This document shows positions 1 through 64,000 of a DNA stretch of 64,000 nucleotides, one piece after another. The stretch is from positions 2,356,001 through 2,420,000 of the forward strand of contig NZ_CP014945.1 in NCBI RefSeq assembly GCF_001606025.1, given 5' to 3'. The notes below the pieces were generated by a model. That model was not told where the DNA came from. It saw only the letters and a list, made by a program, of their open reading frames with translations, and did no database searches. The translations under genes and the position numbers were made by a program. This DNA is from Psychrobacter alimentarius. Its GTDB lineage: Bacteria; Pseudomonadota; Gammaproteobacteria; Pseudomonadales; Moraxellaceae. Numbering within the stretch: the stretch's first letter is position 1; each line of letters opens with the position of its first letter.

Positions 1-130
1 TATCGCCTCATTGTGTATGCCTGCACTGCTTGCAGTGTATCAGGAAACCTGCCGAGGTGATGACGCATCCGCCCTGAACTTCACGGTTCATGGGTCACCA
101 TCTTACGGCGGCACTTCGGTTGTTCTATTC
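1..130 (+). ncRNA. ssrS: 6S RNA, 3' portion (5' part outside window)
   Basis: The sequence matches the layout of the 3' half of enterobacterial 6S RNA from memory. It has an apical hairpin (CTGCACTGCTTGCAG, 20-34), then a CCTGAAC...GGTTCA...GGGT block (73-96), then TTACGGCGGCACTTCGG (103-119), which parallels the CTGCGGCGGCATCTCGG closing strand of the E. coli RNA. 6S RNA binds sigma70 RNA polymerase holoenzyme as an open-promoter mimic in stationary phase. The 5' strand of the closing stem must lie before position 1, so the stem pairing cannot be verified here. The 3' end is approximate. Confidence 0.72.
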
Positions 131-190
131 GGTTCGTCATTGATTTGTTTATAAATGCATATTTGTAGAAAATTAATAGCCACCAATCAA

Positions 191-225
191 AAACCCCTTT
201 CGCTATAAACGAAAGGGGTTTTTTT
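191..225 (+). terminator. Rho-independent terminator, bidirectional
   Basis: The arms AAACCCCTTTCG and CGAAAGGGGTTT enclose a short loop and are followed by a T run; on the minus strand an A-rich side gives a matching U run. It sits between the 6S RNA and the convergent fxsA gene and could serve both. Confidence 0.9.
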
Positions 226-266
226 ATGCCAATTTTTTATTTAAAACTTATCAGACCGCTACTATA

Positions 267-875
267 CTATTCATCATTGGCAGACTTTGTGATTTTTTTC
301 ACATCTTTGGGTATATTTTTCGCTGTACCGTCGACGGTTGTATTTTGTTTAAACACATCACCAAATGGATTCTGCTGCTGACCAAATGGACTTTGTTTGT
401 TCATACCACTTGCACCGCCAAATGGGTTTTGGCCACCCATATTACCGAATGGATTTTGACCGCCGCCCATCTGCTTGGCCATCATCTCCATCATTTTTTG
501 CTGATTGTTCATCACATAGTTATTGGCCACGTCTTTTAGTTTCTTTTGTACTGGTGGTAAGACCACCAATAAGGCAATAAGGTCACTAAGCACACCTGGA
601 ATCAGTAACAAAATACCTGCCGCAGCCATGGCCACACTTTTCATCATGGTAGATTCTTGTGGACGCATTGCAGGATTCATCATGCCGCCAGCTTTCATTT
701 GCTGCGCCATTGGATTAAGGGATGCCATGCCTTTACGAATGAGTGAAATACCGATGACTGCAGCGATAATAAACCATATGAAAACCCACCAGCCACTTAT
801 AAATTGTGCAAGTAAATACCACAATAGCATTTCGATAATAAACCAAACGATGGCAATACCAACTATCTGACCCAT
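267..875 (-). CDS. fxsA: FxsA family membrane protein
   Basis: This is a 202-residue protein. It begins with two hydrophobic segments (about residues 5-25 and 28-46, containing a TAVIG-like AAVIGISLIRKG turn), then a third around 83-107 (IPGVLSDLIALLVVLPPVQK), which is the FxsA (SuppF) layout. The C-terminal third is rich in Gly, Met, Asn, Gln and Phe (repeated NPFG units around 141-172) and is probably disordered and cytoplasmic. In E. coli FxsA overexpression relieves F-plasmid exclusion of phage T7; the native role is unknown. It is a single gene facing the 6S RNA. The family call is firm, the function is not. Confidence 0.85.
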   Translation of the reverse strand: MGQIVGIAIVWFIIEMLLWYLLAQFISGWWVFIWFIIAAVIGISLIRKGMASLNPMAQQMKAGGMMNPAMRPQESTMMKSVAMAAAGILLLIPGVLSDLIALLVVLPPVQKKLKDVANNYVMNNQQKMMEMMAKQMGGGQNPFGNMGGQNPFGGASGMNKQSPFGQQQNPFGDVFKQNTTVDGTAKNIPKDVKKITKSANDE

Positions 876-1028
876 AAAGTGTCGTCCTATAAAATAAAAA
901 CCAATAAATTAAGTGCCATACAAATTAAAATGGCTAACATATGATGTATATGGGGATTGATTGCTATACTATCAAACTTACGGCTTATTTTTAAGCCATA
1001 AAACAAAATGTAAGTAAGACGGAAGACT

Positions 1029-1613
1029 ATGGCAATTATTATCGGTATTGATCCCGGTTCACGTATGACAGGTTATGGCATTGTTCAGCAAACTGGCGAT
1101 AAGCTAACCTATATTGATGCAGGTACGATTCGCACAGACACTAAAGAGATGCCCGAGCGCCTTAAACGCATTTTTAATGGTTTAACGCGTATTACTCAGC
1201 ATCATCTAAAATATGCGGATGAGCCAATTTATACGGCTATTGAGCAAGTATTTATGGCAGAGAACCCTGACTCTGCGCTTAAGCTTGGTCAGGCACGAGG
1301 TGCTGCCATTGCAGCCATGGTAGCCCTAGATTTAGAAGTTTCAGAGTATACGGCGCGCCAAATCAAGCAAGCGGTTTGTGGTTATGGCGCGGCCGCCAAA
1401 GAGCAGGTACAAGAGATGGTTTGTCGAATACTGTCTTTAGACGTAGTGCCACAAGCGGATGCCGCAGATGGACTTGCCTGCGCAATCTGTCATGCGCATT
1501 CCAGTCATTCGATGAATAAGTTGATACTTAATAGTGCGATGCGTGGACGCGGGGCTTCTAAGAAAAAAGGACGCTGGCGTTTGACTGAAGAAGATCTCGG
1601 CAATCTGCGATAA
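1029..1613 (+). CDS. ruvC: Crossover junction endodeoxyribonuclease RuvC
   Basis: RuvC cuts Holliday junctions symmetrically at the end of homologous recombination, working with the RuvAB branch-migration motor. The 194-residue protein has the RNase H-like fold signatures: [13 protein letters not shown] at the N-terminus with acidic residue D8, E72 in AIEQVFM, and D144/D147 in [10 protein letters not shown]. These correspond to the four catalytic carboxylates. The conserved [11 protein letters not shown] helix is present. A lysine/arginine-rich tail ([12 protein letters not shown]) extends a little beyond E. coli length. ruvA and ruvB are not adjacent. The gene has its own terminator. Confidence 0.97.
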
Positions 1614-1627
1614 AAGCCTGTCACCAT

Positions 1628-1658
1628 AAAAAAAACGCGCTACTAGGCGCGTTTTTTT
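1628..1658 (+). terminator. Rho-independent terminator after ruvC
   Basis: An ACGCGC / GCGCGT stem is flanked by an A run on the left and a T run on the right. It can work in both directions and so may also end the convergent lipoprotein gene downstream. Confidence 0.88.
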
Positions 1659-1705
1659 ATTCTAAATATGATAAGTGTAGTAGAGAATAGACTGGCCAAA
1701 TATTT

Positions 1706-2659
1706 TTACTCAGCGACTGCACTTTCAATCACAGCGTCCAATACATAAGCATACGCCTCACTTGGTGCCTCTAGACGGTTATCATTTGCAGCAGTATTTG
1801 TGTCCGCATCTAAAGCATAACGCTGTATGCGTAGCACTTCGTCATGCTTACCATCCGGCTGATAACCATCAATAACGCCAGCAAATGGCGCCCACTGCCC
1901 TTCACTACTCTTAATTCCCTGATTATCATAGGTAATGGGTTTGACTTGCAAACACATCTCAGAAGTAGTGTCATTACAAGACGTTTTCTTGGCATTCACG
2001 GCCCAAAATACCGTCTCACCTTTACTATTATATTTGGCTTGATCCGTAAGTTGACCTTCCCAAACCAATGTGGTTTCTTCATTCGTGAGCTGAGTCAATA
2101 CTGCCTGTTCTTCTTGAGAAGCATCATTTTTTGTCACTACTATTTGACTATCGCCTTCCATCAGATCAATCAAGCTATTTTCAGCGGCATTCAGATCAGC
2201 ACATAGCATTTTAGTACTCATACTGTCATCAACGCTTAAAACCGACCCTTGTAATTGATAATTGGCACTGATCGTATTACAACCGACGCTATAATTTAAA
2301 GTGTTCTGACCTTGGTACTGATTGAAAGACAGTCTTACTTCATCTTTAACAACTGCCAATTCATTCAGTGGCTGGGACTCATTACCCATGACAGATACAA
2401 GCGTCCATCGATGATCTGATAGAGTAGAGATCATTGCTTGTTCAGCACTTTTATTGTCTGTTATAGGCTCATCAGTCGTTTCATCTGCATCAGACGCCAT
2501 GACCTCATTATCGACCGCTTTAGCATGTTCTGTCTTTTCTTTTTCGTTAGTCGACGTAGAATTTTGACAAGCGCCTAACGCCAAACTTGCTACCAACATA
2601 CTTGGTAATATTCCCAATTTAAAAGACAGTGTCCTAAAAGATAATCTCATAACAGTCAT
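1706..2659 (-). CDS. META and DUF4377 domain lipoprotein
   Basis: The 317-residue product starts with a signal peptide ending in the lipobox LALGAC, so Cys30 is probably lipidated. Residues about 30-75 are an acidic Thr/Asp/Glu linker. Residues about 78-175 match a META (HslJ-like) domain: SDHRWTLVSV, then the VGCNTISANYQL core and a late TKMLCAD Cys. Residues about 195-310 look like DUF4377 (EGQLTDQAKYN, CLQVKPI, WAPFAGVIDGYQP, two Cys). META plus DUF4377 is a known pairing in envelope lipoproteins linked to heat or antibiotic tolerance; the biochemical role is unknown. A start at the Met codon at 2650 is also possible. The gene stands alone. Confidence 0.8.
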   Translation of the reverse strand: MTVMRLSFRTLSFKLGILPSMLVASLALGACQNSTSTNEKEKTEHAKAVDNEVMASDADETTDEPITDNKSAEQAMISTLSDHRWTLVSVMGNESQPLNELAVVKDEVRLSFNQYQGQNTLNYSVGCNTISANYQLQGSVLSVDDSMSTKMLCADLNAAENSLIDLMEGDSQIVVTKNDASQEEQAVLTQLTNEETTLVWEGQLTDQAKYNSKGETVFWAVNAKKTSCNDTTSEMCLQVKPITYDNQGIKSSEGQWAPFAGVIDGYQPDGKHDEVLRIQRYALDADTNTAANDNRLEAPSEAYAYVLDAVIESAVAE

Positions 2660-2928
2660 GCCTTACGATTGCCTTTTTTACAATTTAAACGCTTTATAGT
2701 TCAAGAAAGTGTTATATACACCTTTTCGGGGCGAAACAATCTACTCACTATATCGTTAGTGATTTTTGTCATTGTAACAAAATGTTTGATTTTATAAACA
2801 TATGGTAATGATTCTCTTTACTTTAATTGGCACCACTATCTGTGCAGTCAACTTGAGTAAATCAAGAGTCATTACCATTATGTGAAGATGTGACTTATAA
2901 ATAATTCCAAATAAGTAAATATTTTGTC
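2660..2928. other. AT-rich intergenic region with a long inverted repeat
   Basis: This is the upstream region of the lipoprotein gene, facing the end of a glutathione transferase gene. Near-identical inverted arms lie at 2799-2817 (ACATATGGTAATGATTCT) and 2864-2883 (reverse complement ACATAATGGTAATGACTCT), about 46 nt apart. No T run follows. The TGGTAATGA half-sites could be regulator sites, but no regulator is identified. Confidence 0.5.
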
Positions 2929-3591
2929 TTATTTATTTTCATCTGTGGATTTTGCTTTTGACATGTTTGCAATGCTAAAACGGTCGTTCATTTTCTGATA
3001 AAAACGCGCAAGATTTTCACCTTGAGCATTAGGATCCACTTTGAGTAGTTTGCCAAAATCCAACCCAAGGTATAAAACGATATCAGCGAAACTTAATTGC
3101 TCCCCGACTAAGTACTCACGACCTTCCAAAACCGTTTCAAAATAAGCCAACGCTTTGTTTGAACGTGCAATAGAGGGCGCAACAAACTCTGGCACTTGCT
3201 CAACGCGCTGCGCTTTTGAAGGATGACTGTGTTGAAACGCGAGCATATAGTTATATAGAACTTCAAATTCAGCAATGCGGCGCATTGAGCACACTTGCGC
3301 GCGCTGTACTACATCATTGCCCATCACAGAACGCTCACCATAGACGCGGTCAAGGTATTCGCAAACTGCCTGAGAATCATTGAGTATCGTATTATCGTCC
3401 AACTTCAACACTGGCACTGTCTGCATAGGATTTATCTTAGTAAACGCCTCTGACATCTGCTCATTATTAGCAAAATCAATGTCCACTACATCGATATCAT
3501 CCATGTCATCAACATCAATTCCTTTTGATGCCAATAAAATAAGCGCTTTACGTGGATTGGGTGCTGTACGGGTGATGTATAATTTTTTCAT
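2929..3591 (-). CDS. Glutathione S-transferase family protein
   Basis: The start at 3591 (MKKLYITRTAPNPRK) is preceded by AAGGAG at good spacing and gives 220 residues; a start further upstream would add 14 unlikely residues. The N-terminal thioredoxin-like half carries the cis-proline motif TVPVLKLDD and the glutathione-contacting DSQAVCEYLDRVYG. The C-terminal helical half has LVGEQLSFADIVLYLGLDFG, the N-capping box typical of GSTs. There is an unusual acidic Asp/Val-rich stretch at residues about 27-38. The likely role is glutathione conjugation or stress detoxification; the substrate is unknown. It lies next to a peroxiredoxin on the same strand but is separated from it by a terminator. 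Confidence 0.87.
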   Translation of the reverse strand: MKKLYITRTAPNPRKALILLASKGIDVDDMDDIDVVDIDFANNEQMSEAFTKINPMQTVPVLKLDDNTILNDSQAVCEYLDRVYGERSVMGNDVVQRAQVCSMRRIAEFEVLYNYMLAFQHSHPSKAQRVEQVPEFVAPSIARSNKALAYFETVLEGREYLVGEQLSFADIVLYLGLDFGKLLKVDPNAQGENLARFYQKMNDRFSIANMSKAKSTDENK

Positions 3592-3820
3592 GGAAAACTC
3601 CTTGTAAAATGGAATAAAAAAGCAACTTAGCACGGTTAAATTTTATAGTTTATAGAGAGAATGGATAGTTTCTGATTAGAACCACGATATCTATGTGTCG
3701 ACTCAATGCTTTCAGAGACGAGCTAACAAACAATCAAGCTAACAAAAAATACTGTTCAGATAAAATCCAATGCTCTCGTCATCATAGCAAAACCTTACTA
3801 CCACTTGTTATATGAATAGT

Positions 3821-3851
3821 AAAAAGCCCCATAACATTACGTTATAGGGCT
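3821..3851 (-). terminator. Rho-independent terminator after the peroxiredoxin
   Basis: AGCCCCATAAC and GTTATAGGGCT form an 11-bp stem with one mismatch. The minus-strand product ends in a U-rich run after the stem. It lies just past the stop of the peroxiredoxin gene. Confidence 0.8.
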
Positions 3852-3885
3852 CTATATCTTCAGTAAATATCCATACATACTTGAA

Positions 3886-4524
3886 TTATTTATTAGGCGC
3901 AGGCGTTGTACGTAGATAAGGCTTAATCTCTTTATGGCCTTTCGGATACTTGGCTGCGATGTCTTCGTTTTTTACGCTTGGTGGAATGATCACGTCGTCA
4001 CCATCTTTCCAATCTACTGGCGTTGCGATATTGTACTCATCAGACAATTGTAGCGCATCAATAACGCGAATGATTTCATCAAAGTTACGACCACAGCTGG
4101 CAGGATACGTTAGGGTCAAACGAACCTTTTTGTTTGGATCAATAATAAAGACACTACGCACTGTATGTGTGCTATCCGCATTTGGGTGCATCATATCGTA
4201 CAATTCAGCCACTTCTTTGTTAGGATCAGCGATAATTGGGAAGTTCATCTCAGTACCTTGAGTCTCACCGATGTCACTTGCCCATGCCTTATGATCTTCT
4301 AGGCTATCGACAGAGATACAAATCGGCTTAACATTGCGCTTTTGGAACTCGCCATTTAATGCAGCTGCACGACCAAGCTCAGTGGTACATACTGGGGTAA
4401 AATCGGCTGGATGTGAGAAGAATACCACCCAGTTGTCACCTGCCCACTCGTGGAAATTGATATTACCTTCTGTAGTCGCAGCATCAAAATTTGGTGCGGT
4501 ATCGCCTAAACGTAAATGTGCCAT
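3886..4524 (-). CDS. 1-Cys peroxiredoxin (Prx6 type)
   Basis: This thiol peroxidase reduces hydrogen peroxide and organic hydroperoxides. The 212-residue protein has the Prx6 layout: LGDTAPNFDA at the start, then SHPADFTPVCTTELG with peroxidatic Cys46, the conserved Arg in the region SCGRNFDEIIRVIDALQ, and the long C-terminal arm ending in KEIKPYLRTTP. The second Cys (in PASCGRN) is in the place usual for the family and is not the canonical 2-Cys resolving position. The gene is monocistronic and has its own terminator; a hairpin lies about 70-100 nt upstream of the start. Confidence 0.93.
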   Translation of the reverse strand: MAHLRLGDTAPNFDAATTEGNINFHEWAGDNWVVFFSHPADFTPVCTTELGRAAALNGEFQKRNVKPICISVDSLEDHKAWASDIGETQGTEMNFPIIADPNKEVAELYDMMHPNADSTHTVRSVFIIDPNKKVRLTLTYPASCGRNFDEIIRVIDALQLSDEYNIATPVDWKDGDDVIIPPSVKNEDIAAKYPKGHKEIKPYLRTTPAPNK

Positions 4525-4594
4525 GCTTTATTCCTTAGCTATGTTGATGAACGCTTCTATCGACACTTGGGCCTCGCGCTCTATTATTATCATC

Positions 4595-4628
4595 GATGTG
4601 CTCAGCTATAAAAAGTGCAGAGCACATC
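4595..4628. repeat. Inverted repeat between peroxiredoxin and PLD-like gene
   Basis: Perfect 9-bp arms GATGTGCTC (4595-4603) and GAGCACATC (4620-4628) enclose a 16-nt loop. There is no T run, so it is not a standard terminator. It may be a weak terminator for the upstream PLD-like gene or an operator or leader structure for the peroxiredoxin gene. Confidence 0.5.
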
Positions 4629-4752
4629 CGTAAAAACTGACTTTATCTTAACAAACTGGTTATGAATGTCTTGTGACGGATTGTAATGCCGTTATTCCCG
4701 TTATACCTAAGCAATAATATTGTTAAAAGTTCAATTCCAATCTGTACAAACC

Positions 4753-5505
4753 TTAAACCACCATACCCGAATCCCATAAACAAAACTCACCAAACTTACC
4801 CTTTTTGCTCGTACCACCAGCGGCACGTCCAGCATCCGTTAACACCAACTCACCCTCCTGCGCTTCTAGATAACCAGCTGCAAGCAGTTTATCATTCAAT
4901 TCTTGCGTCTTAAAGCCGAGTTCTTTAGCAAGCTTGGCTGTCGTCAGTTTTGAATAGTTAGGCGTGGTTTCGATTGTGGGCGCAGTTGACATCACTGGCG
5001 ACTGAGACGTCGTGCTTGCTGTCTTAGTGTTAGAGTCAGGTTTGCTTTCAGACTCACTCACTTTTTCTAACGACATTCTGACTTCATCACTGATACGAAT
5101 AATACGCTGGGCTTCTTCGTAAGTATCGGCATAGAGCTTGGCGTCATCATTGCGATAAATCAGTACACCCATTTCATTGTTATTGACCTGACTGAATTCA
5201 TAAAGGTTCAAACTGGTAATGATGCATTCGTTTTCATTCAAATAACATTTAGCATGCAAGTTTTTGCAAAAACTGGTACGGATAAACGTTAGATTTTTTA
5301 GCCAGTTTATTTCTTCAGGATGTAAGTCATTTTTGCCATAGACGATGCGAATATCTATTTTCAAACGATTGCGGTCTTCAAGCAACTCTTTGATACGCTC
5401 ATTCAGCTTAAGGTAAGGACTAATAATAATCAATCTGTCAGACGCATTTTTAATCAATTCTTCTAAATGGTAAGTCGTCCCACTGCTGTTCAAAAACTTT
5501 GCCAT
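4753..5505 (-). CDS. Phospholipase D-like domain protein, single HKD-type motif
   Basis: The start at 5505 (MAKFLNSSGTTYH) follows GAGGAA and gives 250 residues. Residues about 10-135 match a PLD-like phosphodiesterase half: LIIISPYLKL, a conserved YGKND, then NLHAKCYLNENECIITSLNL. The catalytic-type motif is H84-x-K86, with Glu in place of the usual later Asp, and with the SxN that follows. Only one motif is present, so an active enzyme would need to dimerise, as Nuc-type nucleases do. Residues about 135-175 are a Ser/Thr-rich linker. The C-terminal ~65 residues look like a small winged-helix module (LAKELGFKTQELNDKLLAAG). Function unknown; a nuclease or membrane-repair role is possible. Confidence 0.72.
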   Translation of the reverse strand: MAKFLNSSGTTYHLEELIKNASDRLIIISPYLKLNERIKELLEDRNRLKIDIRIVYGKNDLHPEEINWLKNLTFIRTSFCKNLHAKCYLNENECIITSLNLYEFSQVNNNEMGVLIYRNDDAKLYADTYEEAQRIIRISDEVRMSLEKVSESESKPDSNTKTASTTSQSPVMSTAPTIETTPNYSKLTTAKLAKELGFKTQELNDKLLAAGYLEAQEGELVLTDAGRAAGGTSKKGKFGEFCLWDSGMVV

Positions 5506-5551
5506 GCTTATTTCCTCAAAGATTACTGTCAATAATTTTATCATTGTCCAC

Positions 5552-5586
5552 AAAAAAGCCCATTCCTAGCGTACTAGAAACGGGCT
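5552..5586 (-). terminator. Rho-independent terminator after glnS
   Basis: The arms AGCCCATTCCTAG and CTAGAAACGGGCT pair with two mismatches around a CGTA loop and lead into a U run on the minus strand, about 60 nt past the glnS stop. Confidence 0.8.
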
Positions 5587-5646
5587 GGTTTGCAAACTAC
5601 TATTGTTCAGTATTTTCTTAAAATATACTCTGAGCCATCTGCTACA

Positions 5647-7386
5647 TTAAGCAGGCTTATAAGTGTCACGTAAGCTTACGATTTGATTAAATACGGGCTT
5701 ATCACTGGTATGATCCTCGCTATCAGCGATAAAGTAGCCTTCACGCTCAAACTGGAAACGCGTGCCAGCTTCAGCATTCGCTAATGATGGCTCAACCACT
5801 GCTTGTAGCTCAGTCATTGAGTTCGGATTGAGCGCTTGATGTAAATCGCTCACACTACCTGGGTCTTCCACATTAAATAGTTGCTCGTACATACGTACGG
5901 TTGCAGGCACACCTTGGCTCGCTGATACCCAATGAATGACGCCTTTGACTTTACGACCTTCAGGATTGTTACCCAACGTCGCAGGATCAATCGTTGCTTT
6001 TAACTCAACGATATTGCCATTGTCATCTGTAATATGTTCGGTCACTGCCAATACATAGGTATTACGCAAACGAATTTCTGGTTTCTCTGGTGATAAGCGC
6101 TTATAACCTGCGGGTGGTTCAATCTCGTAATCGCCTTGGTCAATATATAAAGTTTCAGTGAAAGGTATTTCACGTTCGCCCATATCGACGTTAGGATGAT
6201 TCGGCTGAGTTAACCAAAGAGTTTGCGCAGCATCATCGAAGCGTGCATTGACGCTCTCAGCTTTTTGCGACTCCCACTCACTGACCGCTTCTGCAAAGTT
6301 AGTGATCGTCACTTTTAATGGCTTTAACACCGCCATCCCGCGTGCTGTCGTGGTTTCTAGTGACTGACGAACGCTAAATTCTAACGAGCGAAAATCGACG
6401 ACGCTATCAGATTTGGTCACACCGACGCGATCACAAAAATCTCGTAGACCTTCTGCCGTATAGCCTCGGCGGCGCATACCAGCGATGGTCGGCATACGTG
6501 GATCATCCCAGCCGCTGACGATGCCTTCGTCGACCAATTGTTTTAATTTGCGCTTACTGGTCATCGTATGATCGACATTTAAGCGGCTAAACTCATACTG
6601 ATGCGGGGCCACGTCAAAGCCAATTTTTGCAATCACCCAATCATAAAAAGGACGGTGATCTTCAAACTCTAGCGTGCATAACGAATGGGTAATACCTTCA
6701 ATGGCATCAGACAGCGGATGAGCAAAATCATACATGGGGTAGATGCACCACTTATCACCCGTTTGATGATGCGATTGATGCATGACACGGTAGATAACAG
6801 GGTCACGCAAGTTCATGTTTGGGCTTGCCATATCAATTTTGGCACGCAAAACTGCTTTGCCTTCCGCATATTTGCCTTCTTTCATGTCGTTAAAGAGTGT
6901 TAAATTGTCTGCAACACTGGCATCACGTTGGGGCGAAGGCGTTCCGGCTTCACTAAACGAGCCACGGTTCTCTTTAATCTGCTCAGGTGATTGCAAGTCT
7001 ACATACGCATCGCCTTGCTCAATCAGCTGCACAGCCCATGCATATAACTGATCAAAATAGCTTGACGCATGATACGCTTCTCCCACCCAGTCAAAACCCA
7101 ACCACTTAACATCACTTTCAATGTTATCAATATAATCTTGCTTTTCTGCGGTTGGATTGGTGTCATCAAAACGCAAATTACATACACCGCCGAACTCTTC
7201 TGCCACGCCGAAGTTCAGACAGATAGATTTTACATGACCAAGATGCAAGTAGCCATTTGGCTCAGGCGGAAAGCGGGTCACGATTTGCTGGTATTTTTGC
7301 GCATTGACATCGTCACGAATGATATTACGAATAAAGTCGTTTTTTTGTTCATCTTTTTGTACGGGGTTACTTGAGTGCTCACTCAT
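5647..7386 (-). CDS. glnS: Glutamine--tRNA ligase (GlnRS)
   Basis: GlnRS charges tRNA-Gln with glutamine. The 579-residue protein is of normal length for the bacterial enzyme. The class I HIGH-type motif is PPEPNGYLHLGHVKS near residue 41, and the KMSKS-type motif is MTSKRKL near residue 275. The conserved GQ(N)-type LRFDDTNPTAEKQDY and WCIYPMYDFAHPLSDAIEGI (tRNA and glutamine site) are present. The C-terminal half is the anticodon-binding double beta barrel (DQGDYEIEPPAGYKRLSPEKPE). Presence of GlnRS means that tRNA-Gln need not be charged through GatCAB in this organism. It is monocistronic. Confidence 0.97.
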   Translation of the reverse strand: MSEHSSNPVQKDEQKNDFIRNIIRDDVNAQKYQQIVTRFPPEPNGYLHLGHVKSICLNFGVAEEFGGVCNLRFDDTNPTAEKQDYIDNIESDVKWLGFDWVGEAYHASSYFDQLYAWAVQLIEQGDAYVDLQSPEQIKENRGSFSEAGTPSPQRDASVADNLTLFNDMKEGKYAEGKAVLRAKIDMASPNMNLRDPVIYRVMHQSHHQTGDKWCIYPMYDFAHPLSDAIEGITHSLCTLEFEDHRPFYDWVIAKIGFDVAPHQYEFSRLNVDHTMTSKRKLKQLVDEGIVSGWDDPRMPTIAGMRRRGYTAEGLRDFCDRVGVTKSDSVVDFRSLEFSVRQSLETTTARGMAVLKPLKVTITNFAEAVSEWESQKAESVNARFDDAAQTLWLTQPNHPNVDMGEREIPFTETLYIDQGDYEIEPPAGYKRLSPEKPEIRLRNTYVLAVTEHITDDNGNIVELKATIDPATLGNNPEGRKVKGVIHWVSASQGVPATVRMYEQLFNVEDPGSVSDLHQALNPNSMTELQAVVEPSLANAEAGTRFQFEREGYFIADSEDHTSDKPVFNQIVSLRDTYKPA

Positions 7387-7719
7387 GGGGTATTGCTCCT
7401 AACGCAAATTGTCAATTCATGACACGTGCCATTACGCATCATGGAAAAGTCGAATCAAACTTTTGGCTAAAAAATAAAATGGTAATGAAAAGTTGAGCCA
7501 TAAAAACAGTGGGTTATAAAACCGCACTATTTGCTCGCATGATGGTCGGAAATGTATAAAGTTGCGTTATTCTATCAGCTTTTGCAAAGGCATTAACAGC
7601 CTGATACATGACACAGGATAAAAAAGCCGTTAGACTACCCATGACTTTTTATCAACCAACTTTTTAACCACCACTTGACAGTGCCATTTAAGGTACTGCA
7701 ATTAAAAAAGGAATATCTC

Positions 7720-8235
7720 ATGGTAGACATGCCACCAGTAGTAGAACTTGACACCAATATGGGTGCAATCGTTATCGAACTCAATGAAGAAAAAGCGCCA
7801 AAGACGGTAGAAAACTTTTTAAACTATGTAAAATCAGGTCAATATGACGGTACGATTTTCCATCGCATCATTGATGGTTTCATGATTCAAGGCGGCGGAA
7901 TGGACGCTGAAATGAATGAAAAGCCAACCAATGCGCCTATCGAAAACGAAGCGGACAATGGCCTAAAGAACGATAAAGGCACTATCGCAATGGCACGTAC
8001 GCAAGATCCGCATTCAGCCACTAGCCAGTTCTTTATCAACGTAAAAGACAATGACTTCCTAAACCATTCTGGCAAAAATATGCAAGGTTGGGGCTATACT
8101 GTATTTGGTAAAGTCACAAGCGGTATGGATGTGATTGAAAAGATGAGAAGCGTACCAACGGGTCGTTTTGGCATGCATGCTGATGTGCCAAAAGAGCCAG
8201 TCGTTATTAACTCAGCGACTATCGTTACTCAGTAA
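7720..8235 (+). CDS. ppiB: Peptidyl-prolyl cis-trans isomerase, cyclophilin type (PpiB-like)
   Basis: The start at 7720 ([10 protein letters not shown]) follows AAAAAGGA and gives 171 residues. Cyclophilin signatures are present in order: [20 protein letters not shown] with the catalytic-type Arg, [29 protein letters not shown] and the final [15 protein letters not shown]. No signal peptide is seen, so it should be the cytoplasmic form that catalyses prolyl isomerisation during folding. The Trp of the cyclosporin site is not obvious, as is common in bacterial PpiB. It lies just upstream of lpxH on the same strand, with a hairpin between them. Confidence 0.95.
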
Positions 8236-8275
8236 TAGTTATTTAGTAGCAGCGGCTTAGCCACTGTGAATTCAT

Positions 8276-8310
8276 GAGTATTACTCAATAAAGCTTGTTG
8301 GGTAATACTC
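8276..8310 (+). repeat. Intergenic hairpin between ppiB and lpxH
   Basis: GAGTATTACTCA and TGGGTAATACTC pair over 12 positions with one mismatch around an 11-nt loop. It lacks a T run, so it may be a processing or mRNA-stabilising hairpin, not a terminator. Confidence 0.5.
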
Positions 8311-8341
8311 GTTATCCGATAAGTTATAAGGACCCAGATAA

Positions 8342-9199
8342 ATGCAAAGTTTTAATCATTTAATCACGACCCGACCTCATGAGGTACGGCAAGTTTTGAT
8401 TAGCGACCTGCATTTATCGTTAGATGAGCCTGCCTTAGTGCAGGCTTTTTTGGCACTGCTTGATGACTGCCTTGCTCTGCCCGCGCTCAAACGCTTATTC
8501 ATTTTAGGTGATTGGTTTGAGGTATGGCTGGGTGATGATGTGTATCTGTCCCTATTAAAAGAGAAAAGGTCAGATGAGGCACGTCAAGGGCATTGGTTGA
8601 CGCCCCTTATCATTAAGTTAAAACAATTGCGCATACAGGGCTGTGAGATACTGGTTATGCATGGCAATCGTGATTTTCTATTGGGTCGAGGGTTTTGTCA
8701 TTTATTCGGTGGTGAGTTGATTGAAGAGCCTTATAACTTAACAGTCGGACATCAAAACTATCGCTTAGAACATGGCGATGCCTTGTGTACTGATGATAAA
8801 AAGTATCAGCTGTTCCGCAAAGTGATGCGTCATCGTATGACACAGTGGTATTTGCTCAATAAACCCTTAGAAAAACGCTTGGCCATCGCGGATAAAATGC
8901 GTAAAAACAGTCAGCAAAATAATGCCAATAAAGCGGCTTATATTATGGATGTTAATGATGATGCAGTCGCTACCGTCATGACAAATAATGATGCCTTACT
9001 ACACGGGCACACCCACAGACCCGCTATTCACCCAATCGCTAATGGTAAAAAACGTTATGTACTTGGTGATTGGCGTCTGCTCGGTAAAGACAAACGTCAA
9101 CCAACAGTCAGTGCCGTTATTGGGGTCATTACTTCGCCACAAAACTCAAACGATGACGCTCAATTTGATCTAATTGAATTTAATTTTAAAATCGTTTAG
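8342..9199 (+). CDS. lpxH: UDP-2,3-diacylglucosamine diphosphatase LpxH
   Basis: LpxH hydrolyses UDP-2,3-diacylglucosamine to lipid X in lipid A synthesis at the inner membrane surface. The 285-residue protein carries the calcineurin-like metallophosphatase motifs in order: SDLHLS, FILGDWFEVW, MHGNRDFLLGRGF, EHGDALC and HGHTHRPA. These supply the two-manganese site. The protein is longer than E. coli LpxH (about 240 residues) because of an insert and a longer C-terminus around residues 245-285. A start at 8342 follows AAGGACC. It ends at a strong terminator. Confidence 0.94.
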   Translation: MQSFNHLITTRPHEVRQVLISDLHLSLDEPALVQAFLALLDDCLALPALKRLFILGDWFEVWLGDDVYLSLLKEKRSDEARQGHWLTPLIIKLKQLRIQGCEILVMHGNRDFLLGRGFCHLFGGELIEEPYNLTVGHQNYRLEHGDALCTDDKKYQLFRKVMRHRMTQWYLLNKPLEKRLAIADKMRKNSQQNNANKAAYIMDVNDDAVATVMTNNDALLHGHTHRPAIHPIANGKKRYVLGDWRLLGKDKRQPTVSAVIGVITSPQNSNDDAQFDLIEFNFKIV

Positions 9200-9254
9200 T
9201 AACGTGCGTTCACTTCAAAATGATTTGCTCTAACACAATTTACTCTAAAATAAA

Positions 9255-9288
9255 GAGGGTCTGTCGCTTATGCAACAGACCCTTTTTT
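9255..9288 (+). terminator. Rho-independent terminator after lpxH
   Basis: AGGGTCTGT and ACAGACCCT form a 9-bp stem followed by a T run. It lies between the convergent lpxH and orn genes. Confidence 0.9.
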
Positions 9289-9330
9289 AAATGGTTTTTA
9301 TGTGACTCAGATAAAAATCAATTACTAGAA

Positions 9331-9918
9331 TTAAGGCATCAATTTAAAGAAATGTTGGCGATAATGTTTTAGCTCACGAATAGAGTCACGGATATCATCC
9401 AATGCCAAATGGCTGCCACCTTTCTCAAAACTTCTCAAAATATCAGGACGCCAGCGGAAACAAAGCTCTTTGATGGAAGACACATCAAGATTGCGATAGT
9501 GAAAGAACTTCTCAAGCTCTGGCATTTGACGCGCCATAAAGCGGCGATCTTGACAGATAGAGTTACCACACATGGGCGATTTACCACTATCGACCCATTT
9601 GTTTAAAAACTTAAGCGTTTCCGCTTCTGCTTCTGCTAGTGTCACGGTACTGCGGCGTACACGATCGACCAATCCTGACTGACCATGCTGCTTGGTATTC
9701 CAATCATCCATCTTATTTAAGACTTGATCCGATACCTTAATCGCAAAAACAGGGCCTTCAGCAAGGACATTCAAATCCTCATCAGTAACAACGGTAGCAA
9801 TCTCGATAATCTCATCGTTTAAGGTATCGAGTCCGGTCATCTCTAGGTCAATCCATACCAACCCTTTTTTGCCTTGATTTTTGATTTTAATCTTATTGGG
9901 ATGGTCGCCGGTGGTCAT
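9331..9918 (-). CDS. orn: Oligoribonuclease
   Basis: Orn degrades two- to five-nucleotide RNAs to mononucleotides and finishes cyclic-di-GMP breakdown by clearing pGpG. It belongs to the DEDDh 3'-5' exonucleases. The start at 9918 (MTTGDHPNK) follows AGGAT and gives 195 residues. Motifs are [10 protein letters not shown] (Exo I), the [24 protein letters not shown] block (Exo II) and [15 protein letters not shown] (Exo III, with His and Asp). The gene is single and divergent from rsgA, as in many gammaproteobacteria, where orn and rsgA are neighbours. Confidence 0.96.
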
Positions 9919-10083
9919 AAAATATCCTATGTTCAATGAAGTTTGAGACAAAATTACTGAGCGCCTGTGGGTTTAAAATAAGTAAAACATTACAAAACCA
10001 CTGTCTGTCATAGGCGCTTTAGGCTGTATGTTAGCAAATTTTCACGCTACACTTAGCAATATTTTTCTAATAGGTCAAAACCC

Positions 10084-11187
10084 ATGGCATTAATCCGGCA
10101 ACGCAAACTCACCAAGCAACAGATTCGTCGTATCGACAAGCAACAGCTGGCAAGTCAAGACAGCATCGATGACAGTTTGATGGATGGTGTAGTCATGGCG
10201 CATTATGGCAAGCAGCTAGAAGTCCAAGTGACCAGCTTGCCAGCCGTGATACCCGTGCAGCCGGAGATTGCGCCTGATGATCCAGAGCCGTTCTGGCAGA
10301 CTCTCGAATTGGGCGATATCTGGCGTTGTCATGTACGCACCAACTTGCCCATGCTTGCTGCTGGCGACCACGTACGCTGGAGCGCAGATTCCAATACGGG
10401 CTTTGGGCGTATTGAAGCGGTTAAACCACGTACCTCGTTGGTCTCACGGCCAGATCGTTATCATAAGCTCAAGCCGGTTGCTGCCAATGTCGATATTCTC
10501 GCCATCGTATTTGCGCCGCTGCCAGCTGCCGCTCCTACTCTCATAGATCGCTACTTGGTCGTTTGCCATCATGCTGGCGTCAAGCCATTACTGGTATTAA
10601 ACAAAGCAGATCTGCTAGCACAAGAAAATGGTGTCAATACCAATGAGCTACTGGCGCAATATGCCGCCCTTGGTTATGAGAGCGTGCTTACCTCTGTTGA
10701 TTGTCCTGAAAACATTGCTGATAATGATGAGCAAATAGGCCTTGATGAATTAAAGCGTTATATAGACAAAAAACTGGTCATCTTTGCTGGACAATCTGGC
10801 GTTGGAAAGAGCAGTTTAATCAATGCGCTATTGCCCGACTCTGGTCAGAGCGTCAATGTCATCTCTGAAAACTCTCAACTTGGACAACATACGACGACGA
10901 CTAGCCGCTTGCTACCATTCAATCCAGACGATTTAACCCAAGGCGGTATCGTTGATACGCCCGGTATTCGTGAATATGGTATTTGGCACTTAACCCCTGA
11001 TGACATCATTTCAGGCTTCGTTGAGCTTGCACCACTGGCTGGCGATTGCCAATTCCGTGACTGTCGCCATACTCATAACAGTAAAGGCTGCGCCCTTTGG
11101 CAAGCAGTGGCTGATGGTACAGTCTTGCAACGCCGCGTTGAAAACTTGGTTACGCTCAGAGAAGAGGCGGATACCAAGCCTTACTAA
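10084..11187 (+). CDS. rsgA: Small ribosomal subunit biogenesis GTPase RsgA
   Basis: RsgA is a circularly permuted GTPase that checks late 30S assembly. The 367-residue protein shows an N-terminal OB-fold, then the permuted order G4 (LVLNKADLL), G1 (GQSGVGKSSLINALL) and G3 (DTPGIREYG). The C-terminal zinc knuckle is CQFRDCRHTHNSKGC. A Thr-Thr-Thr-Ser switch I segment (GQHTTTTSRL) sits between G1 and G3. The N-terminus is basic (RQRKLTKQQIRRIDKQQ). It is divergently arranged with orn, with about 165 bp between them. Confidence 0.96.
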   Translation: MALIRQRKLTKQQIRRIDKQQLASQDSIDDSLMDGVVMAHYGKQLEVQVTSLPAVIPVQPEIAPDDPEPFWQTLELGDIWRCHVRTNLPMLAAGDHVRWSADSNTGFGRIEAVKPRTSLVSRPDRYHKLKPVAANVDILAIVFAPLPAAAPTLIDRYLVVCHHAGVKPLLVLNKADLLAQENGVNTNELLAQYAALGYESVLTSVDCPENIADNDEQIGLDELKRYIDKKLVIFAGQSGVGKSSLINALLPDSGQSVNVISENSQLGQHTTTTSRLLPFNPDDLTQGGIVDTPGIREYGIWHLTPDDIISGFVELAPLAGDCQFRDCRHTHNSKGCALWQAVADGTVLQRRVENLVTLREEADTKPY

Positions 11188-11329
11188 GCATTGCTTTATT
11201 AAGGGTTAAACGCAAGGTTGGTCATCACACGTTTACTATAGACGACCTTATCGGTATAATAGCGCCTTGTTCAATTCGTTAGGCTGTCTTCTCAGCTTAA
11301 TAGAACACTTATTTTTTTGGAGGTATGGT

Positions 11330-11785
11330 TTGGATCGTGCGCTGGAATTTGTGGGCAACCACCCGTTTTTATTTGGTATATTAGCCGTGCTTGCTATACT
11401 GTTTTTTGCCATTGAGAACAAACGTAGCGGCAGAAAAATATCGCCCAACACGCTTGGTATGATGGTTAACTCTCAAAACGCGCAGATCATTGATATTCGC
11501 GACAAAAAGAAATTTGCCACCGGATATATTCAAGGCAGCCGCAACATACCTTTTTCTGAGCTAAAAGATCGTGTCAGTGAGATTCGCGCAATTGAGCAGC
11601 CTGTGATTATTATTTGTGATATGGGTGTGCAAGCAGGCGCTGCGATTCAGATGATTGGTAAAGAAAATGTTTACCGCTTAGACGGTGGCGTTGGTGGCTG
11701 GCAAGGTGCTGGTATGCCATTGGTTGGTCCCAAGGATGTATCGTCTAAAAATAAAGGCAAAGCCAAACCAAGTTTGCATAAATGA
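11330..11785 (+). CDS. Membrane-anchored rhodanese-like protein (YibN type), TTG start
   Basis: The most likely start is a TTG at 11330 (reading DRALEFVGNHP after the initiator), 7 nt after a strong GGAGG. An ATG at 11267 in the same frame lacks a ribosome site and would add 21 residues. One transmembrane helix (about residues 12-28) is followed by a rhodanese domain: IIDIRDKKKFATGYIQGSRNIPF, then the active-site loop IIICDMGVQA with its Cys, then YRLDGGVGGWQGAGMPL. The gene order rhodanese-grxC-secB is conserved in gammaproteobacteria. Sulfur transfer or redox support of export is assumed but not proven. Confidence 0.87.
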   Translation: MDRALEFVGNHPFLFGILAVLAILFFAIENKRSGRKISPNTLGMMVNSQNAQIIDIRDKKKFATGYIQGSRNIPFSELKDRVSEIRAIEQPVIIICDMGVQAGAAIQMIGKENVYRLDGGVGGWQGAGMPLVGPKDVSSKNKGKAKPSLHK

Positions 11786-11892
11786 TTAGACAAAGCACCG
11801 AATACGTACTTTTTGATGGTTTATTAACTGGTAGTTATTTGTCTAGCGGCTATTTGAGAGTTGATCGTTAATGAGTTAATTAATAGGCGCGT

Positions 11893-11926
11893 AAAAAAGA
11901 CACCTTACTAAGAGGTGTCTTTTTTT
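11893..11926 (+). terminator. Rho-independent terminator after the rhodanese gene
   Basis: AGACACCTT and AGAGGTGTCT pair around ACTA with a T run after. grxC, 184 nt further on, therefore probably has its own promoter. Confidence 0.88.
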
Positions 11927-12109
11927 ATGTGGCATTTATGCTACTGTTCAACCTTTTACATACGCTTAACTTGAATTTATAAGGCTTATCCCCACTTTAA
12001 TACTGAGTATCAACAAACCTAACTGACGGTAACGGCTTATAATAATTTTTATCCAATGATTGTTTATAACAACAGGGTTACCTCATAAACTTATAAATAA
12101 GGATTTATC

Positions 12110-12373
12110 ATGACTGTATCTGTTAAAGTCTATACGACCCCTATCTGCCCATACTGCTCAAACGCTAAGCAATTGCTACAATCTAAAGGTGTTAACTACG
12201 AAGAGATTGGTATGCACGACATGAGCAGTGAAGAGCGCCAAGCTTTGATGAAAAAAACCAATAACTATCGTACGGTTCCTCAAATCTTTGTTGGTGAGAC
12301 TTTTGTTGGTGGCTTTGATGAGCTGAATCAAATGAACCAGCAAGGTAAGCTTGACGAACTACTAGCGGGTTAA
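12110..12373 (+). CDS. grxC: Glutaredoxin 3
   Basis: This is a small dithiol glutaredoxin of 87 residues that uses glutathione to reduce disulfides in proteins such as ribonucleotide reductase. The CPYC active site is at Cys13 and Cys16. The cis-proline segment RTVPQIFVGE and the glutathione-binding GGFDELNQMNQQGKLDELL complete the fold. A clear AAGGA lies before the start. It sits between a rhodanese gene and secB, the conserved order in this class of bacteria. Confidence 0.95.
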   Translation: MTVSVKVYTTPICPYCSNAKQLLQSKGVNYEEIGMHDMSSEERQALMKKTNNYRTVPQIFVGETFVGGFDELNQMNQQGKLDELLAG

Positions 12374-12540
12374 TTGATCATTCTTCTTGACTGTCTGTCT
12401 TCATCTAGGTAAAGATGGACAGATTATGAATAGAAGGCAATGCTAAAAAATGTCGAGATACACTCTCGATTTATATTACAATGTTATTTTATAAAACGAC
12501 CGTTTGATCCATTATTTGATTTAACTTTAGAGGAATTATC

Positions 12541-12987
12541 ATGGCTGACGCACAACCACAATTGGCATTAGAACGCATTTACGTAAAAGATATGTCACTT
12601 GAAGTACCAGGCGCTGAAGTATTCACCAAAGAGTGGAACCCAGAGCTTGATATCAACCTTTCAAGCAATGCTGAAAAACTTGATGACGATCATTATCAAA
12701 TCATTTTGACAGTAAGCGTTACGGCTAAAAATGCTGATGAAGCTGCATTTATTGCCGAAGTCCATCAAGCGGGGATTTTCTTATTAAAAGATATTCCTGA
12801 AGATCAAATTGGTCAAATTTTGGGTGCATACTGCCCTAACGTTTTATTCCCATATGCTCGTGAAGTCATCAGTGATATCGTGACACGTGGTAGTTTCCCG
12901 CAACTATTGCTTGCACCAGTAAACTTCGATCAAGCATACGCACAAAGCCAACAGCAAGCTCAAGTAGATGCTGAAGGCAATGCTTAA
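12541..12987 (+). CDS. secB: Protein-export chaperone SecB
   Basis: SecB is a tetrameric chaperone that holds preproteins unfolded and delivers them to SecA. The 148-residue protein has the family core [18 protein letters not shown], the EVHQAGIF segment and the diagnostic [18 protein letters not shown], followed by [15 protein letters not shown]. The tail is Gln/Ala-rich. Start context is AGAGGAATTATC. It lies about 170 nt after grxC and ends at a strong terminator. Confidence 0.97.
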
Positions 12988-13032
12988 TTATTGATGTGAG
13001 AATGTATTGACTGTAGCAGTGATACATTTGAC

Positions 13033-13071
13033 AAAAAGCCGTCTACCCATTTGGGTAGGCGGCTTTTTTTT
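13033..13071 (+). terminator. Rho-independent terminator after secB
   Basis: A long GC-rich stem (AAGCCGTCTACCCA with TGGGTAGGCGGCTT, one G-T-type mismatch) is followed by eight Ts. Confidence 0.93.
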
Positions 13072-13122
13072 AGTTATGTTTTGACATTAAATTTGAAAAA
13101 AACTGTCAATGAGCTTTCAATA

Positions 13123-13152
13123 AAAAAAACCCCGACTGTATAAAGTCGAGGT
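13123..13152 (-). terminator. Rho-independent terminator after adk
   Basis: CCCCGACT and AAGTCGAGG pair around a GTATA loop, with a run of Us on the minus-strand product. It lies 35 nt past the adk stop and is back to back with the secB terminator. Confidence 0.85.
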
Positions 13153-13186
13153 CTCATTTTTATGACAGCTGGTATATCGTAGGATA

Positions 13187-13915
<729 letters not shown>

Positions 13916-13994
13916 TTACCTTGTGACTCTACAAACCTCAAGTATTTTCACGATTGCTGTGATAAGTTGCTATGACTTATCTGTTCATATAACG

Positions 13995-14023
13995 TTGTTG
14001 CACGCTCGTTTAACGTGCAACAA
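13995..14023. repeat. Hairpin between the ccm operon and adk
   Basis: Perfect 10-bp arms TTGTTGCACG and CGTGCAACAA flank a 9-nt loop, 33 nt past the ccmI stop. There is no U run, so it may be a processing site or a weak terminator. Confidence 0.55.
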
Positions 14024-14055
14024 GGCATTCGCAATGTGCATTAACAGCAGACATC

Positions 14056-15336
14056 TTATGGTATTTGCTGATTAATTTCCACATTGACTTGGTCTTGATC
14101 AGCACTAATCACAACCGGGTTACCCGATAGATCTCCTGATTCTGCGCTTGCTGTACCACTATGACTAATACGAGCGATAACGGCTAGCTGCACTTTATCA
14201 GATCTGGCAGATTGCAAGGTACGTTCTGGCATCATGGCATCAAGATCACTTAAGCTAATAACTGCTTCACCTTGTTTGATCACACTGATAGGTAGACGCT
14301 TAGCAGCAAATGGTGGCCCACCTTTTACATCACGTATCGCAACAAACAATACATCATCACCTTTTACCAGTGGCAGCAAGCTTGCATTAACTCTCACTGT
14401 CACCTCAACACCTTCAGAGGCTTGCTGTTGCTGCGCGCTCACGTTGGCGCTTAATTCATCTAAACTTTGTAGCGCTTGAGAATGGTCGCCTGGTTTGGCT
14501 GCAATATTACCACGCAGACGCTTAATCCAGCCTTGTGCTTGCTCAAAGTTATTACTACGTGCCTCTCCCATTGCCATTAGCATTTGTGCCCCTTCATGGT
14601 CTGGGTTTTTAGCCAATACATCTTGCAGCACGCGGCGGCTACTATCGTCTAATTGGCCTTTATTGGCAAAGAAGCTGATCTGAGCATAAGTAGTGGCAAT
14701 CTCTTCATTGTCTGGCGATAAACGATACGCGCGCGATAAAGACTCTATCGCTGAATCAGTTGCTTCTAATGACAGAAATAGCTCTGACAAGCGCATCCAG
14801 CGATTGGGGTCATCAGCATGGCGATAGACATTAGTCTGCATGGCACTGATCAATTGTGTGCCATCTTCAATTGCCCAAGCTGGTGGCTGATCAATTTTAC
14901 CCGTCAATAAATCATCGGCAACTTGACCAACTTTGTCCTCGCTTGCCCAAAGTTCAAATACGGGCGTACGATCGCTGACCATTAGATAGGCCATAGCTGT
15001 CAATACGGGCACCCAAACTATGATAATTAACCGGCTTTTTATACCAGGTGCCACCATGGGCGTGACTTCACGCTGAGCGTCCAAAAGCTGGCGCTCAAGC
15101 TCGAGTTTTTGGTTTTGATAGTGGTTGTCATCAATGACACCACTATCTTTATCTGTTTTGAGTTCTGCAAGACGCTCGCGAAACACAGCAACATTGATAT
15201 CTAATAATTGATTGTCCACAGGATTTTGTTGCGCACGTGAGGCTCTTAGCCACGGTATAATGGCAATTACCGCAAATACTAGAGCGATAAGTAAGCTTAA
15301 AGCAATGAATAAGCCGACAGTAGAGAATAGGGTCAT
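14056..15336 (-). CDS. ccmI: Cytochrome c maturation protein CcmI
   Basis: CcmI holds the apocytochrome c C-terminus for the CcmFH haem ligation complex. The 426-residue protein has an N-terminal transmembrane helix (about 8-30), a cytoplasmic loop with coiled-coil character (VFRERLAELKTDKDSG...NQKLELERQLLDAQRE), a second transmembrane helix (about 104-121) and a periplasmic TPR region (residues about 150-300, with RWMRLSELFLSLEATDSAIES and LSRAYRLSPDN). The last ~110 residues form a beta-rich domain (VTVRVNASLLPLVKGDDVLFVAIRD is split between strands). The start overlaps the ccmH stop by ATGA, so translation is likely coupled. Confidence 0.9.
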   Translation of the reverse strand: MTLFSTVGLFIALSLLIALVFAVIAIIPWLRASRAQQNPVDNQLLDINVAVFRERLAELKTDKDSGVIDDNHYQNQKLELERQLLDAQREVTPMVAPGIKSRLIIIVWVPVLTAMAYLMVSDRTPVFELWASEDKVGQVADDLLTGKIDQPPAWAIEDGTQLISAMQTNVYRHADDPNRWMRLSELFLSLEATDSAIESLSRAYRLSPDNEEIATTYAQISFFANKGQLDDSSRRVLQDVLAKNPDHEGAQMLMAMGEARSNNFEQAQGWIKRLRGNIAAKPGDHSQALQSLDELSANVSAQQQQASEGVEVTVRVNASLLPLVKGDDVLFVAIRDVKGGPPFAAKRLPISVIKQGEAVISLSDLDAMMPERTLQSARSDKVQLAVIARISHSGTASAESGDLSGNPVVISADQDQVNVEINQQIP

Positions 15337-15893
15337 TTTTTGTCCTCAAGGCTTGTGGTATCGTGATCATCTTCTTTACCACTATCAGTACGTGATAAGA
15401 GGCGGTCAAGTTGAGCTCTTTCGGCAACAGACAGAGCAGCAGCGGTACTTTCTACCTTTACTCCGTTCTCTCCACTGGCAACAAGCTGACGCCGTTTGCT
15501 TTGCCAAAACCATCCTATCAACAAAACGATGAGCAACAATGGTGGGAAAAACCACAAGACCCATGTTGATGGGCGTACAGGTGGCTTATAGCTGATAAAA
15601 TCACCATAACGCTCCTGCATATAAGAACGAATTTCACCATCACTACGACCATCTTTTACCATATCGTAGGTCTTTTGCTTTAAGTCTTGGGCAATTGGTG
15701 CATCAGAACCTGCAAGGTTTTGATTTTGGCATTTTGGGCAGCGCAGCTCTTCGATAAGACCACGATACTGAGCCTCTTGTTGTTCAGAGTCAAAATCGTA
15801 GACATCAATTGCAGCATAAGTTGTGGCACTCAGCAGGCACGCTATAATTAAGCTTGCCAGCTGTAAGATAATAGGCTTCACATTGGCTTTCAC
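15333..15893 (-). CDS. ccmH: Cytochrome c maturation protein CcmH
   Basis: CcmH is the thiol-disulfide component that keeps the CXXCH cysteines of apocytochrome c reduced for haem attachment. The 186-residue protein has an N-terminal signal peptide or anchor, then the invariant ELRCPKCQNQNLAGSDAPIA with the LRCxxC motif, a three-helix bundle (DLKQKTYDMVKDGRSDGEI), the YGDFISYKPP motif and one transmembrane helix (WVLWFFPPLLLIVLLIGWFW). Only the short CcmH/CcmL-type form is present, with CcmI as a separate gene. It overlaps ccmG and ccmI by 4 nt each. Confidence 0.94.
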   Translation of the reverse strand: MKANVKPIILQLASLIIACLLSATTYAAIDVYDFDSEQQEAQYRGLIEELRCPKCQNQNLAGSDAPIAQDLKQKTYDMVKDGRSDGEIRSYMQERYGDFISYKPPVRPSTWVLWFFPPLLLIVLLIGWFWQSKRRQLVASGENGVKVESTAAALSVAERAQLDRLLSRTDSGKEDDHDTTSLEDKK

Positions 15894-16549
15894 TTACACA
15901 CCTCCCCAATCTGCTTCGTATCTGGGCTGACGTTATTATTATTGGCATCATTAAGTATCATCAGGCAAGGCGCGATTCGACTTTGCCAGTTGCTCTCATT
16001 AATCTCACCAATAATATGTTGACGAATAATCCCTTCACCATCGACAACGAACGTTTCAGGTGCACCTGTCAAGCCTAAATCTAAGGCAAACTGCCCTGAT
16101 AAATCCTGAATCGACATTGAAAACGGATCCCCACCTCGGTTTAGATATCCCAAGGCATCACCAATCTCATCTTTATAGTTGATGCCCACCAGGTTGACAC
16201 CACGTTCTTCTAGCTGCATCAAAAAAGGATGTTCAATCACACAAGTGGGACACCAAGAGCCCCATATATTCATCAAGAAAGGTTTGTCAGGCAAGTTCTC
16301 ATTGGTCATGATACGGCTGGTATCGGATAATAAAGGAAGCTCAAACGCTGGTACTGGACGCTCAAGCGCCGTATTGGTCACAATATCAGTCGGTTGCCCT
16401 AGCCGCATATATAACATGACAATCAAACCAATGAAGACAATCAATGGAATCAAAAACCACAATCTAAGCTGCTTTTTTTTCATGGTTTTAGGGTTATTGA
16501 CCTTATGGTGCCCAGCTTTTTGATCAGAAGAATTGTTTGACGTGCTCAT
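15890..16549 (-). CDS. ccmG: Thiol:disulfide interchange protein CcmG/DsbE
   Basis: CcmG is a membrane-anchored, periplasmic thioredoxin-like reductant in cytochrome c maturation. The 219-residue protein has a cytoplasmic lead (about 30 residues, KMKKKQLR), one transmembrane helix (about 31-47), and a thioredoxin fold with NIWGSWCPTCVIEHPFLMQL, where the active site is WCPTC. The cis-proline segment is LGLTGAPETFVVD, typical for CcmG. It starts 1 nt after the ccmF stop and overlaps the ccmH start by 4 nt. Confidence 0.94.
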   Translation of the reverse strand: MSTSNNSSDQKAGHHKVNNPKTMKKKQLRLWFLIPLIVFIGLIVMLYMRLGQPTDIVTNTALERPVPAFELPLLSDTSRIMTNENLPDKPFLMNIWGSWCPTCVIEHPFLMQLEERGVNLVGINYKDEIGDALGYLNRGGDPFSMSIQDLSGQFALDLGLTGAPETFVVDGEGIIRQHIIGEINESNWQSRIAPCLMILNDANNNNVSPDTKQIGEVCK

Positions 16550-16550
16550 C

Positions 16551-18581
16551 TCAATTGCCTCCCATCTTTGTCACGGGTATTTCAGACTCAGTGACGGGAC
16601 GAGCGCCAGACTTTTCAGGCATGATTTGCATCGGTGTCTTGGTTTTCTTAATACGATAACGATTGTCAATAATACTTAGCAAGGCACCGAACGCCATAAT
16701 CAGCGCACCCAGCCATATCCAACGAATCAGCGGTTTGACGTAAATACGGAACGCCCATTCATTGCTGTTTTCGGCGATAGGCTCACCAAGCGCTACATAT
16801 ACATCACGCAAAAGAGTGGCGTCAATCGCAGCTTCTGTCATCGGCATCATACTGATAATAAAGTTACGTTTTTCAGGATACAAGGTAGTCACCTCTTGAC
16901 CATCTTTGCTAATGGCCACCTCCGCTTGTGTGGCATCAAAGTTACTGCCTTTGACTTCACGGAAACCTTTTACGACAAAATCATAGCCCTGAACATGGAC
17001 ACTATCATTTGGTGCCAATGCCACATCACGCTCAATGCTCAACGTAGTTGTAAAGGCCACACCAATAACAGCAATAATCACACCGATATGCGCTATCTGT
17101 TGACCCCAATAGCTCAGACGTAGTTGACGCAAACCTGTCAAACGACTGGATGCATTTTTGGTCTTGTCTTTAAGATCGACGACCATCCATAGCAGTACCC
17201 AAAAACTGATCGCTAAGGTCACGCCAATATTGAGCATCTCTGATGGACTGACAAAATAGGCAATAATCGCTGCTAATACTAGACTGCTTACTGCGATGAT
17301 CATGCCAGCACCCAAAAGCGGGCGACTGTCTTTTTTCCAGCGAATATTAGACCCCATGCCCATCGCTATCAATAGCAACCAAGTAAGAGGCACAAATAGT
17401 GCATTAAAGTAAGGAGGACCAACTGATACCTGACCCAAATTAAAAGAGTCAGCGATAATGGGATATAGCGTACCAAGTAAAACAACCAAGGTCGCAATCA
17501 GAAGAATGACATTATTAATGACTAAAAATGACTCACGTGAAATCAGCTGATATTGACTTTCAACCGTCAAACGCCAGCCACGTATGGCAAACATCAATAG
17601 GCCGCCCCCGATGATCACACCAAGGATCACTAAGATGACAAGACCACGCGTTGGGTCAGCAGCGAATGAGTGTACGGAGGTAATGACTCCTGAGCGTACT
17701 AAGAAAGTACCAAGCAAACTTAGTGCAAAAGCAAAAATCGCTAGCATGATTGTCCATGCTTTAAATACACCACGCTTTTCAGTGACTGCCAGCGAATGTA
17801 GCAACGCCGTACCTGCCAGCCATGGCATCAAAGAAGCATTTTCTACTGGATCCCAGAACCACCAACCGCCCCAGCCAAGCTCATAATAAGCCCACCACGA
17901 ACCAAGCGCAATACCAACGGTCAAAAAGCCCCAAGCAGCCAATGCCCATGGACGCGACCAGCGAGTCCAGACTGCATCCAAACGCCCTTCCCATAATGCC
18001 GCCATACAAAAAGCAAATGGCACAACTAAGCCCACATAACCCATATAAAGCATGGGCGGATGAATGATCAAACCGAAATCTTGTAATACAGGATTTAAGT
18101 CTGCGCCATCGACAGGCAAATTGGGCAATGTGCGCTCAAATGGCGAAGACGTAAAAATAAGCATCGCAAGCATCATCGCCTGCACGCCAGCTAAAATAAC
18201 CAATACTCGTGCACGCATGGATAATGGTAGACCACGGCTAAAATAAGACACCAAGGCGCACCAAGTCGCCATAATGGTCATCCAAAGCAGTAGGGAGCCT
18301 TCGTGCCCACCCCAAGTGGCCGATAATTTGTAGTACCAAGGCAATAAGGTATTAGAATGTTGAGTGACATAGACTAAGCTAAAGTCATTATAATAAAAGC
18401 CTGCCATCAGCGCAGCAAACGAAGTAATCATGGCAGCAAATTGTGCCCATGCAAGACTTGGCGCAAGACGTTGCCAAGCAACGTGATCACGCATGACACC
18501 AATAGTCGGTAACACCACCTGCAAAATCGCCAACATAAAGGCGGCTAGCAAGGCAAAATAACCCAATTCTGTGATTAACAT
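16551..18581 (-). CDS. ccmF: Haem lyase CcmF
   Basis: CcmF is the integral-membrane haem lyase subunit that attaches haem to apocytochrome c in the periplasm. The 676-residue protein has about 15 hydrophobic segments. The tryptophan-rich WWD signature (LGWGGWWFWDPVENASLMPW) is near residue 235, with conserved His residues flanking it (SATWGGHEGSLLLW near 90, MPWLAGTALLHS). Length and motif order match the family. It is the first gene of a ccmF-G-H-I operon. The upstream ccmA-E genes are absent here, so the maturation pathway is split between loci in this genome. Confidence 0.95.
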   Translation of the reverse strand: MLITELGYFALLAAFMLAILQVVLPTIGVMRDHVAWQRLAPSLAWAQFAAMITSFAALMAGFYYNDFSLVYVTQHSNTLLPWYYKLSATWGGHEGSLLLWMTIMATWCALVSYFSRGLPLSMRARVLVILAGVQAMMLAMLIFTSSPFERTLPNLPVDGADLNPVLQDFGLIIHPPMLYMGYVGLVVPFAFCMAALWEGRLDAVWTRWSRPWALAAWGFLTVGIALGSWWAYYELGWGGWWFWDPVENASLMPWLAGTALLHSLAVTEKRGVFKAWTIMLAIFAFALSLLGTFLVRSGVITSVHSFAADPTRGLVILVILGVIIGGGLLMFAIRGWRLTVESQYQLISRESFLVINNVILLIATLVVLLGTLYPIIADSFNLGQVSVGPPYFNALFVPLTWLLLIAMGMGSNIRWKKDSRPLLGAGMIIAVSSLVLAAIIAYFVSPSEMLNIGVTLAISFWVLLWMVVDLKDKTKNASSRLTGLRQLRLSYWGQQIAHIGVIIAVIGVAFTTTLSIERDVALAPNDSVHVQGYDFVVKGFREVKGSNFDATQAEVAISKDGQEVTTLYPEKRNFIISMMPMTEAAIDATLLRDVYVALGEPIAENSNEWAFRIYVKPLIRWIWLGALIMAFGALLSIIDNRYRIKKTKTPMQIMPEKSGARPVTESEIPVTKMGGN

Positions 18582-18789
18582 ACGGTCTAACCCTGTTTAC
18601 CTTAGTACGGTCATTGTTTATTTTAGGGATTGGTAATTTGGAGTAGTAAAACTGTCCGATATTCGCTATTGCTGTTGACGATGGCCACAGCAATATCAGA
18701 GACTTACAGCAGGGTACATTAGCGTTAACTTGTCACGTTTTTGTATCCACTCTGTATTTGATGTGTGTAAAAAATAAAAAACTTATTGA

Positions 18790-20124
18790 TTATTGCATGG
18801 ATGGAAAAAACACCAAGACAAGATGCAGCCAACCCGCCAAGAATCCTGTTAAGCCCCCTAAAATAATTAGAGTCATCTCATCTTCTCGGAATGCGGGACG
18901 CAATAAGTTTTGAAACTCATTGGGCGTCAATGCACGTATTCGATCACGGAACAGACCAAATATCTTACTGGCACGGCTTTCGTTCAGTTCAGGATCACGC
19001 AGCGGTACCATGGTTGCAATAATAGATTTATCAATAATGGTATTTTTTAATTGACCATATTCTCGGCGACCCAGCCCCACACGCAATGTAGTACTAATGA
19101 CTGGCGACTCTAGTACCTTATAGAGATGCGATTTCATCAAATCTCGCGTCTGTGCAGCACGTTCACCATACATCATCTCATTCATGATATTTTCAAGTGT
19201 GACCAAATCCTTGACGACGATCTCAGCAAAAACCTCAGATACTTCTTCTTGTCGCTTCATAAAACCGCCTTGTAGGCGATACTGTGCGATATGCGGTATC
19301 TGTGGCTTAATAAATGGGAAATGGCGTTGGACAGTAAAAAGCTTTAAATAAGGAATAAAACGCGGTTCGACTGGATTAAACACCATCCAAATAGCGATCC
19401 AATTGGTCAAAAAGCCCCAAATCGCAGCAAAAAACGGTACCGTCCAATGCTGTGGCACCAGCAGAAAGATAAACATCTGAATAATACCGAAAACCAAACC
19501 AATCAAAGCACTGATATGCCAAATAAAATTGATCTCTTTTTGACCCACTTTTAAAAACATATTCACCATCAAACGACGATCACTCTCCATCGTATTGACA
19601 ATCATCTTACGCATATCAACCAAATCTTCGACATGATAAGTCAGGTCAGTCACCAAGGACTGCATAATATTGGGCAATTCTTGATGCGCTTGAGCGTAGA
19701 CACGACGCTTTAGAGCGTAAGGCAGATTGCCCCACAAGGCTGGTGAATGATCCAGCATGATCTCATCAATCAATACCTCAAGATTTTCATCAACCGTATT
19801 GGTAATGAATACCGCCATTTGCTCAGGCTCCATTGCCTGAAAAAACTCATCAAGCGACCCAAGCTTCGATAGCGTCTGATCAACGATGACGCCCGATATT
19901 TTACCAGCCTTACGTGGGACGATACCTTGCCAGCCAATACCCGGTAAACCAAAAAACGGGAAATTTGGAATACGGATACCCCAAAACTTGATGGGATAGA
20001 ACAGCATTTTAAGCGCCATCCATACATGTATCCAAGTAACAAATGCCGTCACTGGTGGGATGGTTAACATGGCAAAAAACTCTGGGTGCTCAGCTATCGT
20101 CTGCCACAATGAAGTTGCATCCAT
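18790..20124 (-). CDS. DUF445 family membrane protein
   Basis: The 444-residue protein has a transmembrane helix near residues 20-45, a long loop, a pair of hydrophobic segments around 205-250 (WHISALIGLVFGIIQMFIFLL and PFFAAIWGFLTNWIAIWMVF are each split by turns), and a final helix at the C-terminus (LIILGGLTGFLAGWLHLVLV). This and the motif TNWIAIWMVFNPVEPRF fit DUF445 (YheB/YjiN-like). The function of the family is unknown. The gene is separate from the ccm operon, with a 208-nt gap between them. Confidence 0.82.
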   Translation of the reverse strand: MDATSLWQTIAEHPEFFAMLTIPPVTAFVTWIHVWMALKMLFYPIKFWGIRIPNFPFFGLPGIGWQGIVPRKAGKISGVIVDQTLSKLGSLDEFFQAMEPEQMAVFITNTVDENLEVLIDEIMLDHSPALWGNLPYALKRRVYAQAHQELPNIMQSLVTDLTYHVEDLVDMRKMIVNTMESDRRLMVNMFLKVGQKEINFIWHISALIGLVFGIIQMFIFLLVPQHWTVPFFAAIWGFLTNWIAIWMVFNPVEPRFIPYLKLFTVQRHFPFIKPQIPHIAQYRLQGGFMKRQEEVSEVFAEIVVKDLVTLENIMNEMMYGERAAQTRDLMKSHLYKVLESPVISTTLRVGLGRREYGQLKNTIIDKSIIATMVPLRDPELNESRASKIFGLFRDRIRALTPNEFQNLLRPAFREDEMTLIILGGLTGFLAGWLHLVLVFFPSMQ

Positions 20125-20626
20125 GACTTATCTTGCCTCTGGTTGATTGTCATTGCTAATAAACTATCTTTAGCAAATTAGAACGTATTAAGAAATACGC
20201 TCCGCCCATAATGGTGTCTATAAGATAAAAAAATGACTATAAATAAATCGCCTGATTTTAGCATACTTGCTACCTATTAGCACAGGTAGACCCTAGCCAA
20301 GTTGTGACTAGAGATGACAAGTTTTACCGCTTAACTGTATTGATAAAGCTTTCAAATGGCCTATCCCTGCTGAAACCATTGACAGTGACAAAATAAGTGG
20401 GCAAATACTGCGTCCTGTTATTTGTTCTGCTATAATCCGCGGGTAAATGCCAATACCTATTTCTCTACTTTTCTGCTTCTTAATTAATGCATCATAATTG
20501 CAAACAAGATCAGTCTATGTGATTGAAATCCTTCGCATTATCCTTTATGCTCACCGCACCTTGGTTCATAAACCCGCTCATGTATCTCTTTTATTGACTC
20601 ACCGACTGTTTGGGCTTTTACTTTAT
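20125..20626. other. Intergenic region between DUF445 gene and mrdA
   Basis: This divergent region is AT-rich. It has a good -10 box (TATAAT, 20431-20436) reading toward mrdA without a clear -35. I see no coding sequence or RNA gene. In-frame codons upstream of 20627 could extend mrdA by up to 43 residues but look non-coding. Confidence 0.5.
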
Positions 20627-22606
20627 ATGAATAAACCGCTAACTCCCAACACTGAACAGACCAATAGTGTTTTTACCTCTCGTATTATTATCCTTGGGGT
20701 TTTAATATTTTTAGGTTTGGGTGGCTTGATCATGCGTTATGGTTATTTACAAGTCTACGCCCACGATAAATACACCACTCAGGCAGATAACAACCGCATT
20801 AAACTGATATCTGCGCCGCCCAGCCGCGGTTATATTTATGATCGTAACGGTATCATATTGGCAGACAATCAGCCTGTCTTTACAGCCATGTTAAGCCCTG
20901 ACGAAGTTGAAAACCCAGAGCGCACGCTACATTTACTTGCGCCTATTTTTGATCTGACAGACAAAGACATTACTGATATTTTGGCTCGTATCAGCAAAAG
21001 TAAGAACGATCCTGTCACCATCAAAATCGACTTAACTGAAGCGCAGTTGGCACAGTTTAGCGAGCGTAAGCCTTTTTTTCGCGGCGTCACTATTCAAAGC
21101 AAGCTGACACGCTCTTATCCTTATGATGAGTTGTTTGCACACGTCATTGGTTATGTGGGCCGCATCAATGACAAAGAAAGCAAACGCATTGATAAAGACA
21201 AATACGCGGGTACTGACCTGATTGGTAAAATTGGTATCGAAGACTATTATGAAGATATTCTATTGGGCCAGCCGGGTTATCAATCTGTAGAGACTGATGC
21301 GCACGGCAATATCTTACGGCAATTAGATACTAAGCCGCCTGTATCTGGTAACGACATCACTTTGAGTTTAGATTACGGCTTACAAACTGTGGCTCAACAA
21401 CAGCTAGATGGACGTCGCGGTGCGATTGTCGCCATTGATCCAAAGAATGGCGATGTACTGGCATTTGTCAGCAACCCAAGCTATGACCCCAATCCTTTTA
21501 TTTCAGGCATCTCTTTTAAAGACTACGGCGCACTACAAGAAGATCCTGACGAACCATTATATAACCGAGCCTTACAAGGTATGTATCCACCTGGCTCAAC
21601 CATTAAACCTTTTGAAGGCTTAGGCGGTATTCATTATGGTTTACGCAATTGGGACACCACCATCTACGATCCCGGCTATTTTAGCTTACCAGGAGATTCA
21701 CATCGTTTCCGTGATTGGAAACGTGGCGGTCATGGCACGGTGGATCTGAAAAAATCTATCGTCATGTCAGTTGATACTTATTATTATAAATTGGCCTACG
21801 AGATGGGCATCCAGCGCCTTCATGACTGGATGGTGCGGTTTGGTTTTGGTGACCAGACTGGTATCGACTTACCCAACGAAAAATCAGGAATCATGCCATC
21901 ACCCAAATGGAAAAAAGACACTTATGATAAAGGGTGGTTACCTGGCGAAACCATCTCAGTCAGTATTGGACAAGGTTATTTCTTAGCCACGCCACTACAG
22001 ATTGCCAATGCAACTGCCATGACGGCAAACAAAGGCTATCACATTACCCCTCACCTATTAAAAAGCAGTGACGGGGCAGCAAAAGTCAACGTCATCACCA
22101 AACCTGATGGCAAAATTGATTATAATGGTAAGCCCTCTGACTGGGTACGCATGCATGAAGCAATGGAAGCAACTGTGAAAAGTGGTACAGCACGCCGCGC
22201 TTATAATCCAAAGTATCGTATAGCAGGTAAATCTGGAACCGCGCAGGTCAAATCCATTGCCCAAGGTAAACGTTATAATAAAGCCGCGCTAGATTCGCGT
22301 CACTGGGATCACGCTTGGTTCAATGGCTTTGCACCTGTAGATGATCCTCAGATTGCTCTTGCTGTATTGGTCGAAAACGGTGGTGGTGGTGGTGCCGTGG
22401 CCGCCCCCATCGGTCGTGAGCTTTTTGATTATTGGGTATTGCAACGTAAAACCAATCCTATTTTGCCACCAACCGCAGATGAGCTTCGTGCCATCAAACA
22501 CCAAAAAGCATTAGACAAGGCGGCGCGTGATGCTATTCGTGATAAAGAGGCAAAAGCATTAGAAGAAAAAGAAGCCCTAGCAGCTGCTGCATCAACATCT
22601 GAGTAA
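20627..22606 (+). CDS. mrdA: Penicillin-binding protein 2 (transpeptidase of the elongasome)
   Basis: PBP2 crosslinks peptidoglycan during lateral wall growth and works with RodA and MreB. The start at 20627 (MNKPLTPNTEQTNS) gives 659 residues and places one transmembrane helix at about residues 18-38, as in the family; the ribosome site is weak. Next come the dimerisation domain (PPSRGYIYDRNGIILADN) and the transpeptidase motifs: SxxK in YPPGSTIKPFEG (near 323), SxD/N in MSVDTYYY (near 381), and KSGTAQ (near 535). The tail is charged and Ala/Glu-rich, 40 residues beyond the domain. rodA is not adjacent; rsmD follows after 22 nt. Confidence 0.94.
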   Translation: MNKPLTPNTEQTNSVFTSRIIILGVLIFLGLGGLIMRYGYLQVYAHDKYTTQADNNRIKLISAPPSRGYIYDRNGIILADNQPVFTAMLSPDEVENPERTLHLLAPIFDLTDKDITDILARISKSKNDPVTIKIDLTEAQLAQFSERKPFFRGVTIQSKLTRSYPYDELFAHVIGYVGRINDKESKRIDKDKYAGTDLIGKIGIEDYYEDILLGQPGYQSVETDAHGNILRQLDTKPPVSGNDITLSLDYGLQTVAQQQLDGRRGAIVAIDPKNGDVLAFVSNPSYDPNPFISGISFKDYGALQEDPDEPLYNRALQGMYPPGSTIKPFEGLGGIHYGLRNWDTTIYDPGYFSLPGDSHRFRDWKRGGHGTVDLKKSIVMSVDTYYYKLAYEMGIQRLHDWMVRFGFGDQTGIDLPNEKSGIMPSPKWKKDTYDKGWLPGETISVSIGQGYFLATPLQIANATAMTANKGYHITPHLLKSSDGAAKVNVITKPDGKIDYNGKPSDWVRMHEAMEATVKSGTARRAYNPKYRIAGKSGTAQVKSIAQGKRYNKAALDSRHWDHAWFNGFAPVDDPQIALAVLVENGGGGGAVAAPIGRELFDYWVLQRKTNPILPPTADELRAIKHQKALDKAARDAIRDKEAKALEEKEALAAAASTSE

Positions 22607-22628
22607 GAGACGGTGAAAGAGACCTGTT

Positions 22629-23318
22629 ATGACCAAACCTTCAAACGGCCGCGAGCCAAAGAGAAACACTAAAGTCAAAAAAAATACAGCAGCAGGCGAT
22701 GTACGTATCATTGGCGGTCAGTTTAAACGTCGTATCGTCCATTTCGTCGAGGCTGACGGTCTACGTCCAACACCAGATCGTTTGCGTGAGACGTTGTTTA
22801 ATTGGCTGCTGGCTGATATTCATGGTGCGTATGTACTTGATAGTTGTGCTGGTAGCGGTGTACTAGGATTTGAAGCATTATCACGAGGCGCTGCCCACTC
22901 AACTTTTATTGAAGTCAATCCAGCGCAGAGTCATATGCTACGTCAAAGTGCTGACCAACTAAGACTCGATGCAACCACTTATCAAGTCATTCAGGGCACA
23001 GCTGAGCAAGTCTTGACTCAAAATCAATTGGTTCCACGTCATTTTGATTTGGTTTTCATTGACCCGCCTTATGCGCAGGATTTGTGGCAACCTATTTTGA
23101 TGGCATTAATCACCCAGTCGCTCATCAATACCGATACCTTGATTTATCTCGAAGCTGATAAAGAATTAGAAGATCAATTGATACAACTGGCAAATACCCT
23201 TAATAAAAATGTGACTGCACCGCACCAAGCAACACTAAAAGCAGTTGGCTTTGACTGTTTAAAACAAACCAAAGTTGGACAAGTTGTCGCTGGACTTTAT
23301 CGACTATCATCGTCATAA
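22629..23318 (+). CDS. rsmD: 16S rRNA (guanine(966)-N2)-methyltransferase RsmD
   Basis: RsmD methylates G966 of 16S rRNA using S-adenosylmethionine. The 229-residue protein has the family opening VRIIGGQFKRR, DGLRPTPDRLRETLFNWL, the SAM-binding VLDSCAGSGVLGFEALSRGA and the catalytic-type FIDPPYAQD (an N6/N2 DPPY motif). The first 25 residues are a lysine-rich extension. It follows mrdA by 22 nt and is probably co-transcribed. Confidence 0.94.
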   Translation: MTKPSNGREPKRNTKVKKNTAAGDVRIIGGQFKRRIVHFVEADGLRPTPDRLRETLFNWLLADIHGAYVLDSCAGSGVLGFEALSRGAAHSTFIEVNPAQSHMLRQSADQLRLDATTYQVIQGTAEQVLTQNQLVPRHFDLVFIDPPYAQDLWQPILMALITQSLINTDTLIYLEADKELEDQLIQLANTLNKNVTAPHQATLKAVGFDCLKQTKVGQVVAGLYRLSSS

Positions 23319-23414
23319 TTGTGTAGTATTTGTTAAAAATGTCTAAAACCGCTTAAAAACTGGCCCAACGCTGCAGTTAAATGTATATAAGGCAAAAATA
23401 AACCCCAATGCAGC

Positions 23415-23443
23415 TTGCAAGCGTAGGCGCTACTGCTTATAAT
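23415..23443 (+). promoter_or_regulatory. Sigma70-type promoter for rplM-rpsI
   Basis: TTGCAA (23415-23420) and a perfect TATAAT (23438-23443) are separated by 17 nt. Predicted start near 23450, giving a leader of about 60 nt before rplM. Confidence 0.75.
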
Positions 23444-23457
23444 GTGCAGTCTGTTTT

Positions 23458-23488
23458 TTGAGAGCCCCGTTCCCAGCTAAACTCTCAA
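23458..23488 (+). promoter_or_regulatory. Leader hairpin of the L13/S9 operon
   Basis: A 7-bp stem TTGAGAG / CTCTCAA closes a 17-nt loop in the 5' untranslated region, 25 nt before the rplM start. In several bacteria ribosomal protein L13 represses its own mRNA through a leader structure; that role is inferred here from position only. Confidence 0.45.
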
Positions 23489-23513
23489 CGAATTCTAATT
23501 TTAAGGTTTTATC

Positions 23514-23942
23514 ATGAAAACACTTAGTGCAAAACCAGCTGAAGTGACCCATGACTGGTATGTCGTAGATGCTGACGGCAAAACCCTTGGTCGCTTGGCT
23601 ACTCAAATCGCTAGTCGCTTACGTGGCAAGCATAAGACGTCTTATACTCCACACGTAGATACTGGTGACTTCATTGTTGTCATCAATGCAGAAAAAATCG
23701 CGGTAACGGGTAAAAAAGCACAAGACAAAAAGTATTATCGTCACACTGGTTACCCAGGCGGTATTAAAGAAACCAACTTCACGAAGCTGATTGCACATAA
23801 GCCTGAAGATGTTCTACACAAAGCAGTTAAGGGTATGCTTCCAAAAGGCCCTCTTGGCTATGCAATGATCAAGAAGCTAAAGCTATATGCGGGTACTGAA
23901 CATCCACATACTGCACAGCAACCTAAAGAACTAGACATCTAA
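23514..23942 (+). CDS. rplM: 50S ribosomal protein L13
   Basis: L13 is an early-assembling large-subunit protein that binds 23S rRNA. The 142-residue protein shows the family signatures [20 protein letters not shown], the segment [12 protein letters not shown] and the C-terminal motif [19 protein letters not shown]. Length equals that of E. coli L13. Good context (TTTTAAGGTTTTATC) precedes the ATG. It is the first gene of a two-gene operon with rpsI, 10 nt downstream. Confidence 0.98.
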
Positions 23943-23952
23943 GGATATACTT

Positions 23953-24339
23953 ATGGAACGCAATTACGGAACTGGTCGCCGCAAGACGTCTACTGCTCGT
24001 GTATTTTTATCAAAAGGTACTGGCAGCATCGTTGTTAACGGTAAGCCACTTGACGAATACTTCAGCCGCGAAACTTCACGCATGGTTGTTCGCCAGCCTC
24101 TAGAACTACTAGATTCTGCTAACTCATACGATTTGTATGTGACTGTTGCAGGCGGTGGTATCAGTGGTCAAGCGGGTGCAATTCGCCACGGTATCACACG
24201 TGCATTAATCGAAGCTGACGAAACTTTAAAGCCTGCCCTAAAAGCAGCTGGTTTTGTTACTCGTGATTCACGTCAAGTTGAACGTAAGAAATTGGGTCTA
24301 CGTAAAGCACGTAAACGTCCACAATTCTCAAAACGTTAA
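23953..24339 (+). CDS. rpsI: 30S ribosomal protein S9
   Basis: S9 binds the head of the small subunit; its C-terminal tail reaches the P-site tRNA. The 128-residue protein has the opening [15 protein letters not shown], the glycine-rich [17 protein letters not shown] and the basic tail [18 protein letters not shown] ending in SKR, all diagnostic. The start follows AAGGATATACTT. It is co-transcribed with rplM. Confidence 0.98.
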
Positions 24340-24702
24340 TCAAAGCTCTCGCTTATTTTCTTGTTTCTGTTGGCTTTTTCTCGGAGCCACAGTATCAGTC
24401 TTAGATAAGCGTGTAGATTTGCAAAACCTTATAAGCTGGTCACAGCTTGTAAGGTTTTTTTATGTCTATATATAGCTCTTGGAGTGACAATGGGTTATTT
24501 AGATAGCGTTGGTTTACAATTTAAGCTGTTGTTTTCCTCACCAGGGCATCGACATTAATTATGCCTGACAGATGCCTCTTAGCGATTTTGACTTGCAAAG
24601 CACTTGACGCTACCCCATCATAATACTAAATTTTTATCATTAGCCTCAATGCCATAAGATAGCTATAACCCGATGCCATAAACCGTGCTGCAAAAGGATA
24701 TT
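24340..24702. other. Intergenic region between rpsI and the acyltransferase gene
   Basis: Its first part holds the rpsI terminator, described separately. After that I see only AT-rich DNA with no coding potential before the ribosome site AAAAGGA at 24692. Confidence 0.55.
24424..24461 (+). terminator. Rho-independent terminator after rpsI
   Basis: AACCTTATAAGCT and AGCTTGTAAGGTT form a 13-bp stem with one mismatch, followed by a T run. Confidence 0.92.
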
Positions 24703-25791
24703 ATGAAAGCGCCTGAACAATACGACCCCAGCAAATCTTCTTCAAAAAATCATATATCACCAAGTATCCAGCAGTCGATCAAATCGCCTGCCATACCTAC
24801 TGGCACGCCAACGATTAAGCAAACTCATAAGCGTACAGCACACGCTGAGAAAAAGCCCTTTCAAAAACAGTTTTTATTACCGAAATACTGGGGTATTTGG
24901 TTACTGTTTTTTATTATGCTACCCATGATGTATTTGCCCCTTCGTTGGCAGTTTTGGTTGGGACGTAAGCTTGGCATCTTATGTTATAAAATTGCAGGCT
25001 CGCGTCGCCGTGATACGTTAATCAACCTCAAGCTTGCCTTTCCAGAAAAGCCTGAAGCTGAGCGTGAACTAATGGCAAAACAAGTCTTTGTCAATCAAGG
25101 CATCGGTGTGTTCGAGACCTTATGCGCATGGTTTCGTCCAGATGTTTTCACTCGTACTGTTTCTATCTCTGGACTACAACACATCGTCAACGCTCAAAAA
25201 GACAATCGACCGGTTATCTTATTAGGGGCTCATTATACGATGCTTGATTTGGGTGGCTTATTTTGTGCCCAGTTTTTCCCTGTCGATTGTATGTATCGCA
25301 CACAGAACAATCCTCTGCTCGACTGGTTTATTTATAATGGTCGTACCAGCATTTTTGGTAAGCAAATTTCTAGCCGCGATATGCGCAGTTTGGTCAGTTC
25401 AATCAAGGCTGGGCACGTCATTTGGTACTCCCCTGACCAAGACTATGGCCTAAAACAAGGGGTCATGGCACCATTTTTTGGCGTGCCCGCTGCCACGATT
25501 ACTGCGTCACGTCGCATGGCCAAATTGGGCAGCAAAGATCACCCACCTGCTGTTATGGCATTGCACACTTATCGTCAAACGCCAGACAATCTGCCACGTG
25601 GCAAACGTCCCCACTATCATCTAACCATTACGCCTGAGCTGGATAACTATCCAAGCAACAACGAAGTCGCTGATGCTACTCGCGTCAATGAAGTGTTAGA
25701 AGGACTGATTCGTATTGATCCTACTCAGTGGATGTGGTTTCATCGCCGTTTTAAACACGGACCCAATGGACGTACCAATATCTATAAGTAG
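24703..25791 (+). CDS. lpxL: Lipid A biosynthesis lauroyl/palmitoleoyl-type acyltransferase
   Basis: This inner-membrane enzyme adds a secondary acyl chain to lipid A. The start at 24703 (MKAPEQYDPSK) follows AAAAGGA and gives 362 residues. A polar Ser/Lys/Pro-rich extension of about 55 residues precedes the normal family start FLLPKYWGIWLLF. One membrane helix is followed by the HX4D motif in LLGAHYTMLDLGG. Later LABLATAM features are YSPDQDYGLKQGVMAPFFGVPA and the closing QWMWFHRRFK. The choice between LpxL and LpxM is not certain from motifs alone; the extension is unusual in length. Monocistronic. Confidence 0.86.
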   Translation: MKAPEQYDPSKSSSKNHISPSIQQSIKSPAIPTGTPTIKQTHKRTAHAEKKPFQKQFLLPKYWGIWLLFFIMLPMMYLPLRWQFWLGRKLGILCYKIAGSRRRDTLINLKLAFPEKPEAERELMAKQVFVNQGIGVFETLCAWFRPDVFTRTVSISGLQHIVNAQKDNRPVILLGAHYTMLDLGGLFCAQFFPVDCMYRTQNNPLLDWFIYNGRTSIFGKQISSRDMRSLVSSIKAGHVIWYSPDQDYGLKQGVMAPFFGVPAATITASRRMAKLGSKDHPPAVMALHTYRQTPDNLPRGKRPHYHLTITPELDNYPSNNEVADATRVNEVLEGLIRIDPTQWMWFHRRFKHGPNGRTNIYK

Positions 25792-25917
25792 GACCTTATT
25801 CCCAAGAAAAATACTAGGGAAATTTGCTATACTTTGTACCTAATATTTTGCGTCATTCAAAACACACAATGACCAATGCATTGATAATAACTTGATAAAT
25901 AAAGTAATGGATTCCAC

Positions 25918-27003
25918 ATGAGTAATAACAGCATTCCTAATGAGCAGACTTCTGCCAGCTTAACCGAAGCCAAGCGTATCTTGACTGGCATCAAACCGAC
26001 TGGTATCCCGCATTTGGGTAATTATGTCGGTGCCATTCGTCCAGCAATCGAATCGATCCAAAATAGCGATCATGAAGCGTTTTTCTTTTTAGCTGATTAT
26101 CACGGAATTATTGGTTGTTATGATCCAGCTATTATTCATGAGTCCACAAAGGTGATTGCAGCCACATGGATTGCGTGTGGCCTAGATCCTGAACGCGTCA
26201 CCTTTTATCGTCAGTCAGACGTACCTGAGATTCCAGAACTGGCTTGGATTTTGAATTGTTCGTGCGCAAAAGGTCTGATGAATCGCGCTCACGCTTATAA
26301 AGCATCAGTCGATATTAATATGGAGAAAGCCGATGTCGATCCTGATCAAGGCGTGACCATGGGTCTGTTTGGTTATCCTGTTTTGATGGCCGCTGACATT
26401 TTGATGTTCAATGCCACGCACGTTCCAGTTGGTCGCGATCAAATACAGCATATTGAGATGGCGCGTGACATTGCAGGCACCTTTAATCATCGCTACAAGA
26501 CTCTATTTACCTTACCATCTGCTGTCGTTGATAACGACATTCCGTTATTGACAGGACTTGATGGTCGTAAAATGAGCAAAAGCTATAGCAATACCATTCC
26601 CTTATTTGGCGAGCCTAATTCGCAAGTGAGCTCCGAAAAGCAAATGCACAAAGCCATCATGAAAATCGTGACCAACTCACAGTTGCCTGATGAGCCAAAA
26701 GATCCTGACGACTCAGCACTGTTTGAGATATATAAAGCGTTTGCCACGCCTGAAGAAATCGCCGATATGCGTGCGCAGTATGCGGCAGGTATTGGCTGGG
26801 GTGATGCCAAGCAAGCCTTGTTCGACAAAATTAATACCGAGATTGCCCCATTCCGCGCGCGTTATGAAGAACTCATGGCCAATCCAAAAGAGCTAGAAGA
26901 AATCTTGCAGATGGGGGCAGAAAAAGCGCGTCGTCATAGCCGTAAGCAGCTAGATAAAACGCGTAGAGCCATTGGTATTCGTCCATTAGCAAAAATTAAA
27001 TAA
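25918..27003 (+). CDS. trpS: Tryptophan--tRNA ligase (TrpRS)
   Basis: TrpRS charges tRNA-Trp. The 361-residue protein is a class Ic synthetase with the HIGH-type motif [14 protein letters not shown] near residue 35 and the KMSKS motif in [13 protein letters not shown] near residue 218. The conserved [21 protein letters not shown] and [16 protein letters not shown] segments form the tryptophan and ATP sites. The C-terminus is basic. It is followed after 27 nt by an O-methyltransferase gene on the same strand. Confidence 0.95.
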
Positions 27004-27030
27004 TATATAAATTCTTGTTGGATACGGTTT

Positions 27031-27642
27031 ATGTCGCTGCATGATTATTTTGAGCGTACGTACTTTTTGTCTTACTGTCAGTCTTTATATAACAAAGACA
27101 GAGCGTATGATGTTGAACAAACAGATAGGCTAAATCGTCATCGTCATGTAGAGCCAGATTCTGCCCAGTTTTTAGCCAATATTGCCATGATAAGAAAACC
27201 CAACAAGGTGCTAGAAATTGGTACCTCAACTGGATTTTCGACTTTGTGGCTTGCTTACGGTTTACGTCACTGTCCCAATGTAGGTTTTATCTCGCTGGAC
27301 ATAGATAAAACCCGAAGTGACGTTGCTAAAAGCCACTTGCAAGCTGTTGGTTTATCGACTTTGGTGGATTTGAAAGTACAAGATGCATCTGATTATTTAA
27401 GTCAAAACCGTGAAATTTTCGATTTCATATTTTTGGATGCAGAACGCAAATTTTATAGCGACTATACTGAATATCTACACTGCGCATTAACTATCGGTAG
27501 TGTTCTTATCGTAGATAATGTCATTTCCCATAGTGGTGAGGTTAACCAGTTCTTAGCAGTTTTTAAGAACGATAAACGCTATATTTGTCATACATTAGAT
27601 ATTGGTGCAGGATTATTTATGGCAGTACGTCAGGAACCTTAA
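27031..27642 (+). CDS. O-methyltransferase family protein (COG4122 type)
   Basis: The 203-residue protein has the SAM-binding segment VLEIGTSTGFSTLWLAYGL, a second acidic strand FISLDIDKTRSDVAKSHL and the metal-type motif FDFIFLDAERKFYSDY, with DNVISHSGEVNQF after it. This is the catechol/caffeoyl-CoA O-methyltransferase fold. The substrate is unknown; some members modify tRNA (TrmR-like), which is an alternative. It lies between trpS and scpA with short gaps and is likely co-transcribed. Confidence 0.8.
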   Translation: MSLHDYFERTYFLSYCQSLYNKDRAYDVEQTDRLNRHRHVEPDSAQFLANIAMIRKPNKVLEIGTSTGFSTLWLAYGLRHCPNVGFISLDIDKTRSDVAKSHLQAVGLSTLVDLKVQDASDYLSQNREIFDFIFLDAERKFYSDYTEYLHCALTIGSVLIVDNVISHSGEVNQFLAVFKNDKRYICHTLDIGAGLFMAVRQEP

Positions 27643-27647
27643 GCCTT

Positions 27648-28484
27648 ATGGATATACGTGACAATACTGCTCTGCGCATTTATCAGACGCCCGTACAACA
27701 CCTTCCAGAAGATCTCTATGTACCACCACAAGCATTTGCTATTTGGTTAGAGCAATTTGCTGGGCCACTGGATTTTTTATTATACTTGGTCAAAAAGAAC
27801 AACGTTGATTTGACCCAGCTGCCAATATTACCCATCACTGAGCAATATCTGGCTTATATCAGCGAGCTGGACACAGCCCATTTTGAATTGGCAGGTGATT
27901 ATTTGCTGATGGCTTCCACTCTCATTGCCATCAAAACTGAGCTATTATTACCCAAGCCAGAAACGCCGACTGATGAGCGCGACCCCAAAGCAGAGCTTAT
28001 TGAACGTCTAGAAGAGTATGCGCAGATTAAAGCGGCCAGTCAGCGTTTGGATAACTTGGTGCGTCTCGAGCGAGATGTGTTTTTGGCGATGGTGAGTATG
28101 CCAAGTCAAGACGTGATGAAAACTGAATTACCCAATTACTCTCCTACCTTGTTGATTGATAGCCTCTTCAAAATGCAGTTACAGCCCGACTATCAGATGC
28201 ATACCATCAAAGTTGATACTGTACCGCTTGCTGACCGTATTGCCAGTATCAGTCGACAGCTCAGTACTGGAAGTGCTCGCTCCTTTTATGATCTACTAGA
28301 TAAGTCACAAGGCAAGGTGGGAGTTGTTGTCAGTTTTGTCGCTGTACTCGAATTGATGAAGCGGCAGCTCATTGGTGTGGTGAGTAGTGATACGGATGAT
28401 AACAGTTCAATGAATGTCGTTAATAATCATCAAGCTGATGCAGATGCTAAATTTGAAAATTTAACCTTTCAATGGCTGGTGTAA
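27648..28484 (+). CDS. scpA: Segregation and condensation protein ScpA
   Basis: ScpA is the kleisin that links SMC heads with ScpB in the chromosome-condensing complex. The start at 27648 (MDIRDNTALRIYQ) gives 278 residues; AGGAACC lies upstream, within the end of the previous gene. The N-terminal kleisin domain is clear: FAGPLDFLLYLVKKNNVDLTQL is split at the usual GPLDLLL motif, then FELAGDYLLMASTLIAIKTELLLPKP and the helix ELIERLEEYAQIKAASQRL. The C-terminal winged-helix half has VVVSFVAVLELMKRQLI. scpB follows. Confidence 0.93.
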   Translation: MDIRDNTALRIYQTPVQHLPEDLYVPPQAFAIWLEQFAGPLDFLLYLVKKNNVDLTQLPILPITEQYLAYISELDTAHFELAGDYLLMASTLIAIKTELLLPKPETPTDERDPKAELIERLEEYAQIKAASQRLDNLVRLERDVFLAMVSMPSQDVMKTELPNYSPTLLIDSLFKMQLQPDYQMHTIKVDTVPLADRIASISRQLSTGSARSFYDLLDKSQGKVGVVVSFVAVLELMKRQLIGVVSSDTDDNSSMNVVNNHQADADAKFENLTFQWLV

Positions 28485-28568
28485 CAATAACGAGTATCAT
28501 AAAAATAATCAGCATTGTAGAGATTGTTATGATTGATAACACAATTGTGAAAAAAGAGTACCTAGCTA

Positions 28569-29180
28569 ATGGCAGATGTTGATAACCCAAAGTATGAGAA
28601 TAAAGCACAGAAACTAATGTCTATTTCTGTGCCTGTATCATCTGAGAAACGCGAAAACTTAGAAGAGATAAGTAGACATATTGAAGTACTACTGCATGCT
28701 TCAGAAGCGCCGCTCACTGCCGGTGCGTTGAAGAAACATCTGTCTGTGTCTACAAAAGAATTAACAGACGCTTTAGGACTATTACAAGAACGGCTAGACA
28801 CCGGTGTATTAAAGCTGCATGAGACGGCTAGTGGGTATCGCTTGCAAATCGCCGACAATTACAGCACCCTTATACAGCGCGTTTTTCCTCAGCGTCAAGA
28901 ACGCCTCAGCCAAGCCTTGCTCGAGACGTTAAGCGTTATTGCTTACAAGCAGCCAGTGACACGCAGCGATATCGAGCATGTACGCGGGGTTACTTTATCC
29001 AGCAATATATTAAGGCAGCTATTTGACAAAGGCTGGATCATCGAAAAAGGCCACAAAGATACGTTAGGTCGCCCAGCGCTACTGCATACCACCGCTCAAT
29101 TCTTAGATGCTTTTGGATTGACTCATTTGAACGAGCTACCACCGATGCCTGATATGGAAGCCATTCAATCGATGTCATAG
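28569..29180 (+). CDS. scpB: Segregation and condensation protein ScpB
   Basis: ScpB binds ScpA as a dimer in the SMC complex. The 203-residue protein contains two winged-helix domains: the first has HIEVLLHASEAPLTAGALKKH and ASGYRLQIADNY, the second has QALLETLSVIAYKQPVTRSD and VRGVTLSSNILRQLFDKGWI, followed by GRPALLHTTAQFLDAFGL. Family signature is strong. There is an 84-nt gap from scpA. A terminator follows. Confidence 0.95.
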   Translation: MADVDNPKYENKAQKLMSISVPVSSEKRENLEEISRHIEVLLHASEAPLTAGALKKHLSVSTKELTDALGLLQERLDTGVLKLHETASGYRLQIADNYSTLIQRVFPQRQERLSQALLETLSVIAYKQPVTRSDIEHVRGVTLSSNILRQLFDKGWIIEKGHKDTLGRPALLHTTAQFLDAFGLTHLNELPPMPDMEAIQSMS

Positions 29181-29253
29181 TGTCAGCACTGTTTGAAAAT
29201 ACATAATTACATTCTGGCAAAATTATTCTAAACGATTCTTATACTCCAAAAGA

Positions 29254-29288
29254 AAGGACAGACCTAAGAAGGCTTGTCCTTTTTAATT
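29254..29288 (+). terminator. Rho-independent terminator after scpB
   Basis: AAGGACA and TGTCCTT arms enclose a 14-nt region with internal pairing; a T run follows. It is placed between convergent scpB and lolA. Confidence 0.78.
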
Positions 29289-29347
29289 ATGCTTATATCA
29301 ATAAATTATAAGAAACACTGAAATTGATCACGTTCAGTATCTAGTAA

Positions 29348-30049
29348 TTATTGATTGATAACGTCAACACCTTTTGGTGGCGTAAATTTGAACTGGCTGC
29401 TACTGATGCTTGGGTTCAATTTAATGTTGCTAAATTTAATCGAGGTCGTCTGACCCAGAGTATCGTTCAGTACCATCATGACAGGTTTACCGCCACTAAA
29501 GCTGATAGATAAGCTCTTGAAGCTAGCACTATCTGATTTTGGATACAGTACATAGTAGTTTTTGTTGTCATACGGCTGAGTGATTTTGAAGTTTTTATCA
29601 ATTTTACTTGGATCACCTGATAGTAAGAGCGCTGGTGTATTACCAACTTGACTATCGACATTTTGCTTAGTCGCTTGCTCCAAGTCTTTGTCATATATCC
29701 ACATAGAATTACCGTTAGCAACAATCAATTGCTCTGAAGGCGATTTTGTTTCCCAGCGGAAATTATTTGGACGTTGTACATTCATCGCACCTGAAAAAGT
29801 ACCACTACTGGCACCTTTAGTTGTCTGACTGAAATTTGCCGTCATACTCTTTGTGTTTGTTAACAATTTATTCAAACGCTTGGCCGCTGTTAAGTTGTCG
29901 GCAGGCGCAGCAGTTGCAGATTGAGTCAATGCCATCATAGGTGCTGCCACGCCAAGCGATGTCATCAATACACCTGTTAAAGCGCCACTCATCATTTTTT
30001 GTTTTAAAGTTGTCTGTTTAACTGATTGCTTGGTTAATAAAGTCATCAT
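29348..30049 (-). CDS. lolA: Outer-membrane lipoprotein carrier protein LolA
   Basis: LolA ferries lipoproteins through the periplasm from LolCDE to LolB. The 233-residue precursor has a long signal peptide (basic n-region to residue about 19, hydrophobic core 21-40) with likely cleavage near ATAAPA (46-48). The mature part has the LolA opening LNKLLTNTKSMTANFSQTT, the PNNFRWETKSPSEQLIVANG core and WIYDKDLEQATKQ, then beta strands to the end. Two tandem ATG codons start the gene. No ftsK or rarA is adjacent as in E. coli. Confidence 0.92.
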   Translation of the reverse strand: MMTLLTKQSVKQTTLKQKMMSGALTGVLMTSLGVAAPMMALTQSATAAPADNLTAAKRLNKLLTNTKSMTANFSQTTKGASSGTFSGAMNVQRPNNFRWETKSPSEQLIVANGNSMWIYDKDLEQATKQNVDSQVGNTPALLLSGDPSKIDKNFKITQPYDNKNYYVLYPKSDSASFKSLSISFSGGKPVMMVLNDTLGQTTSIKFSNIKLNPSISSSQFKFTPPKGVDVINQ

Positions 30050-30416
30050 TAATCCTCTCTCAAAATACGTAATTACTTAAAAATAAAATATTCTAATAAA
30101 ATTTTTGTTTTCTATAATGGTTTAGATGACCAACAAAACGCTGGTATTCATAAACGATGTAGACAGTGTGCCAGTTTTTTTATTACGCGCCTAGTCATGA
30201 TTTGCAATCATTACTACGGCTGCCATACACACTTGTAACCAGTATAGTCACACTGTGCTAAAGGCTACAGGACATACCTTTGCGCTATTTTATCGCTTTT
30301 CTTGCCAAAGAATAGGCCACTCGATAAATACAAAAAGCCCCTACTACCAGATGGCAATAGGAGCTTTTGGTCATTTCAGTAACTCACTCTACGAGTGAAT
30401 CAAATAAAATGTGCGA
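30050..30416. other. Intergenic region between rpmA and lolA
   Basis: The region holds the rpmA terminator near its left end. The rest, including the lolA upstream region, shows no coding sequence or clear regulatory signal to me. Confidence 0.5.
30332..30369 (-). terminator. Rho-independent terminator after rpmA
   Basis: On the minus strand AGCTCCTATTGCCATCT and the GGTAGTAGGGGCTTTTTG side pair with one mismatch and end in a U run, about 50 nt past the L27 stop. Confidence 0.85.
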
Positions 30417-30674
30417 TTATACGCTTTCAACCGTTACATAACGACGGTTAAATTTACCTTTGGTCGCAAACTTTACAACACCGTCATTCAGTGCAAATAA
30501 AGTGTGGTCACGACCCATGCCAACGCCTTCGCCTGCGTGGAATTCAGTACCACGTTGACGAACGATGATGTTGCCAGCAGTGATGGCTTGGCCACCAAAG
30601 ATTTTTACGCCTAGCATTTTTGGGTTTGAATCACGACCGTTACGAGTCGAACCGGCAGCTTTTTTATGTGCCAT
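30417..30674 (-). CDS. rpmA: 50S ribosomal protein L27
   Basis: L27 sits at the peptidyl-transferase centre. The 85-residue protein starts [16 protein letters not shown] and continues with [40 protein letters not shown] and [12 protein letters not shown], which are diagnostic. The N-terminus is the short gammaproteobacterial form without a Firmicute-type propeptide. It is the second gene after rplU, 91 nt apart. Confidence 0.98.
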
Positions 30675-30765
30675 GAGAAAATCTCCTTGTTAATGTGACT
30701 TATCGCTAATGCGACAACTCTTAAGCATTTAGTGCGCTGTTTAGCAATGATAGCTAAATAAGTAA

Positions 30766-31077
30766 TTAGGCATTAATGGCTTTGATTTTTAACAAGGTGT
30801 ACCATTGGCGGTGACCTTGCTCTTTGTGATAATGCTTACGACGGTTGTGCTTGATGATACGGATTTTTTCGCCGCGACCATGCTCAACAACTTCAACTTC
30901 TACGCTAGCGCCATCAACAACAGGCTGACCGATTTTGACGTTTTCACCGTCAACAACCATCAACACGTCTTCAAATTTGATTGTTTCGCCTTTTTCTGCT
31001 TTTAGTAGTTCAACTTTCAAAAGCTCATCGACAACTACACGGTGCTGTTTACCACCAGTTTTGATTACTGCGTACAT
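30766..31077 (-). CDS. rplU: 50S ribosomal protein L21
   Basis: L21 binds 23S rRNA domain I/II. The 103-residue protein has [14 protein letters not shown], the G-rich and V-rich central strands, and the C-terminal basic motif [20 protein letters not shown] followed by IKAINA. Length equals that of E. coli. It is upstream of rpmA in the standard order and is divergent from ispB, also the standard arrangement. Confidence 0.98.
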
Positions 31078-31642
31078 TGTATGACTCCGTTTAACCCGTG
31101 TGCCGTGGCTGATATCATACCAACGCTTTTACGACGAACACGACAGGGAAAAATTAAAGGCAAGATTTTACGTCTTTTTGCTTAGAAAAGCAAGTAGCGC
31201 AGCTTGTCTTTATAATGTAATGACACTAAAAATTCTATCTTATATTAAGGAATAAAATACCGTCTATAAGTATAGCAAACCTGATATCCAGTATAAAAAT
31301 ACGTCATACCATAGCATTCAATAGTGTCACATGCCTAAAGACGGCTATTATAACTCATATAATCAGTTACTTATAGCCTTTTGTTCTTTTATTGCGTTAG
31401 CGAATATTTATAATATGCGCAACAAATCCATCTTAAATAGCTGAGTCTATTTTAGCAATTCACACCCAATTTTTTTAGATAACCAGTTTTATTTTGATAA
31501 AAATTTATTGCTCCATTATTAGCGTGCTTTAACCGACAATTTGGATACCGAGCTATGTTATTATAGGTAAAACGTTGCCTTACCTACCATAAAACCAAGG
31601 CTATAAACACTTTCTTTATTCTTATTAATATGACTATTTATT
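31078..31642. other. Divergent promoter region between rplU and ispB
   Basis: This is 565 nt of AT-rich DNA that must hold the promoters of the L21-L27 operon and ispB. I see no ORF, RNA gene or strong inverted repeat. Its length is greater than usual for this conserved divergent pair. Confidence 0.55.
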
Positions 31643-32683
31643 ATGACCAGCACTTCTATAACCAGCAACCCTATAAATAATATCCCTTCTAAGCCTCAAT
31701 CGACACTGAGCTATGCTGATATCCAAAATATTGTGGCCGATGATTTTGAGATTATGGACAAGCAAGTATTTGGTAGCCTAAATTCGAAAGTTCAGCTAGT
31801 GATGAGCGTCTCTCAGCATGTTATCGATGCTGGCGGCAAGCGTATGCGTCCGCTGATTACTTTGCTATGCGCCCGTATGTTTGATGATGTGCCGTCAGAA
31901 AAAGCCATGCATTTAGCGGCGATTACTGAGATGCTACACACGGCTACTTTGGTTCATGACGATGTGATTGACGAGTCAGGACAGCGCCGTGGTAAGCCAA
32001 CAGCCAATGCGACATGGGACAATGCCACTGCTGTATTGGTCGGCGATTATTTGATTGCTCGCGCTTTTAATCTACTGGTCGGCTTTCAAAGCTTGCCTTT
32101 GTTACAGATTTTTTCAGATGGCACTTGTGATATTGCTGAGGGTGAGGTGTTACAGCTACAACATCAACACAATCCTGCTGCAACGGAAGAAGACTATTTA
32201 CGAATTATCGATGGAAAAACATCACGTCTGTTTATGATGGCCACCCAAGGCGCTGCTATTTTGCAAGGCAAAACAGAGTATCTGCAAGCGTTAGGTGACT
32301 TTGGTCAGCACTTTGGCAATGCGTTCCAAATCATTGATGATGTCCTTGATTACAGCGGCGACAGTGCTTTAATGGGTAAAAATTTGGGTGATGACTTGGC
32401 AGAAGGCAAACCGACCCTGCCCACTATCAAGGCGCTCGAGTTGCTAAAAAACAGCAATGTTAAAGGCTACGATCAATTACGTGTTGCCGTACAAACAGGC
32501 AAAACCCCAAATGCAGAACAGCTTATCGAGCTGGTACGTCATTCAGGCTCGCTGGATTACTGTAAACAACGAGCGCTCGAAGAAACCAAACTAGCACAAC
32601 AAGCATTGGCAACCTTGCCTGACAATCGTTATCGCAAAGGTCTCTATCAGCTAACTGAATTGGCGAGCGCCCGCTTATTGTAG
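31643..32683 (+). CDS. ispB: Octaprenyl-diphosphate synthase-type polyprenyl synthase
   Basis: IspB makes the long all-trans prenyl chain of ubiquinone. The 346-residue protein has a 25-residue Ser/Asn/Thr-rich lead, then the polyprenyl synthase signatures: GGKRMRPLITLLCARMF, the first Asp-rich motif LVHDDVIDESGQRRGKPTAN (DDxxD type), the KTSRLFMMATQGAAIL helix and the second Asp-rich motif QIIDDVLDYSGD. The residues before the first Asp motif (AITEMLHTATL) are small, as expected for a long-chain enzyme. Divergent from rplU, as in E. coli. Confidence 0.93.
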   Translation: MTSTSITSNPINNIPSKPQSTLSYADIQNIVADDFEIMDKQVFGSLNSKVQLVMSVSQHVIDAGGKRMRPLITLLCARMFDDVPSEKAMHLAAITEMLHTATLVHDDVIDESGQRRGKPTANATWDNATAVLVGDYLIARAFNLLVGFQSLPLLQIFSDGTCDIAEGEVLQLQHQHNPAATEEDYLRIIDGKTSRLFMMATQGAAILQGKTEYLQALGDFGQHFGNAFQIIDDVLDYSGDSALMGKNLGDDLAEGKPTLPTIKALELLKNSNVKGYDQLRVAVQTGKTPNAEQLIELVRHSGSLDYCKQRALEETKLAQQALATLPDNRYRKGLYQLTELASARLL

Positions 32684-33294
32684 CCATGTTTGCTTTGACG
32701 GTGAGCAGTAGTAGCATGATAAATGTTGTCTCTCAAGTACTGCGGTTACGCTATTATTGCTCTAATCAAAATTAATGGTTGCCAAAATTATTTTTTTGTT
32801 TACAAAGCTGATTTACAGAGGTTTTAAGACCTTAATGCTCGTACGGTTTTGCTGTTTTCACAAAATTTTACAATAGGTTTCAATTGAAGATTGTATGCCT
32901 CCTTAATAGCTGTTAGTAAAGCCAGTGCTTGCGATAGCGATGTTTTATTCGCCCTAAAACCCCTCCGTTGTCATTTTTTGTCTCAAATTTTATATTCAAT
33001 TACTTGACTGTGGGGTTACCCCTATAGTTTATAATTACTCATTAAATTTATCGGTTGAATCTGTAGCTTAGCTACACTTTCGGCATTACAAAGTCTTACA
33101 CCAATACTAAACATATATATCTATTGGACACTTTAGTAGGAAATTCCGCCTATTACGTGTTATTGAGAATTAATTAAGCAAAGATAGTATAAGTGCTTGG
33201 GGTAAATACTAATTTTAATATTCGATACGCTAAGATTTATTGACAATTTTTTATACTGTCATTCTTTATTTCATACATATTGCCGAGGACATTG
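32684..33294. other. Intergenic region upstream of the RND efflux operon
   Basis: This is 611 nt of AT-rich DNA. TTGACA at 33240-33245 is the only good -35-like box near the operon start. No divergently encoded TetR or other local repressor is present, unlike many acrAB loci. I see no RNA gene. Confidence 0.5.
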
Positions 33295-34695
33295 ATGAAG
33301 CACTCTACTCTTGCGCTTGTAATAGCATCTGTACTATCTGGAGCTGTACTTATCGGCTGTGACAAAAACGAGGACGCTGCTGGTGAACAAGCCGCACAGC
33401 AGCAGATGCCGCCTGCGGTTGTCAACGTGCAGACTGTCACCTTAGAAACCGTTCCTCAAGTACAAACTTTTTCTGGACGTACCGCAGCTTACCAAACGGC
33501 TGACGTTCGCCCACAGGTCAACGGTGTCATTGAAGAAGTACTGTTCCGTGAAGGAAGTAACGTTAAAGAAGGCCAACCACTTTACCGTATTAATACCGAT
33601 AACTATGCGTCTTCTGTCACCAGTGGTCAGGCAGCTGTGCAACAAGCACAAGCCAACTATCAGACAGCACAGGCAAATAACGCCAATGCAAAGGCTGAGC
33701 TCGCCAGCCGTCAGGCATCATTGGCGCAAGCGCAAAATGATCTACAGCGCTTAGAGGGCTTAGTAAGCATTGATGCCATCTCAAAGCAGCAGTATGATCA
33801 AGCGCAAACACAAGTACGTACCGCGCAAGCAGCGGTACAAAGCGCTGCCGCGGCTGTCGGACAAACACAAGCGGGCATCGAAAGCGCAAGGGCTGGTATT
33901 CAAACGGCTCAGGCGGGTTTAGCGGCAAGTAACTTAGATCTTAATCGTACTATTGTACGTGCGCCACTTACTGGTCGTACAGATCGCTCTAGCGTGACTG
34001 CTGGTACATTGGTGAGCGCAGGTCAGGCTGATCCGCTAGTCACTATTTCGCGCTTAGATCCTATTTATGTTGATATCAGTCAGTCCTCATCTGAGCTATT
34101 AAAGCTACGTCAGCAAATATCTGAAGGCAAGGCACAGCCAGGTATGAACTCAGTTGAGTTGGTATTAGAAGACGGCTCAGTGTATCCAGTACGCGGCAAG
34201 CTTGCTTTGTCTGAAGCAAAAGTTGATGAGTCAACAGGCGCTGTTACTTTACGAGCTATCTTCCCGAATAGTAATAATCTGTTGTTACCAGGTATGTATG
34301 TAACTGCCCGCTTGACACAAAGCGTGATCAGTAATGCAGCATTGGTTCAGCAAAGTGCGGTAATGCGTACACCTAAAGGGGAAACGCAAGTTTATATCAC
34401 TGATCAAAACAATAAAATTCAAGTACGTCCAGTGACCATCGATGGTACTTACAATGGACAATGGGTAGTAACGGATGGCTTGCAAGCAGGCGATAAGGTT
34501 GTTGTCATTGGTGGCAGTAAGGTCAAACCTGAACAAGAAGTGGTCGTAAAACCGTTAGAAAATGCCAATCCAGCACCTTCTGCACAAAACGCCTCGACTG
34601 CCAAAACGCCGCAACAGGCTGCAAAGACAGTGGATAAGAAACCAGCTGGCAATGATAATTCTAGCGAAAAACAAACAGAAGCCGCTGCTCAATAA
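33295..34695 (+). CDS. RND efflux periplasmic adaptor (AcrA/MexA/AdeA family)
   Basis: This lipoprotein bridges the inner-membrane pump and the outer-membrane channel. The start at 33295 follows GAGGACATTG and gives 466 residues. The signal peptide ends at lipobox VLIGC (Cys21). Domains run in the usual order: split lipoyl (VRPQVNGVIEEVLFREGSNVK, cut at its Gly turn), a long alpha-hairpin rich in Gln/Ala (residues about 100-200), the second lipoyl half (LNRTIVRAPLTGRTDRSSV), the beta barrel and the membrane-proximal domain. The last ~45 residues are Ala/Lys/Gln-rich and probably disordered. First gene of a three-gene efflux operon. Confidence 0.92.
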   Translation: MKHSTLALVIASVLSGAVLIGCDKNEDAAGEQAAQQQMPPAVVNVQTVTLETVPQVQTFSGRTAAYQTADVRPQVNGVIEEVLFREGSNVKEGQPLYRINTDNYASSVTSGQAAVQQAQANYQTAQANNANAKAELASRQASLAQAQNDLQRLEGLVSIDAISKQQYDQAQTQVRTAQAAVQSAAAAVGQTQAGIESARAGIQTAQAGLAASNLDLNRTIVRAPLTGRTDRSSVTAGTLVSAGQADPLVTISRLDPIYVDISQSSSELLKLRQQISEGKAQPGMNSVELVLEDGSVYPVRGKLALSEAKVDESTGAVTLRAIFPNSNNLLLPGMYVTARLTQSVISNAALVQQSAVMRTPKGETQVYITDQNNKIQVRPVTIDGTYNGQWVVTDGLQAGDKVVVIGGSKVKPEQEVVVKPLENANPAPSAQNASTAKTPQQAAKTVDKKPAGNDNSSEKQTEAAAQ

Positions 34696-34730
34696 TTCCA
34701 TTCAAAGATAGGAAGACTTAGGGATATACT

Positions 34731-37700
34731 ATGTCACGTTTTTTTATTAATCGCCCTATTTTTGCATGGGTATTGGCTATCTTGGTCATGCTCATCGGGG
34801 TGATATCGGTTATTAATCTACCGATTGAACAGTATCCACGTATTGCGCCACCGACTATTTCAGTCAGTGCAAGCTATCCTGGTGCTAACGCACAAACCGT
34901 CGAAAACTCAGTTGTACAGATTATTGAACAACGTATGAAAGGTCTCGACGGGCTTATGTATATGTCGTCATCAAGCTCATCGAATGGTGGTGCTTCTGTC
35001 ACACTGACCTTTGAAAACGGTACAGATTCTGATACAGCACAGGTGCAAGTACAAAATAAGCTACAGGCCGCTATGAGCTCGCTACCTGAATCGGTACAGC
35101 GTCAGGGCGTTAACGTCAATAAATCTTCTAGCAGCTTTTTGATGGTACAGGCTTTCGTCTCTGAAGACGGTAGCATGGACCGCAGTGATATCGCCGATTA
35201 TGTCAACTCAAATGTCGTTGATCAGATCAGCCGTGTCGAAGGTGTGGGTGAAGTACAGGTGTTTGGCTCAACTTATGCCATGCGCATCTGGTTAGACCCT
35301 GCTCGCTTGCGTAGCTATAACATGGTGCCATCTGACGTGGTTACAGCAGTACGTGCGCAGAACGCGCAAGTCTCTGCAGGTCAGCTAGGTCAAGCACCTG
35401 CTGATACCGACCAACAAGTTATCAATGCCACCGTTACTGTCCAAAGCTACTTACAAACTCCTGAAGAATTCAGAGACATCTTACTAAAAACCGATGTTTC
35501 TGGCGCACAAGTGCGTTTGGGTGATGTTGCCGATGTTGAAATCGGTAGTGAGAACTATAGCGTTATCTCACTGTATAACGGTCAAGAAGCAGCGGGTATT
35601 GGTATTTCATTGGCGGGCGGTGCAAACGCACTTGAAACTCGTGAAGCCGTTGGTGCGCGTATGGCAGAGCTGGAATCAAACTTCCCAGCTGGTCTAGTAT
35701 CCGTTGTTCCATATGACACGACGCCATTTGTTCGTTTATCTATCGAACAAGTTGTGATGACGTTACTTGAAGCCATTGTGCTCGTCTTTATCGTCATGTT
35801 CATTTTCCTACAGAACTGGCGTGCAACGATTATTCCAACGCTCGCTGTACCTGTAGTTTTACTTGGTACTTTTGCCGTACTCTATGTAGCTGGCTTTAGT
35901 ATTAACGTACTTACCATGTTTGCAATGGTACTGTCCATTGGTCTACTGGTCGATGATGCCATCGTCGTTGTTGAAAACGTCGAGCGTATCATGGAAGAAG
36001 ACCCCCATATCTCTGTCATAGATGCCACAACACAGTCGATGGGTGAGATCAGTAAAATCGTTATCGGTATTGCGTTGATTCTATCCGCGGTATTTGTGCC
36101 GATGGCCTTCTTTGGTGGTTCAACCGGGGTAATTTATCGTCAGTTCTCTATTACTCTAATTACCAGTATGGTGTTGTCAGCATTAGTGGCGCTTATCTTT
36201 ACCCCTGCCCTCTGTGTGACGTTGCTCAAACGTAGCAAAAGTCATGAAAAAGGCAATAGTGAAGAGCAAAAAGGATTCTTTGGTTGGTTCAACCGCGGCT
36301 TCTTTAAGCTTAGTCGCTCATATGAAAACTTTGTTGGTAAAAGTATTCGTTTTAAATGGTTATATCTAATCGGCTATGCAGCCATCATCGGTATCATGGC
36401 TGTCGTCTTTTTACGTATTCCAGGCTCGTTTTTACCAGAAGAAGATCAGGGTATTATGTTCACCTTGGTTCAGCTTCCTGCCGGTTCTACACTAAATGAG
36501 ACGCAGGACGTATTGGATAAAGTCAGCGACTACTATGAAACGCAAGAGACCGATAATATCGCATCCGTCTTTACGATTGCAGGATTTAGTTTTGCGGGTC
36601 AAGGGCAAAACATGGGTCTGGCTTTCGTACGCTTGTCAGATTGGGAGAATCGTTCTGGTGCAGAAAACACCGCGCAAAGTGTTGCGGGTCGCGCCATGGG
36701 TTACTTCACTACTCAGTTAAATGAGGCACAAGTATTTGCCATTGTACCACCGGCCATTACTGAACTTGGTAACGCCAGTGGCTTTGACTTGATGATTCAG
36801 GATACAAGCAACCTTGGACATGAAGGCTTGCTAGAAGCACGTAACATGCTGCTAGGTATGGCAGCGCAAAATGATCAAGTTGCGGGTGTACGTCCGAACG
36901 GTCAAGAAGATGCACCGCAGTTGAAAGTGAATATCAACCAAGAGCAAGCCGCCGCTTATGGCTTGTCACTAGCCAATATCAATAGCGTTATCTCAACTGC
37001 TTGGGGTTCAAGTTACATCAATGACTTCGTTGATCGTGGACGTATTAAACGCGTTTATGTTCAAGGTGAACCAAGTAGCCGTACTAATCCTGATGATATC
37101 GGCAAATGGTATGTACGTAATGATGGCGGTGATATGATCTCATTTGACGCATTCTCCAGTAGTGAATGGGAATCTGGCTCACCACGTCTTACTCGTTATA
37201 ACAGTCTGCCATCAATGAACATTCAAGGTAGCGCAGCGCCGGGCTTAAGTACTGGTGAAGCAATGAGCGCGATGGAGACTATGATCCAAGATTTGCCTGA
37301 AGGAGTGGGTTATGAATGGACGGGTATGTCACTTGAAGAGCAAAAATCAGGTGCACAAGCGCCAATGCTATATGCCCTTTCAATCTTAGTGGTATTCTTA
37401 TGTCTGGCTGCCCTTTATGAGAGCTGGTCGATTCCGTTCTCAGTACTATTGGTTATTCCTCTTGGGGTATTGGGTGCTGTAATATTTACATTGCTACGCG
37501 GGTTTAGTAACGATATTTATTTGCAAGTAGGTCTACTCACCGTGGTTGGTCTATCCGCGAAAAATGCTATTTTGATTATTGAGTTTGCCAAAGAGCACCA
37601 AGAGGAAGGGTATAGTCTTACCGAGGCTGTCATGACAGCGGCGCGTCAACGTTTGCGTCCTATTATCATGACCTCGCTTGCCTTTGGACTGGGTGTTGTG

Positions 37701-37961
37701 CCATTATTCATCGCCACAGGTCCTGGTTCAGGCAGTCAAAATGCCATTGGTACTAGTGTACTTGGTGGGGTTGTTACCGCTACCTTCCTAGGTATATTCT
37801 TTATCCCTATGTTCTATATTTGGGTACGTAGTCTGTTCCCGCACAAATATGAGAACAACAAGCCAAACGATAGAGATGGAGGCAATGGTACGCCTGATCC
37901 ACATAACCCAACGCCTTCTGAGAGTTATCAGCCTGTAAGTTTTGGAGATAATACACAATGA
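34731..37961 (+). CDS. RND multidrug efflux transporter (AcrB/AdeB, HAE1 family)
   Basis: This proton-driven trimeric pump exports drugs and other amphiphiles. The 1076-residue protein has the HAE1 layout: N-terminal helix [18 protein letters not shown], two large periplasmic loops and 12 transmembrane helices. The TM4 motif [20 protein letters not shown] carries the paired Asp residues of the proton relay. NPTs such as [13 protein letters not shown] and the C-terminal half [19 protein letters not shown] are conserved. A hydrophilic 35-residue tail rich in Asn/Pro/Gly follows the last helix. Its stop overlaps the next start by ATGA. Confidence 0.95.
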
Positions 37962-39760
37962 GTGCCCAAAAAACATTTACCATCAACTCAGTCGCGGTAA
38001 CAAAAGTTACTACCGCGACGCAACCCGCTTTATCACGGATCCGCAGAAACAGCAGTCGTATATTAGGTTTAACCGCCTTAGCGATGAGTATGGCTGCTTG
38101 TAATACTATCCCAAAAGCTGATACGCGCCCTGTCCTAGCAGAGCCGAATATTCCGATTGGACAAACTTATGGTGCGTTCGACAAGGAAACGGCAAGTACG
38201 GCTGAGCAACCCAGTATTGCCAGTCAGCGTTGGCAGAATTTTTATAGTGACGATCGTCTAAAAGGCTTGATTGCGTTAGGTCTTGAAAATAACAAAGACT
38301 TTGAAAGTGCGCGTCTGGCCATCGAAAAAGCGCGAGCACAATATCAGATTACTGATATCAATGATTTACCAAGTATTGATGGTTCAGCAGGCTATACTCG
38401 CCAGCGTCAAAGAAGCGTCACCAGTGATGGCTATAGCGTCAATCTTGGCTTGGCAAACTATGAGCTTGATTTTTGGGGCAAAATCTCTAGCCTAAAAGAT
38501 CAAGCATTGCAGAACTTTTTGGCTACAACAGCCGCTAAAGATTCGACTCAAATCAGTCTTATTAGTAATATTGCACAAAGTTATGCCAATCTAAGCTACA
38601 GCTTGGCTCAGCTAAAACTGGCAGAAGCGACGGTTGAAAGCCGTGAGCAATCACTGTTTATTGCGGGTAAACGCTTTGAGGCAGGTATTGATCCAAAACT
38701 GCCTTCTTTGCAAGCCAGTGCATCATTGGAGACCGCCAAACTTGCCGTGTTACGTGCGCAAAGCAGTATCTTGACGTCACGCAACGCGCTACAGTTTTTG
38801 GTTGGTGGGCCCATTCCGACCAACTTGATTCCAACGCCTGCCGTTAGCAATATTACCAGTCAGCAAATATTCAATGCTGGCTTGCCAAGTGAGTTGCTAC
38901 GCTATCGTCCTGATGTATTACAAGCGGAATATAACTTAAAAGCAGCTGGTGCCAATCTGGAAGTCGCACGAGCGTCTTACTTCCCTTCTATCAGTTTGGC
39001 AAGCAGTATCGGTGTCAGTAGCGGTAGTCTAGATGACTTATTCAAAAGCGGCTCAGTTGGTTGGTCGTTTGGCCCAAGTATTAGTGTGCCTATCTTTGAC
39101 GCTGGTCGTTTAGATGCCAATTATGATGTGGCTAAGATTGAACGTGAACAAACTCTGACAAATTATGAGAGCTCTATTCAAACGGCTTTCCGCGAAGTGT
39201 CAGATGTATTGGCAACACGTGCCACACTTGGCGAACAGCTAGAGTCACAATATCGTCTGCAAGATAACTTTGAGCAGACGTATCAAATCGCTGATGCACG
39301 CTTTAAAGCGGGTATTGATAACTATCTAGACGTGCTTGATGCGCAGCGTTCGTTGTTCTCAACGCAGCAAGGTATTTTAGATTTGGAATTACAAAAAATC
39401 GTTAGCCAAATTGAGCTATATCAAGTGTTGGGTGGCGGTGCCAATCTAGACGTACCAACGATCATACCAGTACCACAGCATACCAATTTGGCTCAGGTGC
39501 TGACGTTGCCGACCAATACCAATAAAGCAAAAGCCGTCAATGCTATTGATGCAGCTGGCTCAGCACGTGTCGCATCACCGCAAGAAGCGGCTAACATCAA
39601 ACAAGCGCAAGGCGAAAAAGTCACTACTTTTAAACCTACCGCGGTTGTCGATGTCAATGATGATGGTAAAAAAGAGACAGCTGTAGGTGTGGTGACTAGA
39701 CAAACCATTCAGAATGAAGACAATGTTGAGCAAGTACCTGTCACACAAATTGCTGAATAA
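37958..39760 (+). CDS. Outer-membrane efflux channel (OprM/NodT family) with C-terminal extension
   Basis: This is the TolC-like exit duct of the pump. The 600-residue protein has a long basic lead and a signal peptide ending in lipobox SMAAC (Cys about 47). The repeated OEP domains cover residues about 70-490: [56 protein letters not shown] and [17 protein letters not shown]-type motifs. Typical members end near LYQVLGGG. Here about 110 more residues follow, low in hydrophobicity, with a calcium-loop-like DVNDDGKKE. That tail is unusual and may lie in the periplasm. Overlaps the pump gene by 4 nt. Confidence 0.9.
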
Positions 39761-39827
39761 TGTCCATAATCGCTTACTCTTACAAGGTTAACATATCTTC
39801 GCATTAACCATTGCTAAGTACAATCAG

Positions 39828-39853
39828 CCCTACCGACTTGGTGGGGTTTTTTG
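39828..39853 (+). terminator. Rho-independent terminator after the efflux operon
   Basis: CCCTACC and GGTGGGG pair around GACTT, followed by a T run. It lies 68 nt past the channel gene stop. Confidence 0.8.
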
Positions 39854-40000
39854 CTTTTGTCACCCGCTATTGGGTATAGTAGTGGCACTATAATATATGC
39901 TCAATAAAATGCTGTACCGCTTACTGAGTTGTTTAAATGAGGCCGTTTATTTAAGACCATCATTTTAATATTACGATAGCAGTGACTGATAATTAAATAA

Positions 40001-41017
<1,017 letters not shown>

Positions 41018-41050
41018 CTTTTAGACGTACTTTTATGAGTTTTGAAGGCA

Positions 41051-41088
41051 TTGCGCCAGCTGACTGAGATCAGCTGGCGCATTTTTTA
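41051..41088 (+). terminator. Rho-independent terminator after hemB
   Basis: TGCGCCAGCTGA and TCAGCTGGCGCA form a perfect 12-bp stem followed by a T-rich run. Confidence 0.93.
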
Positions 41089-41315
41089 TTCATCATTGAG
41101 ATACAAGCTGACTTAACCAAACAAAATCAATCCACTTATTCGGCCAATTTTAGACACCCAATGGGTTTTGGCTTAGATATAGTCGATTTACTCTAAAACC
41201 AATGCAGTGCTACTGAGATGGATTTTGCGCAACCTCTTTTTAGCAGCACGCAAGGAAAGTTTATACCAGTAGCATGTGACTATTCACGTATCTATTTTAT
41301 TTCGAGGCAACTATA

Positions 41316-42293
41316 TTACAAACGCGCACGATCATGCTTTTCATTGAAGTTCAAAGCAGGGCCCACTGGTATGATACGGGTAGGATTGATATTGGCATGG
41401 CTGGTGTAATAGTGCGTCTTGATATGCGTCATATTGACTGTCTCTGCCACACCTGATACCTGATACAACTCACGCAGATACCCCCAAAGGTTTGGATAGT
41501 CAACGATACGGCGTATATTGCACTTAAAATGCCCAACATAAACGGCATCGAAACGAACCAATGTGGTAAATAAACGCCAGTCAGCTTCTGTTAAAATATC
41601 ACCTATTAAATAACGACGCTCTGCTAAACGTGCTTCTAGTGTATCTAGCGCATCAAACAGTTCATTTACTGGCTCTTCGTAAGCTTCTTGAGTGGTTGCA
41701 AATCCTGCTTTATACACCCCATTGTTTACTGCAGAATAGACAAACGCATTGATCTCATCGATTTCTGCCAATAACTCTGATGGTAAAAAATTACCTTCTG
41801 CTGCCCCTACTTCGTCAAAGGCTGAGTTAAACATACGAATGATTTCAGCAGACTCGTTACTTACGATAGTATTTGTTTGCTTGTCCCATAGAACAGGAAC
41901 TGTCACGCGCCCTGTATAATCTGACTTGGCAGCCGTATAAATCTCATATAAGTAGTCGGCGTCAAATAACGGATCAGCAACGACGCCCTCACCTTCTGCA
42001 AACGTCCATCCTTTGTCTCCCATAAACGGGTGCACCACAGACATCGAAATCATGTCCTCTAACCCTTTTAGTTTGCGGTAAATGGTGGTTCGATGTGCCC
42101 AAGGGCAAGCCAAAGACACATATAAGTGATAACGGTTGGCTTCGGCCTTGAAACCGCCTTTACCTGAGGGCCCTGCGCTACCATCGGCGGTTACCCAATT
42201 TCGAAAACCTGAGTCTTCACGTTTAAAGCGTCCACCATTGGCATCTGTGTCATACCATTTGTCCTGCCATTGACCATCGACTAATAAGCCCAT
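41316..42293 (-). CDS. Glutathionyl-hydroquinone reductase (Xi-class GST, YqjG/PcpF type)
   Basis: These enzymes reduce glutathionyl-hydroquinones to hydroquinones. The 325-residue protein has the family opening WYDTDANGGRFKREDSGFRNW and the catalytic segment SLACPWAHRTT with Cys63. Later motifs are VVHPFMGDKGWTF, VPVLWDKQTNTIVSNESAEIIRMFN (split at its cis-Pro) and the C-terminal YLIGDILTEADWRLFTTLVRFD and NLWGYLRELYQ. Length matches the class. The substrate in this organism is unknown. It converges on hemB. Confidence 0.93.
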   Translation of the reverse strand: MGLLVDGQWQDKWYDTDANGGRFKREDSGFRNWVTADGSAGPSGKGGFKAEANRYHLYVSLACPWAHRTTIYRKLKGLEDMISMSVVHPFMGDKGWTFAEGEGVVADPLFDADYLYEIYTAAKSDYTGRVTVPVLWDKQTNTIVSNESAEIIRMFNSAFDEVGAAEGNFLPSELLAEIDEINAFVYSAVNNGVYKAGFATTQEAYEEPVNELFDALDTLEARLAERRYLIGDILTEADWRLFTTLVRFDAVYVGHFKCNIRRIVDYPNLWGYLRELYQVSGVAETVNMTHIKTHYYTSHANINPTRIIPVGPALNFNEKHDRARL

Positions 42294-42516
42294 TTTGTTC
42301 TCCTATATATTTTAATCTTATTTATTGACTGTGCGTCTTTATCACTCTTTGATATCCATGGTAACACTTCTATCTGGTGCTGCCATTCAAGTGTGTTATT
42401 GCTCGCAACATTGTATCAAAATCAGGTCATGGCTATTGTTTTAGTAAGTATGCGGGTGCTAATGAGATTATTTTCTTAGTATTTTGATTATAATTTGATA
42501 TTGGTATAAAAAAGAC

Positions 42517-42544
42517 TTGCAAAGTCTTCAAAACTTGCTAAAAT
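42517..42544 (+). promoter_or_regulatory. Promoter of tRNA-Val
   Basis: TTGCAA (42517-42522) and TAAAAT (42539-42544) are spaced by 16 nt, and the tRNA begins 14 nt after the -10 box. Confidence 0.65.
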
Positions 42545-42557
42545 GCTCAACCTAAAT

Positions 42558-42634
<77 letters not shown>

Positions 42635-42642
42635 AATTTAGA

Positions 42643-42674
42643 AAGCCCCAATCTCACGATTGGGGCTTTTTTTT
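42643..42674 (+). terminator. Rho-independent terminator after tRNA-Val
   Basis: AGCCCCAATC and GATTGGGGCT form a perfect 10-bp stem around TCAC, followed by a long T run. Confidence 0.93.
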
Positions 42675-42768
42675 GTCCGTGAAATATGGGCTGTAGCGAA
42701 AAAGGAAACTATACGTCGATTCAAATTTCCTCTTTTCTCACTTTCAGCAAACGTCATCAAAAAACGTG

Positions 42769-42796
42769 TGTGCCCAAATTGTGCCTAAGTTGTGCC
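42769..42796 (+). repeat. Three 11-bp direct repeats, candidate integrase arm-type sites
   Basis: TGTGCC occurs at 42769, 42780 and 42791, each exactly 11 bp apart; the first two units are TGTGCCCAAAT and TGTGCCTAAGT. They lie between the tRNA and the recombinase gene. One-helical-turn spacing and this location are typical of integrase arm sites; binding is inferred. Confidence 0.6.
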
Positions 42797-42875
42797 TGCT
42801 CTCTATTTCGCCTTTCTTTCAGATTAGCACTTTCGACCTCTACCCTAAATTATCTAAAACACTCTCAAAATTTAT

Positions 42876-43100
42876 TTACTTCTCTTTATCTAGCGACTCG
42901 TTAGGTACATAAGTAAATAAATCACCTACTTCAATATCTAGTGCCTCACAAATTTTATCCATAGTGTCAAAATCTATTCTTGAAGTCTGTTCGTTATAGA
43001 TCTTGTGCATTGTCGACTTACTAATTCCTGTCATTCTTATTAGATCTGCTACCTTCATACGTCGTTCAGCTAGTAGCACTGGTAAATTACATAAAATCAT
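42876..43100 (-). CDS. XRE/Cro-type transcriptional repressor
   Basis: The 74-residue protein is almost entirely a lambda-repressor-like HTH: MKVADLIRMTGISKSTMHKI is the HTH with a Gly turn, and MDKICEALDIEVGDLFTYVP is the characteristic ending of the small XRE class (HTH_26). AAGGA precedes the start. It is divergent from the excisionase-like gene, and three operator-like repeats lie between them, the arrangement of a lysogeny switch. It probably controls excision and its own expression. Confidence 0.87.
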   Translation of the reverse strand: MILCNLPVLLAERRMKVADLIRMTGISKSTMHKIYNEQTSRIDFDTMDKICEALDIEVGDLFTYVPNESLDKEK

Positions 43101-43124
43101 TAATAATTCCTTAATAGACTAAAA

Positions 43125-43191
43125 AAGTACTTGTATCGACTAACGATAGCTAGTAAAGTACTTCTATCGAACAACAAATTACTTTTATAGA
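43125..43191. promoter_or_regulatory. Three phased operator-like repeats between repressor and excisionase
   Basis: AAGTACTTGTATCGA (43125-43139), AAGTACTTCTATCGA (43156-43170, one mismatch) and AATTACTTTTATAGA (43177-43191, three mismatches) start 31 and 21 nt apart, close to three and two helical turns. They lie in the divergent promoter region and are likely binding sites of the XRE protein. Confidence 0.65.
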
Positions 43192-43250
43192 ATTATTTGT
43201 TATTTCGATAAAACAACCTAGTTATTTAATTGGCTTACAAGGAATTTATT

Positions 43251-43466
43251 ATGTCACATACCTACCTAACTACCCAAGAGCTTTCTGAGCTCATCAAATA
43301 CAACCCTCGTACGATTCGTAATGAGCTTAAAGATAGTGTACTTATCGAGGGCATTCATTATATACGCCCGTTCGGTGGTCGTAAGATTTTGTACATTTGG
43401 GAAGAGATTGAAAAAGATATGCGCACTGGCATCGCCGGTAGCATCAACGCCATGGCACTACAATAA
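43251..43466 (+). CDS. Excisionase-like small HTH protein
   Basis: The start at 43251 (MSHTYLTTQELSELI) follows CAAGGAATTT and gives 71 residues. YLTTQELSELIKYNPRTIRN is a MerR/excisionase-type winged helix, followed by EGIHYIRPFGGRKILYIWEEI, the wing that many phage transcriptional regulators of this family share. It is 11 nt upstream of the recombinase gene. By position it is a recombination directionality factor, though the family also includes activators. Confidence 0.75.
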   Translation: MSHTYLTTQELSELIKYNPRTIRNELKDSVLIEGIHYIRPFGGRKILYIWEEIEKDMRTGIAGSINAMALQ

Positions 43467-43477
43467 GGAGAAATAAG

Positions 43478-44689
43478 ATGGCTAGTATTAGAACCCGCAG
43501 AGGGAGCAATATGCTATTTGTCGATTTTTATTACATGGGTATACGCTGTCGGGAGACGACAAACCTAACAGACACGCCAGAGAATCGCAAGAAGCTTGAG
43601 AAAGTGATTGAGAAAATGGAAGCAGAAATCATTCTAGGGCTGTTCAACTACGCTAAGTACTTTCCAAAAAGTGATAAAGCGGCAGAAATGGTAGCGTTGA
43701 ACGATCGCAAGGAATGTATTAATACCAATACACCTTCCTTTGAGCAGTTTGCAAAATTATGGTTTTCTGAAAAGGAAATTGAATGGCGTGATACTTACAA
43801 GCGCAAAATAAAGGAGATTATTGATATGTACTTGATTGTTAAGTTTGGGACTAAACCCATTCATCTCATAAAAAAGACAGATGTATTAGCCTTCCGTTCA
43901 TCCCTCGCCAAAGTGACTTACGGAAAAGCTAACAAACATCTGTCAGCGGCACGCATCAATTCGATAATGGTACCTTTAGGTATGATACTAAAAGAAGCAG
44001 CTAAACGCTATAAATTTGATAATCCTTACTACGATATCAATGCGCTCAAACAGCCCAAAACAGATATTCAACCATTCACACTGAATGAGGTTTGGACGTT
44101 TATTGATGGTGTGAGAGCAGACTATCGCAATTATTATCTGGTACGTTTTTTTACAGGTATGCGTACGAGTGAGATTGATGGGTTAACGTGGGAGAACATT
44201 GACCTTAATCGACGTGAGATTGTGATCAAACAGGCTTACGTCAAAGGCAAAATTGTTCCTCCTAAGACTCAAGAGTCTTATCGTGCGATTCAAATGTCAC
44301 CTTGGGTCTACGATGCTCTAAAGGAACAGCAGGCCATCACTCATAAGCGATCTGACTATGTATTTTGCGCGCATACGGGTGAGCCACTTGATTATAACAA
44401 TGTGAATAAGCGTGTTTGGCACCCTACTCTCAAGATTTTAGGTCTGAAGAAGCGCAATGCCTATCAGACTCGTCATACTGCAGCAACGCTATGGTTGGCT
44501 GCTGGCGAAAGTCCTGAATGGATTGCCAGTCAAATGGGACACTCTACAACCAAGATGCTGTTTAATACTTATAGCCGTTACGTACCGAATATGACTAGGC
44601 AGGATGGTAGTGCATTTGAAGCATTGGTCAATCGGAGTCAGATTGCTCAAGTATCTACTGACAAGGGGCCTCACAATGAAAATGATTGA
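43478..44689 (+). CDS. int: Site-specific tyrosine recombinase (phage-type integrase)
   Basis: The 403-residue protein catalyses integration and excision. Residues 1-65 are an Arm-binding domain of the DUF3596 type (MASIRTRRGSNMLFVDFYY). Residues about 85-185 are the core-binding helical domain. The catalytic domain has R229 (FFTGMRTSEIDGLTW), K264 (PPKTQESYR), Y329-Q-T-R332 (box II with Tyr in the His place, as usual in this subfamily), H355 (QMGHS) and nucleophile Tyr365 or Tyr368 (FNTYSRYVP). Intact by all key residues. Downstream of tRNA-Val; overlaps the next gene by 14 nt. Confidence 0.95.
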   Translation: MASIRTRRGSNMLFVDFYYMGIRCRETTNLTDTPENRKKLEKVIEKMEAEIILGLFNYAKYFPKSDKAAEMVALNDRKECINTNTPSFEQFAKLWFSEKEIEWRDTYKRKIKEIIDMYLIVKFGTKPIHLIKKTDVLAFRSSLAKVTYGKANKHLSAARINSIMVPLGMILKEAAKRYKFDNPYYDINALKQPKTDIQPFTLNEVWTFIDGVRADYRNYYLVRFFTGMRTSEIDGLTWENIDLNRREIVIKQAYVKGKIVPPKTQESYRAIQMSPWVYDALKEQQAITHKRSDYVFCAHTGEPLDYNNVNKRVWHPTLKILGLKKRNAYQTRHTAATLWLAAGESPEWIASQMGHSTTKMLFNTYSRYVPNMTRQDGSAFEALVNRSQIAQVSTDKGPHNEND

Positions 44690-44966
44690 TTACGATAAAT
44701 TGCATGCGACGTTTAAACCTAGTGGCTATGTCAGTAATGGCGCAGATAATATTGCTAACTACCTCATTTGTGAGCTCTGTATTCAGTCAGGTAGTGGTTT
44801 GGCTCGTTTTTTAAATGTGGATAGTTGCTTTGATAATCATATGGCGCTGCGCATATGGGTTCAGAGGCGCTTAGACGCTAATCCTGATTATGTACGTGAT
44901 GAGATGTGTAGCCAGCTTGAGAGTGAGCTTTACGGTCTTTTACCACAAACTGGCTATGGTTATTAA
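44676..44966 (+). CDS. Hypothetical protein of the integrated element
   Basis: The start at 44676 (MKMIDYDKLHATFK) follows AAGGGG and gives 96 residues, overlapping the recombinase end by 14 nt. It is soluble, mixed alpha and beta in look, with no Cys motif (three scattered Cys) and no membrane segment. I do not recognise the family. Overlap with int and an 11-nt gap to the next gene point to an operon, so it is element cargo or a recombination accessory. Confidence 0.62.
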   Translation: MKMIDYDKLHATFKPSGYVSNGADNIANYLICELCIQSGSGLARFLNVDSCFDNHMALRIWVQRRLDANPDYVRDEMCSQLESELYGLLPQTGYGY

Positions 44967-44976
44967 GGAGGATATT

Positions 44977-45297
44977 ATGAGTGTAAACTTTGTATTTGAT
45001 TCATCTCTTGATGATACGACAAAGCGTTTGTGCCATGAGTATTGGTCCTATGTGTCGCCCAGTGATTATATAGCGCATTTAGAACTGCTTTGTTATGACC
45101 ACAACACGGAGACTGATGTTTTATTTGCTACACTTGCAAAATGTCAGGTTTATTTAGATGACGTACACTGTGAGTACTGTGGTCGTCCCTATCCATTAGA
45201 TGTCCCAGCAGATATTCCTCATGCAAGGAGATTGAACTCTTGGTTTTGTGAGGGGTGTATTAGCTTTTCTGGTGGACAGTTTGTCCTAGGTAGGTAA
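44977..45297 (+). CDS. Hypothetical zinc-ribbon-like protein of the integrated element
   Basis: The start at 44977 (MSVNFVFDSSLDDT) follows a strong AAGGAGG and gives 106 residues. The N-terminal 65 residues are acidic and helical. The C-terminal part has CEYCGRPYP ... WFCEGC, two Cys-x2-Cys knuckles about 25 residues apart, which suggests a zinc ribbon. No known family is recognised. A DNA- or protein-binding accessory role is possible. It is the last gene of the int operon; a terminator follows. Confidence 0.65.
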   Translation: MSVNFVFDSSLDDTTKRLCHEYWSYVSPSDYIAHLELLCYDHNTETDVLFATLAKCQVYLDDVHCEYCGRPYPLDVPADIPHARRLNSWFCEGCISFSGGQFVLGR

Positions 45298-45327
45298 ATC
45301 TTGAAATAGTTAGAATCAAAAAAACAA

Positions 45328-45357
45328 AAAAGCCTCAGCTTAAAGTTGGGGCTTTTT
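45328..45357 (+). terminator. Rho-independent terminator after the int operon
   Basis: AAAGCCTCAGCT and AGTTGGGGCTTT pair with two wobble positions around TAA, followed by Ts; the A-run side can serve the convergent TRAP gene. Confidence 0.75.
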
Positions 45358-45402
45358 CAATTTAGTCAGTTCAGCTATATTTTAGCTAAAACTTTTATAA
45401 GA

Positions 45403-46455
45403 TTACACTTTACAGACTACACTAGCTTCTTTAGCCTTATCATAGACCCCGTAAGCATCTAGTCCTAAAGACTCTACATCATCAAGATATTTCTTTGTGC
45501 CTTTTTCAAGTGGGCCTTTCCAATCTGGGTCATTGAGTGGGTCTAGGATATCGACAACTTCGTCTCCTTGATCGATAGCTGCTTGTAGCTGCGTTGAATA
45601 AGTCTTATCCCACATGTCCCCTACTTTCTTGCTAAGCGCCATACCTGAATTGTCATCAATAACTTGTTTCAAGTCCTCTGGCAGACCTTCATACTTAGCT
45701 TTATTCATAGTTACCATTAAAGCAGAACTATAAAATGGCATATTAGTATGATACTTCGTCAACTCATTTAGTTTGAAAGTCTCCATAGCTTCCCATGGAA
45801 AGCTTAATCCATCAACTACACCACGCTGTAAAGAAGTATATATATCATTGGCAGGTAGCCCCACAGGAGAAGCCCCCATACTTTCGATGATGTCGCCTGC
45901 AACTGCTGAAGGCCTACGAATACGCATACCTCTCATATCCTCAGGAGTTCTGATCAATTTGTTAGTACTGTGCAAGGTTCCAGGTCCTGTGGCAAACATA
46001 AAGAGCAAGTGTGAATCTTTATACTCGTCAGCAATCGTACCATTGTCATATAAGGTTTGCAGCATACAGCCTGTTTGTGTTGATGAGTTAGATAACCCTG
46101 GAAGCTCTGCAATCTGAGATAGTGGGAATCGACCACTTGTATAACCTTGTACTTGTGAGCCAATATCAATGGTTCCTTTTACAGCAGACTCATAAGCTGT
46201 ATCTGCTTTGCTAATAGTGGCCGAAGGATATACTTCAACTTTAAGACGCCCGCCCGAATCAGCTTCGATTTTTCTTGCCCAAGGTTCAAAAACCTCCTCA
46301 TTAATATCAGATGTTGCAGGATAGAAATGCGAGAAACGTAAAACAGTTGGCTCTTCTGAGGAAGTCCTACCATTACTAGATTGATTTGAACAACCTAAAA
46401 GGCCCATCGCGGCTAGCACACTTATCGAAAAAATGGGTGCTAATTTCATTATCAA
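45403..46455 (-). CDS. TRAP transporter substrate-binding lipoprotein (DctP family), orphan
   Basis: DctP proteins capture carboxylates such as C4-dicarboxylates, sugar acids or lactonate in the periplasm for a DctQM carrier. The 350-residue protein has a signal peptide with lipobox GLLGC (Cys22), so it is lipid-anchored. Family segments are LRFSHFYPATSDINEEVF, the IDIGSQVQGYTSGRFPL strand, MRGMRIRRPSAVAGDIIESM (with the carboxylate-binding Arg) and SLQRGVVDGLSFPWEAM. No dctQ or dctM gene is nearby, so its membrane partner lies elsewhere or is lost. Divergent from the dehydrogenase-lactonase pair. Confidence 0.9.
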   Translation of the reverse strand: MIMKLAPIFSISVLAAMGLLGCSNQSSNGRTSSEEPTVLRFSHFYPATSDINEEVFEPWARKIEADSGGRLKVEVYPSATISKADTAYESAVKGTIDIGSQVQGYTSGRFPLSQIAELPGLSNSSTQTGCMLQTLYDNGTIADEYKDSHLLFMFATGPGTLHSTNKLIRTPEDMRGMRIRRPSAVAGDIIESMGASPVGLPANDIYTSLQRGVVDGLSFPWEAMETFKLNELTKYHTNMPFYSSALMVTMNKAKYEGLPEDLKQVIDDNSGMALSKKVGDMWDKTYSTQLQAAIDQGDEVVDILDPLNDPDWKGPLEKGTKKYLDDVESLGLDAYGVYDKAKEASVVCKV

Positions 46456-46876
46456 TTCCTTTTGATAGTAGTCATAAGTTTATTAATTTAACTTACGTTT
46501 TTACAGTATTTGACGAGTAAGTTAAATACACCATTAGTAATGGTTGTACATAGGTAGGTCAATATATACTTAACGTGTACTTAAATACTCACCTGAAATT
46601 ATCAACTAAAGTGATAGCTGTCAAATCATTTAATGACTATTCTCTCATGTTTATGCTACTGTAATATATTACAAAAATCGGCTAGTTAGGTAGTCTAAGA
46701 AATTCAGACGTTGCATAATTTTTCTGATATCTAGACTCTTTTAACGCGTTATTTTAGTCACCCACTGCAAGCAATGTTCTTATAAGAGTCTAATCGATAT
46801 AAAAGCATTCTTACTGTGGCATTGATTGAATTTAAGAAAACAATATCTAAGTGTGCATATATCAAGGAAGAACAGA
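46456..46876. other. Divergent regulatory region, TRAP gene / dehydrogenase gene
   Basis: 421 nt, AT-rich, holding the promoters of both units. The one clear signal is a perfect inverted repeat at 46486-46527 listed separately. No ORF is evident. Confidence 0.55.
46486..46527. promoter_or_regulatory. Perfect 11-bp inverted repeat upstream of the TRAP gene
   Basis: ATTTAACTTAC (46486-46496) and GTAAGTTAAAT (46517-46527) are exact reverse complements with a 20-nt spacer. The centre is about 50 nt before the TRAP start codon. A dimeric regulator site is likely; no regulator gene lies close by. Confidence 0.55.
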
Positions 46877-48040
46877 ATGAAAGGGATTGAATTTTATACT
46901 AATGGCCATATTGTCAGCGAAGCTGACAGCATGCGCCAAAAGCTAGGTGTTTTAGCAAAACAATATTCTGCAACATCAGCCATCATTATTACAGATGCTG
47001 GTATCTCCGAACTAGGCTATGTCGATACCGCACAGCAATCTTTACAAGAAGTGGGCGTCAATGTAGTTGTGTTCGATAGTGTCGTTGCAGACCCACCGAT
47101 TGCAGTTGTTGAAAGCGCTATTGAGCTCGCAAGAGACAATCAATGTAACTTGATCATTGGTTTAGGGGGCGGAAGCTCTATTGATACAGCAAAGATTGTC
47201 GCCTTATATCCAAACGACTTTCAGTCCGTTAACGATATTTTGGATAAAGATATTAGTGGTTTCAAAAAACTGCCACTATTTGCCATACCGACTACTGCTG
47301 GTACGGGCGCAGAGTCTACCTTTGTCTCCGTGATTACAGCAAAAGATGGCAGTAAAAAAGCTATTTATACTCCTAAAATCCTACCTGACGTTGCCATATT
47401 AGATGCAACCCTAACCCTAAAACTACCCCGTCATATCACTGCAGCAACCGCGCTTGATGCAATGGTGCATTGTATTGAGGCCTATACGAGTCGTACTAAA
47501 AAGAATCATATTTCAGATGCACTGGCCCTGAAGGGATTACAAATGCTTTGGCATAATTTTGAAAAAGTGTTAAACCAAGGCGACGATATTGATGCTCGTG
47601 CCGAGATGCTATTAGGTTCTACACTGGCTGGTATCGCTTTCGTCAATGCCTCCGTGGCTGCTGTTCATGGTCTGTCCTACCCGCTTAGTATTAATTTCCA
47701 CATTCCACATGGACATGCTAATGCACTCGTTATGTGTGGTGTTTTCACATTTAACTTATCAGAAGCTGCACCTCTCTACGCAGAGCTGGCTCGTGCTGTT
47801 ATACCTGCTCAAACTGCTGGAATGACAGATTTGGACGCCGCTACTTCATTTATTAGTCAATTAAAAATGTTCTTAGGAACCAGCGGTCTTAAATACCGTT
47901 TAAGTGAATTGGACATTACAAAGAACGATATTCCCGCCCTAGCCGACATAGTTATCAATACTTATGCACGACTAATCGCCACCAATCCCAAAGATATGAC
48001 TTTAGAGGAAGTCACTGCAATATATGAAGAAATAGCCTGA
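46877..48040 (+). CDS. Iron-containing alcohol dehydrogenase (group III)
   Basis: The start at 46877 (MKGIEFYTNGHIVSE) follows CAAGGAAGAA and gives 387 residues. The nucleotide-binding motif is LIIGLGGGSSIDTAK near residue 93. Family segments are PLFAIPTTAGTGAESTFVSV, the metal-site ALDAMVHCIEAYTSR and the HGLSYPLSINFHIPHGHANA box with its metal-binding His residues. The oxidised or reduced alcohol is unknown. A possible partner is the SMP-30 lactonase gene 49 nt downstream, which suggests sugar-acid or hydroxy-acid use. Confidence 0.92.
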   Translation: MKGIEFYTNGHIVSEADSMRQKLGVLAKQYSATSAIIITDAGISELGYVDTAQQSLQEVGVNVVVFDSVVADPPIAVVESAIELARDNQCNLIIGLGGGSSIDTAKIVALYPNDFQSVNDILDKDISGFKKLPLFAIPTTAGTGAESTFVSVITAKDGSKKAIYTPKILPDVAILDATLTLKLPRHITAATALDAMVHCIEAYTSRTKKNHISDALALKGLQMLWHNFEKVLNQGDDIDARAEMLLGSTLAGIAFVNASVAAVHGLSYPLSINFHIPHGHANALVMCGVFTFNLSEAAPLYAELARAVIPAQTAGMTDLDAATSFISQLKMFLGTSGLKYRLSELDITKNDIPALADIVINTYARLIATNPKDMTLEEVTAIYEEIA

Positions 48041-48089
48041 TAAGAGATGTTTTTTAAATAATTTTGTCTATCAATCAAGGAAGATGATC

Positions 48090-48989
48090 ATGTCGAAATA
48101 TGAATTAGAAGTTGCTGTTGATGGCTTTCACTATCTAGAAGGACCTCGCTGGTATCAAAATGCATTATGGTTTGTCGATTTCTATACTCAAGGCGTTTAT
48201 CGAGTTAATAATGAAGGAGTGGCAGAAAAGATTGTGCATGTTGAACAGCAACCTTCCGGTTTAGGATGGTTGCCTGATGGACGTATGCTGGTTGTGTCGA
48301 TGAAAGACCGCAAAGTATTACGGTTAGAAAATGATGGGAACTTGGTCGTCCACGCGGATATCTGGGAGCATTGTGGTGGTCATGCCAATGATATGGTGGT
48401 AGCCCCTAATGGCAATGCCTATGTGGGTAACTTTGGCTTTGATTTGATGGGTGGCGCTGACCATAAAAATACAGGGCTTGTATTGATCAAACCTAATGGA
48501 AGCTCACAGATTGTTGCCGAAGGGTTAGCTTTTCCAAATGGTATGGTTATCTCTTCAGATCAAAAAACATTGATCGTTAACGAGCTTTTTGGCAATAAAA
48601 TTACGCAATTTGATATTAACGAAGACGGTAGCCTAGGAGAAAAGCGTGACTTTGCTAATTTTGGAGAATTAGGCGATGAGCCAAATCTTGGTTTGCGTAT
48701 AGAAAATGCCAGTATATTACCTGATGGTCTCACGCTAGATGTCGAAGGTGCTGTTTGGATCGCAGATACCTTAAATCAGCGAGCTGTACGTATAGCAGAG
48801 GGTGGCGAGATTTTAGAAACTATCGATACTGCACCTGATGGTATTTTTGCTGTTACCCTTGGCGGACAAGATGGTAAGACACTGTTCATGTGCGCGGCAC
48901 CAGATTGGGATGAGGCCTCTCGCAAGGCAGAAACTAAAGGACGTATGTTAGCTGCGCAAGTTAAGGTAGGACATGCAGGTACGCCATAA
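48090..48989 (+). CDS. SMP-30/gluconolactonase/LRE family lactonase
   Basis: The start at 48090 (MSKYELEVAVDGFHYL) is 7 nt after AAGGAAG; an ATG 6 nt earlier is too close to that site. This 299-residue six-bladed propeller shows the family pattern: FHYLEGPRWYQNALWFVDFY (metal-binding Glu), QQPSGLGWLPDGRMLVVSM, GGHANDMVVAPNGNAYVGNF (Asn-Asp metal ligands), LAFPNGMVISSDQKTLIVNE and ASILPDGLTLDVEGAVWIAD. It probably hydrolyses a sugar lactone. It follows the alcohol dehydrogenase and ends at a terminator. Confidence 0.92.
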   Translation: MSKYELEVAVDGFHYLEGPRWYQNALWFVDFYTQGVYRVNNEGVAEKIVHVEQQPSGLGWLPDGRMLVVSMKDRKVLRLENDGNLVVHADIWEHCGGHANDMVVAPNGNAYVGNFGFDLMGGADHKNTGLVLIKPNGSSQIVAEGLAFPNGMVISSDQKTLIVNELFGNKITQFDINEDGSLGEKRDFANFGELGDEPNLGLRIENASILPDGLTLDVEGAVWIADTLNQRAVRIAEGGEILETIDTAPDGIFAVTLGGQDGKTLFMCAAPDWDEASRKAETKGRMLAAQVKVGHAGTP

Positions 48990-49016
48990 TTAGAAAGTTT
49001 TTAGAACGTAAATAAA

Positions 49017-49048
49017 AAGCAAGCCACTTAAAGTGGCTTGCTTCTTTT
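49017..49048 (+). terminator. Rho-independent terminator after the lactonase gene
   Basis: GCAAGCCACTT and AGTGGCTTGC pair in a near-perfect 10-bp stem with A and T runs on both sides. It can serve both this operon and the convergent DUF819 gene. Confidence 0.88.
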
Positions 49049-49168
49049 ATCTCTGAGTCGTCAGTTTTTCATAAAATATGTAAAGGTATACAACGTATAT
49101 ACTTTTTTTCTCGTCTAGCCTTTGAAAAATAAAAGATCGACATTAATAGCGTCTTTATATTCTGGTAA

Positions 49169-50392
49169 TTACATACCAATCTGGGTCACTATAAAGTAGA
49201 TAATAGTGCCTATGTAGTTACCAATGACATAACCTACCGTACCGATAACTAAAATAGGGCCCACTAAATTCGTCCAGCCTTTACTAATTGCTAAAGCGGC
49301 TGCAGTTGTTGGACCACCAATATTGGCATTACAGGCCAGTATGACTTCCTCAATACTAAACTTGAATAGCTTTCCCACACCCATAGTGATAGCTAGATTA
49401 ATCAGCGCAATTATTAGTACAAATACGAATAATAATGGTGCTTTGGTCACAATTAGACCAATAGAGGCTGGAATACCAATGACCACAAAGAACAGATAAA
49501 TACAATAAGTTCCCAGCTCTTGGCTACCATTTAATTTTTCGAAACTGCTCTTAAAAATAGAAACTATTACAAAGGTTATTGTTGTTAGCAAAAGGTACTT
49601 ATCAGTAATCAAACTAATGAGCAGACCAATCACAACATTATCACTAGTGCCTAATAAGGCTTGCAAAAATGCGGATAGCTTAAATGATATTAAAACTATG
49701 AGCATAGAAGCAGCCAAACAAATCGCTATATCTTTTAAGGAAATCAGGTTGGGTTTCCAGTATGCTTCAGACAATGTCCGACTATTCGACATTTCTGGAT
49801 TTTTCTCAATTGCGTCTGTATGCGGTGAACCCCATACTCGACGTATGATAGGGACTCCAGCCAATCCAATCAATATTAAGAAATATACGGCCATCATCAT
49901 ATTGTCAGCAACAATAGTCGCAGCATTAATACTTTCACTTGGTGCTAACTTAGCTGACATAGCAGCGTAGTTTACCCCTCCACCACTATACGAAGCTGAA
50001 ATCATGCCACTTACTTTGTCTAGTTCTGGAATGTAGTGCCGTAGTGCCATAAACGCAAAGACAGTACCAATCATAGTCGCTATAGACGATGTCAAAAATA
50101 ACAGTAGTAACTTCCAGCTTTCTTTGACAAGAGACTGTATGTTTGTTTTAAATAGGAGCAAAGGTATTGCTAAAGGAACAATGTAACCCCAGACGATGTC
50201 ATAGGTAGGAGCGTCCGTTGGAATAACTTTTAGATTGGAGGCAATAATTGCAATCAGCAATGCAATGATAGCACCTGGTATTTTACTGGCCCACTTATAA
50301 CGTTGTTCAATAAAAATAGCAGAAGTGGCTGCAACCATCACAAATGTCCATAGCGCTAAATGATCATCTGCCTGAATCAATGTTTCCATCAT
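49169..50392 (-). CDS. DUF819 family membrane protein (YjcL-like)
   Basis: The 407-residue protein has about 10 to 11 hydrophobic segments throughout. Diagnostic stretches are ASYSGGGVNYAAMSAKL (near residue 135), VADNMMMAVYFLILIG and, near the C-terminus, ACNANIGGPTTAAALAISKG. These match DUF819, a probable transporter family. AGGAGG lies before the start. It is 50 nt downstream of a D-Ala-D-Ala dipeptidase gene on the same strand. Pairing of DUF819 with dipeptide-processing enzymes suggests that it moves cell-wall-type dipeptides, an inference. Confidence 0.88.
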   Translation of the reverse strand: MMETLIQADDHLALWTFVMVAATSAIFIEQRYKWASKIPGAIIALLIAIIASNLKVIPTDAPTYDIVWGYIVPLAIPLLLFKTNIQSLVKESWKLLLLFLTSSIATMIGTVFAFMALRHYIPELDKVSGMISASYSGGGVNYAAMSAKLAPSESINAATIVADNMMMAVYFLILIGLAGVPIIRRVWGSPHTDAIEKNPEMSNSRTLSEAYWKPNLISLKDIAICLAASMLIVLISFKLSAFLQALLGTSDNVVIGLLISLITDKYLLLTTITFVIVSIFKSSFEKLNGSQELGTYCIYLFFVVIGIPASIGLIVTKAPLLFVFVLIIALINLAITMGVGKLFKFSIEEVILACNANIGGPTTAAALAISKGWTNLVGPILVIGTVGYVIGNYIGTIIYFIVTQIGM

Positions 50393-50442
50393 GTTCCTCC
50401 TTGAACCTAATATTGATAAATGTCAAAATTTTGAAATTACAG

Positions 50443-51144
50443 TCATTGATGATCTACAACATCCCAGTGAGCGGCACCATAAATAGCATGGCTTTTTTGG
50501 TTATAATATGCCCAAAGTGAGTTGCCATAATCAAAATGCCACCACTCAGTAGGTAAGTTGCTAAAACCTACAAGATTCATTACCGAATACAGTAAGCGTC
50601 GGTTTTGGCAAGCAGGATGTGTAGGTTGGTCTTCATAAAAATGCGTATGTGAGCGCTCAGTAGGCTCATCAAAACCAGCACCCATATCAAGCCATTCATT
50701 TGTTTCACGATTGAACAAAGTGATATCTACAGAGCCTCCTGTTAAGTGAGGGCTAATAAAATCCGCTCGCACTGGTGCAACAAAATCCGATAGGAGCTGT
50801 TGTTGTTCATCAACGCTAAGATGTGGGTATATGGTTTTAATATTGTCGCCAATTTTTTCTTGCAGGGCTTTTTGTACGGCGCTTGAACGCCAAGCATCAA
50901 GTACCAAAATCCCTAAATGTTTAGGAAGCAAATCAGCAGCTTGTTGTAATTTTTGAATAACAGATTGCCTTGCCACACAAATATTAATGGCATGATTGAC
51001 GTTACTATCAAAATAAATAGGAAGTTGCTTAAGGTTTTGAGTGTTTGGAACGGCTAATAATGATTCATTTGATTCGAATATAGATATATTTTCTATATGT
51101 CTCCAGTCGTGTTCGATAGGAGTAGGTATTGAAGATAAAAGCAT
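50443..51144 (-). CDS. D-alanyl-D-alanine dipeptidase (VanX/DdpX type, peptidase M15D)
   Basis: The 233-residue protein has the zinc site of the family: SPHLTGGSVDITL gives H133 and D140, and EWWHFDYGN gives the catalytic E200 and ligand H203; DAWRS supplies the conserved Arg86. No signal peptide is seen, so it is cytoplasmic, which fits a recycling or scavenging role more than secretion. Without vanH/vanA neighbours a vancomycin resistance function is unlikely. It is operonic with the DUF819 permease, 50 nt downstream. Confidence 0.9.
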   Translation of the reverse strand: MLLSSIPTPIEHDWRHIENISIFESNESLLAVPNTQNLKQLPIYFDSNVNHAINICVARQSVIQKLQQAADLLPKHLGILVLDAWRSSAVQKALQEKIGDNIKTIYPHLSVDEQQQLLSDFVAPVRADFISPHLTGGSVDITLFNRETNEWLDMGAGFDEPTERSHTHFYEDQPTHPACQNRRLLYSVMNLVGFSNLPTEWWHFDYGNSLWAYYNQKSHAIYGAAHWDVVDHQ

Positions 51145-51449
51145 TTTTCTCTCAACATGGTTCTATATTTTTTAGAAAATAATGTTGAACGTATCTTTGA
51201 TGCTTAGATAAGACTGAATAATATTGACACCTAAACTAACCTTAGTTCGAGTCTTAACGTACCATCAACTATTAATTTCCAAAAACATTTTTTCTTGATT
51301 TACATAGCCAAAAAATATACTAGCATAGATATCTTAGAAACATATATATGTTTTTAGACTAAAAAAGACGTATCACAAAATGTAGAACAGTCTTGATGAG
51401 TATCTTGATAGATAAGACTATGTATGACTACTACTCCAACTATATAAAG
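51145..51449. other. Intergenic region upstream of the dipeptidase gene
   Basis: 305 nt of AT-rich DNA at the junction of the metabolic cargo and the restriction locus. It holds a 16-bp palindrome (listed) and no ORF. Confidence 0.5.
51338..51353. promoter_or_regulatory. 16-bp perfect palindrome upstream of the dipeptidase-DUF819 operon
   Basis: AAACATATATATGTTT is self-complementary and lies about 195 nt before the dipeptidase start. It could be an operator; AT-rich palindromes also arise by chance. Confidence 0.35.
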
Positions 51450-52274
51450 CTAATCATTTAAATACAGCTCAGCCATACCATCAAGTCTCGCTTTTACCTC
51501 TTTCCAGTTCGGCATGACTTGGGTCAACAAGCGCCAAAAATTCTCACTATGATTGTGCTCGGCGATATGACACAGCTCGTGCAGTATCACATAATCAATG
51601 CATTCTTTTGGTGCTTTGACTAAGTGCGGATTGAGGATTAAATTGCCTTTATTTGAGCAGCTTCCCCATTGTTTTTTCATGGTCATTAACTTCAATGAAG
51701 GATTATTTTTTACCCATGAAGCCTTATGTATCAAGGCCTCAAGCCTCTCTCTAGAGACCAATGTAAATTTGTCTTTATACCATTTATCAATCAAGCTTTT
51801 CACGAGAACCGCTCGTTTTTCAGCGTCTAATTTAGAATCACTTTGAGACAATTCTACCTGTAACTTACCGCGACTGAGCTTCACCGTACTGTTTATTTTA
51901 TCGCTAGTTTTTGCATCGGTTATCACTTTTAACACATAACGACGACCCATATAAAACTGGGTCTCACCGCTGACATAACGCTTAGGCAGTACATGGTCTT
52001 TTTGCTTGGCAAAGTCCTGTAGGTTTTGCCATATCCAGCGCGCACGCTTCATTATCGCGTCATGTATCATCTCATCTGTAGCATCAATAGGCGCAGTAAC
52101 GACCACACGCTGATCAGGATGTACTTTAATCACAATTTTGCGAGGTTTGCTTTTTTCAGTGGTCAGAGTATCAGCTTTAGACTTACCTACTGTTGCTTTA
52201 TAAGTGCCTTCTTTACGCACGATTTCGTAGTAGATCTTATCTTGACCATAATAAAAGATGCCATTCTCAGTCAT
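51450..52274 (-). CDS. YgjP-type metallopeptidase (SprT/M48-like, DUF45)
   Basis: The 274-residue protein has the zinc motif VILHELCHIAEHNHSENFW (HExxH plus a later His) near residue 225. It begins with the YgjP N-terminal beta region (KIVIKVHPDQRVVVTAP) and a conserved KKQWGSCSNKGNLILNPHLV. It lies 10 nt after hsdR on the same strand, the usual place of such genes in type I restriction operons. Its role is unknown; maturation or turnover of HsdR has been suggested for the family. The start at 52274 is the only good one. Confidence 0.9.
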   Translation of the reverse strand: MTENGIFYYGQDKIYYEIVRKEGTYKATVGKSKADTLTTEKSKPRKIVIKVHPDQRVVVTAPIDATDEMIHDAIMKRARWIWQNLQDFAKQKDHVLPKRYVSGETQFYMGRRYVLKVITDAKTSDKINSTVKLSRGKLQVELSQSDSKLDAEKRAVLVKSLIDKWYKDKFTLVSRERLEALIHKASWVKNNPSLKLMTMKKQWGSCSNKGNLILNPHLVKAPKECIDYVILHELCHIAEHNHSENFWRLLTQVMPNWKEVKARLDGMAELYLND

Positions 52275-52284
52275 TGCCTACTAC

Positions 52285-55200
52285 CTACCCTCTGGCTGCT
52301 CTTGGACTGCTTGTCTCTCTCATGCTTTTCGTTTCTCTTGAAAGCCCAAGTCGGGTAATTTTTAGTACTGCTTCAATGAGCTGCTGCGCTTTATCGATAC
52401 CTAGGTCAGCAAATAACATTGGCAATAAGCGTCTATTAATCGCATTTTCAATTTCTGCTGGATTAATAGAATACTCAGCCACTGCTGTCTTAACGATTTT
52501 ATCAATCTCAAAGGCGTAAGCGACGAGCTTATCGTTATCTAGCTCTCTATCCGTTAAGAAATCAGCATCAAACAAATACTTAAACAAACCAAAATATGCA
52601 TGAGCATGTTTGTTTAATTTGCCACTATCATCGATAAAGCTATTTGGTATATCAGCGACATCACGCTCTTTGACGGCTTGCTCAAAGTCAGCAAACATCA
52701 TGTACTGCTTCACTGGCGCATCAAACATGGCTTTGGCATCAGCAATTGCTTGCTTAAGTAATTTAGAAAAATACTCTTGAGCATAAGGATCATCAGCCAG
52801 ATCTTGTTCAATCATCTTGGTCACACGACCAGTAATTTTATCCGTTTGGTTACGCGCTTCATCATCACTCATCGTCTCAGGCTTAGCATTTTTTCCTAAA
52901 TTGTCGACTAGGTAAACGCCCTTTGCTTCTTTAACCTCAAGCCCTGCAATATGCTTATCGAGTAAGCTACGAATATCCGCTTCGTACTCATCGTAATCGA
53001 TGGTCTCATCAGCGTCTTCGCGTACTTGCTTGCGTAGATTAACAAAGGCTTTTAGATCTGTCTTGTAGCGATCACGCTTGCTATCAAATGATTTATCTTC
53101 AAAGAAAGACGCTGATTGCAGTGCAATTTTCATAGCGTTAGAAAACTCGGTCAAAGCCGCATAAAAGTCATCACGCTCTTTAAGCTTGGTATCGACTACC
53201 CTGCCATCTATTTCCTGCATTTTTGGCGCAAGCACCTGTCTTAACGCTTGCCCATCTTGCTTGTTTTTCACCGATGAGAATATCGCCCACAGCTCGCTAT
53301 GCAGTCTTGGTAGCTGCTTATACTCGGTATCCATTGCGTTATATAGACCCTTGAGGTCTTCGATATCAAAGCCACCTTGCGTACGTTCCGCTAAGTCTTG
53401 ATATTTCTCAATGGTGATATCCAGCTCTTTTAAGATGCCGCGATAATCAATCAGATAACCAAAGCGTTTTTTCTCATGCAAACGATTCACCCGCGCAATC
53501 GCCTGAATAAGATTGTGCTGCTTTAATGGTTTATCTATATATAGCACAGTGTTCTTGGGCTCATCAAAGCCCGTTAATAGCTTATCGACGACGATCATAA
53601 TGTCAGGACCATCGTCCTGACTGAAGGCTTCTATAATGGCTTTGGTGTATGCTTTTTCATCACCGCCGTACTCTTTGGCGACATTATCTTGCCACCAGTT
53701 TTGTACGATATCTTTTGATTCGCCATCGACGGTGTCATGCCCCTCACGAGTGTCAGGCGATGACATGGCAACCACAGAGGTCACTTTGCCAATCTTATCC
53801 AAAGCGATCTTATAGCGGATAGCTGAGGCTTTAGAATCACAAGCCAATTGACCTTTTAGGTGCTGCTGTTTAAAGTTTTGAAAGTGATCAGAGATGTCAT
53901 GAGCGATCAGCTCAATACGTCCTTCAACCTGATAGATTTGACCTTTTTGGGAGAACTTACGTTTTAGGTCGGTTTTTTGATCATTGGTGAGCTTTTGGGT
54001 AATACGATCAAACCATGCATCGATGGCTTGGTCATTGGTATTGAGCTCAGGGATACGCTCTTCGTATAAGAGTGGGGTGACGGTTTTATCTTTGACCGCT
54101 TGCTGCATAGTATAAGAGTGAATGATGCTACCGAATTTGTTTTCGGTCTTGTCATCCTTTAGCAGAGGCGTACCCGTAAAGGCAATAAAAGCAGCATTCG
54201 GTAAGGCTTGTGCCATGCGGATATTATTCTCACCATTTTGGCTGCGGTGACCTTCATCGACCATGACGATAATATTTGGGCTGTCGTTATAGCATTCATC
54301 ATACTTCACGGCTGAGCCAAACTTATTAATAATTGAGAAAATAACTCGCTCGTTACCGTGACCGATTTGCTGCGCTAGACGACGACCAGAGGTTGCCATC
54401 GCATCGGATTTATCACGATCACTAAGCACACCACCAGAAGCAAAGGTTTTACTAAGCTGGGTTTCCAGATCGACACGGTCGGTGACCACAATGACTCGGC
54501 ACTTCGCAAGCTTCTCTAACCAAATCAAAGCTTTAGAGAAGAAAACCATAGTGAAAGATTTACCACTGCCTGTGGTATGCCAAATGACACCGCCTTCACG
54601 ACTGCCCTTTTCATCAAAGGTGCTAATGCGTTCAATCAAGGCTTTGATACCAAAGACTTGCTGATAACGGGCAACAATTTTGCCAGCCTTTTTATCAAAT
54701 AAGGTAAATAGGCGTGTCATTTCAAGCAAACGCTCAGGCTGTAATAAGCTAACAATTAGGCGGTCTTGATCGGTAACGACCAGATCACCGCCAGCAATCA
54801 GTGATTTATATTCATCTGTAATAGAGACAGGACGATGAGCGAACAGATTCTCAATCTGCTCAGGACTGAGCGCTTGGTTTTTTAGACGGGCAAACTCAGG
54901 CTCAGAGATCTCTTCCTCAACCCATTTTGCCCAAAACTTCTCAGGCGTACCGCAGGTGGCATACAGACCGTCATTACCATTGACCGCTAGCAATAACTGG
55001 CTATAGGCAAATAGATGTGGAATTTCTTTTTGCTTTTGATTGCGAATATGCTGGGACACCGCTTGAGCATTGGTCGATTGCCACTCTCTACTGGAGTCAG
55101 GGCGTTTGGCTTCGATCACTGCTAACGGCAGACCATTCACAAAGCAGACGATATCGGGTCTACGGCTGTTTGTACCCTCGCTATTGAGTACCACCAGCTC

Positions 55201-55626
55201 TTCGGTAACGTGAAAACTATTATTGCTAATATGATTCCAGTCTATCAAAGCAATAGTTTGTGAGGTTTTTTTACCGTCGATAAACTCAGTCACGGTCACG
55301 CCATAAAGCATGGCGTTATAAAGCGCCTCGTTTGCTGCCTGCAGCCCTAAGTTCATCGCTGGGTTTAGCTCGTGCATGATTTTATCAATGGCGCTGTCTG
55401 ATAAAGGATGCGCCTGACCTTCAAATGTAAAAGTTTGCTTGGCTAAAAACGCACGCATAATAGGCAATAACACTACTTGGTTGGTGGCCTTATTTGAAGC
55501 CACTTTTGAGCGCATGGCACTGCATTGGCTTGGTGGGATAAATTCGTAGCCCAGCGTGGTGAGCAAGGTTAAGGCAGGGATTTTTGAGCTGAATTCTTCG
55601 GCGAAGTTGATGCTGATATCGGTCAT
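52285..55626 (-). CDS. hsdR: Type I restriction endonuclease subunit HsdR
   Basis: HsdR is the ATP-dependent translocase and nuclease of a type I R-M complex. The start at 55626 (MTDISINFAEEFSSK) gives 1113 residues and is supported by the same start in two upstream fragments. The nuclease domain has the PD-(D/E)xK residues in RPDIVCFVNG...LAVIEAKRPD near residues 170-190. The SF2 helicase has Walker A HTTGSGKSFTMVFF near 355, a DEGHRSQ box and a later QAIARVNRLH motif. The C-terminal helical domain completes the family length. It is the penultimate gene; upstream genes are cargo. Confidence 0.94.
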   Translation of the reverse strand: MTDISINFAEEFSSKIPALTLLTTLGYEFIPPSQCSAMRSKVASNKATNQVVLLPIMRAFLAKQTFTFEGQAHPLSDSAIDKIMHELNPAMNLGLQAANEALYNAMLYGVTVTEFIDGKKTSQTIALIDWNHISNNSFHVTEELVVLNSEGTNSRRPDIVCFVNGLPLAVIEAKRPDSSREWQSTNAQAVSQHIRNQKQKEIPHLFAYSQLLLAVNGNDGLYATCGTPEKFWAKWVEEEISEPEFARLKNQALSPEQIENLFAHRPVSITDEYKSLIAGGDLVVTDQDRLIVSLLQPERLLEMTRLFTLFDKKAGKIVARYQQVFGIKALIERISTFDEKGSREGGVIWHTTGSGKSFTMVFFSKALIWLEKLAKCRVIVVTDRVDLETQLSKTFASGGVLSDRDKSDAMATSGRRLAQQIGHGNERVIFSIINKFGSAVKYDECYNDSPNIIVMVDEGHRSQNGENNIRMAQALPNAAFIAFTGTPLLKDDKTENKFGSIIHSYTMQQAVKDKTVTPLLYEERIPELNTNDQAIDAWFDRITQKLTNDQKTDLKRKFSQKGQIYQVEGRIELIAHDISDHFQNFKQQHLKGQLACDSKASAIRYKIALDKIGKVTSVVAMSSPDTREGHDTVDGESKDIVQNWWQDNVAKEYGGDEKAYTKAIIEAFSQDDGPDIMIVVDKLLTGFDEPKNTVLYIDKPLKQHNLIQAIARVNRLHEKKRFGYLIDYRGILKELDITIEKYQDLAERTQGGFDIEDLKGLYNAMDTEYKQLPRLHSELWAIFSSVKNKQDGQALRQVLAPKMQEIDGRVVDTKLKERDDFYAALTEFSNAMKIALQSASFFEDKSFDSKRDRYKTDLKAFVNLRKQVREDADETIDYDEYEADIRSLLDKHIAGLEVKEAKGVYLVDNLGKNAKPETMSDDEARNQTDKITGRVTKMIEQDLADDPYAQEYFSKLLKQAIADAKAMFDAPVKQYMMFADFEQAVKERDVADIPNSFIDDSGKLNKHAHAYFGLFKYLFDADFLTDRELDNDKLVAYAFEIDKIVKTAVAEYSINPAEIENAINRRLLPMLFADLGIDKAQQLIEAVLKITRLGLSRETKSMRETSSPRAARG
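55561..55626 (-). repeat. 5' segment of hsdR present in three copies (copy A, intact gene)
   Basis: The first 22 hsdR codons recur at 56978-57049 (copy B, 39 nt identical, 55561-55599 equals 56978-57016) and about 58091-58156 (copy C, diverged). In all three the shared sequence stops just after the TTGCTC codons. Copies B and C carry cargo genes beside them. Confidence 0.85.
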
Positions 55627-55658
55627 ATTTGCCCACTTGATAATATTAAAATGAGTCG

Positions 55659-56396
55659 CTACCCTGTAAAAAATGTTTTTGTAGATTTCCAAATTTGTTT
55701 AATATTCATAATTAAGCTGCTATACAAAGCAGGGAAATTGCATACTTCGATCTGACTCTGATATTGGCTGTTTCTAGCTAACTCTTTGTCTATTTCTAGA
55801 GCAAATTTTAAAGACTGAGCTTCTCTCAAAGAAAACATTGCAGAAAATATCATAAGCAACAACAGTATTACGTATGCTTTTAACTTAAAAATTACATCGT
55901 TTAAATCGGTAATACCACTGAACCAGAAAGACATTATTAATACCAGTGCAGCAGATATCATGAGCATTAAAAAACCCGTTATCTTTAAAAAATTTAGAAA
56001 CAGTTTTTCAATGCAGCTTATACTAATAACAGGATTACCATCTATCGTTATAATAAATATATCTGCTCTTTTGAACATTTTCATCGTAAGCTTACCATTC
56101 GAATCAACTCTGAGCTTTAACAATTTTTCTCGAAAAGGTTTGTCCCAACTTATACCTTCGAACCTCTTATACAAACTATTTTCTAGCGATTCTTTAAGAT
56201 AATCAGCACTTCTACCCGTTACAATACCCGCATCGAGCGCCTCCTTTAGCGCTTTACTTTTACGACTAGTTATGTACTGATGAAAGCTAGTAATATCATT
56301 TATTTTATATAAAAAAATTAGAAAAGCGGTCGAGATAACGCCAAATTTTCCTAGTCCTAATAAAGTAGTCACAATTTTAGTTATATCTGGTTCCAC
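55659..56396 (-). CDS. Two-pass-type membrane protein, cargo in the RM locus
   Basis: The start is GTG at 56396, six nt after GGGAG, giving 245 residues. Hydrophobic segments lie near residues 15-30, 135-160 and 170-190 (KITGFLMLMISAALVLIMSF and YVILLLLMIFSAMFSL). The central soluble part (residues 40-120) includes an acidic-basic loop. No family is recognised. It starts 54 nt after the preceding small gene and ends 33 nt before hsdR, in the gap where type I operons carry accessory genes. A toxin or membrane-effector role is possible but unproven. Confidence 0.65.
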   Translation of the reverse strand: MEPDITKIVTTLLGLGKFGVISTAFLIFLYKINDITSFHQYITSRKSKALKEALDAGIVTGRSADYLKESLENSLYKRFEGISWDKPFREKLLKLRVDSNGKLTMKMFKRADIFIITIDGNPVISISCIEKLFLNFLKITGFLMLMISAALVLIMSFWFSGITDLNDVIFKLKAYVILLLLMIFSAMFSLREAQSLKFALEIDKELARNSQYQSQIEVCNFPALYSSLIMNIKQIWKSTKTFFTG

Positions 56397-56450
56397 TGTT
56401 TACTCCCTATCAACCACTTCTTAAAGAACTCCAACCCGACAACTAAAAGC

Positions 56451-56945
56451 TCAGTCATAACTCACATTCAAATTTTTATCAATTTTGAAGCCATCGTAAA
56501 GCGCGACAATTAGTAGCTGTCCATCTTTGATCAAGACTAATATATTCTCTTGATCGACATACGCTCCGTAAGGATTATCTTCGGTGACATACGCTTCGTC
56601 TTCATCTTCGTATAAACCATATGATAAAAATGCTTGGTAATCTCCGCTTTCATGCAGTTGAAAAAACCCACTGTCAGATGCGCCTAAATGTAGACTTGCA
56701 AGCTGTTCTAATAAGCTAGGATCGGTGATAGGTGGCATTAGTGTATCAAATTGCTCAATACCAAATGAGTCCGCATAACCGCTGAAATCTTGGTCAGTTA
56801 AGGGTAGCTCGTAATAAGGATAGGAGACACGAAATGCGAGGTCATACTGTTCGGTATCCTCGTATTCGCTAGCTGAGGCATGCACTAAAGTATTTCCAGC
56901 AGATACTATTAGCACGCTTAGAGATAATAAACGGAATAATGTCAT
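56451..56945 (-). CDS. Small exported protein, cargo in the RM locus
   Basis: The 164-residue protein has a signal peptide (MTLFRLLSLSVLIVSAGNTL, cleavage near VHASA) and a mature part that is very acidic, rich in Tyr, Asp and Glu, with no Cys. No family is recognised. Its start codon overlaps the stop of an upstream hsdR fragment by ATGA, so its translation is probably coupled to that fragment. It is followed by the membrane protein gene 54 nt later, so the two may form a pair. Confidence 0.62.
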   Translation of the reverse strand: MTLFRLLSLSVLIVSAGNTLVHASASEYEDTEQYDLAFRVSYPYYELPLTDQDFSGYADSFGIEQFDTLMPPITDPSLLEQLASLHLGASDSGFFQLHESGDYQAFLSYGLYEDEDEAYVTEDNPYGAYVDQENILVLIKDGQLLIVALYDGFKIDKNLNVSYD

Positions 56946-57049
56946 AGAATTTTTAAATTTATTGACAGTGTTAAAATGAGCAAGGTTAAGGCAGGGATTT
57001 TTGAGCTGAATTCTTCTTGGAAGTTGATACTAGGATTGGAATCGGTCAT
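56942..57049 (-). pseudogene. hsdR 5' fragment (copy B), translationally coupled leader
   Basis: An ATG at 57049 opens 35 codons: MTDSNPSINFQEEFSSKIPA, then LTLLILTLSINLKIL, then TGA. The first 24 match the HsdR start (MTDISINFAEEFSSK); after codon 24 the sequence is unrelated. The stop overlaps the ATG of the small exported protein (56945). The nucleotide match to hsdR is exact for 39 nt, so this copy arose recently. Confidence 0.82.
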
Positions 57050-57368
57050 GCCTGCCGCCTTTTACATAGCGTTTGTTTGGTTATCTTGATTTTAGCTGAT
57101 ACGAACAGAAAAAAGGCATAAAAACATTGCTATTTTTATACGCGCCCCACACTTACCTATTGATAGCCATTTTAGGTTAGTGACCTACTGCATTAACTCA
57201 TCAGTGGTTTTAAGGAGCTGTTGAGTCGACCGTATTCTAATATATCCAAATTTGGACGTTTGATAGTACTTCTCATACGCTAGGGTTAAATAAATATCTG
57301 CAAATATTTTATAATAGCAATCATAATACCCATGAAAACAACAAATAATATTTAATATATATACCGAT
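57050..57368. other. Intergenic region upstream of the BLUF gene
   Basis: 319 nt of AT-rich DNA beside hsdR copy B. A 12-bp palindrome TCCAAATTTGGA lies at 57245-57256. I see no ORF or clear promoter; it must hold the BLUF promoter. Confidence 0.5.
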
Positions 57369-57998
57369 ATGAATATATACAGTCACGACAAACTAGAAAA
57401 ATCTATGCAAGACACGCCTACAAATGCTCTCATCAGATTGATATATATTAGTGATATCAATACCGCTGATAGCTCGGTGTTTGCGCATATACAACATCAC
57501 TCAGAATCTTTTAATAAAGAGAACCATATCGCGGGTTTTTTGTGCAATAACAATGAGAGCTTTTTGCAATGTCTAGAAGGCACAAAGGAGGTTGTCTCCT
57601 CCCTGATGCAAAGAATATTCAAAGACAAAAACCATAAAGATGTGGATGTCGTTTTTTCTAAAAAGATAAGCGGTTATAGCTTTACAGATTGGCGTATGCA
57701 CAGTATTAATCTAAATGATAGTAACTGGAAAAAATTCTCAAATCATACTCAGCTAACTGATATCTCCCCATTCAAACCACAGCATTGGCCTCATTGGTTC
57801 GTCGATCATTTTATCGAGTCCGTAAAAACCATTGATTACTCCAACCTAGATAAAGACCTGATTACCTTTGATAAGCTAGGATATTCCGATGTCCAAAAGA
57901 CGTTGGCCAGTAATAATGTGTTGTTCTATATCTTTTTGAGTGTGCTGATCAGCTCTGCTGTGGCGATCTTGCTGTTTAGATATAATGTCATTGCTTGA
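57369..57998 (+). CDS. BLUF blue-light sensor protein with C-terminal membrane helix
   Basis: BLUF domains bind FAD and respond to blue light. Residues about 20-115 carry all key residues by alignment to AppA from memory: Y26 (LIRLIYISDI), N49 (SFNKENHIAGFL), Q67 (FLQCLEG), W108 and M110 (FTDWRMHS). The domain is therefore likely photoactive. After a linker of about 65 residues a single hydrophobic helix (LFYIFLSVLISSAVAILLF) ends the 209-residue protein. No output enzyme domain is present. It is read opposite to all neighbours and sits between two hsdR fragments. A start at residue 13 is also possible. Confidence 0.82.
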   Translation: MNIYSHDKLEKSMQDTPTNALIRLIYISDINTADSSVFAHIQHHSESFNKENHIAGFLCNNNESFLQCLEGTKEVVSSLMQRIFKDKNHKDVDVVFSKKISGYSFTDWRMHSINLNDSNWKKFSNHTQLTDISPFKPQHWPHWFVDHFIESVKTIDYSNLDKDLITFDKLGYSDVQKTLASNNVLFYIFLSVLISSAVAILLFRYNVIA

Positions 57999-58042
57999 TG
58001 CCATTGCTTAATATCAGTCAGTGCCGATATTAGGGCGTGTCC

Positions 58043-58156
58043 TCAATCTGAACGAGAGCGCCTAAAAGAATTAGATATAGGTACGTTATGGAGCAATATT
58101 AAGATAGGGAGCTTTACACTAAATTCTTCTGTGAAGTTGATACTAGGGTTGGTCAT
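58043..58156 (-). pseudogene. hsdR 5' fragment (copy C)
   Basis: An ATG at 58156 opens 37 codons starting MTNPSINFTEEFSVKLPILI, then LL, and then unrelated codons to TGA at 58043. It matches the HsdR N-terminus (MTDISINFAEEFSSK) to the same breakpoint as copies A and B but is more diverged, so older. Its ATG overlaps the stop of the ADP-ribosyltransferase-like gene by ATGA, the join expected if that gene once preceded an intact hsdR. Confidence 0.8.
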
Positions 58157-58815
58157 ATCTGCCCACCCTGATTACATTGCTCATAATCTAATTTTATTAC
58201 ATCCGATAAGGGCGTAAATCTTGGATTCAAAACGACTTCTCTTTCACCAACTCGCATCCAAAAAATATCAGAATTACTTACAGTAGTTTCGATAACAACT
58301 CGATCTTCTTTATCAAACCCATAGTGATTAAAAGCGAATGCTTTTGCCGTATCGAAATCAGTAGTCCAAGACTGCCTATCCCTATAACTTTTGTCCTCAA
58401 ATGACTCTAAAGAACATCCTCTGTATACAGTCAGCTTGGCTGGTTGTTCAGGATAACTATCTATAGGCGAAGATATTATTACTATTGGAAACCAGGCATC
58501 ACCACCGCGACTAGGGTGTGCATAAAGTTCCTGATGTAGCTCTAATCCTTTATATTTATTAGAAACATTAAAACAATCAAACATTACCTGCATAAATTCA
58601 TTTTCTTTATCACTACCTTCTTCGTAGTAATGTGTATCACCGTCAAATGAACCCTCTTTTTTGGAATCAGTTAGCATGTTTAAGAGCAAGTTATTTGCCA
58701 TGCTTTTAAAACTATCATCAAAACTATTATATTTATCGAAGAAATGATCAATCTCAATCTGCATCTCATCCTTTAAGCAATTTAGCACTGACGGTGGAAG
58801 CTCAACTTTATTCAT
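58153..58815 (-). CDS. ADP-ribosyltransferase-like protein (R-S-ExE type), cargo in the RM locus
   Basis: The 220-residue protein has a soluble helical N-terminal half and a C-terminal ART-like half. In that half YRGC (R132), QSWTTD (S149-W-T-T) and GEREVVLNP (E191-x-E193) occur in order and at plausible spacing, as in arginine-type ADP-ribosyltransferases. This suggests NAD-dependent modification of a protein or nucleic acid. The assignment rests on motifs alone. The gene follows the dGTPase gene on the same strand after a terminator-like hairpin, and its stop overlaps an hsdR fragment start. An anti-phage effector role is inferred from its place in the RM locus. Confidence 0.6.
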   Translation of the reverse strand: MNKVELPPSVLNCLKDEMQIEIDHFFDKYNSFDDSFKSMANNLLLNMLTDSKKEGSFDGDTHYYEEGSDKENEFMQVMFDCFNVSNKYKGLELHQELYAHPSRGGDAWFPIVIISSPIDSYPEQPAKLTVYRGCSLESFEDKSYRDRQSWTTDFDTAKAFAFNHYGFDKEDRVVIETTVSNSDIFWMRVGEREVVLNPRFTPLSDVIKLDYEQCNQGGQI

Positions 58816-58835
58816 TCGGCACTACCCCTAAACAA

Positions 58836-58886
58836 AGAAAAACCGCCAAGGTTGCGCGTTGCCCAAAGGCACTAAGCGTGGCAGTT
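58836..58886 (-). terminator. Branched terminator-like structure between dGTPase and ART-like genes
   Basis: On the minus strand AACTGCC pairs with GGCGGTT over 7 bp, with an inner TGCC/GGCA hairpin, and the outer stem is followed by a TTTTTC run. The end lies about 20 nt before the ART-like start codon, so it may attenuate that gene. Confidence 0.6.
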
Positions 58887-58993
58887 GTATAGAACACTGT
58901 ATAATTGGCTGCGATGTCGCGGTAACTATTTATAATAAATTCAATATCATCAGATAATCACAGCAACAAATACCTATATTAGAATACTATTAT

Positions 58994-60448
58994 TTATAGT
59001 CTATCAAATATAGAACCTTTGTTAGGAGTGAAAAACTTCTCATAAAACTTAGTTGCGTAGTCATCAGTCATACCTGCAATGAAATCGCAAATAACTCTCA
59101 TTTGTGCATGTTCTCTAGCTTCATCTACCACACTCTTTTCTTCTTGCTCTAACTTCTCTATAACAGATTGTAATAAGTATTTTTTTGGATTTTTCTCGGC
59201 ATCTTGACTGGCTTGCGTCCATCTTTCTTTAGTAGACTTTGGCAAAAACCTTTCAGGATCTTCTGAAAGCACTTGAAATAACTCAATAATTAATTTCTGA
59301 CCTTTGAACTCAAGCTGTTGAACATTTTCATCTTTTATCACAATATCATATACAAGATTACAGATAAGTTCTCTAAGCTTTTCAATTTCTTCTTCAAGCT
59401 TAACTTCAAGGTACAGCAAAGGGTCAGTACAACCTGAACCATTATTTACAATAACAATGCTAGTAATCATTAAATTAATTAAAGAGCCAATTGCATTTTT
59501 TCTCTCATGACTCTTGCTACTAAAAAGCTGCTTTGTTATTGAGGCAAATTCTAACTCGCTTCTCTCAATTTTATTTGCTTTATTGTCCAACAAGTAATGT
59601 TTTTTTTCGAAACGCTTTTCCCACTGCTTTTCATTAATCATTCCTAAGGAAAGTGCATCTTCTAAGTCGTGTAAGCTATAAGAAATATTATCTGCCAGAT
59701 TCATAATTGTACAATCTAGTGATTTAAATCTAGTTTTTCTATGTTCACCGACTTTTTTCTCTTTAAGTTTGAAAAAATTCTTTTGATCTTCTTTGCTAAA
59801 AGCTTTAAAAATGAAGCTGACAATATCTCTGTCAACATCGTAATAGCACTTAGGCGGTTTTTGAGTATCTGCTTTGAATAACCAATATGGTAATTCAGGG
59901 TTTTCCTTAACTTTATAAAAACTCTCATCAACTAATTCATGATATGAAACAGGGTACTTCAAAACGCCTAATAGCATTCGTCTTGTAGGGTTCAGGCCAT
60001 ACTCATCAGTATATTTTTCTATCTTCCCAAGTATTCTCAATGTCTGACCGTTACCTTCGAATCCCCCATACTTTCTCATACAGTAATTAAGAGCTACTTC
60101 ACCACCATGTCCAAAAGGAGGATGTCCAATATCATGTGCTAAACAAATAGCTGTAATCAAAGACATATCAGGTAAGTACTCTTTGTACTCTGAAAACCTC
60201 TCAGATTCATTGATATACTGAACAATACCTCTACCAATTTGCGCCACTTCCATAGAGTGAGTTAATCGAGTGCGGTAAAAATCACTTTCTCCTAACCCCA
60301 ATACTTGTGTTTTAGATTGTAGACGCCTAAAAGCAGCAGAATGTATTAGTCTGGCTTCATCTCTATCATATTCACTACGAACTTCATCATAGCGCTTTGG
60401 TGGCTCCTGTCTTCTTTCTTCCATCGCCTTAATATCGATCATATACAT
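58994..60448 (-). CDS. HD-domain dGTP triphosphohydrolase (dGTPase), cargo in the RM locus
   Basis: dGTPases split dGTP to deoxyguanosine and triphosphate. The 484-residue protein has RLTHSMEVAQIGRGIVQY (H64) and AHDIGHPPFGHGGEVALNY (H105-D106, conserved Gly-rich loop), and LADNISYSLHDLEDALSLG (metal Asp), the HD metal set. The opening RSEYDRDEARLIHSAAFRRL and KTQVLG are also typical. Its neighbours are restriction genes, and dGTPases are established anti-phage enzymes that deplete dGTP, so a defence role is more likely here than housekeeping. Two in-frame ATGs (60448, 60442) are possible starts. Confidence 0.9.
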   Translation of the reverse strand: MYMIDIKAMEERRQEPPKRYDEVRSEYDRDEARLIHSAAFRRLQSKTQVLGLGESDFYRTRLTHSMEVAQIGRGIVQYINESERFSEYKEYLPDMSLITAICLAHDIGHPPFGHGGEVALNYCMRKYGGFEGNGQTLRILGKIEKYTDEYGLNPTRRMLLGVLKYPVSYHELVDESFYKVKENPELPYWLFKADTQKPPKCYYDVDRDIVSFIFKAFSKEDQKNFFKLKEKKVGEHRKTRFKSLDCTIMNLADNISYSLHDLEDALSLGMINEKQWEKRFEKKHYLLDNKANKIERSELEFASITKQLFSSKSHERKNAIGSLINLMITSIVIVNNGSGCTDPLLYLEVKLEEEIEKLRELICNLVYDIVIKDENVQQLEFKGQKLIIELFQVLSEDPERFLPKSTKERWTQASQDAEKNPKKYLLQSVIEKLEQEEKSVVDEAREHAQMRVICDFIAGMTDDYATKFYEKFFTPNKGSIFDRL

Positions 60449-60516
60449 TACTTCTTTTAATTAGAATTCACTAAAGTATCAGCTAAATCATCAATTTAAG
60501 CAAACTTTCGTCTATA

Positions 60517-60672
60517 TCAAACCACCACCCGCTTCTTCCCCATCAACAACACCTGCATCAGCGCCTTCTTCTCTTGCCGCAAATCAGCCAATTGCTGCTC
60601 AAGCAATTCAATCTCTTTATCGGCATTGGTTAAGACAGTCGCGACTTTTTGTTGTTCTTTTAGGGCGTGCAG
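60517..60672 (-). pseudogene. hsdS 3' fragment
   Basis: About 150 nt encode the C-terminal 45 or so residues of an HsdS (LHALKEQQKVATVLTNADKE then a Glu/Gln/Leu coiled region and LLMGKKRVVV, stop TGA). The intact gene ends similarly (ATVLTNADKEIELLEQQLAD ... LLTGKKRVVVDGY). Nucleotide identity is over 90% by eye across ~110 nt (62041-62150 against 60540-60650). It lies between the nuclease-like gene and the dGTPase gene. Confidence 0.85.
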
Positions 60673-60717
60673 ATATAGACAATGCTTAGAGTGTCGACGA
60701 CAATATGTAAGGAATAT

Positions 60718-61869
60718 TTATTCAGCCGATGCTGGACGGTATTTTAACTCTAAATCATTTAAATGGCGCATTAACTCAATTATTTTGGCAGACAGATCAT
60801 CTAAATCAAACGTTTCAAATGCCCAAGATATGCCCCATAAAGTATTGTTTGTTTCATACCAAATTTTATTATCCAAGTTTAACCATGAATCACCAATTAA
60901 ATCTTTAAATTTCTCTGTCAACTCATCCGATTGCTTGCCAATATGTAAATTAATCTTATGCGAAACATCATTATCACTTGCCTTCATCCATAACACGATA
61001 TCAGAGCCTGTTGTCCAATTAAGATTAGTGAACTTAATGACAGGCTCATAGTCATACCACTTAGCGTGTTTCACTTTACATTCAAAATTTTCTAGGTCAC
61101 TGGCATTTAAGTCTGATGAAATTCTGGTTCCAATTTTATGCATCAGATTGTTATAGATATAGTCGCTTAATTGAGCAAACTCATTCAAGTTTTCAGTTAA
61201 AAAAGAAATTTCGTCTTTATTAATTGCGGTCATGGTATTTAAGCCTTTTAAATGTAGTAAGAACTCTCTGGCGAACAAAGTCCATTTGTTATAAGGATTA
61301 TTAAACATAGTTTGTGATAACTCTATTTCGATATGTTGAACCAGCTCGTTATATGAGATGCCATGCCAACCTCCTACTACAAGATCTACGCTCACATTAC
61401 CATCAAGGCAAAGCACCAGTTTAATGAGCGTCTTTGGAGCTGAGTGTTGAGTTTTCTTACTAATACGTTCATTACCAAAGGCTGTATATTCATCAAAAGG
61501 ATTATTTTGATGGTGGTAGATTTTACATTCAATCACTATTAACGCAGTGTCAGTTTCTACGAGTAAATCAATACGCTTGCCATTTTGCGTAACCACTTCT
61601 GTCTCTACACTCTCAAAAGCACCTAAAGAGGATAGTATGTTTTTTTTAGCGATAGCAGACTCTAGACCTCTAAAGAAGCTGTGACCCAAACCATGATGGT
61701 TGGCTGAATTTAAAAAGAAGCTGAGCAGTTCAGTCGTTGGGTTTTCAAAATGCCCTCTTGTGCCAATATCAAATAAATTCAGCTCTTCCTCCGTAAAGTC
61801 TAATGCTCTAAATTTGTCTATAAGGGCTTTAAACCTTTTAAGATGATAGGGAGCTTGCACTGATGTCAT
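60718..61869 (-). CDS. PD-(D/E)XK nuclease family protein, cargo in the RM locus
   Basis: The 383-residue protein has the PD-(D/E)xK fold pattern in its first 130 residues: ENPTTELLSFFLNSA (E47), GKRIDLLVETDTALIVIECK (D101, E114, K116) and then HHQNNPFDEY. This matches the PDDEXK_4-type family. The remaining ~230 residues are helical to mixed, with three or more Trp, and no further known domain is visible. Start context is AAGGAATTACA. It lies between intact hsdS and a broken hsdS copy, so its arrival is probably tied to that duplication. Expected to be a DNA or RNA nuclease in defence. Confidence 0.78.
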   Translation of the reverse strand: MTSVQAPYHLKRFKALIDKFRALDFTEEELNLFDIGTRGHFENPTTELLSFFLNSANHHGLGHSFFRGLESAIAKKNILSSLGAFESVETEVVTQNGKRIDLLVETDTALIVIECKIYHHQNNPFDEYTAFGNERISKKTQHSAPKTLIKLVLCLDGNVSVDLVVGGWHGISYNELVQHIEIELSQTMFNNPYNKWTLFAREFLLHLKGLNTMTAINKDEISFLTENLNEFAQLSDYIYNNLMHKIGTRISSDLNASDLENFECKVKHAKWYDYEPVIKFTNLNWTTGSDIVLWMKASDNDVSHKINLHIGKQSDELTEKFKDLIGDSWLNLDNKIWYETNNTLWGISWAFETFDLDDLSAKIIELMRHLNDLELKYRPASAE

Positions 61870-61921
61870 TGTAATTCCTTTTATCGATCGTTTTTATGTT
61901 GTTGGATTAGTGCTTTCTAGA

Positions 61922-61964
61922 GGTGCCCTTTAAATGGTGCACAGCTCACCATTTAAAGGGCACC
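61922..61964. repeat. Perfect 18-bp inverted repeat between hsdS and the nuclease-like gene
   Basis: GGTGCCCTTTAAATGGTG (61922-61939) and CACCATTTAAAGGGCACC (61947-61964) are exact reverse complements with a 7-nt loop. No U run follows, so it is not a standard terminator. It lies 45 nt after hsdS on its strand and 53 nt before the nuclease-like start codon. Confidence 0.85.
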
Positions 61965-62008
61965 ACGATAATCAAAACTTATTATTAGCTATGAGCCTGA
62001 GTTTCAAA

Positions 62009-63208
62009 TCAGTATCCATCAACAACCACCCGCTTCTTACCCGTCAACAACACCTGCATCAGCGCCTTCTTCTCTTGCTGCAAATCAGCCAATTGCTGCT
62101 CAAGCAACTCGATTTCTTTATCGGCATTGGTTAAGACGGTGGCAATTTTGTTTTGCTCATTTGATGAAGGGAAGTGAACTGGAATCTTTTCGCATACAGC
62201 TTTATTGATTTTAGGTTGAGCCGATCCTGAGTTAAACTTTCTATAATCGAGACTTTCGAGATATATACACAAAAACTCAGAGTTTTTATCTTTATTTGCT
62301 TTCATGACATGTGCATGATTATTAACCCAGATTTTTCCCGAAACCATAAACACATGAGGAACTACTCTTGATAGAATGTTTTCGCCGTCCTCACCTAACA
62401 AAATTAATTCATCGTCAAAAATATAGTCGTTTACATAGTCAATAATGCCTGTTGCACCAAAATAGGGATATTGACCTTGAATATCAGCTCTATCTTCTTG
62501 CTTAATAGGTTTGCGCATTCCATTTAAGAATGTCACACAGTCTTTCAAAGGAGCAGTTTCCCACTCACCCTCAAACCGTTCTCCCTTGTCATCTAGCAAA
62601 CGCTTTTTACCCGTTAGTAATTGCTGCATTAAGGCTTTTTTCTGCTGGGTGCTGTTATTAATCAAACGCTCGGTGGTGCTAATCGCTTTATCCCAAGTGG
62701 ATAGGATGTTGGCGATTTTTTGTTGTTCCAATACAGGAGCTAGAGGAAATTCTACCGAATAAAAATCCTTATGATTTAAGTCAGGAATAGTGCTAGCACC
62801 AGCTTTAGTTAAAATTAAATGTTGGACTCTGGGTGAACGTAGATAGTTCACTAAAAAAGTTTTGTCAATTTTATCTTTATCAAAGTCCATCAAGAAAAAA
62901 TTATTATGAAACGCACCTTCGACATCCGTGACAACAATGCCTGTGTTACCAGTACGTGTCATCAACACATCATCTCTATTACAAATAACACGTTGTGAAG
63001 GGGCTTCTACATATTCACGATCTTGATCCGTCTTTTTAATCGACTGGATAGTTATATATTCTTTTGACGTACTCGTTGGAGCTTTTAGTCGTTCAGAGAT
63101 AGCAATTTGTAAACCTTGCCTAACTTTCATAACCTCAGAAAGTCTAACGCGTTTCCAATCTTTAGGGATTCCCCCTAGTTGTGAGGGTTTCAGTAAATTA
63201 GGCACCAT
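62009..63208 (-). CDS. hsdS: Type I restriction specificity subunit HsdS
   Basis: HsdS sets the DNA target of the methylase and nuclease. The 399-residue protein has two target-recognition domains, each followed by a conserved coiled helix: residues about 1-160 and 215-345 are the variable TRDs, and the conserved arms are VLEQQKIANILSTWDKAIST to TGKKRL, and NEQNKIATVLTNADKEIELL to TGKKRVVV. The arms share a repeated QQKIA/KALMQ-LLTGKKR pattern, the half-repeats of HsdS. The start overlaps the hsdM stop by 11 nt. Its 3' end is duplicated downstream at 60517-60672. Confidence 0.94.
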   Translation of the reverse strand: MVPNLLKPSQLGGIPKDWKRVRLSEVMKVRQGLQIAISERLKAPTSTSKEYITIQSIKKTDQDREYVEAPSQRVICNRDDVLMTRTGNTGIVVTDVEGAFHNNFFLMDFDKDKIDKTFLVNYLRSPRVQHLILTKAGASTIPDLNHKDFYSVEFPLAPVLEQQKIANILSTWDKAISTTERLINNSTQQKKALMQQLLTGKKRLLDDKGERFEGEWETAPLKDCVTFLNGMRKPIKQEDRADIQGQYPYFGATGIIDYVNDYIFDDELILLGEDGENILSRVVPHVFMVSGKIWVNNHAHVMKANKDKNSEFLCIYLESLDYRKFNSGSAQPKINKAVCEKIPVHFPSSNEQNKIATVLTNADKEIELLEQQLADLQQEKKALMQVLLTGKKRVVVDGY

Positions 63209-64000
63209 AACCCAACTCCTTTAAAAACCCTGCCATCTCAGTCTCTAAACTATCTAACTCAGCCTTTAACTCAAGACGCTCAGACCGCACTGCATCCAAA
63301 TCAATCTCCGCCTCTTCCTCAAACGTATCGACATAGCGTGGAATATTTAGGTTAAAATCGTTATCCGCTATCTCATCAAAGCTCGATAAATACGCGTATT
63401 TATCGACACTTTCTCGCGCTTTATAGGTCTCAATGACTTTAGCAATATTGTCTTCAGTCAACTGGTTTTGGTTTTTACCTGATTTAAACTCATTGCTGGC
63501 ATCAATAAACAGTACCGTGTCATCAGTTTTGTTCTTTTTAAACAGTAGAATAGCCGCTGGAATACCTGTCCCGAAGAATAGCTTTTCGGGTAAACCAATC
63601 ACCGTATCGAGCAAGTTTTCTTCGATCAGTTGCTGACGGATTTTGCCTTCGCTTGACGCACGGAATAGCACGCCATGCGGTACGACCACACCCATGCGGC
63701 CGCCTTGTTTTGATGAAGAGGCAGGTTTGAGCGTTTCGATCATATGACTGATAAAGGCATAATCGCCCTTGGTCTTGGGCGGTACACCGCGATGAAAGCG
63801 ACCGTAGGGATCGCTGCTGGCATCGTCATGTCCCCATTTATCCAGTGAAAACGGCGGGTTGGCGGTCACCACATCAAACTGTAATAAGTGCTTGCCGTCA
63901 CTACCTAATAGCAGCGGATTACGAATGGTATCGCCCCACTCGATACGGTGGTTGTCCTCGCCGTGTAGGAACATATTCATCTTGGCCAGTGCCCATGTTG
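63198..64000 (-). CDS. hsdM: Type I restriction methyltransferase subunit HsdM (5' end outside window)
   Basis: HsdM methylates adenine N6 in the target site. About 267 C-terminal codons are in the window; the reading frame continues past 64000 (TWALAKMNMFLHGED is in frame at the edge). Catalytic motif IV is FDVVTANPPFSLDKWG, an N6-adenine NPPF motif. Later family features are YAFISHMIETLKP, GRMGVVVPHGVLFRASSEGK and LPEKLFFGTGIPAAILLF. The N-terminal helical domain and SAM motif I lie beyond the window. Co-transcribed with hsdS. Confidence 0.95.
   Translation of the reverse strand, partial: TWALAKMNMFLHGEDNHRIEWGDTIRNPLLLGSDGKHLLQFDVVTANPPFSLDKWGHDDASSDPYGRFHRGVPPKTKGDYAFISHMIETLKPASSSKQGGRMGVVVPHGVLFRASSEGKIRQQLIEENLLDTVIGLPEKLFFGTGIPAAILLFKKNKTDDTVLFIDASNEFKSGKNQNQLTEDNIAKVIETYKARESVDKYAYLSSFDEIADNDFNLNIPRYVDTFEEEAEIDLDAVRSERLELKAELDSLETEMAGFLKELGYGA

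Follow-up and report, generated by a model that had tools for sequence, protein, structure and literature searches.

In Psychrobacter, the interval between hsdS and hsdR of the type I restriction operon is a hotspot for putative anti-phage cargo. Between the cargo genes lie short stubs of the operon's own genes: the start of hsdR (R'), the tail of hsdS (S'), or the two fused (R'S'). We think it fairly probable that these fragments are neutral scars of additive recombination, with one junction probably re-used as a homology adaptor.

Some of the Psychrobacter seams can still be read and bear on how defence islands grow. They point to the gene sets that came together, to growth by addition and not by replacement, and to the ends of the operon's own genes as the seams. 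A seam common to relatives gives a hint of the route by which a new defence can join the operon while older ones stay.

The locus and its scars

The window (the whole stretch of 64,000 nucleotides of Psychrobacter alimentarius DNA analysed) contains one such operon. From hsdS to hsdR the order is: hsdS; the PDC-S26 nuclease gene; an hsdS stub; the genes for a dGTPase and an ADP-ribosyltransferase-like protein; hsdR fragment C; the BLUF gene; hsdR fragment B; p164 and p245; and hsdR itself (Table 1). Fragments B and C, along with the intact start (copy A), were noted originally as three copies of the hsdR 5' end. A repeat search recovered all three as one family at the positions in Table 1, and confirmed the 39 identical nt common to copies A and B.

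Table 1. Features of the hsd locus in the window.
Feature	Coordinates	Strand	Evidence or remark
hsdR, type I restriction subunit, 1113 aa	52285..55626	-	PADLOC REase_I E 0; Pfam HSDR_N 1.6e-43
Copy A, first codons of intact hsdR	55561-55626	-	
19-nt imperfect direct repeat, copy 1	55637..55655		just upstream of hsdR
p245, cargo, cluster c13	55659..56396	-	function unassigned; no Pfam/PADLOC match
p164, cargo, cluster c12	56451..56945	-	function unassigned; no Pfam/PADLOC match; N-terminus signal-like by eye
19-nt imperfect direct repeat, copy 2	56962..56980		overlaps end of fragment B
Fragment B, hsdR 5' scar (R')	56978..57049	-	
hsdR promoter-region copy	57051..57126	-	upstream of fragment B; profile match 47.5 bits, best shuffled 10.4
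BLUF-domain protein, cargo, cluster c5	57369..57998	+	antiparallel to the rest; Pfam BLUF 3.7e-23
Fragment C, hsdR 5' scar (R')	58091..58156	-	ATG overlaps stop of 220-aa gene
220-aa cargo protein, cluster c4	58153..58815	-	putative ADP-ribosyltransferase-like; no Pfam/PADLOC match
dGTPase, cluster c3	58994..60448	-	PADLOC dGTPase 4.4e-150
Duplicated hsdS 3' end (S' scar)	60515..60661	-	89% identity over 142 nt to the intact hsdS of the window
PDC-S26 candidate defence nuclease, PDDEXK_4, cluster c2	60718..61869	-	PADLOC 2.3e-154; Pfam 1.2e-12
hsdS, specificity subunit, intact	62009..63208	-	PADLOC 6.6e-93; Pfam Methylase_S 3.5e-39
hsdM 3' part, runs beyond window	63198..64000	-	Pfam N6_Mtase 8.2e-68 on 63198-63980

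Both fragments are clearly hsdR. Fragment B matches the hsdR start with E 1.8e-17 in a whole-genome search, and fragment C with E 2e-8 within a panel of 45 loci. A profile built from 42 intact hsdR starts scores B at 56 bits and C at 32 bits; ten shuffles of every interval gave at most 8.3 bits. The homology of B and C ends at the same TTGCTC boundary, as had been claimed for the window (B runs one nt further). The tails beyond it have no hsdR or hsdS match better than chance (shuffle p 0.32-1.0), and the same tail test was positive in five scars of relatives (p<0.001).

Two further pieces of the operon lie in the window: a copy of the hsdR promoter region, retained beside fragment B, and a duplicated hsdS 3' end, a scar that the first reading had overlooked. 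The p164-p245 block is bracketed by a 19-nt imperfect repeat (16 of 19 positions identical; none of 400 shuffles equally good). The repeat copy at B shares CTCA with hsdR codons 22-23, which resembles a microhomology joint. Repeat searches at the C and S' seams of the window gave no significant repeat.

A modular cargo site

All 36 complete hsdS-hsdR intervals from Psychrobacter relatives are filled; they span 932-10286 nt and hold 53 cargo clusters. Their contents are largely known or candidate anti-phage genes, as predicted from family membership, and PADLOC matched 17 of the 26 clusters scanned, some of them weakly. Among the window's own cargo, PDC-S26 and the dGTPase fall into known or candidate defence families by PADLOC; p164, p245, and the 220-aa protein have no match. 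The last, with YRG, SWT, and ExE invariant across four homologues, may be ADP-ribosyltransferase-like, going by motif only.

Eight cargo modules occur alone as well as in composites. For example, p245 is the sole cargo in locus L033, BLUF in L080, and PDC-S26 in L073; p164 directly follows hsdS in L024 and L040. Since modules occur in both settings, the window looks like four simple hsdS-hsdR intervals concatenated in a row. The modular cargo site proposed originally is supported: the cargo next to hsdR 5' fragments differs among relatives. The proposal had set against itself a plain tandem duplication without cargo differences, and that case does not fit. Ordinary tandem duplication of the operon ends, with later decay and no connection to the cargo, is very improbable; L028 does have the hsdS 3' end in tandem array, but the modules between copies differ by genome and occur alone elsewhere.

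Where the seams break

Interval stubs come only from the gene ends that border cargo. In 43 stretches, all nine hsdR-derived blastn matches in intervals fall within hsdR nt 1-104, and all 16 plus-strand hsdM/hsdS-derived matches fall within the last 164 nt of hsdS. Longer hsdR pieces, about 68 and 72 codons, occur in L037 and L078, loci without an hsdM match. In an origin test, the S' scars score between the central hsdS repeat and the hsdS C terminus.

The break points are neither random nor all alike. Seams may retain the hsdR promoter region and no hsdR codons (L071, L082, L084, L085, L096, and L099), may end at hsdR codon 14 (L071), or may consist of hsdS only, with scattered start points. 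The TTGCTC boundary (codon 22) was observed for fragments B and C of the window and nowhere else. The expectation of a same-codon breakpoint across strains therefore fails for TTGCTC, but a recurrent boundary does exist, near hsdR codon 30.

Scars also decay. The c0/c11 scar survives almost complete in L082, has decayed in L085, and is missing from L081 and L084. This suggests that other islands may share the same origin, no longer visibly.

Such variety would fit homology-facilitated illegitimate recombination, in which a resident locus gains DNA through a homologous arm on one side and a non-homologous joint on the other (PMC3240628). Each seam might then be an independent illegitimate joint, those near gene ends surviving since they spare both cargo sets and hsdR and leave little dead DNA. 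The varied hsdR end points (promoter only, codon 14, codon 22 twice, codon about 30), the scattered starts of the hsdS-only stubs, and the CTCA at fragment B are all points in its favour. As a complete account we consider it rather doubtful, given the recurrent junction described below.

The R'S' junction

In R'S', hsdR codons 1 to about 30 continue in frame into roughly the last dozen codons of hsdS. The spacing is 6 nt in all nine loci measured, which represent seven contexts, all outside the window. Because it is identical in seven contexts, the genus-wide fixed point lies near hsdR codon 30, not at TTGCTC. Independent events would not be expected to give one joint seven times, and homology-facilitated illegitimate recombination alone does not predict it. 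Nor was useful microhomology seen by eye at the joint. R'S' is not common to all seams: those of the window, and the promoter-only, codon-14, and hsdS-only seams, are without it.

The codon after the joint CAG is non-Val in 7/7 R'S' contexts, as against Val in 35/41 intact hsdS tails, a comparison devised after viewing the sequences and one in which QQ tails are present in 6/41 intact hsdS. This argues that the R'S' core was not copied from most present-day hsdS tails.

Does the junction have a function? The fusion is in frame in all nine loci measured, two of the seven contexts (L030 and the second L082 scar) keep both start and open frame, and fragment B overlaps the p164 start as ATGA. These features might suggest a working mini-gene, such as a translational relay between neighbouring cargo sets. 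Against this, stops interrupt R'S' in L027, L028, and the first L082 scar; starts are lost in L096-L098; and the junction is decayed in L083 and L085 and gone from L081 and L084. A functional mini-ORF was therefore set aside as very improbable.

Alternatively, R'S' could act like an attachment site, with cargo circles closed as R'/S' integrating at hsdR or hsdS. The junction is invariant, and in L097 and L098 it is accompanied by the hsdR promoter region and stands apart from all hsd genes. Yet no recombinase or integrase was found (Pfam, PADLOC) among the 26 of 53 cargo clusters scanned, no core repeat common to both parent sites was seen by eye, and other seams do not use the R'S' site. A site-specific or circular-cassette route thus appears quite improbable, and the attachment role proposed originally for the hsdR start is likewise not borne out by the clusters scanned.

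A model of additive recombination

The sequences show directly what the fragments are, that within intervals they are restricted to gene ends, that modules recur, that the junction spacing is constant, and that scars decay and are lost. In the additive model, an incoming hsd allele (hsdS-Y-hsdR) would recombine by homology in hsdR, or in hsdM/hsdS. Its other side would be joined close to the gene end bordering the resident cargo X, so that Y is added and X is kept. What remains at the seam would be an hsdR stub behind X, an hsdS stub before Y, or both, subject to later decay. R'S' most likely arose a single time and later served again as a short adaptor for homology, its R' part pairing with a resident hsdR start and its S' part with an hsdS tail. 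We infer the order of these events, the uptake of linear DNA, and the re-use of one junction.

The high similarity of hsdM and hsdR from locus to locus makes homologous arms available. There is a ComEC-type gene; the same profile also matches in E. coli, so this is weak evidence of competence. Scar hsdR arms resemble the native junction of the preceding gene: the best same-neighbour allele ranks first in three of six cases and within the top four in all six. Two observations in the window count against this: the arm of fragment B is closest to L023/L072 and not to BLUF-neighbour alleles, and for fragment C one other-neighbour allele scores higher. The R'S' adaptor is also not supported for the window itself, because B and C lack S' and end at codon 22. 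Finally, the L027 junction is far less decayed than those of L096 or L083, which fits re-use only if arms are refreshed.

A bolder version makes the Psychrobacter operon a defence-cassette accumulator: a dedicated or sequence-guided route of recombination would make or re-use the fixed seam and so concatenate whole hsdS-cargo-hsdR intervals instead of replacing them. We regard this as unlikely.

Related systems

Type I restriction operons with defence genes inside them are already known, and are reportedly the subject of a 2024 preprint by Payne et al. In Campylobacter, the rlo genes are variable ORFs that lie between hsdS and hsdR, as does prrC of E. coli; as in Psychrobacter, variable genes occupy the same place in the operon. 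Neither is known to have seams of hsdR and hsdS ends. Integron gene-cassette arrays also stack modules in series with a recurring short sequence between them, much like the Psychrobacter composites. Unlike integrons, the scanned Psychrobacter cargo showed no integrase, the seams derive from the ends of protein-coding genes and decay, and a recurring seam is absent from most modules.

DarTG2 sits between hsdS and hsdR in EPEC, a site termed a potential recombination hotspot (PMC12255303), and in Vibrio cholerae the defence genes TgvAB likewise lie within a type I restriction operon (PMC11411939). Like the Psychrobacter locus, both put extra anti-phage genes inside an hsd operon. Psychrobacter differs in stacking several modules in one interval, with hsdR 5' and hsdS 3' stubs between them and one seam of fixed geometry in the genus. 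Homology-facilitated illegitimate recombination fits the variable Psychrobacter seams (PMC3240628). A literature search with subscription journals mostly outside its scope found no earlier report of hsdR/hsdS stubs or of a fixed seam.

Distribution of R'S'

R'S' instances were detected by protein query; a degenerate DNA pattern gave 0/105 genomes, but was too strict and missed known scars as well. In other genera, a second hsdR-start match was sought in 65 of 80 named-genome loci. This blunt test, which missed the decayed scar of L112 (the contig of L083), gave two matches: L136, with E 0.01, and L109, a duplicate entry for the Psychrobacter locus L071. Among 348 genomes of the family, ten from one other genus match, each via a full-length frame (at least 1093 aa). 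Since the other-genus matches among these family genomes are all full-length frames, R'S' is seen only in Psychrobacter, and its signature provides a simple search handle.

Cargo between hsdS and hsdR

The window's minus-strand operon runs hsdM, hsdS, cargo (extra genes), hsdR. Scars, the stubs that lie between modules, set apart four cargo blocks: a PDC-S26 nuclease (PADLOC, 2.3e-154); a dGTPase (PADLOC, 4.4e-150) with a 220-residue protein; a BLUF protein (Pfam, 3.7e-23); and proteins p164 and p245. Pfam and PADLOC gave no family match for p164, p245 or the 220-residue protein.

Defence genes placed between hsdS and hsdR are already described in PMC12255303 and PMC11411939, the former of which remarks on the site as a possible recombination hotspot. 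Our literature search found no report of hsdR or hsdS stubs as seams, nor of a fixed junction between them. The evidence for seams and modules is all sequence-based.

Positions of the features discussed (relatives' loci, L-numbers, in oriented coordinates)
Feature	Position	Strand	Remark
hsdM		-	upstream of hsdS
hsdS	63208-62009	-	downstream of hsdM
hsdR	55626-52285	-	downstream of the cargo
Fragment B	56978-57049		repeat of the ~22 first hsdR codons
Fragment C	58091-58156		repeat of the ~22 first hsdR codons
hsdS 3'-end duplicate	60515-60661		89% identity to the window's own hsdS across 142 nt
19-nt imperfect direct repeat	55637-55655 and 56962-56980		flanks the p164-p245 block
BLUF gene	57369-57998		antiparallel cargo
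220-residue protein gene	58153-58815		ART-like
L025 interval	5077-15364		10.3 kb
L028 array	16025-19111		repeated hsdS 3' ends
L037 remnant	10862-15604		about 68 hsdR codons
L078 remnant	14007-15172		about 72 hsdR codons
L097 orphan	about 9990-10080		R'S' with hsdR promoter region
L098 orphan	about 10370-10460		R'S' with hsdR promoter region

Of 105 Psychrobacter genomes, 42 contain a DNA match to the hsdR start (E up to 1e-5) and 48 a protein match (E up to 0.001). All 45 places from the DNA search that stood for separate loci formed the panel. The hsdS-hsdR interval was complete within the fetched stretch at 36 of these, and every one was filled (932 to 10286 nt). Counting ORFs from 60 residues upwards, their cargo comprises 112, grouped into 53 clusters; some of the short ones are certainly spurious, and one cluster, c34, is itself in part a scar. 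Five intervals fetched later (L099-L103) also contain cargo matches. PADLOC matched 17 of the 26 clusters scanned, some weakly, among them Septu, Pycsar, CBASS cyclase with effector, dCTP deaminase, AbiD, AbiZ, and PDC-S02, S20, S26 and S42. Pfam added a HicB-like antitoxin. The sample comprises one genome per species, so no seam was observed while forming; several loci are cut by draft contig ends.

Eight modules were found both as sole cargo and inside composites: c1, c2 (S26), dGTPase (accompanied by the 220-residue protein in L035), BLUF, c7, Septu, p245 and Pycsar. The window combines S26 (alone in L073), dGTPase with the 220-residue protein (as in L035), BLUF (alone in L080) and p164/p245 (p245 stands alone in L033). 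Likewise, L082 joins an L084-like interval to the c7 one seen in L026, L032 and L089.

Gene ends that form seams

When 36 hsdR and 37 hsdM/hsdS regions were searched against 43 stretches, all nine hsdR-derived matches fell inside hsdR nt 1-104. Of the hsdM/hsdS-derived matches, the 16 on the plus strand were all within the terminal 164 nt of hsdS, and the four on the minus strand, all in L025, were to a stretch farther upstream. The hsdR limit is the firmer, because hsdR is conserved; hsdS pieces might extend farther up unseen, that part of hsdS being highly variable among alleles.

The stubs differ in extent. The hsdR piece ends at codon 14 in L071 and at codon 22 twice in the window; L071, L082, L084, L085, L096 and L099 have scars of the hsdR promoter region only. 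Stubs of hsdS alone, with scattered start points, occur in the window, L024, L036, L040, L100 and L103, and as arrays in L027/L028. The L028 array has a hairpin-like spacer and a period of about 300 nt. At L037 and L078 the hsdR pieces are longer, and the search gave no hsdM match; these loci resemble relics of hsd systems since lost, the first with S26-like cargo, the second with an hsdS stub.

Fragment B shares 39 identical nt with the intact hsdR start. Such fragments (SIGNIFICANCE) were tested with a profile built from 42 intact hsdR starts, in 37 intervals, of which 36 are complete and one is truncated where its contig stops. Ten stretches were found, among them B (56 bits) and C (32 bits); the lowest scored 9.2 (L085), and the top of ten shuffled sets 8.3. 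The original prediction placed the end of all three copies at TTGCTC. This boundary holds for the window, since beyond it B and C match neither hsdR nor hsdS above chance. In contrast, the tails of five scars in relatives do match one or the other (p<0.001).

A fixed junction

In L027, L028, L030, L083, L085 and L096-L098, and in the second scar of L082, hsdR runs to about codon 30 and continues in frame into an hsdS tail. In an ungapped scan, the hsdS joint of this fusion, R'S', falls at a constant 6 nt past one particular hsdR Phe codon at nine of nine loci; the scan was not blind, stretches having been excised by motif, and single core matches were weak in L083 (p 0.34 and 0.17) and L085 (0.016 and 0.29). 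L027/L028 and L097/L098 each form a pair, leaving seven contexts. The first L082 scar, without the codons needed, was counted with L085.

Could R'S' be a working mini-gene? Start and open frame are both intact in two of seven contexts (L030, second L082 scar). Stops interrupt L027, L028 and the first L082 scar; the start is lost in L096, L097 and L098; and the L083 and L085 copies show decay. Between clusters c0 and c11, L082 has an almost whole scar and L085 a decayed one, while L081 and L084 have none. Stops, lost starts, decay and loss thus argue against this role.

In L097 and L098, R'S' stands with the hsdR promoter region and no hsd protein match in about 20 kb. By eye, its L097 neighbours resemble genes for a peroxiredoxin, small secreted proteins and the cell wall. 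These orphans may have been left behind by a lost locus, or may indicate that the junction is mobile.

Did the junction arise once? In all seven R'S' contexts the joint CAG is followed by a codon other than Val, whereas 35 of the 41 intact hsdS tails that could be read have Val at this place (Fisher 2e-5; when only codons no more than one step away from CAA or CAG are counted, six of seven contexts, p 5e-4), in a test picked after the sequences had been inspected. This contrast favours a single old junction, re-used. Alternatively, several events possibly drew on an old pool of non-Val hsdS alleles. The scar codons' score falls between the central and C-terminal hsdS repeats. The L027 seam is fresh whereas others are decayed, which one origin would fit only if the arms were refreshed.

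Formation of seams

In the simplest route, incoming hsd DNA would recombine through one long homologous arm, with the other joint at the border of resident cargo. Given an existing R'S', cross-overs between R' and hsdR, or S' and hsdS, could bring the adjoining module into another locus. For six scars, the best hsdR allele with the same upstream neighbour ranked 1, 1, 1, 2, 4 and 4 among 41-45 hsdR starts. Window B is a poor case (nearest, L023 and L072), and at C some other allele outscores the same-neighbour one. On the hsdS side, resemblance to the next module was judged by eye only (for example, L030 beside L073).

The copies of the 19-nt repeat agree at 16 of 19 positions, a match equalled in 0 of 400 shuffles. 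CTCA is common to the repeat and hsdR codons 22-23, as would fit a putative microhomology joint at B. No such flanking repeat was found at the seam of C or at that of the duplicated hsdS 3' end. No recombinase was seen in the scanned cargo (26 of 53 clusters); a ComEC-type gene is present, by a profile that matches E. coli too.

Further observations on cargo

BLUF, a blue-light sensor, recurs as antiparallel cargo in the window, L027, L071, L080, L029 and L095.

The 220-residue protein has invariant YRG, SWT and ExE across four homologues, which we take to be the R-S-E signature of ADP-ribosyltransferases (ART); solved structures gave no convincing match (best E 0.09). Its gene sits behind dGTPase in the window and L035, behind dCTP deaminase in L088, and behind PDC-S42 in L031. 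A two-gene pairing with nucleotide-depleting enzymes is possible.

In L025, an efflux-pump-like gene set, recognized by eye, has a copy of ORF cluster c21 on either side and looks like a mobile-element insertion.
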